In this document: positions 1-42,015 of the stretch, piece by piece
Layout of the letters: each line of letters begins with the position of its first letter
Numbering within the stretch: position 1 is the stretch's first letter
Origin: Candidatus Tiamatella sp.
GTDB taxonomy: Archaea; Thermoproteota; Thermoprotei_A; Sulfolobales; Acidilobaceae
DNA length: 42,015 nucleotides
Assembly (NCBI GenBank): GCA_015522645.1
Contig: WALV01000069.1
Coordinates: 1 to 42,015, forward strand
Direction: 5' to 3'
Translations under genes and position numbers: made by a program
The notes under the pieces: model-generated
Told to the model about the DNA's origin: nothing
The model's input: the letters and a program-made list of their open reading frames with translations, nothing else
Database searches by the model: none

Positions 1-12
1 ATATACTAGAAT

Positions 13-99
13 TGCCCCGCTACGAGGGCCCGGCTGAAAAAGCCCCGTGCGGGGAGGTATCGGGGGGATAATGAAGCCGGGTGTCAGGGGCGGGGTACA
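13..99 (+). ncRNA. Probable H/ACA box guide sRNA
   Basis: Seen: this GC-rich stretch folds as one archaeal H/ACA unit. Bases 13-20 pair with 90-97 (lower stem, one G-U), 29-35 pair with 75-81 (upper stem, seven perfect pairs), and 43-46 pair with 51-54 around loop GTGC. The bases just above the upper stem (GA at 36-37 opposite GA at 73-74) can form the tandem sheared pairs of a kink-turn, the L7Ae site. The unpaired arms 21-28 and 82-89 form a pocket, and an ACA trinucleotide lies at 97-99. Fifteen bases separate the upper stem from ACA, matching the known 14-16 rule for pseudouridine guides. The first A of ACA also pairs at the stem end, so the stem may be one pair shorter. I could not name the target from memory; its form would be CUGACA-UN-CCCUCG. 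The promoter would lie outside the window. Confidence 0.6.
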
Positions 100-135
100 T
101 GTTTAGTTTAAATCTAGCCGGGGAATGATGCTGTT

Positions 136-351
136 TTGCCAGGGGGATATAGGAGAACCGTTAAACTCTATTGGATTAAGAATAAAAGTAGGGGTAGAAG
201 TTATACTCAACCTGTTATTAAGATCGTTTTACCTAAAAACTTATTGGAGGATTTAAACGTGAATGAAGGTGAAAACCTTATTTTTGACTTAGAGGTAAAG
301 GATGATGGTGTTATCACACTGACACCCCTTTACGTTGAACGCACGAAATAA
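136..351 (+). CDS. AbrB/SpoVT-like small DNA-binding protein
   Basis: A 71-residue protein whose residues about 27-65 read as a swapped-hairpin AbrB fold: a strand ending in LPK, a helix with LLEDLNV, the turn NEGENL and a closing strand VITLTPL. Proteins of this fold act as dimers that bind DNA, either as transition-state regulators or as the antidote half of toxin-antitoxin pairs; no toxin gene is adjacent here. The N-terminal 25 residues are basic and may add DNA contacts. The only in-frame start is TTG at 136; upstream GGGG at 120-123 is a weak ribosome site. It lies 36 bases after the H/ACA RNA and could be co-transcribed with it. Its stop is followed within 3 bases by a run of perfect hairpins. 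Confidence 0.65.
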   Translation: MPGGYRRTVKLYWIKNKSRGRSYTQPVIKIVLPKNLLEDLNVNEGENLIFDLEVKDDGVITLTPLYVERTK

Positions 352-353
352 TT

Positions 354-544
354 ATTAGATTCGTCTAATCCATGGGAAACCTTAGGTTTCAACAATAGAA
401 AGCCCGATTCTTTCTAATTAGTAATGAAAGGAGAGTCCAAAGGTGAACTAGTATAGTTCTGTAGTAGAGCATTATACATGTTAGTATACCATGATAAGGG
501 AGCCAGTGGCGGGGGGTTAAGGTAATACGAGTTCACTAGTCCCT
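354..544 (+). repeat. Run of short perfect inverted repeats in a convergent intergenic region
   Basis: Successive stem-loops fill this gene-free stretch between two convergent genes: 354-359/364-369 (6 pairs, TTCG loop), 376-381/385-390 (6 pairs, 3-base loop), 396-402/410-416 (7 pairs, 7-base loop), 445-450/454-459 (6 pairs, 3-base loop), 473-477/484-488 (5 pairs), and a longer one in which 497-501 plus 505-508 pair with 540-544 plus 534-537. Three perfect hairpins begin 3 bases after the preceding stop codon. They could be a 3' transcript structure, a processed RNA or protein-binding palindromes. No open reading frame of note lies here, and no box C/D or ACA signature was found. Confidence 0.45.
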
Positions 545-585
545 GCTAGATTCAAAAAACGAGATATTCGTGGGTAAAGGATTAA

Positions 586-1149
586 TTATTGACTGGTCCT
601 AGCCTTCTCTTCTTCCGTTTTATACATGAACTCTTCATTAGACGGCATATTGTATAATAAAACCGGCAAAGAACCCTCTGAAAGTTTTTCTATTAATTTA
701 ACACGATTACCATACGTGAGTATATAATATACCTTGGGGAACCCATCACGCATGTCTCTGATTATTCTCTCCAACAGTATTCTAGGCCTAAACTTATCTA
801 GAACTTCCTGTGGATCAGCCCATACGACCTTCACTTTCTCCTCTAGTGGTATGGGTTCACCCATTATTCCACAGTCAAAGTAAAACACTATCTCATGCCT
901 AAGCCTATTCTTGATCATGTACATGTTCTCGTTGATGTAAACTATTCTTTTCGGCACAGCATCTACTCCTAACTCCTCTCTCATCTCTCTTATTGCGCAA
1001 TGCGTAATACTCTCATAAAACTCTGTATGCCCGCCTGGAAAACGGTAGTAGTTATATTTTGCATCATACTGGAATAACATTCTGTCATCACGTTGTACGA
1101 GGCATCTGGAGCCAACTTCTATCCCTTTTATCCTATTCTTTCTCCTCAT
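586..1149 (-). CDS. Nudix hydrolase
   Basis: A 187-residue Nudix-family pyrophosphohydrolase. The Nudix box runs from G40 to V62 and keeps the pattern G-x5-E-x7-REVxEExGU: G40, E46, R54, E55, E58, E59 and G61 are all visible, giving the magnesium site. Family members split nucleoside diphosphates linked to another moiety (oxidised dNTPs, ADP-ribose, NADH, CoA, caps). The tail after about residue 135 is not a standard Nudix element and does not reveal the substrate. Start is ATG at 1149, preceded at very short spacing by a GGT motif, so the transcript may be nearly leaderless. It is divergent from the winged-helix gene at 1224 across 74 bases. Function beyond Nudix chemistry is not predictable from sequence. 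Confidence 0.85.
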   Translation of the reverse strand: MRRKNRIKGIEVGSRCLVQRDDRMLFQYDAKYNYYRFPGGHTEFYESITHCAIREMREELGVDAVPKRIVYINENMYMIKNRLRHEIVFYFDCGIMGEPIPLEEKVKVVWADPQEVLDKFRPRILLERIIRDMRDGFPKVYYILTYGNRVKLIEKLSEGSLPVLLYNMPSNEEFMYKTEEEKARTSQ

Positions 1150-1223
1150 TACCTACCACTACTATAATATCACGGTGTCCTTCCCCTTATATGGAGTTTG
1201 ATGCTATTTAACTATCTAGTTGG

Positions 1224-1496
1224 GTGTATAGCCGAATGACCGGAGTAGTGAAAACTATTTTAAGATCACTTCAAAACTCACCTAAAGCACCTGGTGACGT
1301 AGTTTCTGAAACAAGACTGCCAAGATACCTTGTATTAGCTAGTTTCAGATGCCTAGAGGAGTTAGGACTCATAGAAACATTCTATAGTAGAGGGAGCTAC
1401 AAGCTGTATGTACTAACCGATAAAGGCCAGGAGATTTTGGAGGGCGAGGGAGCCCCTTCAAGTTTGGATGAGGAAGAAGGTACCATGGCTGCTTGA
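1224..1496 (+). CDS. Winged-helix DNA-binding protein
   Basis: A 90-residue protein with the layout of a one-domain winged-helix regulator: helices over residues 6-45 (the recognition helix probably around TRLPRYLVLASFRCLEELG) followed by a two-strand wing ending YVLTDKGQEIL, a phrase common in PadR/MarR-like archaeal regulators. The C-terminal 20 residues are acidic (DEEEG) and likely disordered. GTG at 1224 is the first start; ATG at 1236 is a possible alternative and would remove only four residues. It faces the Lrp gene convergently with 10 bases between stops, and is divergent from the Nudix gene, which it might regulate. Target genes are unknown. Confidence 0.7.
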   Translation: MYSRMTGVVKTILRSLQNSPKAPGDVVSETRLPRYLVLASFRCLEELGLIETFYSRGSYKLYVLTDKGQEILEGEGAPSSLDEEEGTMAA

Positions 1497-1506
1497 CCTC
1501 TCGGTT

Positions 1507-1935
1507 TTATTCCTTTATAACGTTTAGAATTATAGCAGGCCTAACATGATGGACTCCTTGCATGCTTTCAATTTCCCTGTGAATCCTTGTGAGCTCGTCA
1601 TTGTCTTGTGCTATTATTTTAACCATTATTGAATGGTCTCCAGAAGTAATTGCAAGGAATTCGACATAGTCTTTCTTTTTAAGCTGTTCGATTACTGAGA
1701 ACAAATACTCTGGTAACGCGTCCAGTCCCGTTATGGAAACCATATTATACCCGAGTTTCTTGTAGTCAACAATTACCGTATATTTCTTTATTACACCGTT
1801 AGACTCTAGTTTTTTAATGCGTTTCATAACCGCTACTTCACTTATTCCAAGCTTTCTAGCTATTTCCGAGTATGATACCCTAGAGTTCTCTTTAAGCATG
1901 CTAATTATTATTCTGTCTTTTTCGTCCACCATCAT
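1507..1935 (-). CDS. Lrp/AsnC family transcriptional regulator
   Basis: A 142-residue single-unit Lrp/AsnC (feast/famine) regulator. Residues about 3-60 form the AsnC-type helix-turn-helix (EIARKLGISEVAVMKRIKKLE, then GVIKKYTVIVD), and 65-140 the RAM effector-binding domain, including the GDHSIMVKI strand. Such proteins form octamers or dimers, sense amino acids and commonly repress their own gene. Two consecutive ATG codons (1935 and 1932) can serve as start. It lies about 80 bases downstream of the peroxiredoxin gene on the same strand but has its own TATA element, so the two may be separate units. The effector cannot be read from the sequence. Confidence 0.88.
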   Translation of the reverse strand: MMVDEKDRIIISMLKENSRVSYSEIARKLGISEVAVMKRIKKLESNGVIKKYTVIVDYKKLGYNMVSITGLDALPEYLFSVIEQLKKKDYVEFLAITSGDHSIMVKIIAQDNDELTRIHREIESMQGVHHVRPAIILNVIKE

Positions 1936-1968
1936 TAGTCACTAATAGAACGAATCGATAAACTAAGA

Positions 1969-1979
1969 TTTTTAAACTT
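1969..1979 (-). promoter_or_regulatory. TATA box for the Lrp gene
   Basis: On the minus strand this reads AAGTTTAAAAA, a BRE-like AAG followed by an archaeal TATA core. It is about 40 bases ahead of the ATG at 1935, which predicts transcription starting near 1948 and a leader of some 13 bases. Confidence 0.5.
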
Positions 1980-2014
1980 AATTGTATAGATACCTAAGTA
2001 TGAGGAAAAAGATT

Positions 2015-2722
2015 TTAATTGTTGGATGGAGTCGCCACCCTCTTAAGATAATTCCTCACTTCTTCGATTTCATCGGGTGAAGCCTTCGAGTCGTGGCATA
2101 GCCACCAGTCGAAGCACTCGAAAGTCTTCATTCTTTCCTCGGCTTCCTTAACTGTGGATGCCGGTGATACTATTAGATGATCCCCTATTATTTCATTGTT
2201 AGGCCAGTTTGCCGGTGCTGCTCTCCCATATTTATCTATAATTTGCAGCGTTCTAACTATCCTTAGTATTTCATCCATGTTTCTCCCAAGCTCCTGGGGG
2301 TAGTATAGTATTGTTCTAATCACTCCTTTATCATCTACTATGAAGACAGCTCTTACCGTAGCCGATGCAGATTGTGCGTGTATCATTCCAAGCTTCTCTG
2401 ACACTGTTCCTCTGGAATCACTAATTATCGGGAAAGGTATTTCCACGTTTAGTTTCTCTTTTATCCACTCTATCCATTTTATATGGCTGAATGTGGCGTC
2501 AACGCTGAGCCCTATTAGTTCAGTGTTTATTTTCTTGAAATCCTCATATCTCTTCGCGAATGCAACGAATTCTGTTGTGCATACTGGTGTAAAGTCAGCT
2601 GGATGGCTGAAAAGGACAAACCATTTGCCTTTGAAGTGGTCTGGCAGTTTTATTGGACCATGTGTAGTGTGTACCTCTAGTTCTGGGAATTTTTCACCAA
2701 TAAGAGGTATGCTTCCAGGCAT
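2015..2722 (-). CDS. Prx6-type peroxiredoxin (thiol peroxidase)
   Basis: A 235-residue peroxiredoxin closely matching the Aeropyrum pernix ApTPx type. It reduces hydrogen peroxide and organic peroxides. The peroxidatic cysteine is C48 in the PVCTTE motif (with P41 and T45), and two C-terminal cysteines, C203 and C209 in [10 protein letters not shown], correspond to the resolving pair of ApTPx, where they form the disulfide within and between subunits of a decamer. The start is set at ATG 2722, because a GGTG ribosome site sits 6 bases upstream and the protein then begins [10 protein letters not shown] as in known homologues; an in-frame GTG at 2731 lies inside that site. A strong TATA box precedes it. 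It probably serves oxygen-stress defence, together with the flavodiiron protein at 15 kb. Confidence 0.93.
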
Positions 2723-2752
2723 TTTTTTCACCGTTAAATAATGTTTGTCAGG

Positions 2753-2766
2753 ATTTTATTATAAAC
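2753..2766 (-). promoter_or_regulatory. BRE/TATA promoter of the peroxiredoxin gene
   Basis: The minus strand reads GTTTATAATAAAAT with purine-rich GAAAA just upstream, a strong archaeal BRE/TATA match. Transcription is predicted near 2734, giving a leader only about 12 bases long that carries the GGTG ribosome site. Confidence 0.6.
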
Positions 2767-2815
2767 TTTTCTATGTATAAAAGGACACAATAAAGTTTAA
2801 AAAACTAACTTAAAA

Positions 2816-3565
2816 TTACAGGATTTTAAAAAGACGTCTTGCATTCTGATTCGCCCTAATAATAACCTCCCTGGAATCTAACTCTTTCAGTTTTCCAACG
2901 ATTTCTGCAGCTTTCAATATGTATTTAGAACTAAGTCTAAGCCCCCTATAGTTATATGGGCCATCACTCTCTAAAAGCATTATATTATCTGGGATAACTG
3001 AAGCAATTTTCCTACTCTTCTCCTGGATTATAATTGCAGCGTTAATAGATATATAGTATCCAGCATACTCTATGTCTCTTACCAGATCAACTGGCCCTGT
3101 ATACCAGTGAAACATGGCTCGGCCTATATCGTGTTTGAGTAATAAATCGAAAACCTCTCGCCATGCACCTGCTGCATGTATATTTAGTACACTATTATTC
3201 TCCTTGGCGTATTCTAGGAATCTAGTGAAAACCTCAGCCTGCTTATTGAAAGTTCCCCCTACGAATTTCTTGTCTAGCCCCACTTCTCCGATGCAATCTA
3301 TTTGTTCTGAGATGGCAAGTGACAACAAGCCGTCAAGTTCCCGTGAATTGTCTACATTCCATGGATGAAGCCCTACGCATGGGATTATTTTCCCACTATA
3401 CCTATCTGCGAGCTCTATAACTACTTTACTCGTCTCTAGATTTTCTCCGACCCCGATAATCTTGAAAGGAGGTGTATAACTAGTAAGCTCTTCTAACTCT
3501 TCTCTACTGTACTGATATATATGGGAATGAACATCTATTATTTCGTCGACAGCATCCAATATCAT
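2816..3565 (-). CDS. TatD-like metal-dependent hydrolase
   Basis: A 249-residue amidohydrolase-fold protein of the TatD group. Metal ligands are visible in order: HSH at residues 13-15 (HxH after strand 1), E in CIGEVGLD, H in NIHAAGA, H in FHWYTG, and D in LESDGPY. TatD proteins are nucleases or phosphodiesterases, but archaeal members are not characterised in detail. The longer frame begins at ATG 3589, inside the upstream gene; the GGAGGT site that overlaps that gene's stop supports ATG 3565 or TTG 3559 instead. I chose 3565. It is the last gene of a leftward set with the 78-residue protein at 3573-3809 only 7 bases upstream, so co-translation is likely. Confidence 0.82.
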   Translation of the reverse strand: MILDAVDEIIDVHSHIYQYSREELEELTSYTPPFKIIGVGENLETSKVVIELADRYSGKIIPCVGLHPWNVDNSRELDGLLSLAISEQIDCIGEVGLDKKFVGGTFNKQAEVFTRFLEYAKENNSVLNIHAAGAWREVFDLLLKHDIGRAMFHWYTGPVDLVRDIEYAGYYISINAAIIIQEKSRKIASVIPDNIMLLESDGPYNYRGLRLSSKYILKAAEIVGKLKELDSREVIIRANQNARRLFKIL

Positions 3566-3572
3566 ATACCTC

Positions 3573-3809
3573 CTAAACATCGTATTCAATGGATGGCTCG
3601 AGATCGCCTATTATTCCTTCAAGGATTTCATGGTCATCGGACTGTCCAGTTTTTCTAGCCTCATCAGCCATCTTTCTCGTTATGTCAGCTAATTTCATTA
3701 TAAACAAGTTGTATGGAAGCTTCGAGTCTAGTAGCTCTATGAATTCTTTGCAGGAGCTATACTTGTTTTTCTCGCATATTTCGCTTATAGCCGATACTAT
3801 ATGCTCCAT
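3573..3809 (-). CDS. Small conserved-looking protein of unknown function
   Basis: A 78-residue protein that I do not recognise. It looks mostly helical, with an acidic C-terminus (EILEGIIGDLEPSIEYDV), two cysteines (C12, C20) not in a metal-binding pattern, and no membrane segment. ATG at 3809 is preceded by GGATGA at short spacing. Its stop codon overlaps the GGAGGT ribosome site of the TatD-like gene, which argues for a two-gene operon and perhaps a physical partnership with that hydrolase. The reading frame is confirmed by this coupling and by codon use like that of its neighbours (AGA/AGG, ATA) rather than by homology. Confidence 0.6.
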   Translation of the reverse strand: MEHIVSAISEICEKNKYSSCKEFIELLDSKLPYNLFIMKLADITRKMADEARKTGQSDDHEILEGIIGDLEPSIEYDV

Positions 3810-3875
3810 AGTTCATCCTATTTTAAAACGTTTGCAATTAGGGGAAATAAAGGAGATTTTAGATGAATCTAAGAA

Positions 3876-4310
3876 TCAAACCGCAATAGATTCAGTGTTA
3901 CCGGGTATATTACTCTCCGAATCCTGTGCTGGATTGCTATTTAAGATCCCATTCTCACCCAACCCGGCAGAGAATCTTCTTAGGATATTACCTAGACAGT
4001 TCTCCTCCCTTTTCCTGCATAGTATGAAGGGTTTTACGTTATAAAACCCGCTTGACGACTCCTCTTTCTTGCCTAAGATTTTAAAGTGTTTTCTGAATAA
4101 TTTTGTCGGGATTATGATAACGGATTTAGGGTCATTTGGGTCAGGTGGAGTAAGAGGCGCTCCACACACGGGGCATGTTTTATTTATATCTATTATCCTA
4201 GATACATGCGGGGGTCCATTGTATCTCTTACCAGCACTTCTCCCATCAAGGTATTGGTAGTCGAACACGTATCCACAATTCCTACATACTACCAAAATTC
4301 CACCAGCCAA
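3876..4310 (-). CDS. Zinc-ribbon protein of unknown function
   Basis: A 144-residue protein with one split zinc ribbon: C9-x2-C12 in CRNCG and C46-x2-C49 in CPVCG, followed by PPDPNDPKSVIIIP. The C-terminal 40 residues (SAGLGENGIL... to the end) are low in structure. I know no function for this arrangement; it may bind nucleic acid or protein. The open frame extends to ATG 4373, but GGAGGG eight bases before TTG 4310 marks the more likely start, and the 21 extra residues lack domain character. It lies 66 bases upstream of the 78-residue gene on the same strand and could be the first gene of the TatD-like operon. Confidence 0.65.
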   Translation of the reverse strand: MAGGILVVCRNCGYVFDYQYLDGRSAGKRYNGPPHVSRIIDINKTCPVCGAPLTPPDPNDPKSVIIIPTKLFRKHFKILGKKEESSSGFYNVKPFILCRKREENCLGNILRRFSAGLGENGILNSNPAQDSESNIPGNTESIAV

Positions 4311-4409
4311 AAAAGCATCCCTCCAAAAGATAATGTTTAGCTTTCTGATCCTACGAATAGTAGGACTGCTCAAAATAATAGGGTACTCCTTGGAATAGGT
4401 TATGTATTA

Positions 4410-4556
4410 ATGATTATTCTGATGCTTAAGCCTGGCAGCGTTAAAGTGTTTTCCATTATGTGGAACACATTTTTAGTCCTTTATAGAGAAAGAGAGCAAG
4501 TAATTGTTCAGTATACCCGATACCTGTATAGATGGTTTATACGCTTCACACAATAA
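4410..4556 (+). CDS. Possible 48-residue basic membrane-associated peptide (weak)
   Basis: The interval 4311-4638 has no clear gene. Its only notable content is this open frame (open from 4341) from ATG 4410: a hydrophobic start (MIILML), then an aromatic and basic stretch ending RYLYRWFIRFTQ. No good ribosome site precedes it and I recognise no family. It may be chance; the candidate promoter for the downstream hydrolase (TAATATTTAAAC near 4568) lies after it. Confidence 0.15.
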   Translation: MIILMLKPGSVKVFSIMWNTFLVLYREREQVIVQYTRYLYRWFIRFTQ

Positions 4557-4638
4557 TTCAGGTTAACTTAATATTTAAACGGCTGGGTGTCAACTATCAA
4601 ATACTGGTTTCTGCCAGGATAGAGCAGGGTGTACTGTT

Positions 4639-5508
4639 TTGATCGAAATAGTGAAAACAATTGATTTTCCACTAACCTACCCGGCGAACCATTACCTAGT
4701 AAAAACGGATAACGGGCTTCTACAAATAGATGCTGGAGCAAAGCTAGCAAATAATCAATCAGCTAATCCTGATTACGTACTTATCACTCACTGGCACTGG
4801 GATCATACATATGGTGTAGTAGGGAGGAAGGATCTCAATATATGTATTTCCAAGGACTCGTTCGAAAAAATTAACCCTGAGAAATCGCTGGATAGAATGC
4901 GGGAGATAGTCACTAGCGTAGAAGGCCCTCATACATGGAAGTTCACTAGGGAGAATGCTGAAATATATGTAAGCAAGTATATAGAAATATTCCAGGCCTT
5001 GAGGGAGGACCACAATGTTTTATGGCTTGAAGAGTGCCCCCCGATTCTCGAGGGGTTAGTATCATATATTAAGTGTCCAGGTCACAGCGATGACCATGTT
5101 TGTTTCATTATGGGAGGTAATGTTTTCGTTGGCGATAACATGGCCCCCGGATGGAATGTAACGCTAAATGATCCCATGCAGTATATTGAGTCAATGTATA
5201 GGTTGCTCCAAGTGAATTGGGATGTTGCGTACCCAGGCCATGGCGATCCCCTGCATAGGAGGGATGCTGTCAATTATATAGTATCCACTATAAGATCCAA
5301 AATTAGGAGGATGTGTAAAACTCTAGCATCCTTGGAACCAAGATCTGACCTAGGAAACGTTATTGGGAAAGTCTATGGGCCTGAAATGAATGGTCCATTG
5401 AGGTATGTGGCTGCACGAAGCCTACTCGGATACCTAAAGAATCTTGAGGAAATGAATATAATAAAAATAGATAAGAGTAGGTATCCGTGGCAAATAGAGA
5501 AGCTCTAG
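4639..5508 (+). CDS. Metallo-beta-lactamase-fold hydrolase
   Basis: A 289-residue MBL-fold hydrolase. The dinuclear metal site is complete: H51, H53, D55, H56 in THWHWDHTYG, H149 in KCPGHSDDH, D166 in FVGDNM and H201 in YPGHGDP. The C-terminal 80 residues look like the winged-helix cap seen in LACTB2/glyoxalase-II-like members. Substrates in this family range from thioesters to RNA, and cannot be set here. TTG at 4639 follows a GGGTG site with 7-base spacing. It ends 51 bases before gcvT on the same strand; if co-transcribed it might act on a one-carbon or thioester compound, but that is inference from position alone. Confidence 0.85.
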   Translation: MIEIVKTIDFPLTYPANHYLVKTDNGLLQIDAGAKLANNQSANPDYVLITHWHWDHTYGVVGRKDLNICISKDSFEKINPEKSLDRMREIVTSVEGPHTWKFTRENAEIYVSKYIEIFQALREDHNVLWLEECPPILEGLVSYIKCPGHSDDHVCFIMGGNVFVGDNMAPGWNVTLNDPMQYIESMYRLLQVNWDVAYPGHGDPLHRRDAVNYIVSTIRSKIRRMCKTLASLEPRSDLGNVIGKVYGPEMNGPLRYVAARSLLGYLKNLEEMNIIKIDKSRYPWQIEKL

Positions 5509-5559
5509 CTGTTATATATTTTAGGATACCCGCCAGAAACAACAACGAGGTAGATCGCA

Positions 5560-6663
5560 TTGGTGATCCAGCATCCGCATAGAACTATCCACATCTCCCT
5601 TGGAGCAAAAATGGGGGAATTCGGGGGATGGGAAACACCTATCTCCTATACAAGTGTAAAAGACGAACATATCGCTGTCAGAACAAGGGTAGGAGTCTTC
5701 GATTTAACCCATATGGGAAGAATACTGATTAAAGGGGATAACGCGTCGGAGTTTCTGTCGAAAATGGTTCCAAAGAAAATGGAAAAGGCTACTCCCGGTA
5801 CGATGCCCGGTCCTACCGCGCTTCTAAACGAGAAATCAGGGATTATTGACGATGTAATGCCCTATAAAATCAGTGAAAACGAATGGTTACTGGCTGTAAA
5901 TGCCCCTAATCGCGATAAGGATATATCTTGGCTTAAGAAATGGCGTGATAAACTGGGATATACCGGTGTTGCCATAGAGGACTATACGTTCGAGTATTCA
6001 CTTATAGCTCTCCAGGGACCTGAAGCCAGTAAAATACTCGGGAGCCTTGGGGCAGGCCAGTTAACTCAAATAAAACCGCTTACATTCATCCATGACACGA
6101 GTATAGCGGGTTGGAATATTTGGATTGCTAGTAGAAGCGGGTGGACAGGTGAAGACGGCTTTGAGTTCATAGCTGACCCGGAGAGCACTGAAGGCCTATT
6201 CAAAGCTTTCATCGAGGCGGGAGCGAAGCCGTGTGGGTTAGGAGCACGGGACAGTCTCAGGATGGAAGTAGGTTTCGTGCTAGCAGGAGAGGATATCGAT
6301 GAAAATGTGACACCGGTGGATGCTAGATACTGGCTTGTGTTCGACTATGATAAAATAGATTGCATAGGATGCCAGGCTCTAAAGGAAGCGTTATCTATTG
6401 GAGCTAGAAAAGTAAGGGTTGGAGTCAGGTTCAAAAAGAAGGACAGGAGGATCCCTAGAAGAGGCTATGAGATATTTGTTCCTGGCACAGACACCGTTAT
6501 AGGCACTGTAACTAGTGGAGCCTATAGTCCCTTGCTTGATAGGGGAATAGGTCAGGCTTACATAGATCCTTCGCATGCACTATTCGGTATGAAAGTGGAA
6601 GTAGAGATAAGGGGTAAACGGGTTAAAGCTAAAATAGTTGACTTCCCGTTCATAAGAAAGTAG
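5560..6663 (+). CDS. gcvT: Glycine cleavage system T protein (aminomethyltransferase)
   Basis: A 367-residue GcvT, the usual length. It transfers the aminomethyl carbon from the lipoyl arm of GcvH to tetrahydrofolate or, in archaea, a tetrahydromethanopterin-like carrier, releasing ammonia. Family marks visible are FDLTHMGRI near residue 48, IIDD at 95-98 (the catalytic Asp region), the SGWTGEDGFE segment at 193-202, and GARDSLRMEVG about 228-238. TTG 5560 is supported by GAGGT eight bases upstream; GTG 5563 is the alternative. gcvH follows after 12 bases, so the two are one operon. The P protein and the dihydrolipoyl dehydrogenase are not in this window. Confidence 0.93.
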   Translation: MVIQHPHRTIHISLGAKMGEFGGWETPISYTSVKDEHIAVRTRVGVFDLTHMGRILIKGDNASEFLSKMVPKKMEKATPGTMPGPTALLNEKSGIIDDVMPYKISENEWLLAVNAPNRDKDISWLKKWRDKLGYTGVAIEDYTFEYSLIALQGPEASKILGSLGAGQLTQIKPLTFIHDTSIAGWNIWIASRSGWTGEDGFEFIADPESTEGLFKAFIEAGAKPCGLGARDSLRMEVGFVLAGEDIDENVTPVDARYWLVFDYDKIDCIGCQALKEALSIGARKVRVGVRFKKKDRRIPRRGYEIFVPGTDTVIGTVTSGAYSPLLDRGIGQAYIDPSHALFGMKVEVEIRGKRVKAKIVDFPFIRK

Positions 6664-6675
6664 GGTTGAAAACCC

Positions 6676-7095
6676 ATGGTAGACTCAATTATTGTTGAAG
6701 GATACGAGATTTTTAAGGATAGGTTATATACGAAAACTCACGAGTGGATCAAAATACATGGAGAGAACGGCATTGTAGGAATAACAGACTATGCGCAAAA
6801 AGAGTTACAAGACATTACATACGTTGAACTCCCTGACATAGGAATAGAAGTAAGCCAAGGAGAAGAAGTAGCAACGGTCGAAAGCGTAAAACACACATCA
6901 CCTATATACTCTCCTGTATCTGGGGAGATCATCAATGTAAACGAGAACCTAGAAGAAGAGCCTGATATAATTAACAAGAACCCTTATGGGGATGGATGGA
7001 TATTCGAGATAAAGCTCACGAATCCGGGTGAGATTAAGAACCTTCTTTCCCCTGAGATTTACGCTGACTTGGTTCGTGCTGAGAAGAAGAGCTAA
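6676..7095 (+). CDS. gcvH: Glycine cleavage system H protein (lipoyl carrier)
   Basis: A 139-residue GcvH. The lipoylated lysine is K72 in ATVESVKHTSPI, in the tight turn of a biotinyl/lipoyl fold, followed by the mirrored strand SPVSGEII and the GDGWIFEI closing strand typical of the family. It shuttles the aminomethyl group between P, T and L proteins. ATG 6676 follows gcvT by 12 bases; the intervening GGGTT/AACCC can form a small hairpin right against the start codon. The last 62 bases overlap the 3' end of the convergent zinc-ribbon gene, so both C-termini are encoded by the same DNA. Confidence 0.93.
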   Translation: MVDSIIVEGYEIFKDRLYTKTHEWIKIHGENGIVGITDYAQKELQDITYVELPDIGIEVSQGEEVATVESVKHTSPIYSPVSGEIINVNENLEEEPDIINKNPYGDGWIFEIKLTNPGEIKNLLSPEIYADLVRAEKKS

Positions 7096-7432
7096 ATGAC
7101 AACCTCATATTACCCCCTATCTCTACGGCTTTCTCCAATATCAAGAGCCATCTACCAATATCCTCGGGAGTCGAACCATTAGACATTAACTCTTTAATTT
7201 TACCAGCGGAATAACCTATTAATTCTCTGAGAACGGACTCTGCCTCTATAATCGACGCCTCCTCGTCACTACTAACTATTTTTATCTTCCCATGTATAGG
7301 GCACACTATATCCCCGTTGGGAAGGCGGAATAGTGGAGAGCCGCATAACGGGCAAGTCTCCTCTAACATCACAGCGCCTCGCTGCATTAACCTAGCCATC
7401 TTTCTCACTAAATCATCGCTATTCACGGGCAA
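7034..7432 (-). CDS. Autoantigen p27 (Sjogren/scleroderma SSA1-like) zinc-ribbon protein
   Basis: A 132-residue archaeal member of the autoantigen p27 family. The diagnostic block [26 protein letters not shown] near the N-terminus is followed by VCPIHG, so the ribbon is C-x2-C and C-x2-H: the usual last cysteine is histidine. The middle is helical and the tail ([16 protein letters not shown]) is disordered. The family's biochemical role is not established. ATG 7438 touches the GAGGTGG ribosome site; TTG 7432, at better spacing, is the likely start and gives MPVNSDDLV. Its tail overlaps gcvH by 62 bases on the opposite strand. Confidence 0.8.
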
Positions 7433-7515
7433 GAACATCCACCTCTACTAACTATATTATTATATCTCCACAGATTCAAACTATAACACTGACGTCTCAC
7501 TGGAGGTGGAGTATA

Positions 7516-7791
7516 ATGGCAGCTGTTGCGCCTACTGATAACGAGGCTAAAATAAAATATGTTCTAAGCATACTCATGGGAATAGTGAATGATGCAAACA
7601 TACCTAGAAATATAAGGAGAGCTGCATCTGAGGCCATAAAATACTTAAGGGATGCATCGCTTTCCCTAGGTGTTAGAGCGGCAAACGCTGTAAGTGCACT
7701 CGAAGAAGTAAGCCAAGACCCAAACATGCCTATACACGCTAGAACTAGAATATGGAATGCTATTACAGTACTTGAAACAATCAAGGATTAA
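7516..7791 (+). CDS. UPF0147 family protein
   Basis: A 91-residue UPF0147 protein, the normal length for this archaea-specific family. Recognisable blocks are [18 protein letters not shown], the central [23 protein letters not shown], and [15 protein letters not shown] near the end, giving an all-helical bundle. Its function is unknown. ATG 7516 has a textbook ribosome site, GGAGGTGG, with 6-base spacing, and an AT-rich TATA-like stretch (TATTATTATATC) about 50 bases ahead. It stands alone between the divergent p27 gene and the FAU-1 gene. Confidence 0.92.
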
Positions 7792-7866
7792 TCTAGTTTT
7801 TACAGTTTTAACCGGCTGGTATTATTACGGGCTACATTATAATTCACACCTACTCAGGAGTCAGAG

Positions 7867-9315
7867 GTGGGAATCCTGGAAAACCAATCAACCCCCGCTT
7901 ATAGGGTAAGAGTCCGCGGTATTTATGCTACTGCAATAGCCTCTCTATTACTAAGAAACGGATATATATTATCGGATTTGAGTGAGGTTCTTAAATCAAG
8001 AATATCAAGACCCTACATTGATCTACCTCCGCACGTTACTCTAAAAACTGACCTGGAAAAACGTGATGAAATCCTGGTAATAGGGTATCCCTGGGAGTCG
8101 GGTAAAACAGTTGAGAAAACACTCGTAGAGAACTTCGTCTTCTCCACTATTAGAAGAGGGCGGTATGGGATAAATACTGTAGTCAAGGTGAAAAACCTGG
8201 GTAATTGTAAGACATTACTGCCAGGTGGGGATATCGGTGTTATTAAAACAAATTCCAAGTGTCCAGATCAAGGAGAGGAAATTATTGCCAGCGTAGTCAA
8301 AGAGAAGCTTTCTCCGAGTGACTCTATAGTTGTCTCGAACGATATTAGAATAGTAGGGATGTACGCCATTCTGATTTACCCGGGTCAAGGTATTTCATTC
8401 AGTGAACATATCAGGAATGAAGAGAAGAAATTGGTACTCGCTGAACTCGCAGCTAAATCTGTTGACATATCAAGTTTCCACGTGAAATTCCGAAGCAGCT
8501 CTCGTATAGCCCTACTAAGGGATGTCGAGCAGGAGTTAAAGGGTCTAGCGAGTAACATAGAGACAATTCAAACCGATGCAAGTTCCATTGACACAGGTAT
8601 CATTAGGAGAGGAGAGTACATCTCTATTATAACTCTCTCCCAACCAGATAAGAGATTAGCTGATACATTGAGAACTGAAACAATACCGACCATAGTATTC
8701 CATCATACTCTAAAATCAGGGGGAAGGTTATTCAGTGATATAGTTGATTATGCAGAACACCTTCTTATAGATTTGAACTTAGATTCCACGCGGCTGGGTT
8801 ATTCAACTCTTAACTATGCGGTTCAAACACTTAGGGGAAGGATCGTTGGTATTAGGCACATAAAACCTGACGGTGATTTTTACAATCTTTCCCCCGGCCG
8901 GGTAGAGTCCGTTGAATTGAAGCCAAATAAGCAGCCGGTTATTGTTTTGAAAAGAGTCTTCAAGACTCCAGGGGTACTCGACGGTCTTAACGTGGAGAAG
9001 AGGCCGGGTGACTATGATGTCATGAGAATAGATACGTCTGCATGGAGAATCGTCCACGAGTATTATACTTCTTCTGGGGATCCTTTGGGGATATACGTTA
9101 ACATAAACACGCCCCCAGAAATCGAGGAGAATAGTATAAAATATGTTGACTTATACGTGGATGCTGTACTTAAACCTGGTAAGGAACCAGAGATATTGGA
9201 CCAGGATCAACTGGATAAGGCTTACCAGGAATTGCTTATTACTAAGGAATTATACGAGCAGGCATTAAAGGAAGCGGAGAAATCGTATTCCATGCTAAGT
9301 CAAATACCATTGTGA
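7867..9315 (+). CDS. fau-1: FAU-1/AU-1 type ribonuclease (RNA-binding, DUF402 domain)
   Basis: A 482-residue homologue of archaeal FAU-1 (RNA-binding protein AU-1). In Thermococcales the enzyme binds AU-rich RNA and has RNase E/G-like activity, with a role in 5S rRNA precursor processing. The N-terminal block YRVRVRGIYATAIASLLL is the family's S1-like start; the C-terminal 110 residues (RVFKTPGVLDGLN, GDYDVMRIDTSAWR, KYVDLYVDAVL) form the DUF402 domain. GTG 7867 is supported by GGAG six bases upstream. A radical SAM gene follows after 14 bases, suggesting a shared transcript and perhaps a shared RNA-processing or RNA-modifying theme. Confidence 0.88.
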   Translation: MGILENQSTPAYRVRVRGIYATAIASLLLRNGYILSDLSEVLKSRISRPYIDLPPHVTLKTDLEKRDEILVIGYPWESGKTVEKTLVENFVFSTIRRGRYGINTVVKVKNLGNCKTLLPGGDIGVIKTNSKCPDQGEEIIASVVKEKLSPSDSIVVSNDIRIVGMYAILIYPGQGISFSEHIRNEEKKLVLAELAAKSVDISSFHVKFRSSSRIALLRDVEQELKGLASNIETIQTDASSIDTGIIRRGEYISIITLSQPDKRLADTLRTETIPTIVFHHTLKSGGRLFSDIVDYAEHLLIDLNLDSTRLGYSTLNYAVQTLRGRIVGIRHIKPDGDFYNLSPGRVESVELKPNKQPVIVLKRVFKTPGVLDGLNVEKRPGDYDVMRIDTSAWRIVHEYYTSSGDPLGIYVNINTPPEIEENSIKYVDLYVDAVLKPGKEPEILDQDQLDKAYQELLITKELYEQALKEAEKSYSMLSQIPL

Positions 9316-9329
9316 GGTAATGTAATGAA

Positions 9330-10880
9330 GTGAAAATAGACAAGGTCTTAATAGTAGATCTCTATACCGATGAACCGTCGGGTCTAGGTGTATCGCCTTA
9401 CATTGACGTGTATCCTAGATACCTAGCTGGTGCTATATGGCACCACAATGGTTCCTCCACAGTAATTCACTATGTTACAGCGGACGAGTTCAGAGCTACA
9501 TCCTGGCTTAAGCGGGCAAACACGTATGATATAGTTTTCTTTGTAGGGGGAATAACAGTCCCGGGAAGGTATCTGGACGGTAATCCGCCGACACGTAGGG
9601 AATTGTTCAGATGGAGCCGATTGCTGACTAATCCGTTGAAAGTACTGGGAGGGCCCGTATCTAGGTTTGGCACCGGTATCAGAGGAGGGGAAGAAGCTTA
9701 TTCCATTAGGGACCTAGAAAAGGCTGGTATAGATGTCGTTGTCACTGGGGATTTAGACGAGTATGTTAGGGATCTTATTGAAAACGGGTTGGAGGGGGCT
9801 GCTACCTGGAGAACTAGGAGGACTTATGGGTTTGTAGATATCTATGCAGTGAAAGGAGCCCGAATTGTGAGAATGCATAGAAGACTAGGTCACGGGCTTA
9901 TCGCTGAAATAGAATCTTACCGCGGCTGCTCCAGATGGGTATCAGGAGGCTGTAGTTTTTGCATTGAACCGCTATACGGTAAGCCTATACAGAGAAACAT
10001 AAAAAGCATAGTCAAGGAGGTTGAAGCGTTATACTGGCACGGTGTTATTGACTTTAGACTAGGGAGGCAGGCAGATTTCTATGTCATAGGTTCCCACGAT
10101 TTAGGAACCTTGGAATGGCCTAAACCTAATCCTCGGGCCATTAGATCCCTGTTAACTGGTATTCGAAACGTGGCTCCTAATTTAAGAACCTTACATATAG
10201 ACAATGTAAACCCCGGTACAATAATCAGGTATCCTGAGCAGTCTATTGAAATCACTAAAACTATTATAAAATACCACACTTCGGGGGATGTTGCAGCTTT
10301 AGGAATAGAAACAGCTGATCCTAAGGTAGCCAAGATCAATAATCTGAACACTGTGGCCGAAGAGGCGATTACAGCAATCGAGCTCTTGAATAAATATGGG
10401 TCAATTAGGGATGGAGACGGTGTCCCCCATTTGCTTCCAGGCGTGAATTTCGTCTTAGGACTACCGGGTGAGAGTAGAGACACGATAGAGTTAAACAAGA
10501 AATTCCTCAAGGAGATCTTGGATAAAGGGCTTCTATTAAGGAGAGTCAATATTAGACGCTTGATGGTTATTCCAGGGACAAGAGTATCTAGCTTAAAACC
10601 TAGAATCTCAGGGAAATGGGTTAGTAGGCAGTCTAGTTTCGTAAAATGGGTTAGAAATCGTTTTGATAGAGAAATGCTCAGGAGGGTGTTTCCTCCCGGC
10701 GTGATAATTAGGGATGTCTATGTAGAGGAATACTCTTCTGGTTATAGTTTGGGAAGGCCTCCCGGTAGTTATCCTCCAACGGTCAAGCTCAAAGGATCTA
10801 TTCCCCTTTACTCGAAGGTTGATGTCATCGTTAAAGGCGTGGCTTCATCTAGATCTCTTAGAGTCGAAACTGTCGGATGA
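9330..10880 (+). CDS. Radical SAM protein with C-x7-C-x2-C cluster motif (COG1031-like)
   Basis: A 516-residue radical SAM protein. The N-terminal 180 residues resemble a cobalamin-binding-type Rossmann unit (KVLIVDLYTDEP, then a GGPV strand). The iron-sulfur cysteines are C200, C208 and C211 in YRGCSRWVSGGCSFCIEP, a C-x7-C-x2-C spacing that I recall from the archaeal COG1031 group rather than the usual C-x3-C-x2-C. DFRLGRQADF and NFVLGLPGES follow as later radical SAM core motifs. The last 70 residues look like a small beta domain. The reaction is unknown. GTG 9330 is the first in-frame start, with GAGG 12 bases upstream. It is the second gene of the FAU-1 operon. Confidence 0.8.
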   Translation: MKIDKVLIVDLYTDEPSGLGVSPYIDVYPRYLAGAIWHHNGSSTVIHYVTADEFRATSWLKRANTYDIVFFVGGITVPGRYLDGNPPTRRELFRWSRLLTNPLKVLGGPVSRFGTGIRGGEEAYSIRDLEKAGIDVVVTGDLDEYVRDLIENGLEGAATWRTRRTYGFVDIYAVKGARIVRMHRRLGHGLIAEIESYRGCSRWVSGGCSFCIEPLYGKPIQRNIKSIVKEVEALYWHGVIDFRLGRQADFYVIGSHDLGTLEWPKPNPRAIRSLLTGIRNVAPNLRTLHIDNVNPGTIIRYPEQSIEITKTIIKYHTSGDVAALGIETADPKVAKINNLNTVAEEAITAIELLNKYGSIRDGDGVPHLLPGVNFVLGLPGESRDTIELNKKFLKEILDKGLLLRRVNIRRLMVIPGTRVSSLKPRISGKWVSRQSSFVKWVRNRFDREMLRRVFPPGVIIRDVYVEEYSSGYSLGRPPGSYPPTVKLKGSIPLYSKVDVIVKGVASSRSLRVETVG

Positions 10881-11001
10881 ACCTGCTTTATATTTCACCC
10901 GGATTCTGTAAAAATATTAATATAAAACAACTATAATCTCCTAAAAATTATTAATAATATTTTGGAGGAATAATGATATACTAGTAAAGAGGTAGCGGGA
11001 C

Positions 11002-12054
11002 ATGAGAGCGAGGAAAACTAGAGGAATCTATGACAGGCTTTCATACAGTTTCATAGAAATCATAGAGAAAATACAGGAGACACAAGGATTGCCCACTATA
11101 ACAGGGTTAGCAGAAGATATGGGTTTACATGTTTCAACTCTCTGGAGGAGAATAAAAACGCTGCACGACTATGACGTCAAGTTTGCCGCTGACATAAACT
11201 ATACAGGACTAGGTATTAACAGGCTATTAGTTTACTTGAAAAGCACTCTGAGTGGAGAGTTCTACAACATCCCATTCCTAGAGTATTCAATGCCTCTAAT
11301 TCCTAAAGGCGTAATCCTACAGTTCGCTGTAACCCAGAACAAAATCAATGATCTCCTGAACAGTTTATCTTTGAAAATACCACAGGATTCTGAGGTATAT
11401 TTATTCGAGTACTATTATCATTCGAAACCCAATCTGAGAGTGTTTTACGATATTATAGATAGAAAGGTAAAGCCGAAGTGGGATTACTTAATGGACTCCA
11501 TAAAAGCAGCAGAGTTCCATAGGCTACCTCTACCGAAAAGAGGGATCAAGTATGACGAGATAGACTTATTTATACTTGAGCAGCTTCAAACTGACCCGTT
11601 CGTATCTATGAGAGAGATAGCAAAGAAGTTACAGGATGCTGTTGCAGTGAGAGAATGGGCTATACAGCCGGTCTATTCGAATGTTACGTACAGCCGTGTC
11701 AGAAGGCATTTTATTAACCACATAATCGGAAAAGGCATGGTGAACGGTGTTCATATAAAGCTGAGGCATCCGAGCAGTAATATGGAAATGATAATAGTAT
11801 ACTTTACTAACGAGGGTATGGCTCATAAGATAGCCTCGGTTTTCTCTGAACACCCATATACTAAATACGGTCTGGTAAACGGTGAAGGTGATAGAGGCCT
11901 CATAAGTATATCTGTGCCAGCGATGTATGTTAGAGGGTTGCTGGATCTTCTAGACAAGCTTCTAGAAGCCGGTATTATCAAAGGATGGGACGCTCTCATA
12001 GTAGATAGTTACAATGTTAAAGAGAGGAGGGTTTCATTCAAAAACTACATATGA
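11002..12054 (+). CDS. Tandem Lrp/AsnC-like regulator
   Basis: A 350-residue protein made of two Lrp-like units. The first has a helix-turn-helix at about residues 30-55 (TITGLAEDMGLHVSTLWRRIK) and a degenerate effector domain; the second starts near residue 187 (IDLFILEQLQTDPFVSMREIAKKLQ) and continues into a RAM-like half ending about 345. Such double proteins in Crenarchaeota behave as built-in dimers. ATG 11002 has GAGGT with 7-base spacing. The promoter region is extremely AT-rich, with a near-palindromic block around 10944-10963 that could be an autoregulatory site. It lies between two radical SAM genes, the second of which it may control. Confidence 0.78.
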   Translation: MRARKTRGIYDRLSYSFIEIIEKIQETQGLPTITGLAEDMGLHVSTLWRRIKTLHDYDVKFAADINYTGLGINRLLVYLKSTLSGEFYNIPFLEYSMPLIPKGVILQFAVTQNKINDLLNSLSLKIPQDSEVYLFEYYYHSKPNLRVFYDIIDRKVKPKWDYLMDSIKAAEFHRLPLPKRGIKYDEIDLFILEQLQTDPFVSMREIAKKLQDAVAVREWAIQPVYSNVTYSRVRRHFINHIIGKGMVNGVHIKLRHPSSNMEMIIVYFTNEGMAHKIASVFSEHPYTKYGLVNGEGDRGLISISVPAMYVRGLLDLLDKLLEAGIIKGWDALIVDSYNVKERRVSFKNYI

Positions 12055-12069
12055 TAGGATAGCGATTGG

Positions 12070-12189
12070 GTGGAGCAGGTAAAAGCACTCTCTAGACTCG
12101 AGTTTCTAATATTAGCAAGCATGGCTGCGCAAATGGTGTATGGTGCTGTGGCCGGATGGTACGTGGTGCTCGTTAAGAAAACAGGATAG
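12070..12189 (+). CDS. Small single-pass membrane peptide (39 residues)
   Basis: A short frame from GTG 12070 to TAG 12187-12189. It encodes a charged start (VEQVKALSRLE), one clear membrane helix of about 24 residues (FLILASMAAQ to VVLV) and a basic end (KKTG), a classic small membrane-protein layout. It starts 15 bases after the tandem Lrp gene and ends 22 bases before the next start, so it fills an otherwise odd gap in a tight gene string. The ribosome site (GGAT) is weak. No family is recognised. The basic C-terminus suggests the C-terminus stays in the cytoplasm. Confidence 0.5.
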   Translation: MEQVKALSRLEFLILASMAAQMVYGAVAGWYVVLVKKTG

Positions 12190-12211
12190 CGTCTGCTAGG
12201 TGTTCGAGGCT

Positions 12212-13534
12212 TTGAAGATAGTTTTCCTCTACAGGTTTCTCGGAGAATCGAAGTATAGTCTTGCCCAGCTCAGAGCTGCACTAGAAAAGAAAATGCTTGA
12301 ACGTGGAGTTCCATTAATAACAAGGTCTTATAGAGATCCCAGCGTAATGTTATCCGATGCTCAATACTTCGCGAGCAAGGGATACGAGGTATTCATAGGT
12401 TACAGTATTTTGACTACTATTCTACCTAGTCTATTAAATGAAATTAAACAGATAACAGGATCTGTTAAGGGGAAGAATATACATCTCCTTGCGGGAGGGC
12501 CGCATCCTACAGGGGACCCATATGGTACATTAAAACTGGGGTTCGAAATAGTTTTCCACGGCGAAGCCGAGGAAAGTCTACCGGAGTATTTAATGAGATT
12601 CGTAGAAAAGGACGACTATCTGAGAGTCAAGGGAATAGTTACATGGATGGACGGTAATCCCGTGTTTACAGGTAAGCGAAATAAAGTCAACCTCAACGAG
12701 CATCCCCCCTTCCCATACTGGGACGGTATATTTTCACCGATCGAAATAACAAGAGGATGCGTCTGGGGTTGTAGGTACTGCGAAGTCCCCTATATGCACG
12801 GAGCTGTAATCAGGCATCGATCACCGGGTAACATATTATACTATGCGAAAATGTTTTGGTCGAGTGGACGAAGAGACCTGAGATTCATAACTCCAAATGC
12901 TTTTTCTTACGGCTCGCAGGATAAAGACGTTGATGTAAGTAGGTTATGTTGCCTGCTAGATAAACTAAAGAGGGAAAGTAAAGAATATTTGGGGCGAATA
13001 TTTATGGGCTCTTTCCCTAGCGAAATAAGACCGGAACACGCGGCTATAGATGACGCTGTGAGGTGTCTTAGAAGAGCGGTGTCAAATAATAGTGTAATAA
13101 TTGGTGCGCAAACGGGCTCACCAAGGCTTCTAAAAATGCTTAACCGAGGGCACGATGTTGACACCGTTCTAGAAGCAGTTGAGAAGTTGAATAAACACGG
13201 ATTCAGTGTGGATGTGGATTTCATATACGCCTTGCCTTTCGAGGAGGAGGAAGATCTACTTGAAACAATAAATCTAACTGAAAGACTAGTATCGAATTAC
13301 AATGCTAGAATACATGCACACTACTTCCTCCCACTTCCAGGCACTCCTCTCGAAGAATTTAACCCAAAGGACCCACCGGAGTGGTTTATGAAGAGACTGA
13401 TGAAGCTAGTTGGTAGGGGAAAACTTTTCGGTGACTGGCTGAAACAAAGGGAGATCAGTATGAAGATTGTTGAACTACGCGAGAAAGGGATTATAGTGGG
13501 TTTAAAAGGATGGAGAAATATTAGGAAACACTGA
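12212..13534 (+). CDS. B12-binding-type radical SAM protein
   Basis: A 440-residue radical SAM protein with an N-terminal cobalamin-binding-like domain (residues about 1-140; GGPHPTGDPYG and FHGEAEESLPEYL are typical of the B12/radical SAM class) and a radical SAM core with the standard C-x3-C-x2-C at C183, C187 and C190 in RGCVWGCRYCEVP. It resembles the archaeal MJ_1487-type group, from memory. Members may methylate or rearrange unactivated carbons; the substrate is unknown. GTG 12200 lies in the GGTG ribosome site, so TTG 12212, 9 bases after it and preceded by GAGG, is the probable start (MKIVFLYRFLGE). A box C/D RNA begins 18 bases after the stop. Confidence 0.82.
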   Translation: MKIVFLYRFLGESKYSLAQLRAALEKKMLERGVPLITRSYRDPSVMLSDAQYFASKGYEVFIGYSILTTILPSLLNEIKQITGSVKGKNIHLLAGGPHPTGDPYGTLKLGFEIVFHGEAEESLPEYLMRFVEKDDYLRVKGIVTWMDGNPVFTGKRNKVNLNEHPPFPYWDGIFSPIEITRGCVWGCRYCEVPYMHGAVIRHRSPGNILYYAKMFWSSGRRDLRFITPNAFSYGSQDKDVDVSRLCCLLDKLKRESKEYLGRIFMGSFPSEIRPEHAAIDDAVRCLRRAVSNNSVIIGAQTGSPRLLKMLNRGHDVDTVLEAVEKLNKHGFSVDVDFIYALPFEEEEDLLETINLTERLVSNYNARIHAHYFLPLPGTPLEEFNPKDPPEWFMKRLMKLVGRGKLFGDWLKQREISMKIVELREKGIIVGLKGWRNIRKH

Positions 13535-13552
13535 TATACTATGGTTAATAAT

Positions 13553-13615
13553 GAAGGCCGGTGATGAACCAGCTATCCATGAGTAAGTGAATTAATTGGC
13601 CTTTCCTGAGGCCCT
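13553..13615 (+). ncRNA. Box C/D sRNA with two 23S rRNA guides
   Basis: Seen: box C GTGATGA at 13561-13567, box D CTGA at 13606-13609, and a terminal stem formed by GGCC 13556-13559 with GGCC 13610-13613. Inside are a degenerate D' (ATGA, 13579-13582) and C' (GTGAATT, 13587-13593), giving an 11-base guide before D' and a 12-base guide before D, the even spacing typical of archaeal C/D RNAs. The guides are complementary to GGAUAGCUGGU and GAAAGGCCAAUU; from memory, nearly identical sequences lie about 25-30 bases apart in domain II of 23S rRNA. By the fifth-base rule, methylation would fall on the A in GGAUA and the last G in GAAAG. It would bind L7Ae, Nop5 and fibrillarin. Confidence 0.8.
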
Positions 13616-13713
13616 AGTCCTACTACTTAAGATTTATATTTTTCACATGCAAATACACCTTTCTTATGTGAAGCACGTTATAATTCTCGAACAATCCTGG
13701 AGGTGTGCTTTAT

Positions 13714-14874
13714 TTGGTATTCAATCACCTAGATCCACAGTTACCAGTTATAAGAAACATGGTCAGAGAATTCGCTGAAAAACGGGTCGAACCCTTGGCT
13801 AGGAAGATTGACGAGGAGAACACTATCCCCCAAGATCTCCTAGACTTACTAGGAGGAATGGGTTTTACGTCAATGAGAGTCCCAGAAGAATACGGTGGCC
13901 CCGGATTTACGTTACTCCAGACTGCAGTCGCCGCTGAGGAATTAAGCAGAATAAGTAGTGGGGTAGGAATACTGGCAACAGTATCAGGGGACATGGTCGC
14001 TTATCCTATAATGGAATACGCGTCTGCTGATCTAAAAGAGGAATACCTAGCCAAGCTAGCGAATGGAGGAATAGGGGCTTTCGGGTTAACAGAACCGTGT
14101 TGCGGAAGCGATGCAGCATCTCTAACAACAAAAGCAGTCAAAGAAGGCGACGAATACGTTATTAGTGGTAGGAAAACTTTCATCACAAACGCAGTGTATG
14201 CTGATTTCTTCCTTGTAGCGGCGAGAACCGGGAAACTAGAAGATAAGCATAGAGGCGTATCTCTGTTTGTGGTTGACCGATCCAACTGTATCGAAGTCTC
14301 AAAGCTAGACATGATGGGGTATCGGGGGTCTGGAACAGGCGAGATCCTCTTCAATGAATGCAGGGTTCCCAAGGAGAATAGAATAGGGAGAGAAGGAGAA
14401 GGGTTTAAGATAGCAATGATGGCTTTAAACGAAGGTAGGATCGTTACTGCGTCAACAGGACTAGGGGTGGCTCAAGCAGCGTTTGAAGATGCATTGAAAT
14501 ATGCTAGGACAAGAACCAGTATGGGTGCATCACTAATTGATCATCAAATGGTAGCTTCCCATATAGCTGATATGTCCGTTAAACTCGAAGCTATACGAAG
14601 CCTCATATACATGGCTGCATGGGAGGCTGATCAAGGGGATTCCGACTATATTAGACTAGCTAGTATAGCGAAATACTCGGCTGCCAAGTGGGGTACAGAC
14701 ATAGTAAGGTTAGCAATGCAAGTTCACGGAGGATTTGGTTATAGTAGAGAATCCAGAGTAGAGAGGCTGTACCGAGATATAAAGATGATTGAAATAGGAG
14801 ACGGTACTAATGAGGTTCAAAAACTAGTTATTACTAAAGCATTAACAGGGAAAATCCATCCATTTAAACCCTGA
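13714..14874 (+). CDS. Acyl-CoA dehydrogenase
   Basis: A 386-residue flavoprotein of the acyl-CoA dehydrogenase family, of normal length. It would introduce the alpha-beta double bond into an acyl-CoA, passing electrons to ETF. Motifs in order: the N-terminal helical domain (MGFTSMRVPEEYGGPG), FGLTEPCCGSDAAS, the FAD-binding ARTRTSMGASLIDHQ, and QVHGGFGYSRESRVERLYRDIKMIEIGDGTNEVQ. At the position of the usual catalytic glutamate of short- and medium-chain enzymes (YEGT) this has Asp (GDGT). TTG 13714 lies 8 bases after GGAGGTG; GTG 13705 is within that site and less likely. It is encoded about 19 kb from the EtfABCX cluster that could take its electrons. The acyl chain length is not predictable. 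Confidence 0.9.
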   Translation: MVFNHLDPQLPVIRNMVREFAEKRVEPLARKIDEENTIPQDLLDLLGGMGFTSMRVPEEYGGPGFTLLQTAVAAEELSRISSGVGILATVSGDMVAYPIMEYASADLKEEYLAKLANGGIGAFGLTEPCCGSDAASLTTKAVKEGDEYVISGRKTFITNAVYADFFLVAARTGKLEDKHRGVSLFVVDRSNCIEVSKLDMMGYRGSGTGEILFNECRVPKENRIGREGEGFKIAMMALNEGRIVTASTGLGVAQAAFEDALKYARTRTSMGASLIDHQMVASHIADMSVKLEAIRSLIYMAAWEADQGDSDYIRLASIAKYSAAKWGTDIVRLAMQVHGGFGYSRESRVERLYRDIKMIEIGDGTNEVQKLVITKALTGKIHPFKP

Positions 14875-14898
14875 GTTGGATTACTTTTAATTTTTACT

Positions 14899-14928
14899 CA
14901 ATATATTCTAAATGGTTTACAATATATT
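14899..14928 (+). promoter_or_regulatory. Two CAATATATT direct repeats before the flavodiiron gene
   Basis: The nonamer CAATATATT occurs at 14899-14907 and again at 14920-14928, exactly 21 bases (two helical turns) apart. The second copy probably supplies the TATA element (start near 14950); the first could be a second TATA or a regulator site. Confidence 0.35.
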
Positions 14929-14981
14929 ATTAACACACTAACCCAATATTCCTAACGGCAGTTTATACGAGGGGATGGATC

Positions 14982-16175
14982 ATGTCTAAGATACTGACCA
15001 GGCAATTAACTGATAATCTATACTTATTACGTGTCGATGACGAAAAGACGCATTACTTCGAGTCATTATGGGAGATACCTGAGGGTATAACCTACAATGC
15101 ATACCTACTCAAAACAAGAGAAGGGGACGTCCTATTCGATGGCTGGAAATCAACCTTTACAAATGAACTACTCGATACACTCTCAACATTGACCAGTCCT
15201 TCCGACTTGAAATACATGGTTGTTCACCACATGGAACCCGATCATACTGGTTCTATAAGGACGCTTACGCGTTTCTATAGTAAAGCAAAAATACTGGTCC
15301 ACCCTGTTGGGAAAAAAATGCTGGAGAAATTCTATGGAATTCCTTCCAAGAGAATAGAGATCGTAAAAAACGACCAGACAGTTAAATTAGGAGGGAAACA
15401 TCTGCGATTCTTATATGCTTCATGGATACATTGGCCTGAAACAATATTTACTCTAATCGAGGAGGATAATTTACTCTTAACTTGCGATGCCTTCGGAGGG
15501 TACGGCTTGCCTGACTGCGTAACAGACCTAGAATGCATACCGGATAGCTATATGTATTCAGCTGAAAAGTATATGGTAACAGTAGTGGGTCATTATAGGA
15601 GAAACCTATTAACAGGTATATCTAAGGTTGAACAATTAGAGTATAAGTTGAATGGTATCCTCCCCGGCCATGGTCTACTATGGCTGAAAAACCCGCAAAC
15701 CATTATAGATGCTTATAAGATTTGGGCTAACGGCGAACCGGTAGGAAACAGGGCAACAATCGTTCAGGTTACAATGTACGGCCTAACTGATAATCTCGTA
15801 TTATCCCTCGAATCACGTCTCCGCTCAAGCGGTTATCGAATACGTAGGTTTGTCCTAAACGATGAGGGTAGACCTAATCTATCCGACATACTCGCTATAG
15901 CCAATAGGACTAAATTACTAGTACTAGCCACTGGAACCTATGAGGCAAAGGTGCATCCATTAATGCAGTTTATTATCGAGGAAATCAAAGAGAAAATCCC
16001 TCCAACTGGAAAGAATGTTATAATAGTCACATCCTATGGATGGGGGAGTGTTGCTGGAAGAGAAATAAAATCAGTACTCGAGAAATCGGGATGGAATATA
16101 ATTAACGTGATAGAATCTGATTTAACCCGTGGAACACTGCCAAGCATACAGCTACCGCTAGCTAATTCGGGCTAA
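14982..16175 (+). CDS. Flavodiiron protein (FprA-like oxygen/NO reductase)
   Basis: A 397-residue flavodiiron protein, the normal length for the two-domain core. The N-terminal MBL-like half carries the di-iron ligands: H, E, D and H in VVHHMEPDHTGS, H in WIHWPETIF, D in TCDAFGGYG and H in LPGHGLLW. The C-terminal flavodoxin half has TMYGLTDN for FMN phosphate, then LATGTYEAKVHP and TSYGWGSVAGREI. In anaerobes the enzyme reduces oxygen to water, or nitric oxide to nitrous oxide, using rubredoxin or F420H2; no rubredoxin gene is adjacent. ATG 14982 follows GAGGGG at 7-base spacing. It likely gives oxygen protection. Confidence 0.92.
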   Translation: MSKILTRQLTDNLYLLRVDDEKTHYFESLWEIPEGITYNAYLLKTREGDVLFDGWKSTFTNELLDTLSTLTSPSDLKYMVVHHMEPDHTGSIRTLTRFYSKAKILVHPVGKKMLEKFYGIPSKRIEIVKNDQTVKLGGKHLRFLYASWIHWPETIFTLIEEDNLLLTCDAFGGYGLPDCVTDLECIPDSYMYSAEKYMVTVVGHYRRNLLTGISKVEQLEYKLNGILPGHGLLWLKNPQTIIDAYKIWANGEPVGNRATIVQVTMYGLTDNLVLSLESRLRSSGYRIRRFVLNDEGRPNLSDILAIANRTKLLVLATGTYEAKVHPLMQFIIEEIKEKIPPTGKNVIIVTSYGWGSVAGREIKSVLEKSGWNIINVIESDLTRGTLPSIQLPLANSG

Positions 16176-16202
16176 CCTGTTCCCATACTGATTATTAAAT
16201 CT

Positions 16203-16224
16203 GTATACATGAAGTATACATGAA
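16203..16224 (+). promoter_or_regulatory. Tandem 11-bp repeat, probable operator of the kinase operon
   Basis: GTATACATGAA occurs twice back to back (16203-16213 and 16214-16224); each copy contains the palindrome GTATAC. The TATA-like ATTATTAAAT at 16191-16200 places transcription start near the end of the second copy, so a bound protein would block initiation. The kinase TTG start is 23 bases downstream. Confidence 0.5.
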
Positions 16225-16246
16225 TTAAGCCCATGAGGATGCGAAA

Positions 16247-17671
16247 TTGAAGGAACCAAAAGTAGCTGGACTAGATATAGGCACTAGTAAAATCAGCCTA
16301 GTAATATACGATGACGGATTCAATGTAATAGACGAAATAACAGTACCGAATGAAACGGATCTAGTAGGACCAGTAGCAGAGCAAAACCCAGATGTGCTTT
16401 TAGCGAAGGTTAAAGGACTAATGGATAAGGCGGTGAAGGAAGGAGTAAAAATAATTGGAATAGCCACATACAGAGGCTCTCTGGTGATCTGGGATAAGAG
16501 CGGAGGCAAACTTTCTCCAATAATAACATGGATGGATTACAGGTCAGCCATAAACTACAGTAAGCTTCCATTAAAAGCTAGGTTCGCGGGTAAACTACCG
16601 GTTATAGGATCAGCTTTCTCCCCTGAGTCCATGGCTGTTAAATTAAAAACCTACCTGATAGAGAATCCCAAGCTAAGCGAGTTACTAGAAAAGAAAAACG
16701 GTTTTGCATGGAATGTAGATGGGTACATAGCATACTCCCTTTCCGGTAAATTCATAGCAGACCCATCTACGTCTGCCTTGACGGGTCTAATCAACCCCAG
16801 AACGCTGAAGCCTCTGAATATCGTTCTCAAACTTTTGGAGCTTCCCTCTATAGCTTTCCCTCTGATGCCTGGATATGATGAAATGAATATCGAAACTATG
16901 GGACTAGAGGTTAGAAGCCTTCTAGGGGACCAACAAGCAGCGAGCATTGGTTTACAATGCCTGGAAAAGGGATGCATGAAAATCGGCCTCGGAACAGGAT
17001 TCTTTATCGACTACTCACTAGGCAGCGAGTTTCCGGGTACCTTTCTTCCAGAAGGTTTGCTGCCAATAATTCTATACGTTAATACGACAAAAAGGGTTAT
17101 GGGAGTGGAAGGATACCTAACGGGAATGGGTAAATCAGTTGAATGGTTCGTTGAAAACCTTTTTGGAGGAAGCTATAATAGCATGGATAATAGTATAAAC
17201 AATACTAGTCCTCCTATCGTGATCCCATACCTATGGGGGGGTAGAACTCCGCGTCTTCACAAGGGGGTTTCAGGGATAATCGGCCTAGAACCCGGATACA
17301 ATATTGAAAGTATAGCTAATGGATTAGCACACGGCGTGTCTGCAGCATTGTCATATGTATATAATAAAATTACGGCTAAATATGGGAGTCCGAGCAAAAT
17401 ATTTGTGATGGGTGGCTTAACAAGGCTAAATAAACTCAATGAACTCGTAGCATCCTATCTCAACACGAAAATACTGGTTTCGAAAAGAAGGGATGTAACC
17501 GCTTTAGGAGCAGCGTTACAAGCAGCGGAATCAAGAGGCTGGCATCTAACACCAGATATAGAATTCGTTGAAATGGACCCCAATCCTGATCTCGTTACAG
17601 TTAATCCTCAAACTATAGTAAGATGGGCTAGAATGATTCAGTCCAAAACCCGTATAAGAGAAGAGGTGTAA
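16247..17671 (+). CDS. FGGY-family carbohydrate kinase, glycerol-kinase-like
   Basis: A 474-residue FGGY kinase. The ATP-fold start AGLDIGTSKISLVIYD (8-22), YRGSLVIWDK and ITWMDYRS (75-100, compare RETTIVWDK and WQDRR of GlpK), GDQQAA (227-232, with the catalytic Asp227), the GLGTGFF loop and LHKGVSGIIGL all follow glycerol kinase more than xylulose or gluconate kinases. It should phosphorylate glycerol or a related polyol; specificity is inferred. TTG 16247 is preceded by GAGGAT. It heads a four-gene operon with an Fe-S protein and two FAD enzymes, and its stop codon touches the next gene's GAGGTG site, so the set is translated together. Confidence 0.85.
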   Translation: MKEPKVAGLDIGTSKISLVIYDDGFNVIDEITVPNETDLVGPVAEQNPDVLLAKVKGLMDKAVKEGVKIIGIATYRGSLVIWDKSGGKLSPIITWMDYRSAINYSKLPLKARFAGKLPVIGSAFSPESMAVKLKTYLIENPKLSELLEKKNGFAWNVDGYIAYSLSGKFIADPSTSALTGLINPRTLKPLNIVLKLLELPSIAFPLMPGYDEMNIETMGLEVRSLLGDQQAASIGLQCLEKGCMKIGLGTGFFIDYSLGSEFPGTFLPEGLLPIILYVNTTKRVMGVEGYLTGMGKSVEWFVENLFGGSYNSMDNSINNTSPPIVIPYLWGGRTPRLHKGVSGIIGLEPGYNIESIANGLAHGVSAALSYVYNKITAKYGSPSKIFVMGGLTRLNKLNELVASYLNTKILVSKRRDVTALGAALQAAESRGWHLTPDIEFVEMDPNPDLVTVNPQTIVRWARMIQSKTRIREEV

Positions 17672-17675
17672 CGTC

Positions 17676-18557
17676 TTGCATGATGTAGTGAAAACATTTA
17701 CGCGGTGTGCTTTATGTCCCGGTGTATGTGTAACGTACTGCCCTATATATATGAACACGCATATTAGAGCTTCCGCACCGAATAATCTAGCAAGGCTAGG
17801 ATTGAAATACTTGAAAGGCTATGAAAGCTATGATCCTGCCTTATGGCTATGCACTGGCTGTAGAGAATGTGAGTATAATTGCCCTATTAGTAACCCATTA
17901 TGGAATGCTGCCAGGATATCTAGGGGGAAGAAAAGCCGGGTAGAAGCCGTGAAAGTGGAAACTAAAAACCTAGGAGGCAGAGGCTCTAGCTTACTAGTAG
18001 TTTCATCAATTATCCCGGATCAAGCCTTGGTTGAATACTTAAAACAGTTTTATAGCATACATTGGTTAGACACGGGTTCAATATACATGGCTTATTGGAG
18101 CGGTAGCGAAGTTCAATTAAACCTTGACGCTTTCGACTATATTATAATAGATGATTTAGATGTAACTCCCGCATTAATTCCTGGTAAATTGAAGGGTAAA
18201 GTGATTTACTCTATTCAGCTACTTGAGATGATGGGGTATAGAAGCATACTTGAGAATAAAGCTTTCGTTCTCCATGTTCCATGTAAAATCAGTGTCGATG
18301 GGAAGGAATTACTTATCAATGTTTCATATAAAGTTCTAGGAAAACCGATTAGAACGATTAGCAAGTGCATCGGGGGAGGTGGTGGGCTTCCCGAAAAGCA
18401 TCCAGTCATTGCAAGTGAGCTAGTGCATTCTGCGATGAAGGGAAGCAGGAAAGATTACTTAGTAGTTACACTCTGTTCCCGGGCTAAGACTCATTTACTG
18501 AGCTCTGGATATCAGGCAAAAACACCATTGGATTTCATCGCAGGTGATATGAATTGA
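17676..18557 (+). CDS. Two-cluster Fe-S subunit, GlpC/GlcF-like
   Basis: A 293-residue iron-sulfur protein. Two 4Fe-4S motifs stand at the N-terminus: C11-x2-C14-x3-C18-x3-C22P and C59-x2-C62-x2-C65-x3-C69P. The remainder resembles the CCG half of GlpC, GlcF or HdrB, but is degenerate: C231 in KCIGGGGG stands alone rather than as a CC pair, and C267 is isolated. Such subunits take electrons from a partner FAD dehydrogenase and pass them to membrane carriers. TTG 17676 sits 6 bases after GAGGTG. The stop overlaps the next start (TTGA), which ties it to the FAD-linked oxidase that follows. Confidence 0.83.
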   Translation: MHDVVKTFTRCALCPGVCVTYCPIYMNTHIRASAPNNLARLGLKYLKGYESYDPALWLCTGCRECEYNCPISNPLWNAARISRGKKSRVEAVKVETKNLGGRGSSLLVVSSIIPDQALVEYLKQFYSIHWLDTGSIYMAYWSGSEVQLNLDAFDYIIIDDLDVTPALIPGKLKGKVIYSIQLLEMMGYRSILENKAFVLHVPCKISVDGKELLINVSYKVLGKPIRTISKCIGGGGGLPEKHPVIASELVHSAMKGSRKDYLVVTLCSRAKTHLLSSGYQAKTPLDFIAGDMN

Positions 18558-19936
18558 ATAGGGAGAGGTTTATAGAACAGGTACGGAAGTTGCTTGGTGA
18601 CCGTTGGGTTATAACAGGTGCTTGGGAAACTTATCCTTATTCTAGGGACTACTGGCCATTACTCGTTTACAGAGAATTGAGAGGATTAGAACATGTTTCT
18701 CCCGCGGCGGTAGTTCTCCCAGAAACAGAGGAAGAAGTAACGGAGATCACTAGACTTGCAGAAGAAAACGATATAATACTAGTACCTTATGGGGGAGGTT
18801 CAGGTGTTCTTGGAGGCGCAGCACCTGAAAGTGACTGGGTGGTAGTTGATCTCTCACGGTTAAACTGGATCCGCTGGTATGACGAAAAGGCAGGCATAGT
18901 CGATGTAGGTGCAGGCGTGTACCTTAGATTACTGGAGGAATGGCTTCAAAGTCAAGGCAGAACGCTAAGACATTTCCCTCAGTCATATCCTGAAGCCGTG
19001 ATTGGGGGGCTTGTCTCAACTAGGAGTATAGGGCAATACTCAACAGGCTACGGTGGTATAGAAGATATGATTGTTGGTTTGAATATAGTTATCCCCAGAA
19101 TAGGGAAATTACAAGTTAAGCCGGTTCCAAGACGAAGTGTTCTCTTACCTTTAGACCATATGTTTATAGGAAACGAGGGCCTCTACGGTATAATAACCAG
19201 AGTATATCTCTCCACCTATGAATTACCAGAGTGCTCTGAGAAGGTAGGTTGGAAGAACGAATCATTTAATGATGCATTAGAAAACGCTCGCATAATTGTT
19301 AGAAAGAGAATTCACCCAGAGCTTTTCAGAATATACGATGAACGCGAGTCAACTCTGCATTTCGGTGAGGATGGAAGCATTTCGATAGGTGTGATTGAGG
19401 GTTCTTGCAGGATTGTTGAAGCTAAAATAGAAGATCTCGGGGAATTGATTGGGAAAGACATACGCTCGGGTAGTAGTTATGCTGAGAAATGGCTGGATAA
19501 AAGGTTTAATGTAATAGAAGACCTCTGGAAACTATACGAGGTAGGTATGGGATTTGAAACCATAGAAGTTTCAGTTCCATGGGGTTGGGCCTATCCTCTA
19601 TACACGGACAGCCTTCGTAAATTAGACTCAATAGAGGGATTATATTTTGCTGGTGTTCACGCAAGCCACTTCTATCAAAGTGGAGCTGCATTATATTATA
19701 CAACAGCTTATTCTCTAGAAAAGATAGATGATGTTTACAGGGAGATATGGGATACCTTAATGGAGGAGGCTTCCAAGCATTATGGCAGCATATCCCATCA
19801 TCATGGTATCGGTAGGATGAGACTTAAATACCTGAAGCTTGAGTATGGAGAAGAAGGAATACATTTCCTACGTCAAGTCAAGAAGGCAGTAGACCCTTCC
19901 AGTGTATTGAGGGACGACCCATTGAGGCTTGGGTAA
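18554..19936 (+). CDS. FAD-linked oxidoreductase, alkyl-DHAP-synthase-like
   Basis: A 460-residue protein of the vanillyl-alcohol-oxidase/GlcD fold. FAD-binding marks are VPYGGGSGVLGG (78-88), an IGGLVSTRSIG...YGGIEDM segment (150-172) and IGNEGLYGIIT (205-215). Features shared with alkyldihydroxyacetonephosphate synthase (AGPS) rather than plain lactate or glycolate oxidases are HPELFRIYD (R259), the place of the phosphate-binding Arg, and the triple histidine SHHHGIGR at H415-H417. It probably acts on a glycerol-phosphate-like compound, as an oxidase or dehydrogenase passing electrons to the Fe-S protein. Start TTG 18554 overlaps the previous stop and has GGTGAT upstream. A lipid-synthetic role cannot be excluded. 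Confidence 0.8.
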   Translation: MNRERFIEQVRKLLGDRWVITGAWETYPYSRDYWPLLVYRELRGLEHVSPAAVVLPETEEEVTEITRLAEENDIILVPYGGGSGVLGGAAPESDWVVVDLSRLNWIRWYDEKAGIVDVGAGVYLRLLEEWLQSQGRTLRHFPQSYPEAVIGGLVSTRSIGQYSTGYGGIEDMIVGLNIVIPRIGKLQVKPVPRRSVLLPLDHMFIGNEGLYGIITRVYLSTYELPECSEKVGWKNESFNDALENARIIVRKRIHPELFRIYDERESTLHFGEDGSISIGVIEGSCRIVEAKIEDLGELIGKDIRSGSSYAEKWLDKRFNVIEDLWKLYEVGMGFETIEVSVPWGWAYPLYTDSLRKLDSIEGLYFAGVHASHFYQSGAALYYTTAYSLEKIDDVYREIWDTLMEEASKHYGSISHHHGIGRMRLKYLKLEYGEEGIHFLRQVKKAVDPSSVLRDDPLRLG

Positions 19937-19938
19937 CA

Positions 19939-20982
19939 TTGAAAATAGGGATCATAGGGGCTGGAATAATCGGTTTACAGGTTGCATATAAGGCTTTATC
20001 TAGAGGGATCGATGTAACAGTCTACGAGCAAGCGTCTGAGCTAGGTTTCGGAGCAAGTGGGCATAATGCTGGAGTCCTACACGTCTTGCAGCCTCCTTTT
20101 ATAAATAGGAAGGCTAGATTAGCGAAGAAAGCTAATCCTTTATATGATAAGCTGTCAGAGGAGCTAGGTTTCAGAGTTCGCCGACTGCCCTTATACCTGG
20201 TATACACTAGCAGGAAGGGGAAGTTTCTGGGAAGCCTTGCATCATACTTACTAAGAACTACGGGTTACAAGACGTCCCTTGCCAGTAGGAATGAGGTTTT
20301 AGGTAACTGTCCTGAGTTATCCAGTGATGTTATTGGTGGAGTGAAAGTTGAGGGGTATGGGACTGTTATGCCTAGAGAAGTTCTATGGGCTTTAGCTAAA
20401 GGTGTAGAGGAGAAAGGTGGGGTAGTAAAGTATTCGACTAAGGTTGAATTGTTGGAAAACAATTCTAGCAAAATCTGTGTGAAACACTCAAATTATAGTG
20501 AATGCCATGATAGAGTAGTAGTCGCGGCAGGAGCTGGAGCAGCTAATCTAGTCTCCAAAGACCTACCCAGGATAGGTTATTATAAGGGCGTCATGGTCTA
20601 TGTCAAACTCGACTGTAACGCTATAATAGCTCCTCTAATCTCTAGTTCACGGTCTAAGAAAACAAAGGGCGGAGGTATAATTCCTTTGCCAGACGGCCGC
20701 GTTCTACTCGGGCCTTCATTCGAAGAGACCAGGAATCCCTGGGATACTAGTGTCTCACCTGAGGAAATAGCCGGTACCGTTAACTTGTACAGTTATCTGT
20801 TACCAAGTATGCCGGAAGTCCTTGGAGCCGATGCTGGAACCAGGGCTAAGAATATGTCAAGAGACGATTTCTACATAAACAAAAAAGGAAGAATAATTTT
20901 GACTGCAGGGATAGACAGCCCCGGGTTCACTGCATCTCCGCTAATAGCAGATATACTTCTAAGGCTTGCTACTTCCCTTTAG
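19939..20982 (+). CDS. FAD-dependent oxidoreductase, GlpA/DAO-like
   Basis: A 347-residue DAO-superfamily flavoprotein with the dinucleotide motif GIIGAGIIGLQVAY at the N-terminus, an FAD-contacting GFGASGHNAGVLH (the GASGxNAG pattern of GlpA and L-2-hydroxyglutarate oxidase), VVVAAGAGAANL, and a C-terminal GIDSPGFTASPLIAD. With a glycerol-kinase-like gene and a GlpC-like Fe-S protein in the same operon, sn-glycerol-3-phosphate dehydrogenase is the best guess; 2-hydroxyacid oxidation is the alternative. It lacks the C-terminal GlpA extension. TTG 19939 follows the previous stop by 2 bases. Its 3' end overlaps the convergent SCP2-like gene by 14 bases. Confidence 0.82.
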   Translation: MKIGIIGAGIIGLQVAYKALSRGIDVTVYEQASELGFGASGHNAGVLHVLQPPFINRKARLAKKANPLYDKLSEELGFRVRRLPLYLVYTSRKGKFLGSLASYLLRTTGYKTSLASRNEVLGNCPELSSDVIGGVKVEGYGTVMPREVLWALAKGVEEKGGVVKYSTKVELLENNSSKICVKHSNYSECHDRVVVAAGAGAANLVSKDLPRIGYYKGVMVYVKLDCNAIIAPLISSSRSKKTKGGGIIPLPDGRVLLGPSFEETRNPWDTSVSPEEIAGTVNLYSYLLPSMPEVLGADAGTRAKNMSRDDFYINKKGRIILTAGIDSPGFTASPLIADILLRLATSL

Positions 20983-21406
20983 TTCTCTCCCAAGCAATTT
21001 TAGCACCCTTCACCAGGTAGAGTGCGGCAATAGGGTACCGTAGAACAGTCGCATAGCTACCTTTCTCTATCTTAAGTTTTCTCCTCATCAAGGCTGTAGT
21101 AGGATTCAGTTTACCCTCTAGAATGCTAACCCAATCCTTGTACGTTGCTGTTATAACATATTCGGCTTCAGCTTGACTTGCATCGTTAAACCACTCCACT
21201 CCACGGCAGGTTCCATTGTAGAGATCAAGCTTCCATCCTATTACATTACTATTATAGATATTCTTGACGTCATCCGGAAGTTCGATGGCTTTAAAAAGTA
21301 TGGGCCATACCCATCCTTTTGCACTCTTCTTATATCCTTCAAGCTCGTTTACTGCGTTGCAGAACAGCTCAGCCCATTCGGGTGTTGGAATGAATTTCTC
21401 CTCCAA
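20969..21406 (-). CDS. SCP2-like lipid-binding protein
   Basis: A 145-residue protein that reads as a sterol-carrier-protein-2 fold: an N-terminal helix pair, a strand set with GWKLDLYNGTCRGVEWF, then AEYVITATYKDWVSILEGKLNPTTALMRRKLKIEKG, the characteristic SCP2 stretch in which a membrane-facing helix is followed by the KxKIxG strand. SCP2 domains bind acyl-CoA or other lipids. TTG 21406 follows AGTGATC, a good match to the rRNA tail. It sits between the glycerol-type operon (overlapping its last gene by 14 bases, opposite strand) and an alcohol dehydrogenase. A lipid-breakdown link is plausible but unproven. Confidence 0.75.
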   Translation of the reverse strand: MEEKFIPTPEWAELFCNAVNELEGYKKSAKGWVWPILFKAIELPDDVKNIYNSNVIGWKLDLYNGTCRGVEWFNDASQAEAEYVITATYKDWVSILEGKLNPTTALMRRKLKIEKGSYATVLRYPIAALYLVKGAKIAWERTKGK

Positions 21407-21446
21407 ACTCGATCACTTCCACATGTTTAGAAATAGACATAGTTAT

Positions 21447-22610
21447 TTAATACATGTTCTCAAGAAGGGATTTTATTTCTTCAGGGGATGGAACCACTGG
21501 AGCGAAAACTATATCAGCGTCTTGCAAAGCGAGAAATGGGACTTTATCCACTGCCTCAGAGTATTTCTCTTTACTAATACCAGCATCCCTGAATCTAGTT
21601 GGGAACCCCAAGTTCCTATAGAACTCTCTGACTGCCTGCACAATGTTCTCGGATCCCCCGTTTATATACACACTCAGAATTCTTGCTAACTTCGTGTATT
21701 TACCAGCTACTTCATCGCTTTGACTGATGTTATACTCCATAACGTAAGGTAGAACCACACCTACAGTTAAACCGTGGTGTGTACCTAATACACTTCCAAG
21801 AGGATGAGCGATAGCGTGCGCCATACCTAATCCACTATTAGAGAACGCCGCACCGGCCAATGTGGCAGCTATATGCATTTTACTAATCGCATCCTCGTCT
21901 CCCTTCACTGCTCTGGGGAGATATTGGAAGATTAACGTAGCTGCCTTCTCAGCCAATGCATCGGAAAGAGGGTTAGCCTGGTTTGAGACGTATGCTTCCA
22001 TGGCATGTGAAAGTGCATCAATCCCCGTAGCTATCCTAAGGTTACTCGGTAGGTTCTTCACCATTTCGGGGTCAAGGATAGTTGCGTATGGGACTACTTC
22101 AGGGGATCCTAGAGCGATCTTTATTTTATCTCCATCAACGGTATCTGTGAGTACGACTCCCAGTGTTGCATCACTCCCAGTTCCACTAGTCGTCGGTATA
22201 GCTATCAATACCGGTTTCCTTACCTCTAGGCCGATAACTTCAAAGGGACTAACGTCTCTAACATTATATTCAGGTCTAACGTGTTTAACCAACCCTGCCT
22301 TAGCCGCGTCTATAACACTGCCTCCTCCAACAGCGATAAATACGTCTGGATTAAACTCACTTGCAATACTTGCAATTTCGTCTGCAACGGATATAGGTGG
22401 CTCGGGAGGCACTTTATCGAAGACCTTAAACGGAATTTCAGCCTCTTCTAATACAGCTAGAACCTTTTTTACTAGACCTATTCTATTGAGAGTTTCATCC
22501 GTTATCACTAGAGCTTTAGATGACCCAATCGTGGCTATTAGACTGGAAAGCGAGTCAGCTAAGCTTTCGTTGAAAACTATTCTCCTAGGTAAAACAGCTT
22601 CTGGCAACAC
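21447..22610 (-). CDS. Iron-containing alcohol dehydrogenase
   Basis: A 387-residue group III alcohol dehydrogenase. NAD(P)-binding GGGSVIDAAKA is at 95-105, IPTTSGTGSDAT at 138-149, and the iron ligands D198, H202, H265 and H279 lie in GIDALSHAMEAY and GMAHAIAHPLGSVLGTHHG, matching FucO ligands shifted by two. It interconverts alcohols and aldehydes or ketones. GTG 22610 is preceded by GGTG at 5 bases; TTG 22607 is equally possible. A 40-base gap separates it from the SCP2-like gene downstream on the same strand. The substrate is not readable from sequence. Confidence 0.92.
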   Translation of the reverse strand: MLPEAVLPRRIVFNESLADSLSSLIATIGSSKALVITDETLNRIGLVKKVLAVLEEAEIPFKVFDKVPPEPPISVADEIASIASEFNPDVFIAVGGGSVIDAAKAGLVKHVRPEYNVRDVSPFEVIGLEVRKPVLIAIPTTSGTGSDATLGVVLTDTVDGDKIKIALGSPEVVPYATILDPEMVKNLPSNLRIATGIDALSHAMEAYVSNQANPLSDALAEKAATLIFQYLPRAVKGDEDAISKMHIAATLAGAAFSNSGLGMAHAIAHPLGSVLGTHHGLTVGVVLPYVMEYNISQSDEVAGKYTKLARILSVYINGGSENIVQAVREFYRNLGFPTRFRDAGISKEKYSEAVDKVPFLALQDADIVFAPVVPSPEEIKSLLENMY

Positions 22611-22669
22611 GAGTACACCTAAAGAATTCTACTATGTCAGTATAATAAGGATGTAGAAGGTTTTATCTA

Positions 22670-25363
22670 TTAGCTAACTGGTTCTCCTAGGCTTTTAATC
22701 ACCATCTCATGTAACTTCATCAGCAGTTTTCTTCTATCCTCCATCAACACTACATCGTTGTAGCCTTGTACAACTAAGTGATGTGCAAATGGTGAAGGAG
22801 CGTAGGGGGCTTCGAAGAACTCAACTTTGACATCTCCATTGTTAATCCATTCTAGAACTTGTCTAGCCGCATCTAGATCCATATGGTCTTGAAAGATTTC
22901 TCTATATGTTTCTTCAAGTACGGGGAACCCGTCCATCTCTCCCACTACTCTCAAAAGGGTCTCTGCATTCAATTGCATTCTATGAGGGCTTTTTTCCCTG
23001 CCTTTATATCTTTTAAGTATCATAAAACTCCTCTGAGCTACGTGTCTAAATATTCTCCTCATCATCTCAGTGGTTTTAACCGCTTTTCTCAATATACCCT
23101 CTATATTGTGCGGCGTAACACGGTATGGTAAACTGTATAAGTCGACAATACCAGCCTCCGGAACCGTCAGCATGAACCCGTTATCACTTACAGTTATTCT
23201 AACGGGATAAGAGGTTTCTTCGGCAACTACATATGCATATGCTCTGCTTAGAGCTGCATTGGTTCTTCTGCCAAACAATGAATGGAAAATAATGTTTTCC
23301 TCCCCGAAATCCACCCATTTCTCTATCAAGATGAGATCATTCCCGGGAACAATTCCCCCAGTATATTTGAGTTGCTCCCATATGTATTGGTAGATATTTA
23401 TTGCAGCAGACTCACTTAACCTATATTTCTTCCTCAGCAAATCAATTACTTCCCCTCTCTCCCGTCTAGAGATTAAGTCCGCTATAAGGCGCCTAAACTT
23501 CCCTACTTCAAGAGCAGAATCAAAGGCTAGCGGGAGCATCTCTGAGAACCAGCTTGGTACCGTTGGCCTCCTCCCCTCTGCTTTCCTAACGTATGCCCTC
23601 ATACCTTCTGTTCTGATAAATTCATAGGTCCGCCCTCCAAGGACAAACACATCGCCAGGGGTCAATATTTGTACAAAAGCTTCTTCCAAATTTCCAACAT
23701 ATCGGCCGTCCAGTGTAAATACTCTAACATGGGATTCGTCAGGAATTGTACCGCTATTCAAGTAGAATATCATTCTACTGCCTCTCTTCCTCCCGAATAC
23801 GCCTTCATCCCCATCGAACCATATTTTCCTATATACACGTTGTCTTTCAATTTCCTCACCGTATATGCCTGCAAGATAACGGATGACGCTCATAAACTTG
23901 TCAAAACTCAGATCCTTGAAGGGATAAGATCTCTTCACAAGCTTATACGCATCGTTAACTCTCCATCTGTCCTCAATGCTCATCGCAACTAACTGCTGGG
24001 CTAGTACATCTAGAGGGTTCTCAGGTATCTTAACTCTATCTATCTTTTTCTCCATAGCAGCTTTCGCTAGTACAGTACATTCAACTAAGTCGTCTCTGTC
24101 AACCACAATAAGCCTCCCCTTACTGGTTTGCCTTATATGATGGCCGGCTCTTCCTATTCTTTGTAGCAATCTGCTTACGCTTTTAGGGCTGCTCAATAGA
24201 ACTACGATGTCAATATAACCTATATCTACCCCTAACTCCAGACTAGTAGAACTCACGACAACTTTAAGCTCGCCTTTCTTCAGTTTCTCCTCGACTTCTA
24301 AACGGAGTCCACGGCCGAGGCTTGAATGATGAGCTTCTATCTTATCTATATCAGCGATGCCCATATCCGTTAAAATCTTCCTCAGCTTATAGACAACTCT
24401 TTCCGTTGCACTTCGCGTATTAGTGAATACCAGAGTTGTCCTATACTTTCTAACTATCCTAGCCAAGGTCCTGTAGATACTCTCGTTAACATCATCGGTA
24501 GGTGTGTGGATGAGATCCCTAACCGGGGTGACTACCCTTATGTCTACTGGTTTAGCGAATCTAGCATCAATTATCCAGGCGTCGCGAGGCTTGCCATCGT
24601 CATTGTAACCCACTAGGAACTCAGCGACCTCTTCTAGCGGGGCAATGGTGGCACTCATCCCTATACGCTGTAAAGAACTGTTTACAAGTCTCTCTAATCT
24701 TTCGACGGATACCATTAGATGGCTTCCACGTTTTGAGGAGGCAAGTTCATGGATTTCATCGATAATAAGCCAACTAACATGCCTTAAGTTTTCCCTGAAT
24801 TTGGGGGCTAGTATGCTGATAGAGAAGCTTTCAGGGGTGGTTATAAGGATATGAGGAGGGTTTCTAGTCATTTTCTGTTTTTCATATGGAGTTGTATCGC
24901 TAGTTCTAACTGCAACCTTAATTTCTGGGAGATCTATTCCGTTTTTATGAGCGATTTTACTAATTTCATCCAAGGGTTCCAAGAGGTTTCTTTTCATGTC
25001 ATTGTTCAAGGCACGGAGGGGAGAAATGTAAATGGCGTAGACCCTGTTTTCTAATTCCCCTTTCAACCCTAGGCGGTATAATTCATCTATAACACCTAGG
25101 AAGGAGGCTAGCGTTTTTCCTGTTCCGGTAGGACTGGAGACTAGGACATTTTCTCCTTTCTTGATGAGGGGAATAGCACCTCTTTGCGGTAAGGTGAAAC
25201 TCTCATACTTATCCCTAAACCACAGGCAAACTGGTTCAATAAGTAACTTATAGACCTCACTGTCTGTCGGGATATTTGACAGTTTTTTAACCGCCAATTC
25301 TAACGCCGCCTCTCTTTCCAGGAGGTTGGATCTGCCTCTTTTAACAGATGCGTATATAGGCAT
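22670..25363 (-). CDS. lhr: Lhr-type superfamily 2 DNA helicase
   Basis: An 897-residue Lhr-core helicase of the size usual in archaea. Motif I SSPTGTGKT is near residue 80, motif II DEIH near 203, motif III SAT near 238, then SSTSLELGVDIG and QRIGRAGH of the second RecA domain near 375-415. The C-terminal half (residues about 470-897) holds the Lhr winged-helix and DUF1998-like beta-bundle core with FGRRTNAALSRAYAY. It translocates 3' to 5' on DNA and is linked to repair, including alkylation and replication damage. The frame opens at TTG 25366, immediately followed by ATG 25363, which I prefer. It is divergent from leuS across about 90 bases containing a long palindrome. Confidence 0.93.
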   Translation of the reverse strand: MPIYASVKRGRSNLLEREAALELAVKKLSNIPTDSEVYKLLIEPVCLWFRDKYESFTLPQRGAIPLIKKGENVLVSSPTGTGKTLASFLGVIDELYRLGLKGELENRVYAIYISPLRALNNDMKRNLLEPLDEISKIAHKNGIDLPEIKVAVRTSDTTPYEKQKMTRNPPHILITTPESFSISILAPKFRENLRHVSWLIIDEIHELASSKRGSHLMVSVERLERLVNSSLQRIGMSATIAPLEEVAEFLVGYNDDGKPRDAWIIDARFAKPVDIRVVTPVRDLIHTPTDDVNESIYRTLARIVRKYRTTLVFTNTRSATERVVYKLRKILTDMGIADIDKIEAHHSSLGRGLRLEVEEKLKKGELKVVVSSTSLELGVDIGYIDIVVLLSSPKSVSRLLQRIGRAGHHIRQTSKGRLIVVDRDDLVECTVLAKAAMEKKIDRVKIPENPLDVLAQQLVAMSIEDRWRVNDAYKLVKRSYPFKDLSFDKFMSVIRYLAGIYGEEIERQRVYRKIWFDGDEGVFGRKRGSRMIFYLNSGTIPDESHVRVFTLDGRYVGNLEEAFVQILTPGDVFVLGGRTYEFIRTEGMRAYVRKAEGRRPTVPSWFSEMLPLAFDSALEVGKFRRLIADLISRRERGEVIDLLRKKYRLSESAAINIYQYIWEQLKYTGGIVPGNDLILIEKWVDFGEENIIFHSLFGRRTNAALSRAYAYVVAEETSYPVRITVSDNGFMLTVPEAGIVDLYSLPYRVTPHNIEGILRKAVKTTEMMRRIFRHVAQRSFMILKRYKGREKSPHRMQLNAETLLRVVGEMDGFPVLEETYREIFQDHMDLDAARQVLEWINNGDVKVEFFEAPYAPSPFAHHLVVQGYNDVVLMEDRRKLLMKLHEMVIKSLGEPVS

Positions 25364-25425
25364 CAAATCATACGATACTCCTGACGAAGAGTTTTCAGCT
25401 GCTAATAATTATTATATTGGGTAAT

Positions 25426-25450
25426 CCTTATTAGGCAAAGCCTAATAGGG
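25426..25450 (+). promoter_or_regulatory. 11-bp palindrome centred on the predicted leuS transcription start
   Basis: CCTTATTAGGC and GCCTAATAGGG flank an AAA loop, with ten Watson-Crick pairs and one G-T pair. It lies 3 bases before the leuS start. The TATA-like AATTATTATATT at 25408-25418 predicts transcription starting near 25439, the centre of the palindrome, so a DNA operator is more likely than an RNA hairpin, though an RNA role is possible if the start is further upstream. Confidence 0.45.
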
Positions 25451-25453
25451 TAT

Positions 25454-28400
25454 ATGGAAATGGCAGAGGGGACGCCTATTGTTGAGCCTCAAATGATTAT
25501 AAAGGAGGAGCCCTCAACGCCTTTTAGCAGGTTCCTTAACGAAATTGCTAGAAAATGGCAGGAGAAGTGGAGTAAGGATAAAGTGTTCTACTCCACGCCT
25601 GATCCTATGAAACCCAAGTATTTCATTACAGCAGCTTTCCCTTACCCTAATGGACCCATACATATAGGTCACTTGAGAGTTTACACTATCACAGATGTTA
25701 TGGCGAGATACAAGAGAATGCGCGGTTACAATGTTCTTTTCCCCATGGCATTCCACTATACTGGTACTCCTGTGCTTACGATGGCCGAAAGTGTATCTAA
25801 GGGGGATAAAGAACTAATCAGGCTGTTTAGGGAGGATTACGGGGTTCCAGATGATATAATCCCCAAACTCGGGGATCCATTGTTCATGGCCCGGTACTTC
25901 CATGAGATAAGTAAGGTTACCATGAAAGAAGCAGGTTATAGTATAGACTGGAGACGGGAGTTCACAACTATAGACCCTGACTTCAGTGCGTTCATAAGGT
26001 GGCAGTTCACGAAGCTGAAGGAGAAAGGGTTCCTGGTACAGGGGACGCATCCGGTAGGCTGGTGCCCTGTACATAATATGCCGGTTGGAATGCACGATAC
26101 TAAGGGGGATGTCGAACCTGAAATAGGAGAGTTTACTCTCATTAAATTCTATGATGAATCGTATTATTATCCTGCTGCAACCCTTAGACCAGAAACTGTT
26201 TTCGGAGTAACAAACCTGTGGATAAATCCAGGGGAAGACTATGTTTTGGCTGATGTAGATGGTGAGAAATGGGTAATAAGCGAACGGGCTGCCTTTAAAC
26301 TCGGGTTCCAGCTTCATAAAATAGAGATTATAAAAAAGGTGAAGGGAGAAGAGTTTGTCGGAAAATGGGTTACGAATCCGGTGACAGGTAAGAAAGTTCC
26401 AATACTACCTGCAGTTTTCGTAGACCCGGATACAGCCACCGGGGTAGTTATGAGTGTACCGGCACATGCACCTTTCGATTTTGTAGCACTAAATGAAATT
26501 CCAGGGGGATTCCTCAGTAAGTTAGGAGTAAATAGAAAGTCTCTAGAACCTATACCTCTAATCGAGATAGAAGAATTTAGTGAGATTCCAGCACGCGATG
26601 TTGTAAACAAGCTAGGTGTAAGGGCTCAATCAGAGAAAGAGAAACTAGAGCAAGCCACAAAACAGGTATACTCGTCGGAATTCTCGAAAGGCAAGATGAG
26701 AAAAGACATTGATAAACTCATATCTAAGAATCTTCTACAGGGACTTCAGGGTGAAATGTATAAAGGGTTCATAAACGCTTTCATTTCAAGTAAGCCTGTT
26801 AGTGAAGCGCGTAATAAAATAGTTGAGCTGCTAAAGTCGACGCCTTACGGCGGGTCAATGTATGAAATTCTGAATAAACCTGTTTACTGTCGTTGTGGAA
26901 ACGAGATAGTAGTAAAATTACTGGACAATCAATGGTTCCTCGATTACGGCAATCCGGAATGGAAGGATTTAGCGAGGAAACTGCTTTCCAGGATGTCTAT
27001 AGTCCCTGAAATCTACAGGAACCAGTTCAAATACACTGTGGAGTGGGTAGATAAAAGAGCCTGTGCAAGGACCCGTGGATTAGGGACAGAATTACCCTGG
27101 GCTCCTGGGTGGATAATAGAAAGCCTGAGTGACTCGACGATATACATGACATTTTACACTATAAACTATAAGCTGAGAAAAGAAGGTGTTCGGCCTGATC
27201 AACTGAAACCAGAGCTGTGGGATTATGTTCTACTAGGAAAGGGAGACTTGGAAACGGTTTCAAAATCTACAGGTATCCCCGTGGAATTAATAGAGTCCCT
27301 AAGAGAGGAGTTTGACTATTGGTATCCTCTAGACTCGAGGAATAGTGGAAAAGATCTCATACCAAACCATCTGACGTTCTTCATGTACAATCATGCCGGG
27401 TTATTCCCAGAGGACAAATGGCCTAAGCAAATAACAGTGAATGGTTTTGTACTGATTAGAGGATTAAAAATGAGTAAAAGCCTTAGGAACGTTATACCGA
27501 TGAGAGTGGTCTTACACGTCTACGGTGTTGACGCAGCTAGAGCAGCAGTAGCTATGACTAGCGAAATAGGTCAAGACGCTAACTTCACAGAGGAATTAAT
27601 GGCTAGTGTAACTGATCAATTGAAGAGGATATATAATACTGTATCACAACTGGAATCCTATATCAAGGATTCTCCCAGAGAGGTAGATCTAGCCGAATTA
27701 GATATCGTTGATAGATGGATGCTAAGTAGACTATCATACCATATAAAGAGAGCAACCATGGCAATGGATAACGTCAAACTCAGGGACGCATATAACACGG
27801 TTTTCTACATGTTGGGGAATGATCTTGCCTTCTATCTGAGACTAACAGAGCATCGCCAGGGTGACCCGGTCAGAAAATACGTTGTTAGAAGGAGTGTAGA
27901 TAGTTGGATACGGATGTTACAACCTGCCGTTCCTCATATAGCAGAGGAGTTATGGAGTATTATAGGAGGAAAGGGCTATGTAAGCCTAGAATCATGGCCT
28001 AAACCCACTGGCAGGGATATTGAGGCGGAAGTTTACATGGAGTATGTTTCAAGACTCATTGACGATGTGAAAAACATTGTAAAGGTAGCTAAGAAGCCTC
28101 CTGAGAGAATAGTATTGGTTCCATCTAACCCGGAGTTAATCAATGAGCTGAGGCTTGCTATACATGTTATAGACGAAGGGAAACCTGTCAGGGAGCTCAT
28201 TAGAATAGTTACATCTACTGCTATAAACAAGAGGGAAGCAGCGAGGAGGGCAATGAAACTATATGACATAGCAAAGAACATACCCCCTCTAATAAAGGAC
28301 TATATTATGGAGAGTACTCTGGACGAGGAAAAAGTGATAGATAGCTTAAAGTATGTTATCGAGAAAGCAACTAATGCTCCTGTAATCGTATCCAGGGAAC

Positions 28401-28462
28401 ATCCTAGAGATGCTAGGAAAAAAGATTCACTGCCCATGAAACCCGCTATTTACATCTTCTAA
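25454..28462 (+). CDS. leuS: Leucyl-tRNA synthetase
   Basis: A 1002-residue archaeal/eukaryal-type LeuRS. Signature HIGH is at 70-73 in PNGPIHIGHLRV, the CP1 editing domain follows from about 170 to 500 with the threonine-rich TLRPETVFGVTNLW, a zinc-type CRCG is in PVYCRCGNEI, and KMSKS is at 672-676 in RGLKMSKSLRN. The helical anticodon domain and a C-terminal extension complete the protein. It charges tRNA-Leu and edits norvaline or isoleucine. ATG 25454 or ATG 25460 can start it; the second has better spacing to GGGT at 25448. It meets the radical SAM/SPASM gene convergently with 11 bases between stops. Confidence 0.96.
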   Translation: MEMAEGTPIVEPQMIIKEEPSTPFSRFLNEIARKWQEKWSKDKVFYSTPDPMKPKYFITAAFPYPNGPIHIGHLRVYTITDVMARYKRMRGYNVLFPMAFHYTGTPVLTMAESVSKGDKELIRLFREDYGVPDDIIPKLGDPLFMARYFHEISKVTMKEAGYSIDWRREFTTIDPDFSAFIRWQFTKLKEKGFLVQGTHPVGWCPVHNMPVGMHDTKGDVEPEIGEFTLIKFYDESYYYPAATLRPETVFGVTNLWINPGEDYVLADVDGEKWVISERAAFKLGFQLHKIEIIKKVKGEEFVGKWVTNPVTGKKVPILPAVFVDPDTATGVVMSVPAHAPFDFVALNEIPGGFLSKLGVNRKSLEPIPLIEIEEFSEIPARDVVNKLGVRAQSEKEKLEQATKQVYSSEFSKGKMRKDIDKLISKNLLQGLQGEMYKGFINAFISSKPVSEARNKIVELLKSTPYGGSMYEILNKPVYCRCGNEIVVKLLDNQWFLDYGNPEWKDLARKLLSRMSIVPEIYRNQFKYTVEWVDKRACARTRGLGTELPWAPGWIIESLSDSTIYMTFYTINYKLRKEGVRPDQLKPELWDYVLLGKGDLETVSKSTGIPVELIESLREEFDYWYPLDSRNSGKDLIPNHLTFFMYNHAGLFPEDKWPKQITVNGFVLIRGLKMSKSLRNVIPMRVVLHVYGVDAARAAVAMTSEIGQDANFTEELMASVTDQLKRIYNTVSQLESYIKDSPREVDLAELDIVDRWMLSRLSYHIKRATMAMDNVKLRDAYNTVFYMLGNDLAFYLRLTEHRQGDPVRKYVVRRSVDSWIRMLQPAVPHIAEELWSIIGGKGYVSLESWPKPTGRDIEAEVYMEYVSRLIDDVKNIVKVAKKPPERIVLVPSNPELINELRLAIHVIDEGKPVRELIRIVTSTAINKREAARRAMKLYDIAKNIPPLIKDYIMESTLDEEKVIDSLKYVIEKATNAPVIVSREHPRDARKKDSLPMKPAIYIF

Positions 28463-28473
28463 CCAGTCTTTTC

Positions 28474-29535
28474 TTATGGTATAACCTCAGTAGAATCCAT
28501 TAAAGGGTCGTATAGGATTTCATCCCAAGAAATAACGCCTTTTTTGCTAAGTCTATCTATCAGTGGAACGAGTTTCAGTATATGGTCAATGGTTCTCTTC
28601 GTGACCCAGCATATTTCCTTTTGCCCCTCATCCCCCCAGTATTTCTCATATAACGAATAAAGGCAGCGTCCACCGCACCATTTGAAATAGTCGCAGCTTA
28701 AGCAATTAGGTGACACATAATCAATTCTAATGACCTTCTCAATGCCAGACCATATATTGCCAAGAGTAGCCCACTTCTCCCCAATCGCTATAGGACAAGC
28801 TAGAATTCTACCGTCAGTGGCTATTGAGAAACTTCTAAGCCCAGCTCCACAGGGAATATGTCCCCATCCCCCTGTTTTTTCCGCGGTTAGAACTCCGAGA
28901 AAAGGGATTATCCCAGGTATTTCGCCATCAACTAGTTTTCCCGCCATATACTGAACTAAATTTGCAATTCCTCGTAGATACCTGTTCTTAGCCCACTCGA
29001 GAAACGGCCATTTGCTGCTCCACACAACATTTAGTTGCCAGTGAACGTGAGTAAATGGGCCAAGCTCGAGTAAATGAATGACATCTCTGTATATGCACGT
29101 ATCACGGGTAACAGTCATTCTAGCTATTCTACGGCAGTTACAGAATTCCGACAGCCATTTCGCTGTACTTAGGACTCTGCGGTAGACACCTTTACCCCGG
29201 TATTTATCAGTCAGCCATTCGACTCCATCTATACTCAAAAGAACCGTGTCCATTCTCTTCCAATAATATTCTGGTAGAAGGTGAGGAAGTGTTCCATTGG
29301 TTTGAACACCAAATCTAGCTTCTATACTATCCATGACCTCCATTATAAAATCAGGGTTCAGAAGTGGTTCTCCTCCATAAAAAATTATCGTTGGATCGGG
29401 ATCACTATCAATGAGTTTTTTGAGCTCTCTAGCTGAGTACCTTGGTTTCCAAGGCATCAATTCTTCAGGTATAGAACCTCCACAATAGGAACATTTGAGA
29501 TTGCATTTTCCAGTCGTATGGATAATCCACAGCAA
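28474..29535 (-). CDS. Radical SAM/SPASM enzyme, putative peptide-modifying (AF1577-like)
   Basis: A 353-residue radical SAM enzyme with C11-x3-C15-x2-C18 (KCNLKCSYCGG), a GGEPLLNP motif for SAM, and a SPASM-type C-terminal cysteine set: PCGAG, ACPIA, then CLSCDYFKWCGGRCLY and a final C in KEICW. SPASM enzymes bind extra 4Fe-4S clusters and mostly modify peptides or proteins. It resembles, from memory, the archaeal AF1577 group of putative peptide maturases. TTG 29535 is the only usable start; the ribosome site is weak, so translation may depend on the ATP-cone gene 13 bases upstream. No obvious short cysteine-rich substrate peptide was found next to it. Confidence 0.85.
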   Translation of the reverse strand: MLWIIHTTGKCNLKCSYCGGSIPEELMPWKPRYSARELKKLIDSDPDPTIIFYGGEPLLNPDFIMEVMDSIEARFGVQTNGTLPHLLPEYYWKRMDTVLLSIDGVEWLTDKYRGKGVYRRVLSTAKWLSEFCNCRRIARMTVTRDTCIYRDVIHLLELGPFTHVHWQLNVVWSSKWPFLEWAKNRYLRGIANLVQYMAGKLVDGEIPGIIPFLGVLTAEKTGGWGHIPCGAGLRSFSIATDGRILACPIAIGEKWATLGNIWSGIEKVIRIDYVSPNCLSCDYFKWCGGRCLYSLYEKYWGDEGQKEICWVTKRTIDHILKLVPLIDRLSKKGVISWDEILYDPLMDSTEVIP

Positions 29536-29548
29536 TTTGGATTCCGTT

Positions 29549-29863
29549 TCAGGGTTCTATGTCCTTGTCTAAAATATGTTTGATTTCGTAGTCTGTTCTC
29601 CTCCTCTTGTGGTTTATATCATAGTAAATCCATGACTGATAAAGAGTTTCTCCCTGTTTTCTAACCCTGCTTAAAGCATGATATGCTAATTCTATAGAGG
29701 ATACTGTGTGTTTATCAGCTATTTCGCCTCTTATTTCATTCTCTATAGCCCTCGCAGCTGAGGGAGAAAGACCGTTTTTTATTAGGCTGACTACCAATTT
29801 CTCCGGTATATACTCTTCTACTCGGCCATCTCTCTTCCTTACACGTGGAAGGCCACTTTCCAT
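29549..29863 (-). CDS. Free-standing ATP-cone protein
   Basis: A 104-residue protein that is essentially one ATP-cone. VRKRDGRVEEYIPEKLVVSLIKNGL opens the domain and is followed by the helical part SAARAIENEIRGEI and the YQSWIYYDINHKRRRTDYE end, which echoes the C-terminus of NrdR. ATP-cones bind ATP or dATP and usually regulate ribonucleotide reductases or the repressor NrdR, but here there is neither an NrdR zinc finger nor a reductase body. ATG 29863 has GGTGG at good spacing. It forms a two-gene unit with the radical SAM/SPASM enzyme, so it may act as a nucleotide sensor for it or even as its substrate; this is inference. Confidence 0.82.
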   Translation of the reverse strand: MESGLPRVRKRDGRVEEYIPEKLVVSLIKNGLSPSAARAIENEIRGEIADKHTVSSIELAYHALSRVRKQGETLYQSWIYYDINHKRRRTDYEIKHILDKDIEP

Positions 29864-29962
29864 CGTGTTCCACCAACCGTTTCCTATTACTAGATGTTTT
29901 TATGCCAACATTAATATTCTAAACTCTATTCCTCTAAATACACGCAATTTGGTGGGATATAG

Positions 29963-31378
29963 TTGGTTTCACTAGTGATAGACAAAGACAGGTGTCCATC
30001 CATACATACATTATTTAAATGGTCTCAAAATAACGCTGGGATAACTATTACCGGGAAGTCCTTAGAATCTGTGGCTAGAGCCAGAGAAGTACTATTGAAG
30101 GAATCCAAGCGGCGGACGGTATATGGAATACATACTAGACTTGGAAAACTTTATGATTCAAAGTATCTATTGGATCCGAGTTATGAGGAAACGGTTATAA
30201 ACGAACATGCTGTTGGCGTTGGTCCTTTAACCTCTCCTCAAATAGGCCGTCTCTTTCTCGCGATCAGGGTTATCCAAGCTACGAGAGGATTCACAGGGAT
30301 ACGGCCGGAAACAATCGAGCGCCTAGTAAAGCCTCTCGAATGTAACGCTGCCCCTGCCATTCCTGTAAGAGGTAGTGTAGGTGCTTCAGGTGATTTAGCA
30401 CCAACCGCCCATCTTGTAAGCCAATTTCTACTGGGAAAAGGTAAGGTCTGGGTTAATGGTGAATTAGTAGATGCTAAAAGAATGCTTGGAGACTGTGGTT
30501 TAGAAAAATGGACGCTTGACAGAGGAGAAGCTCTCCTACTCGTAAACACAACAGCGTACAGCACCGCATTGTTGGGATACTCATTGGAGTTAACAAGAAT
30601 TCTCTTCGAAGATGTAATCGAGGATACATTGCGTATAGGTGAGATTATAGGTGCGAACTGCGAGCACTGGTCCCAGGTAGTCTCATTAGCAAAAAGACAT
30701 CCGGGTATGAAGAAGGTGCTTGAAACATTATCGAGAAACTGTAAGGGTGAGCAAAGAAGATTACAAGACCCATATTCATCTCGTTGCGCTCCAAATATAC
30801 TCGGAGCCATTCAGGACGGCCTGGATTATATCGAGCAAATCGTGGCTAATGAAACGTGTAGTGCATCCAGTAATCCAATATCGGTTCAGGAAGGAGTCGT
30901 GCATCAATGCGGTTTTCATGCAGTATATCCTGCACTGGCTAGTGATTATACGGCAATACTGCTAGCATGGATAGCTAATCTAATAGAGAGAAGAGCGAAT
31001 AAATTATTAGATGATAACTATGCAAATCTACCTAAATTCCTTGCACATTCGAAGAGCAGTGTCGGGGGTATGATCCTTCACTACTCTATAGCATCACTGG
31101 CATCTGAAATAAGAGCAGACTCGGCTCCTAGGAGTGTGCATAATATTCCTACGAGTCTAGATCACGAGGACATAGTATCTATGTCCCCGAATTCTGGGTT
31201 AAGGTTGCTAAGAATGCTCTCACTGTTGACCGATGAGTTATATCTAGAGAAAGCCTTAGTGGAGATAGCTGAACAAGTAGGAAAGGGCGGTCACCCGGAT
31301 ATAGGAAAAATATACGAATACTACAAAGCGTTAGCCGAAGATGTGAAAAGGAAATATGGTATTCCCCAGTGCTATTGA
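29963..31378 (+). CDS. MIO-dependent amino acid ammonia-lyase, histidine-lyase-like
   Basis: A 471-residue member of the histidine/phenylalanine ammonia-lyase family. The ASG triplet that cyclises to the MIO cofactor is A141-S142-G143 in GSVGASGDLAPTAHL. H82 in EHAVGVG, the QDPYSSRCAPN stretch, SSNP and HEDIVSM follow histidine ammonia-lyase. Two usually fixed segments differ: YGIHTRLGK in place of YGVNTGFG, and VNTTAYS in place of NGTQ, so the substrate may not be histidine. TTG 29963 follows GGTG at 8 bases. No other histidine-degradation genes are present. It overlaps the convergent membrane-protein gene by 7 bases. Confidence 0.85.
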   Translation: MVSLVIDKDRCPSIHTLFKWSQNNAGITITGKSLESVARAREVLLKESKRRTVYGIHTRLGKLYDSKYLLDPSYEETVINEHAVGVGPLTSPQIGRLFLAIRVIQATRGFTGIRPETIERLVKPLECNAAPAIPVRGSVGASGDLAPTAHLVSQFLLGKGKVWVNGELVDAKRMLGDCGLEKWTLDRGEALLLVNTTAYSTALLGYSLELTRILFEDVIEDTLRIGEIIGANCEHWSQVVSLAKRHPGMKKVLETLSRNCKGEQRRLQDPYSSRCAPNILGAIQDGLDYIEQIVANETCSASSNPISVQEGVVHQCGFHAVYPALASDYTAILLAWIANLIERRANKLLDDNYANLPKFLAHSKSSVGGMILHYSIASLASEIRADSAPRSVHNIPTSLDHEDIVSMSPNSGLRLLRMLSLLTDELYLEKALVEIAEQVGKGGHPDIGKIYEYYKALAEDVKRKYGIPQCY

Positions 31379-31767
31379 GATACAATGAAATATTGAAGGA
31401 TTTCGCTTCCTATAAGTAAAAGCGGTAGTAATAGTACCCCCCAAATGACTAGAGTTAACCTGAGAGCTTCTCTCCATCCATTATTCAACCTAATTTTCAG
31501 AGCCCACATGTAAACGGGGAAGGCAAATAGTACTGCCAAAGGTCCCATGGGATTTAGGAATAATAGAAGTAGAAAACTTAGGAATCCAGCGTATAGTACA
31601 GCCTTCACCGATTCTTTCCATGTCAGTTTACTAATGTAAAAAAGGAATGGCGCAGGGCCGACTATGAATATGATTACTAAAATTAACTGGATAATAGCCC
31701 CAGTCAATGTTAGACTCTCGGGTAAGACTTCTTTTCCAGTGCCAGTAGCGTTCTCCAAGGTTACCAT
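31372..31767 (-). CDS. Four-helix membrane protein of unknown function
   Basis: A 131-residue hydrophobic protein with about four membrane helices: roughly residues 22-44, 54-72, 74-92 and 103-127, joined by short basic loops (KLTWKES, KIRLNNGWREA). The first 18 residues are polar and start MVTLENATG. I recognise no family. ATG 31767 is the obvious start, though TTG 31758 would also work. It is convergent with the ammonia-lyase gene, sharing 7 bases, and divergent from the unknown gene at 31880. The positive-inside rule suggests that the loop after helix 3 is cytoplasmic. Confidence 0.7.
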   Translation of the reverse strand: MVTLENATGTGKEVLPESLTLTGAIIQLILVIIFIVGPAPFLFYISKLTWKESVKAVLYAGFLSFLLLLFLNPMGPLAVLFAFPVYMWALKIRLNNGWREALRLTLVIWGVLLLPLLLIGSEILQYFIVSQ

Positions 31768-31879
31768 GGTCTATTCCCACTATAACATTTTTACCCGCCT
31801 GTTAAAATTCTCAGATATATAACCCTGTATCTATTCCCAATATATATTCGAGCATGAAACTCTGTGGGTGCACTGAAAA

Positions 31880-32851
31880 GTGGAGGACTCCTTCATTGGT
31901 CATTGTTCACGGTACTACAGTGACGAATACAGGTTTATAAAGATAAGAAGTATTAGTATCGAATACCACGAACAAGCAGAAGATGATTTAGGGGATAATC
32001 CTAAATTACTAGGCATAGTTCTTAAAAATCTCTCGTTACCGAGCCCGGATGAAGTACCTTTAGTTCATGGTATAGGTTTACTTGCTGACCACTTATCCTC
32101 ACAGGGTTACACGGTCTCTTTCTATGAATACGAACCTATAGATAAGAGTGTTGATAGGGCAGAGGAGCTTAAATCGATAGTGAAGCATCTTGATGAGACT
32201 AAAACGCCTACATTGATCATTATTCCCAAACTAATGAGTACTGTACTAGCTAGCCTAGCTGAAAATGAGGGAATCCCGGTATATCCACTGCTAAGCGTTA
32301 CTGTAAAACGCGATCTTGTGTTTTACTTACCGAAGACCTTCATCCCGGTTCTCCATTTTATCGTGAAGAGGAATAGTATGGCGAGTTATAGGAAGTATGA
32401 ATTGATGAAGCATCACGCACTGCAACTAGGTTTCAAGGTTACTAAAGAGAAACTGCTTAGTGGGAATGGCGAGATATTGGAATACCTGGAGAGGGAAGTG
32501 AGAAGTGAAGGGGTAAATGCGTTACTCAAAAATATACCCGTGACGCGGCTCTCTCTAACTGTACTAGCTACTCTGAGATGCTTGGGTAAATCTGATGTTG
32601 TTAAGCGAGAGAATATACCTTCAGGTGAAACAGAAACATTCCTCATAACATCTACCATACCAGGAACTCGTTTATTAGAGAAAATTAGGCCAGCGCTTGA
32701 TTCTATAGTGGAGACATACCTGAACTCTAGTGCATACCCGAAGGATGTGCCTTGGACTAGTATTACTAGGAATATTGTTGAAGGTTTAGAGAAAAGAGTA
32801 ATGGTTGAGATAGTAAAACTCTATAGGGCAGCCACTATTAATATTGACTAA
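31880..32851 (+). CDS. Uncharacterised 323-residue protein
   Basis: I do not recognise this soluble protein. Its first half alternates strands and helices in a Rossmann-like manner (LLGIVLKNLSL, GYTVSFYEYEP, TLIIIPKLMSTVLASL), its second half is more helical, and it has two cysteines. There are no membrane segments. GTG 31880 follows GGGTG at 9 bases. Codon use matches that of its neighbours. Its last 4 bases overlap the stop of the convergent gene at 32848, leaving no room for a terminator between them. Confidence 0.6.
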   Translation: MEDSFIGHCSRYYSDEYRFIKIRSISIEYHEQAEDDLGDNPKLLGIVLKNLSLPSPDEVPLVHGIGLLADHLSSQGYTVSFYEYEPIDKSVDRAEELKSIVKHLDETKTPTLIIIPKLMSTVLASLAENEGIPVYPLLSVTVKRDLVFYLPKTFIPVLHFIVKRNSMASYRKYELMKHHALQLGFKVTKEKLLSGNGEILEYLEREVRSEGVNALLKNIPVTRLSLTVLATLRCLGKSDVVKRENIPSGETETFLITSTIPGTRLLEKIRPALDSIVETYLNSSAYPKDVPWTSITRNIVEGLEKRVMVEIVKLYRAATINID

Positions 32852-33321
32852 GATTGCTTAGCAAGCGACTCATCGAATTTTAGTTCTAGTCTTCCGAGTT
32901 CTCCAAGCACTCTTTTTGCAAAGGCCTCTAAATGCCTTCTATAAACTCCTTTACTCCTAGCCTGTTTGAAAGCTATCTCCTCGACGACACTGTACTTCTT
33001 ATAGGTCTCGTTAAGAGTCTTCCATGGAATCCCTTTCAAGACTTCCGCATATTTTCCCTCAAATGGGAGGACTCCTTTCATCATTAGTACAGCTATAATA
33101 GGATAGCCAATATAGCCTCTATGGATAGTTCCATTATCGTCACTATAAACTGCCCCGGAGTTCAAGTCAACTATTACCGTGTATGTTTTCTCTCCCGTTG
33201 AGCTTTTCACTTTAGCGGTTACCTTAGAATCGTTTTCTTCAACGATTTCTACTCTACCGTCCGCAATACTTCCGAGGGCTTCAAATATTTTTATTCTAGG
33301 AGGCTTTGATAGGACAGGCAC
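32848..33321 (-). CDS. Uncharacterised 157-residue protein
   Basis: I do not recognise this protein. The N-terminal half contains a small beta sheet with a PepSY-like rhythm (GRVEIVEENDSKVTAKVKS, TYTVIVDLNSGAVYSDDNG, then a GYPIIAVLM helix), and the C-terminal half is helical and basic (KQARSKGVYRRHLEAFAKRVL). GTG 33330 falls inside the GAGGTG ribosome site; GTG 33321, 6 bases after it, is the better start and gives MPVLSKPPR. It is divergent from the fix cluster across about 140 bases. Confidence 0.6.
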   Translation of the reverse strand: MPVLSKPPRIKIFEALGSIADGRVEIVEENDSKVTAKVKSSTGEKTYTVIVDLNSGAVYSDDNGTIHRGYIGYPIIAVLMMKGVLPFEGKYAEVLKGIPWKTLNETYKKYSVVEEIAFKQARSKGVYRRHLEAFAKRVLGELGRLELKFDESLAKQS

Positions 33322-33415
33322 TCTAGACACCTCTCAATAATAATATTTGACTATCCACCATAAAAAGAAATCACGGTTTTGTACCTAAATTATCTACATT
33401 GGGTTGAAAAATCAA

Positions 33416-33430
33416 TTTATATATATAAAA
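33416..33430 (+). promoter_or_regulatory. TATA promoter of the fixCXAB cluster
   Basis: TTTATATATATAAAA is the strongest TATA element in the window, preceded by purines at the BRE position (GAAAAATC). It predicts a start near 33446-33453, so the mRNA would begin very close to the GGGGTG ribosome site and TTG 33460. Confidence 0.6.
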
Positions 33431-33459
33431 AGTTAATCCCCCCATGCGGGGTGTATGTT

Positions 33460-34746
33460 TTGGATGTGAAGAACAAGTGGGATGTAATCATCGTAGGAGC
33501 TGGTCCAGCCGGCTCTGCTGCAGGGTATATGTTAGCTAAGAAAGGCTTTAACGTCCTTATCCTTGAACGAGGAAGGCAACCCGGGTACAAAGAACTTTTC
33601 GGCGGCAGAGTCTATGCGGAACCGCTTAGAGAAATATATGGAAACGATTTAGAGAAGGCGCCTATTCATCGGTGGGTAAAAAGGGAAAAACTCAGCTTTG
33701 TAGATGGCAGTAAGCTTGTATCTATAGAATACCAGTCTGACACCTCTACTAGCTTTACAACTTACTTGCCTCAACTAGCTAGATGGATGGCAGATAAGGC
33801 CGGTGAAGCTGGTGCACTGTTAGTCGAGGAGGTTACGGTTGACAGGATAATATATAAGGACGGTAAAGTTATCGGGGTAGGAAGCGGTTCAGATGAGGTT
33901 TACGCTGATCTTGTTATAGATGCGGAAGGCGTGAATAGGCTTCTCCTAGAAGGGTTGGGTTTAGTCGTAAAACTACAACCTGAGCAAGTAGCTGTAGGGG
34001 CTAAGGAAACTATCAAACTAGGCGAGGACAAAATTAACGAAAGATTCGGGCTTAACAAAGAAGAAGGAATGGCTTGGCTCTTGATGGGAGGAATTACGGA
34101 CTACATTCCAGGAGGGGCTTTTATTTACACTAACAAGGATAGTGTAAGCATAGGTTTAGTCCTACATCTGGGACACGCTATAAAAGAAGTGAAAGACCAT
34201 ATAAGTCAAATGGTTGAGAAACTAAGATTACATCCCCAGCTCAGAAACTTATGGATAGATGGTGACATAATGGAATATGGAGGGCATCTTACACCGGAAG
34301 CCGGACCAGCTATGATGCCCAAAAAACTAGCTCTAAACGGGTTCCTAATAACAGGAGACGCTGGTGGGCTTCTACTCAACGTGGGCTACACGATAAGGGG
34401 AGTAGACTTTGCGGCCTATACTGGCTACCTAGCAGCGAAGGCGGCAATAGAAGCACATGATAAAGGAGGTTTCACTGAACAGAACCTGAAAGCCTATGAG
34501 AGCATGCTAAAGAATAGCTTCGTATATAAAGACCTGACGAGGTTGACTGGAATGCAAGACCTTTATAATGACCCGGGGATGTTCAAGGCTTTGCCTAAAC
34601 TAGCTGTAGGTACAGCTGCCAACGTCTTCGAAATAGATCTGGAAACGCCAGGAGTTTGGAACAGTTTTAACAAAGCGAGAAGGAATGCAGGTTTAGGCTT
34701 ACTCTCACTAGCCTGGAAAGGCTACAGGCTTATGAAGAAGATGTAG
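33460..34746 (+). CDS. fixC: FixC/EtfC-like flavoprotein, ETF-quinone oxidoreductase family
   Basis: A 428-residue FAD protein. It begins with the dinucleotide motif VIIVGAGPAGSAAGYMLAKKG and an acidic strand end VLILERG, has FGGRVYAEPL, then DLVIDAEGVNR, and ends with the FAD motif GFLITGDAGGLLLNVGYTIRGVDFA. In the EtfABCX complex this subunit carries electrons from ETF to quinone and works with FixX. The open frame reaches back to 33379, but the extra residues precede the GGGGTG site; TTG 33460, 6 bases after it, is the likely start (MDVKNKWDVIIVGAG). FixX follows after 13 bases. Confidence 0.92.
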   Translation: MDVKNKWDVIIVGAGPAGSAAGYMLAKKGFNVLILERGRQPGYKELFGGRVYAEPLREIYGNDLEKAPIHRWVKREKLSFVDGSKLVSIEYQSDTSTSFTTYLPQLARWMADKAGEAGALLVEEVTVDRIIYKDGKVIGVGSGSDEVYADLVIDAEGVNRLLLEGLGLVVKLQPEQVAVGAKETIKLGEDKINERFGLNKEEGMAWLLMGGITDYIPGGAFIYTNKDSVSIGLVLHLGHAIKEVKDHISQMVEKLRLHPQLRNLWIDGDIMEYGGHLTPEAGPAMMPKKLALNGFLITGDAGGLLLNVGYTIRGVDFAAYTGYLAAKAAIEAHDKGGFTEQNLKAYESMLKNSFVYKDLTRLTGMQDLYNDPGMFKALPKLAVGTAANVFEIDLETPGVWNSFNKARRNAGLGLLSLAWKGYRLMKKM

Positions 34747-34759
34747 GGGGTGGATGAGT

Positions 34760-35065
34760 TTGTCTCAAGATCAAGGTAAGACGGAAGTAAAACCCATGAA
34801 AATAGATGATATACTGCAAAGAGACGTATGGGATGTGGATCTCGAGCCGCATATAACTGTTGATTCGTCGAAGTGCGAGAAGTGTCCTACAAAGCCCTGT
34901 CTATACCTTTGCCCGGCAGGGTGCTATATTCTAGCCGGAGAAAAAGTGGTGTTCAGCTATGAGGGATGCGTTGAATGTGGAACGTGTAGAGTGATATGCC
35001 CTATGAACGCGATTACATGGCACTACCCTAAGAGCGGTAGAGGAATAATGTATAGGTTCACGTGA
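34760..35065 (+). CDS. fixX: FixX/EtfX ferredoxin-like protein
   Basis: A 101-residue ferredoxin-like partner of FixC. It has a C-x2-C-x4-C-x3-CP set (CEKCPTKPCLYLCP) and a classic C-x2-C-x2-C-x3-CP set (CVECGTCRVICP), then ITWHYPKSGRGIMYRFT, the closing phrase of FixX. It supplies one or two 4Fe-4S clusters for electron passage between FixC and quinone or ferredoxin. GGGGGTGG abuts ATG 34754, whereas TTG 34760 has the normal 7-base spacing and is preferred. fixA follows by 12 bases. Confidence 0.93.
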   Translation: MSQDQGKTEVKPMKIDDILQRDVWDVDLEPHITVDSSKCEKCPTKPCLYLCPAGCYILAGEKVVFSYEGCVECGTCRVICPMNAITWHYPKSGRGIMYRFT

Positions 35066-35077
35066 GAGGTGAGTTAG

Positions 35078-35881
35078 ATGAAAATTGTCCTGGGAATAAA
35101 ATGGGTACCAAATACACAGGCCGTTAGATTCGATCCCAAGACAGGTACTCTCATTAGAGAGGGGGTTCCCAGTATAGTTAACCCGCATGATCTGGATGCC
35201 ACTGAATTCGCGTTACAGTTAAAGGACAAATTCGGTGGGAGAATAACTGCAGTATCAATGGCACCTCCAGCGGCTATTATGGGTTTACAGCATGTAATAG
35301 GAATGGGTGTAGACGACGGTATACTAGCGAGTGATAGAGCATTTGCTGGTGCAGATACTTTAGCTACTAGCTATGTCTTAGCAAAGGTTATAGAGAAAAT
35401 CGGTGGTGTAGACCTAGTAGTTTTCGGCCAGGAAACTATAGACTCAAGCACTGCTCATATAGGAGCACAAGTAGCAAGCTGGCTTAAACTACCCTATGTG
35501 TATTATGTGGAAAAACTAGTTAACTATGACGAAAAGAAGAAGGAGATAGCATTCCTAAGGAAGCTGGAGGATAGAGAGGAAGTCTATAGGATTAAGCTTC
35601 CTGCTGTAATATCGGTTGCAATGCACAGTCAGAAACCCCGTCCCGTGAGGATGTCCTATAAGATAATGGCGAAACTCGAGAACCCCATTCAAATATGGAC
35701 CAACAAGGAAATGGGATTGGATCCTAGGTGTATAGGATTAAAGGGAAGCCCAACCATAGTAGGCGGCATCACGTGGACCCCTGAAGTTCCTAGGAAGAAA
35801 GAGGTATTCCAGGGAGATCCTAAAGAGGCGGTGAAATGGTTGATTGATAAGCTCAAAGAAGAGGGTGTCATCCCATTCTAG
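35078..35881 (+). CDS. fixA: Electron transfer flavoprotein beta subunit (FixA)
   Basis: A 267-residue ETF beta subunit. Family marks are KIVLGIKWVPNT at the start, AVSMAPPAA, GVDDGILASDRAFAGADTLATSYVLA (nucleotide contact) and the VFGQETIDSSTAHIGAQVASWLKLPYV signature. With FixB it forms the FAD-containing heterodimer; in EtfABCX complexes from Pyrobaculum and Thermotoga it binds NADH and bifurcates electrons to quinone and ferredoxin. ATG 35078 has GGTG at 5 bases. Twelve bases separate it from fixB. Confidence 0.95.
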   Translation: MKIVLGIKWVPNTQAVRFDPKTGTLIREGVPSIVNPHDLDATEFALQLKDKFGGRITAVSMAPPAAIMGLQHVIGMGVDDGILASDRAFAGADTLATSYVLAKVIEKIGGVDLVVFGQETIDSSTAHIGAQVASWLKLPYVYYVEKLVNYDEKKKEIAFLRKLEDREEVYRIKLPAVISVAMHSQKPRPVRMSYKIMAKLENPIQIWTNKEMGLDPRCIGLKGSPTIVGGITWTPEVPRKKEVFQGDPKEAVKWLIDKLKEEGVIPF

Positions 35882-35893
35882 AGGTGGTGAACC

Positions 35894-36973
35894 GTGAGTT
35901 TTGATCCTTCCGCGAGGAAAAAGAAGAAGGTTGACTGTGGAAAACTTTGCCCAGAGTGGGAGTGCAGGCAGCCCGGGGAATTTGAGGGAATATGGGTTAT
36001 AGGGGAAATCGAAGACGGCCAGATACACGAGGCCAGCCTCCAGATGTTAACTCCAGCGAGGAATATTGCCGAGAAACTGCAGACGTGGATAGAGGGGGTT
36101 CTTATAGGAGGGGATAAGGAGGCTCTCGAGAAGGCGGCGAAGGAGGTAATCTATCATGGAGCCGATAAAGTACGCATAATATATCACCCAGATCTAAAGG
36201 TTTATAGCGCTGATCAATACGCTCTCGTCCTCTCTGAAGAGGCTAAGCGGGTTAAGCCTGAAGTAATATTTGTAGCTGCTACTTTAAGGGGAAGGGAATT
36301 CGGGCCTTACATAGCGAATACACTGAGAGCTGGTATAACAGCGGACTGCACAAACTTCGATGTCGACATGAAAACAGGAGACGTTGTGATGATAAGACCT
36401 CCCTTCGGAGCTATAATGCTTGCACACATTAAAACACCGACACGCAGGCCTCAGATGGGAACAGCTAGACCTAACGTCTTCCCTATACCGGAGAGGGATG
36501 AAAGTAGAACAGGGGAAATAACTTGGATAGAATTAGAAAGTATTCCTCAGAGAAGAGCATTCCTAGAAGAAGTAACGATTATTCCCCAGACAGAATTGCC
36601 GATAGAAAAAGCGGATTACCTAGTCTCGGGTGGAAGAGGGGTTGCTACAAAAGAACTATGGAGTCTCTTAGAAGAACTAGCTAAAGAAATGGGCGCTGTC
36701 GTAGCCGGTTCTAGAAAAGCCGTGGATATGGGGTTCATACCCCATGAGAAACAGGTGGGTCAAACGGGTAAAACAGTGAAACCTAAACTATATATTGCGG
36801 TAGGTATAAGTGGAGCCGCGCAACACACATTCGGTATAAGGGAGGCAGGTATCGTTGTAGCTATTAATAAAGACCCGGAGGCACCTATTTTCAAGGCATC
36901 CGACTATGGAATAGTAGGTGATGCAAAGGAAGTACTTCCATTGCTTATCGAGGAAATTAAGAAGCTAAAGTAG
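35894..36973 (+). CDS. fixB: Electron transfer flavoprotein alpha subunit (FixB)
   Basis: A 359-residue ETF alpha subunit. The C-terminal FAD domain shows VSGGRGVATKELW, GSRKAVDMGFIPHEKQVGQTGK and LYIAVGISGAAQHTFGI...VVAINKDPEAPIF, all standard. The N-terminus carries an unusual extension of about 30 residues that is highly basic, then CGKLCPEWECRQ with three close cysteines, not part of the usual ETF alpha fold and possibly a metal or cluster site. GTG 35894 follows GGTGGTG at 6 bases. It is the last gene of the cluster; T-rich stretches follow the stop. Confidence 0.95.
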   Translation: MSFDPSARKKKKVDCGKLCPEWECRQPGEFEGIWVIGEIEDGQIHEASLQMLTPARNIAEKLQTWIEGVLIGGDKEALEKAAKEVIYHGADKVRIIYHPDLKVYSADQYALVLSEEAKRVKPEVIFVAATLRGREFGPYIANTLRAGITADCTNFDVDMKTGDVVMIRPPFGAIMLAHIKTPTRRPQMGTARPNVFPIPERDESRTGEITWIELESIPQRRAFLEEVTIIPQTELPIEKADYLVSGGRGVATKELWSLLEELAKEMGAVVAGSRKAVDMGFIPHEKQVGQTGKTVKPKLYIAVGISGAAQHTFGIREAGIVVAINKDPEAPIFKASDYGIVGDAKEVLPLLIEEIKKLK

Positions 36974-37003
36974 CAGCCAAGTAACTCTAGCTCATAACTT
37001 TGA

Positions 37004-37031
37004 TTTTTGACGTTTAATTAGTCACTTTTTT
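37004..37031 (+). terminator. T-rich terminator after fixB
   Basis: Two T runs (TTTTT at 37004-37008 and TTTTTT at 37026-37031) follow the fixB stop by 30-60 bases without a hairpin, the usual archaeal terminator form, and just before the next gene's promoter. Confidence 0.5.
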
Positions 37032-37040
37032 ATCCTGCCA

Positions 37041-37052
37041 GATTATATATAC
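37041..37052 (+). promoter_or_regulatory. TATA promoter of the ArsB/NhaD-type transporter
   Basis: GATTATATATAC lies about 50 bases before GTG 37096, predicting a start near 37072 and a leader carrying GGTG at 37084-37087. Confidence 0.5.
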
Positions 37053-37095
37053 ACTAGTCGCGTTAATCGAGTGATACCTAGATAGGTGCCTTAGA

Positions 37096-38415
37096 GTGAT
37101 TGATATAGCGCTAGTAATTTTCGTTGTTACTATAGGCTTCATAATATGGGGAATTATAGATAGAAGTCTCGTAGCTCTTCTAGGAGCACTGTTACTGGGT
37201 TTAACCGGAATTCTTTCTCTCGAGGATGCGGTTCACTATGTGGATTGGGATGTTGTATCTATTCTCTTGGGAATGTGGATTATTGCGGAATACTTATCTG
37301 GTGCAGGGGTATCTAACCTCATCATAGAATGGGCGTCCAAGAAATCCAAGGGGTTCCTGGGTTTCTTAATGATAGTAGCAATCATAGCAGGATTCCTAAG
37401 TTTATTTGTTGATAACGTGTTGATCGTCGTATTATTCGGCGGAATAGTTGCCAAGACGTCGAAGAAAGCAGGTATAGATCCTTTGCTACCTGTTATTTTA
37501 GTCTCGCTGAACGCTAACTTTATGGGCACTGCATTATTACTGGGAGATTTGCCTCCGCAATTATTGCATAGTGTGGCAGGGGCAGAGTTTAATGACTTCA
37601 TATGGATAAACGGTAGACCCTCCAGTTTTCCTCTATTGACTCTAACATATTTAATATTGAACTATCTCATCTACCTTTGGCTCAAAAGGAGAGTTACCCC
37701 TGGAGAAAGTCTTGATATCTCTGTTTCAGTTGACGAGTTCCATGTTAGAAGAGGGCAATTATGGGCGTCGATAATCATATTTGCAATCACTATAATAGGC
37801 ATGGCTTTCAGGCAGGGAATATCAAACTTACTTGGCTTCAATGTAAAACTAGGAGAAATAGCGCTGGCTGGGGGATTAATAATGGCGGCCATAGCTGAAG
37901 TAGGTAGAGTTCTGAAAAGAGACTATGAAAGCTTCAACGAGATCTCAAGTAGAATCGAGTGGAACGCACTCATCTTCTATATTAGCCTATTCATACTAGT
38001 AGGCGGCTTAGTTAAAACAGGTTTCATAGATGAAGCTGCCAAGAGGATGATATCACTTGCAACGGGACACGAGCTCCTTTACTCGTATTCAATATTATAC
38101 TGGTTCACGGGTTTATCGGCTACAATAATAGAGCATGACGCATTAATCCTATCCCTGTTCAATATAATTAAGGATCTCTCCCTTCATACGGGGCTGAATC
38201 CATGGCCGTTATATTGGAGTATAGCATGGGCTGGAACATTGGGTAGTAATGCAACGATGGCTGGTGCACCGGCAATATTTGTCGGAGTATCTATAGCTAC
38301 TAGAGTCTCTGGGAGAAAGTACACTGGATTCCAGATACTCAAGTATACGTTACCATATACTATGATCTCTCTAGTTATACAGTATATTGTGTCTATACCT
38401 GTTTGGGCGCATTAA
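37096..38415 (+). CDS. ArsB/NhaD-type (ion transporter superfamily) permease
   Basis: A 439-residue membrane protein with about 11-12 helices. FVDNVLIVVLFGGIVAK and, after it, NFMGTALLLGDLPPQLL correspond to the paired re-entrant regions of ArsB/NhaD/SLC13 carriers (GTATLIGDPPN in ArsB). A second inverted-repeat half follows, with IEHDALILSLFNII and GTLGSNATMAGAPA. It could export arsenite, exchange sodium for protons or import dicarboxylates; no ArsA or ArsR is adjacent. GTG 37096 has GGTG at 8 bases. Its own promoter separates it from the fix cluster, so a functional link is only positional. Confidence 0.85.
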   Translation: MIDIALVIFVVTIGFIIWGIIDRSLVALLGALLLGLTGILSLEDAVHYVDWDVVSILLGMWIIAEYLSGAGVSNLIIEWASKKSKGFLGFLMIVAIIAGFLSLFVDNVLIVVLFGGIVAKTSKKAGIDPLLPVILVSLNANFMGTALLLGDLPPQLLHSVAGAEFNDFIWINGRPSSFPLLTLTYLILNYLIYLWLKRRVTPGESLDISVSVDEFHVRRGQLWASIIIFAITIIGMAFRQGISNLLGFNVKLGEIALAGGLIMAAIAEVGRVLKRDYESFNEISSRIEWNALIFYISLFILVGGLVKTGFIDEAAKRMISLATGHELLYSYSILYWFTGLSATIIEHDALILSLFNIIKDLSLHTGLNPWPLYWSIAWAGTLGSNATMAGAPAIFVGVSIATRVSGRKYTGFQILKYTLPYTMISLVIQYIVSIPVWAH

Positions 38416-38543
38416 ATGTAGTTTGCGAGTTTAATTTCAATGTGAAACATATTTACTACAATATTATTATGAACTCTTGGTTGAGGAGCAAGCATTGCCA
38501 GGTCAATCTATTTTATCTCTCTGTGACTAAATAACAATAAATC

Positions 38544-38613
38544 GAGTGGACCCTGGTCCCGTACGAATTGACCCCGCGTCCTCGGGGATAAGTGTGTACG
38601 GGGCGGGTCACTC
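38544..38613. other. Long GC-rich stem-loop element between convergent genes
   Basis: This 70-base stretch folds into one extended hairpin: 38544-38548 with 38609-38613, 38550-38553 with 38605-38608 (one bulged G), nine continuous pairs 38556-38564 with 38596-38604, an internal loop, then 38572-38576 with 38583-38587. It follows the stop of the leftward winged-helix gene by 6 bases and lies about 130 bases after the rightward transporter. It may be a 3' end structure for the leftward operon or a small RNA: a TATA-like TCTATTTTATC at 38507-38517 would start a rightward transcript at its edge. No ACA or C/D boxes are present, so the class is unknown. Confidence 0.5.
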
Positions 38614-38619
38614 CCGGCT

Positions 38620-38907
38620 CTACTCATCTTCCTTGACCAGTCGTCTACCTTTATCAGTTATGGTGTAGATAGTAATTCTCCCAGTCCCAGACGGGCATGA
38701 CCCACCGCATATTCCTTTCAAAGGGCATGAATCGCATGATTTGCCTTGCTCAAAGGTCATTCTTTTAATGTAACCCTCTGCTTCAAGCCTAGCTAGTAAC
38801 ACGTATACTCTGGACTGTTTTACACCTGATTCCCTAGCTATAAGATTGGGGCTTATATAACGGCGTTTATATAAATAGACAAGGAGCCTCTTCATTTCCT
38901 CTTCCAA
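38620..38907 (-). CDS. Winged-helix regulator with a four-cysteine cluster
   Basis: A 95-residue protein: winged-helix residues 5-50 (NLIARESGVKQSRVYVLLARLEAEGYIKR), then four cysteines C58-x2-C61-x5-C67-x3-C71 in the wing, and a closing strand ITIYTITDKGRRL. The layout recalls FeoC and IscR-type wings that hold an Fe-S cluster, and fits a redox- or iron-sensing transcription factor; zinc is the alternative. TTG 38907 follows GAGG at 9 bases. It is the third gene of a leftward set with the cupin and DUF1614 genes, 23 bases after the latter. Confidence 0.75.
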   Translation of the reverse strand: MEEEMKRLLVYLYKRRYISPNLIARESGVKQSRVYVLLARLEAEGYIKRMTFEQGKSCDSCPLKGICGGSCPSGTGRITIYTITDKGRRLVKEDE

Positions 38908-38930
38908 CGCCAGTAGCCTCCTACAATTCG

Positions 38931-39686
38931 TTAAGCGAAAAGCATGCCAAGTGTAACGGCTAGTGCTCCCGACAAATAAATCCCGTCAAAAACACCTGCA
39001 CCACCAATGCTTATTAAAGGTGCATTTATACGGTCTTTATTTTTCATCAATCTTAGAACGTCCGCTCCTAATAAGCTACCAAAGCTGGCTCCGACATATG
39101 CTGGAATAAATATGGGCCCTTGGTTTAGAGCGGGAATAGAAGTTGCAAGTGAAACTAAAGCTATGCCAAGTCCGGGAGCGGCAATACCGACACCGGGTAT
39201 AACGCGGGATGATAGATAAGTGTAGATAGTTGTAACTATTATTGATGCAAAAGTGGTATATAACACGATATGATTCCCCATTAGAATAGTTGAATATACA
39301 AATACTATTCCAACTAATACTGGGACAACGGCTCCTCCTAGGTTAATAGCAACAATAGTTTCCTGTTCAGCTATACTGACCCGCGGTATTGGTATAGGTA
39401 TTCCCCAATAAATAATGTAATCTATTGAGGCTACCTGTCCTCTGGTTCTGAAGCTCCCGATTCTAATGTTAATGAAACTAAGTATAGGGCTGATGCTTAG
39501 GAGAAACATGGACAGCAGTATTAGTCCCTTAGTTAGTATGTTGATATTTCCTTGGAGCCAATGGAATAGATACGCTGGAGTTATTGCCATTATATAAGCT
39601 ATGGGTATAGCTAGGAATAAATAGAATGGTAAAAGAAACCAGTGGAATGGGAGATAGATTATAATTCTCTTATGTTTAGCTTCTAA
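38931..39686 (-). CDS. DUF1614-like membrane protein without a canonical start codon
   Basis: Residues from ATG 39590 onward give a membrane protein of the DUF1614 kind (NLGGAVVPVLVG, ISIGGAGVFDGIYLSGALAV). The frame, however, stays open 33 codons further upstream to TGA 39692-39690, and these codons encode a basic start (LEAKHKRIIIYLPFHW) and the missing first half of a membrane helix, so ATG 39590 would cut the helix in two. No ATG, GTG or TTG occurs in that stretch. GAGGTG at 39698-39693, overlapping the cupin stop, lies 6 bases before TTA 39686, which I mark as the presumed start. About six or seven membrane helices. Function unknown. Confidence 0.7.
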   Translation of the reverse strand, partial: LEAKHKRIIIYLPFHWFLLPFYLFLAIPIAYIMAITPAYLFHWLQGNINILTKGLILLSMFLLSISPILSFINIRIGSFRTRGQVASIDYIIYWGIPIPIPRVSIAEQETIVAINLGGAVVPVLVGIVFVYSTILMGNHIVLYTTFASIIVTTIYTYLSSRVIPGVGIAAPGLGIALVSLATSIPALNQGPIFIPAYVGASFGSLLGADVLRLMKNKDRINAPLISIGGAGVFDGIYLSGALAVTLGMLFA

Positions 39687-39696
39687 AACTCACACC

Positions 39697-40095
39697 TCAA
39701 CATTTCTCTATTGGTTTATCCTCTTGAACACTTGGTTTGTTCGGTATTGTGCAAATGATTTCCCAGGGGCCTAGACCAGTGTTCCAGTATTCATGTACAA
39801 TGTTGGGGGGCACGTAGATGAAGTATCCCTCTCCTACGGTATAGTGTTTTTCACCTATTCTCACTACACCTTCCCCTTTCACAACAAATATCTCGTGTTC
39901 CCATGGGTGGTTATGTGCGTTAATGTGGCCGTTGGGTCCTATTCTAAAGTAACGCATTGCATAAGTTGGTGCCCCGTCTTTTTCAGAAATAAGCCAACGG
40001 ATCGTTGTTCTTGTTCCCATTTTCTCGGAAACCTTTTCCTCATCGACTTCAGTATAGTGCATGACCTTTGCTCCACAGGGATCAGGCTTATCCAT
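39697..40095 (-). CDS. Cupin-domain protein
   Basis: A 132-residue single cupin. Metal ligands fit H61, H63, E68 and H101: HINAHNHPWEHEIFVVKGEG is cupin motif 1 and YVPPNIVHEYWN motif 2. Small cupins of this sort serve as enzymes or ligand-binding domains; the family member cannot be identified further. ATG 40095 has no ribosome site and a TATA box (40130-40144) about 40 bases away, so a short leader is expected. Its stop codon overlaps the GAGGTG site of the DUF1614-like gene, showing translational coupling in a three-gene operon ending in the cysteine-cluster regulator. Confidence 0.85.
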   Translation of the reverse strand: MDKPDPCGAKVMHYTEVDEEKVSEKMGTRTTIRWLISEKDGAPTYAMRYFRIGPNGHINAHNHPWEHEIFVVKGEGVVRIGEKHYTVGEGYFIYVPPNIVHEYWNTGLGPWEIICTIPNKPSVQEDKPIEKC

Positions 40096-40129
40096 TTTTA
40101 AAACGCCTCAATTTTAGTATGGATATGCT

Positions 40130-40144
40130 GTCATTTTTATAGTT
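40130..40144 (-). promoter_or_regulatory. TATA promoter of the cupin operon
   Basis: The minus strand reads AACTATAAAAATGAC, a BRE-like AAC and a consensus TATA box. Transcription would start near 40110, leaving a leader of about 15 bases. A close copy of the surrounding 24 bases occurs at 41989-42013. Confidence 0.55.
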
Positions 40145-40204
40145 CTAACTCGGTTTAACTGTTACCTCAAACTCCAGAGAACATAACTAGAATGGAGGTA
40201 TGAA

Positions 40205-40507
40205 GTGTCAAAGAAAAGTTGGTTTAGGATGAAATATGCGAGATAGCTGTATCTCGATGCTCCCTGGGTATGCTACAAGTTAAGGTTATTGTGGTATATT
40301 GTCTTAGTGAGGGATAATGAAAGGTATGACTTAATGGCTTTGGGAATCAAAACAGGAGGGAAGACATGTTATCCGCCGGGGATAATGCAGATAAGAGGTC
40401 ACCATGGCCTAGAGTTTGTTATAAGTAGGCACCGCTTGAAACTCATTTTGCCCGGATATTTCTCTCAGAGTGGAATATGCTCCTCTTGCTTCTTGAAATC
40501 GCACTGA
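40205..40507 (+). pseudogene. Small gene interrupted by one in-frame UAG
   Basis: GTG 40205 follows a perfect GGAGGT site by 5 bases and opens MSKKSWFRMKYAR, then TAG at 40244-40246. The same frame then stays open for 86 more codons to TGA 40507 (via LYLDAPWVCYKLRL, ...GKTCYPPGIMQIRGHHG..., ending CSSCFLKSH), with codon use like real genes here (AGA/AGG, ATA). I recognise no family. It may be a decayed gene, a readthrough gene, or a chance frame; initiation downstream (for example ATG 40334) is another option. Apart from this and the G-rich motif at 40572, the interval 40096-40663 contains only the cupin promoter. Confidence 0.3.
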
Positions 40508-40571
40508 TCAATGAATTAATCAACCTATTGTTGTAAAGCTGGAATTTCCACCTGTTGGGAAGAACACTTCC

Positions 40572-40589
40572 GGGAGGGAGGGGGGAGGG
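40572..40589 (+). other. G-quadruplex-forming motif
   Basis: GGGAGGGAGGGGGGAGGG contains four G runs of at least three with single-A loops, an ideal quadruplex pattern and exceptional for this AT-rich intergenic DNA. It lies 75 bases beyond the stop of the leftward hsp20 gene, whose transcript would carry the C-rich strand. Confidence 0.6.
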
Positions 40590-40663
40590 AACTAGTATAT
40601 TGATGCTTATGTCTTTTTCAGCAGTTTACCGGTTATCATGGTTAGATGGGACGATAATGTAGT

Positions 40664-41089
40664 TTACTTCTTCTTGACAGTTATTACTAGAATATTGTCT
40701 TTTCTTCTCGCCTCTACGGTAGATGTATCTATAGTGCTGGGAAGCATTATGTTCGTACTAAAGTTTTTAACCCACACCCTTCTTCCAAGTGTGGTCTCAT
40801 ACTCGTATCTCGCCTCCTCTTTTATATTGGCCTTGATTATTATATGGTCCTCGAATACGTCAACTACTACACTATTAGGGTCCACTGCTGGTAGATCGAT
40901 TAGGATTCTGTAATGGTCTCCGTGATCTTCTATACGGTATAATGGTTCTTCTGGATTACTCGGCCTATATCCCGAGAAGAGTGAGGAATCGATTTCACTG
41001 TATAGCTCGTTGAACAGGTCTTCAATGTTCTTTATTCTCTCTCTCATATACCTTCTGAACTCTTCGAACCAGTCCCAATAGCTTGACAT
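40664..41089 (-). CDS. hsp20: Hsp20/alpha-crystallin small heat-shock protein
   Basis: A 141-residue small heat-shock protein. The N-terminal arm is aromatic and charged (SYWDWFEEFRRYMRERIKN), and the alpha-crystallin domain spans about residues 50-141 (YRIEDHGDHYRILIDLPAVDPNSVVVDVFEDHIIIKA, then EARRKDNILVITVKKK). The protein stops directly after the last beta strand: the usual C-terminal tail with an IxI motif, which links dimers into oligomers, is missing. ATG 41089 has AGAGGTG at 6-base spacing. It lies 25 bases downstream of the PAC2 gene, so the two are probably one proteostasis unit. Confidence 0.92.
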   Translation of the reverse strand: MSSYWDWFEEFRRYMRERIKNIEDLFNELYSEIDSSLFSGYRPSNPEEPLYRIEDHGDHYRILIDLPAVDPNSVVVDVFEDHIIIKANIKEEARYEYETTLGRRVWVKNFSTNIMLPSTIDTSTVEARRKDNILVITVKKK

Positions 41090-41114
41090 TCTTTACACCT
41101 CTACTTTAATGTTA

Positions 41115-41894
41115 TTAGCTATAAATTACAGGTCCCTGGTACTCTAGTCCCTTACCCATTTTCAACATAGTGTCTTTTGTAGAACGCATAAGATCTTTCA
41201 TTCTCAGCTTGATCATCTCTGCTTCTTTCAGCAAATCGCTTACACTCATATTTAGACCAATCATTTTATTCAAGCCTTCAATGACTACTGATGCTGCCTC
41301 GGGGTCGGGGAAATCTAGGAAGGACTCGGCGAGTAGTAGGACATTTGAAACTCTCCTTGCTATGCTTTCCTTTAATACTAGACTATATGGTCCTGCTATT
41401 ATACCGTTAACGAATCTATCTGCCCCTGTCTTGGTAGCTAGGATCTCTCCATGCTCATCGGATGCCATCCAGTAGAGTTTGGGTTTGCTTATTTGAAGCC
41501 TATTCGGAACCCCTATTCCTGTTACGCTTACTACGAATGTGAATCCTCTGAGTCTTACCCAGTATGTGAGCATTTCTGCAAGGCTAAAATACGCTTGGGG
41601 AGGTAAGGGTATATCTGAAACGAGTGTGTATACCTCGTCTTTCCTAAAGACCCTGACTGGAGGCCGTGGATTACCCTCTATGATTATTGTAGCTGGTGGG
41701 AAGAAGCGTTTACTATCAATTCCAGCAACTTCCTCCATCCCGAGAGATTTCACCATATATGAAACAGTTATAGAACCTACAAGACCAGCGTCAGGAAACC
41801 CTAGAACAAGATAACTAGGTGTCGCAGGTTTGAATTCTTTATATTCTTGGAAAATAAATCCACCTATCTCTTCTTGGTATATAGGCTTTTCCAA
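41115..41894 (-). CDS. PAC2-family proteasome assembly chaperone homologue
   Basis: A 259-residue PAC2/PbaB-type protein. LVLGFPDAGLVGSITVSYMVKSLGMEEVAGIDSKRFFPPATI is the family start, and VSVTGIGVPNRL, FVNGIIAGPYSLVL and LLAESFLDFPDPEAASVVIEGLNKMIGL follow in order. Archaeal homologues (PbaA/PbaB) are chaperone-like; PbaB helps recruit or assemble proteasome-related complexes. The C-terminal 35 residues are helical and charged. TTG 41894 is the only start in range, and no strong ribosome site is visible. It is the first gene of the pair with hsp20. Confidence 0.9.
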   Translation of the reverse strand: MEKPIYQEEIGGFIFQEYKEFKPATPSYLVLGFPDAGLVGSITVSYMVKSLGMEEVAGIDSKRFFPPATIIIEGNPRPPVRVFRKDEVYTLVSDIPLPPQAYFSLAEMLTYWVRLRGFTFVVSVTGIGVPNRLQISKPKLYWMASDEHGEILATKTGADRFVNGIIAGPYSLVLKESIARRVSNVLLLAESFLDFPDPEAASVVIEGLNKMIGLNMSVSDLLKEAEMIKLRMKDLMRSTKDTMLKMGKGLEYQGPVIYS

Positions 41895-42015
41895 TGAAAT
41901 CAGGCCCCCAATATAAACATTCAGTATAGTGTAATATTATAGGTAATGGTTTTTAGATAAAGTACACATAATCCGCTATTATAAACATGTCATTTTTCAT
42001 GGTTCTAACTAGAGC

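Follow-up and report, generated by a model that had tools for sequence, protein, structure and literature searches.

Among described systems, the PA3026-PA3025-PA3024 genes of P. aeruginosa come close to the operon reported here. These genes belong to the GliR regulon and are co-induced with phospholipase C and a lipid kinase, their deletion gave no growth phenotype on glycerol, and the authors, who found no function, drew them in the synthetic direction (PMC8151288). By annotation, though not by sequence, they resemble our operon in combining an AGPS-type FAD enzyme with a GlpD-type dehydrogenase and an FGGY kinase; they are however bacterial and GlpD-type, whereas our operon has a short DAO enzyme and an Fe-S protein. 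In E. coli K-12, YgcU is of AGPS type (353 bits vs 164 bits for GlcD), carries R419, R515, Y578 and HHH, and has the FGGY kinase YgcE encoded nearby, but the pocket of YgcE differs and an ETF-like ygcQR and an SDR replace GlpA/Fe-S. A literature search for a functional study of ygcU/ygcE gave mostly unrelated results and none was found. Archaeal glycerol catabolism by GlpK and GlpA likewise pairs an FGGY kinase with a DAO-fold dehydrogenase and varied electron partners, but with a canonical GlpK signature and no AGPS-like member reported; in a term search, the main text of the survey describing it did not mention such a partner (PMC11962113). According to a 2021 review, the O2-using AGMO is the only known enzyme cleaving the ether bond of alkylglycerols (PMC7911779). 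Searches of the open literature found no paper connecting alkylglycerol with FGGY, or AGPS-type genes with archaeal glycerol kinase.

The operon was found in a 42,015-nt stretch of DNA from a heat-loving archaeon, hereafter the window, in which ORF calling gave four same-strand ORFs spanning 16247-20982 with touching or overlapping ends (Table 1). The intergenic spacings are +4, -4 and +2 bases, the -4 gap between the Fe-S and AGPS-like genes is a TTGA stop/start overlap, and all four ORFs start with TTG. In order, the Pfam domains are FGGY_N/FGGY_C, Fer4_8, FAD_binding_4 plus FAD-oxidase_C, and DAO. This agrees with an earlier sequence-only reading, which had described four touching or overlapping genes and a glycerol-type operon with kinase, Fe-S protein, DAO dehydrogenase and AGPS-like members. 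Because distant genomes share the gene set, the grouping is beyond chance. No Rfam match and no tRNA were found when the window was scanned.

Table 1. Features of the operon and of its surroundings in the window.
Feature	Coordinates	Strand	Remarks
FGGY kinase, GlpK-like but not GlpK	16247..17671	+	474 aa; Pfam, TIGR01311, pocket residues
Fe-S protein, cut-down GlpC/HdrD-like electron carrier	17676..18557	+	293 aa; Pfam, Cys pattern
AGPS-family FAD enzyme	18554..19936	+	460 aa; sequence, fold, tree, residues
DAO-fold FAD dehydrogenase, short GlpA/type-2 G3P oxidase-like	19939..20982	+	347 aa
SCP2-family lipid-binding protein	20969..21406	-	convergent, overlaps end of DAO gene
Fe-containing alcohol dehydrogenase	21447..22610	-	pairing with the SCP2 gene conserved; may act in a fatty-alcohol step
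Acyl-CoA dehydrogenase, upstream of operon	13705..14874	+	Pfam; context only
DAO-fold/FixC-like flavoprotein with ETF beta and alpha	33379..36973	+	context only

The third gene of the operon encodes a true AGPS-family protein by sequence, fold, tree position and residues. The top PDB sequence matches were AGPS (E = 7.6e-98 and 3.5e-93; D-lactate dehydrogenase, 2.4e-61). Structure prediction, proposed earlier as a check, gave a model with a pLDDT of 87 for which AGPS was the closest fold, occupying the top 37 Foldseek rows with TMq up to 0.89. The enzyme is on the AGPS side of a tree split with 100% support, as is eukaryotic AGPS (PDB 4bby, 2uuu), which branches within a set of bacterial members associated with GlpD-type genes. 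R259, Y381 and H415-417 correspond to AGPS R419, Y578 and H615-617, and this set is kept in the window enzyme and in 80/80 named relatives, HHH having been partly built into the search pattern for the relatives and R419 and Y578 lying outside it. The differences from the eukaryotic enzyme are an identity of only about 23%, the lack of an N-terminal extension, location in a kinase/dehydrogenase operon, a probably reversed direction, and changes at R515 (L324 in the window enzyme) and T309 (V149). R515, which we take to be a phosphate contact, is absent from 61/80 named relatives and may therefore not be a family-wide feature; its loss counts against the alkylglycerol reading given below. The triple His and phosphate Arg noted earlier are present as H415-417 and, if R419 was meant, as R259, but not if the R515 position was meant. 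The AGPS structures 4bc7 and 4bca are R419H and Y578F mutants.

The kinase had been labelled GlpK in the sequence-only reading, and this did not survive closer inspection. The GlpK signature R83, E84, Y135, D245 and F270 (PMC3245297), in which E84 and Y135 hydrogen-bond glycerol hydroxyls (PMC3245297, PMC2680290), reads R, G, E, D and F in the window kinase, with Q246 also kept, and a separate pairwise alignment with a glycerol kinase of known structure is consistent with this mapping. The TIGR01311 (GlpK) score was 129 bits against a curated cut-off of 590. E84 and Y135 are both absent in 49/49 GlpK-like operon kinases and both kept in 9/9 canonical GlpKs; position 84 is A/S/G/T in 47 of the 49 and position 135 is variable. 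Even where the kinase is located away from the operon (genome G060), it has the same R-G-W-E-D-Q-F pocket. A separate canonical GlpK is present in 14 operon-bearing genomes and adjoins its own dehydrogenase in four of them, so that GlpK/GlpA-type catabolism genes and the kinase/dehydrogenase/AGPS triad coexist in the same genomes. A canonical GlpK identity was rejected. Judged from the residues, loss of E84 and Y135 excludes the standard glycerol pocket without identifying an alkyl chain as the ligand, and the opened pocket would also accommodate glycerol bearing a glycosyl or another O-linked group; we propose that the protein is a kinase for O-substituted (alkyl)glycerol. The window kinase might still serve glycerol, since no canonical GlpK was found in the host genome (best matches 129 and 113 bits). 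Tree distances of AGPS-like enzymes and operon kinases were correlated (mirror-tree, r = 0.86, 53 loci), a value that is supportive although confounded by species relatedness.

The Fe-S protein was correctly described earlier as a two-cluster protein. Its eight ferredoxin-type cysteines (C11, 14, 18, 22 and C59, 62, 65, 69) make up two [4Fe-4S] sites, as in GlpC, and all are invariant among 12 relatives, but the C-terminus has one reduced CCG-like domain where GlpC has two, and the TIGR03379 (GlpC) score is 23.5 bits vs a cut-off of 279.9. The last enzyme has the DAO fold (Pfam) and is GlpA-like, scores 31 bits with TIGR03377 (GlpA) vs a curated cut-off of 552.8, and lacks the BFD-type C-terminal Fe-S domain of GlpA, which is present at locus L040. 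It is a candidate for C2 oxidation of (alkyl)glycerol phosphate. The loop carrying its pocket motif, HVLQPPF, differs from that of G3P enzymes, which also counts against the alkylglycerol reading.

In 67/80 named loci the AGPS-like gene lies within 6 kb of an FGGY kinase and/or a GlpA/GlpD-type dehydrogenase gene, and some operons carry GlpA/GlpB/GlpC-like sets. These associations recur in several archaeal phyla and in bacteria, the four-gene set being found there in part; in the window all three triad families are adjacent. An SCP2 homologue adjoins the operon in two other families (three including that of the window). Acyl-CoA synthetase, acyl-CoA dehydrogenase, 3-hydroxyacyl-CoA dehydrogenase and thiolase genes were found near operons, and in the window the FixC-like flavoprotein and ETF may take up electrons from the acyl-CoA dehydrogenase. 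In four Vulcanisaeta-type genomes a PF04185 phospholipase C-family gene is beside the operon, an adjacency limited to one family. Phosphatases are also among the members of PF04185. The setting of the operon is likely catabolic, with DHAP a likely product.

From these data we infer, at slightly below even confidence, that the operon serves catabolism of a glycerol with a substituent at one of its end carbons; an O-alkylglycerol, the core of an ether lipid, is the likeliest candidate. The FGGY kinase, with its pocket lacking E84 and Y135, would phosphorylate the free end of the alkylglycerol, and the DAO dehydrogenase would oxidize C2 of the resulting alkylglycerol phosphate to give 1-O-alkyl-DHAP, on which both starting enantiomers would converge; the electrons would pass to the Fe-S protein. 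The AGPS-like flavoenzyme is the proposed ether-cleaving enzyme: on binding alkyl-DHAP it would expel the alkanol as the AGPS-type FAD N5 adduct forms, and DHAP would then be freed from the adduct by water (or a carboxylate). Overall this would be the eukaryotic ether-lipid entry route in reverse, free of O2. The released alcohol may be passed through the adjacent Fe-containing alcohol dehydrogenase to acyl-CoA oxidation, with SCP2 as a lipid carrier. Archaeal diethers could not enter directly because of the ether at C2.

A different O-substituted glycerol, such as a glycosylglycerol, a monoacylglycerol or another conjugate, could pass through the same kinase, C2 oxidation and AGPS-type C1 substitution to give its substituent and DHAP. 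This is unlikely, though plausible: the pocket is opened at E84/Y135 and otherwise GlpK-like, the variable residue 135 could mean lineage-specific substituents, and acyl-DHAP is a substrate of AGPS itself, but a lipid is favoured by the lipid gene context and by the co-regulation of the P. aeruginosa genes with phospholipase C and YegS, and for acyl esters plain esterases would be enough. Ordinary glycerol catabolism, in which the kinase makes G3P, the DAO and Fe-S proteins make DHAP and the AGPS-like protein is accessory or regulatory, would fit the lack of a canonical GlpK in the host, the similarity to GlpA and GlpC and the GlpA/GlpB/GlpC-like sets. It appears distinctly unlikely given the broken signature of all operon kinases, the genomes with a separate GlpK, the strict conservation of AGPS catalytic residues and the growth on glycerol of the P. 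aeruginosa deletion mutant (PMC8151288).

Ether-lipid synthesis, with the triad supplying DHAP from which an AGPS-type reaction makes alkyl-DHAP, the scheme drawn for P. aeruginosa (PMC8151288), would agree with the conserved AGPS residues and with the nesting of eukaryotic AGPS, but no DHAP acyltransferase was seen adjoining the operon, both the beta-oxidation neighbours and the electron-transfer subunits of GlpA/B/C type belong to catabolism, and archaeal ethers come from prenyl transfer, making this very unlikely. The sequence-only reading had proposed that the two FAD enzymes oxidize sn-G1P, from archaeal lipids, and sn-G3P to DHAP with a common Fe-S exit. The presence of a single Fe-S protein alongside two FAD enzymes in the operon would suit this, but it now seems slightly less probable again: triads occur in bacteria with G3P lipids rather than G1P lipids, the kinase is not GlpK and its pocket is wrong for glycerol, an AGPS-type active site suits a ketone substrate, and a canonical G1P dehydrogenase (466 bits), whose known reaction already interconverts G1P and DHAP, is encoded in the host genome. 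Finally, the FAD enzyme could be a glycolate/lactate-type dehydrogenase as in GlcD/GlcF, with which it shares the fold (FAD_binding_4 plus FAD-oxidase_C), an Fe-S partner and a GlcD model score of 128 bits. GlcD/LDHD-type enzymes however have E, H and GEH at the positions of R419, Y578 and HHH and form a separate clade with 100% support, and a true GlcD-type gene is present elsewhere in the host genome. Lactate or glycolate is an unlikely substrate because the enzyme retains the AGPS catalytic residues and lacks those of hydroxyacid dehydrogenases; a GlcD-type function was rejected on residues and tree position, and we regard it as highly improbable.

More tentatively than the alkylglycerol reading of this operon, we suggest that the triad may represent an ancient O2-independent O-alkylglycerol degradation in Archaea and Bacteria, with an FGGY alkylglycerol kinase and an AGPS-family ether-cleaving enzyme from which eukaryotic AGPS would have descended to work in the opposite direction. 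If true, such an O2-free route would be important for what becomes of ether lipids in anoxic settings (hot springs, sediments and guts). Uncharacterised operons of P. aeruginosa, Actinomycetota, Caulobacterales and perhaps E. coli would thereby gain a function that experiments could address, and the pathway would point to an origin for human AGPS.

The four operon genes lie on one strand with intergenic gaps of +4, -4 and +2 bases, which bears out the touching or overlapping ends described in the sequence-only reading, and all four ORFs start with TTG. The host's draft assembly spans 1.54 Mb over 71 contigs, at 98.4% completeness, and the closest named relative at the locus was an Acidilobaceae MAG (L072, 51%).

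Features in the operon and elsewhere in the window
Feature	Position	Strand	Basis or remark
Radical-SAM-like ORF	9330-10880		no Pfam match; near the TIGR04013 protein
TIGR04013 B12/radical SAM protein	12200-13534		
Acyl-CoA dehydrogenase	13705-14874		upstream of operon
ODP/flavodiiron-type protein	14982-16175	same as operon	immediately upstream of operon
FGGY kinase	16247-17671	common to all four ORFs	ORF calling, Pfam
Fer4_8 (Fe-S) protein	17676-18557	common to all four ORFs	ORF calling, Pfam
FAD_binding_4 + FAD-oxidase_C	18554-19936	common to all four ORFs	ORF calling, Pfam
DAO	19939-20982	common to all four ORFs	ORF calling, Pfam
SCP2-family protein	20969-21406	opposite to operon	downstream of operon
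Fe-type alcohol dehydrogenase	21447-22610	opposite to operon	downstream of operon
Aromatic amino acid lyase family gene (histidine/phenylalanine ammonia-lyase type)	29963-31378		host a hyperthermophile-like archaeon
ETF beta/alpha	35078-36973		

Judged from profile and model comparisons, the FAD enzyme is of the alkylglycerone phosphate synthase (AGPS) type. Its top PDB sequence matches were AGPS, and a 16-sequence profile gave E-values of 7.6e-98 and 3.5e-93 for AGPS, 2.4e-61 for D-lactate dehydrogenase (LDHD) and 1.7e-54 for glycolate oxidase. The AGPS likeness proposed earlier was recovered with the AlphaFold model (pLDDT 87), for which AGPS occupied the first 37 Foldseek rows with TMq up to 0.89, compared with 0.83-0.84 for LDHD. 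AGPS R419, Y578 and H615-617 aligned to R259, Y381 and H415-417, the last being the triple His already noticed. R419 and Y578 were conserved in 80/80 named relatives, as was HHH, a motif favoured by the search pattern. LDHD/GlcD carry E, A/H and GEH at these positions, the A being due to an LDHD chain engineered as H405A. The GlcD pattern was seen in eight archaeal sequences of weak homology. The R515 position is variable: the window enzyme has L324, and R is found in 19 of the 80 relatives and in E. coli YgcU. In a tree made with a quick method, the split between the GlcD/LDHD and AGPS clades had 100% support. The AGPS clade contained the window enzyme, and in it eukaryotic AGPS was nested among bacterial members neighbouring GlpD-type genes. 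A second AGPS-like subfamily, without the kinase, was found in Sulfolobales and Vulcanisaeta (L050, L053, L057, L058 and L043 11001-12377); one member adjoins a mandelate racemase/enolase-type gene.

The kinase, described earlier as GlpK-like, departs from true GlpK at the glycerol pocket. R83, E84, Y135, D245 and F270 form a glycerol-kinase signature that is extremely well conserved family-wide (PMC3245297), with E84 and Y135 among the glycerol-contacting residues (PMC2680290), and all were present in 9/9 canonical GlpKs (E. coli and eight from Thermoproteota genomes carrying AGPS-like genes). The window kinase, with pocket residues R-G-W-E-D-Q-F, lacks E84 and Y135; the same pocket was found in the sister genome G060, where the kinase is on a different contig. 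R83, D245 and Q246, by which the GlpK-like class was defined, were retained in 49 of 53 operon kinases; neither E84 nor Y135 occurred in any of these 49, and residue 84 was A, S, G or T in 47. The operon coexisted with a separate canonical GlpK (above the score cut-off) in 14 genomes, and in G015, G039, G055 and G121 that GlpK adjoins its own G3P oxidase-like gene. By these residues, the operon kinase is not GlpK.

The two remaining members were present as first read. The DAO protein (DAO by Pfam) is short (347 aa), weakly GlpA/type-2 oxidase-like, and has the loop HVLQPPF versus H-x-G-type loops in G3P oxidase-like relatives. The Fe-S protein keeps the eight ferredoxin cysteines expected of a two-cluster protein, with a reduced CCG-like half. 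A second DAO enzyme is encoded on another contig (L208 1489-3533, contig C18; 158 bits to type-2 G3P oxidase), next to a 280 aa protein judged by eye to be GlcG-like.

The gene grouping proved to be conserved. The set recurs across many Thermoproteota families. A GlpB-like protein often accompanies it, and in some cases there is a full GlpA/GlpB/GlpC-like complement together with DUF1667. Among 80 named AGPS-like loci (relatedness uncorrected), an FGGY kinase was located within 6 kb in 41, a DAO dehydrogenase in 55 and at least one of the two in 67. The mirror-tree correlation between the AGPS-like enzyme and the operon kinase (r = 0.86, 53 loci) is likewise uncorrected for relatedness. These loci were mostly from bacteria (Actinomycetota, Pseudomonadota, Bacillota, Chloroflexota, Myxococcota) and non-Thermoproteota archaea (Thermococcaceae, Archaeoglobaceae, Thermoplasmata, Lokiarchaeia). 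Compared by annotation alone, P. aeruginosa PA3026-PA3025-PA3024 equals the window triad (kinase, GlpA/GlpD-type dehydrogenase, AGPS-like enzyme) in composition; it is strongly induced by GliR along with phospholipase C and the YegS lipid kinase, and its deletion left growth on glycerol normal (PMC8151288). E. coli YgcU is AGPS-type by score (353 bits vs 164 for GlcD), has R419, R515, Y578 and HHH, groups with Bacillota triad members and lies near the FGGY kinase YgcE. At this locus (NC_000913 2892657-2903374, L152) the uncharacterised ygcU and ygcE stand alongside ygcN/O and the flavoprotein genes ygcQ/R.

Lipid-related genes were found around the operon. A PF04185 (phospholipase C-family) gene adjoins it in four Vulcanisaeta-type genomes, and acyl-CoA synthetase, acyl-CoA dehydrogenase, 3-hydroxyacyl-CoA dehydrogenase/enoyl-CoA hydratase, thiolase and alcohol dehydrogenase are each encoded at a distance of up to about 20 kb in at least one of these genomes. 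SCP2 adjoins the operon in the window, G200 and G129, each from a different family, and lies within 12-18 kb of it in G121 and the Vulcanisaeta group; the Fe-type alcohol dehydrogenase/SCP2 pair is common to the window, G200, G121 and G060. This pair also recurs irrespective of the operon (L046, L170, L173), and elsewhere in the window's genome a PF04185 phosphoesterase gene lies near an acyl-CoA dehydrogenase-like gene (L175, contig C55).

It had been proposed that the two FAD enzymes oxidise sn-G1P and sn-G3P to DHAP with a shared Fe-S exit. The kinase pocket, the occurrence in bacteria and the host's own G1P dehydrogenase (466 bits) weigh against this proposal. Known relatives of the AGPS-like enzyme swap the O-substituent at C1 of DHAP. 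Given an opened-pocket kinase, a C2 dehydrogenase and a C1-exchanging enzyme family, a linear route is suggested, in which the FGGY kinase would admit O-alkylglycerol, the DAO enzyme would act at C2 and the AGPS-type enzyme would carry out the O-substituent step at C1, releasing DHAP and alcohol. The main alternative is that glycerol carries another O-substituent instead of alkyl. Beyond the observed genes, families, residues, conservation and context, we infer the substrate, direction and electron path of the operon as those of O-alkylglycerol conversion to DHAP and alcohol, which would be the reverse of the eukaryotic ether-lipid scheme (PMC7911779).
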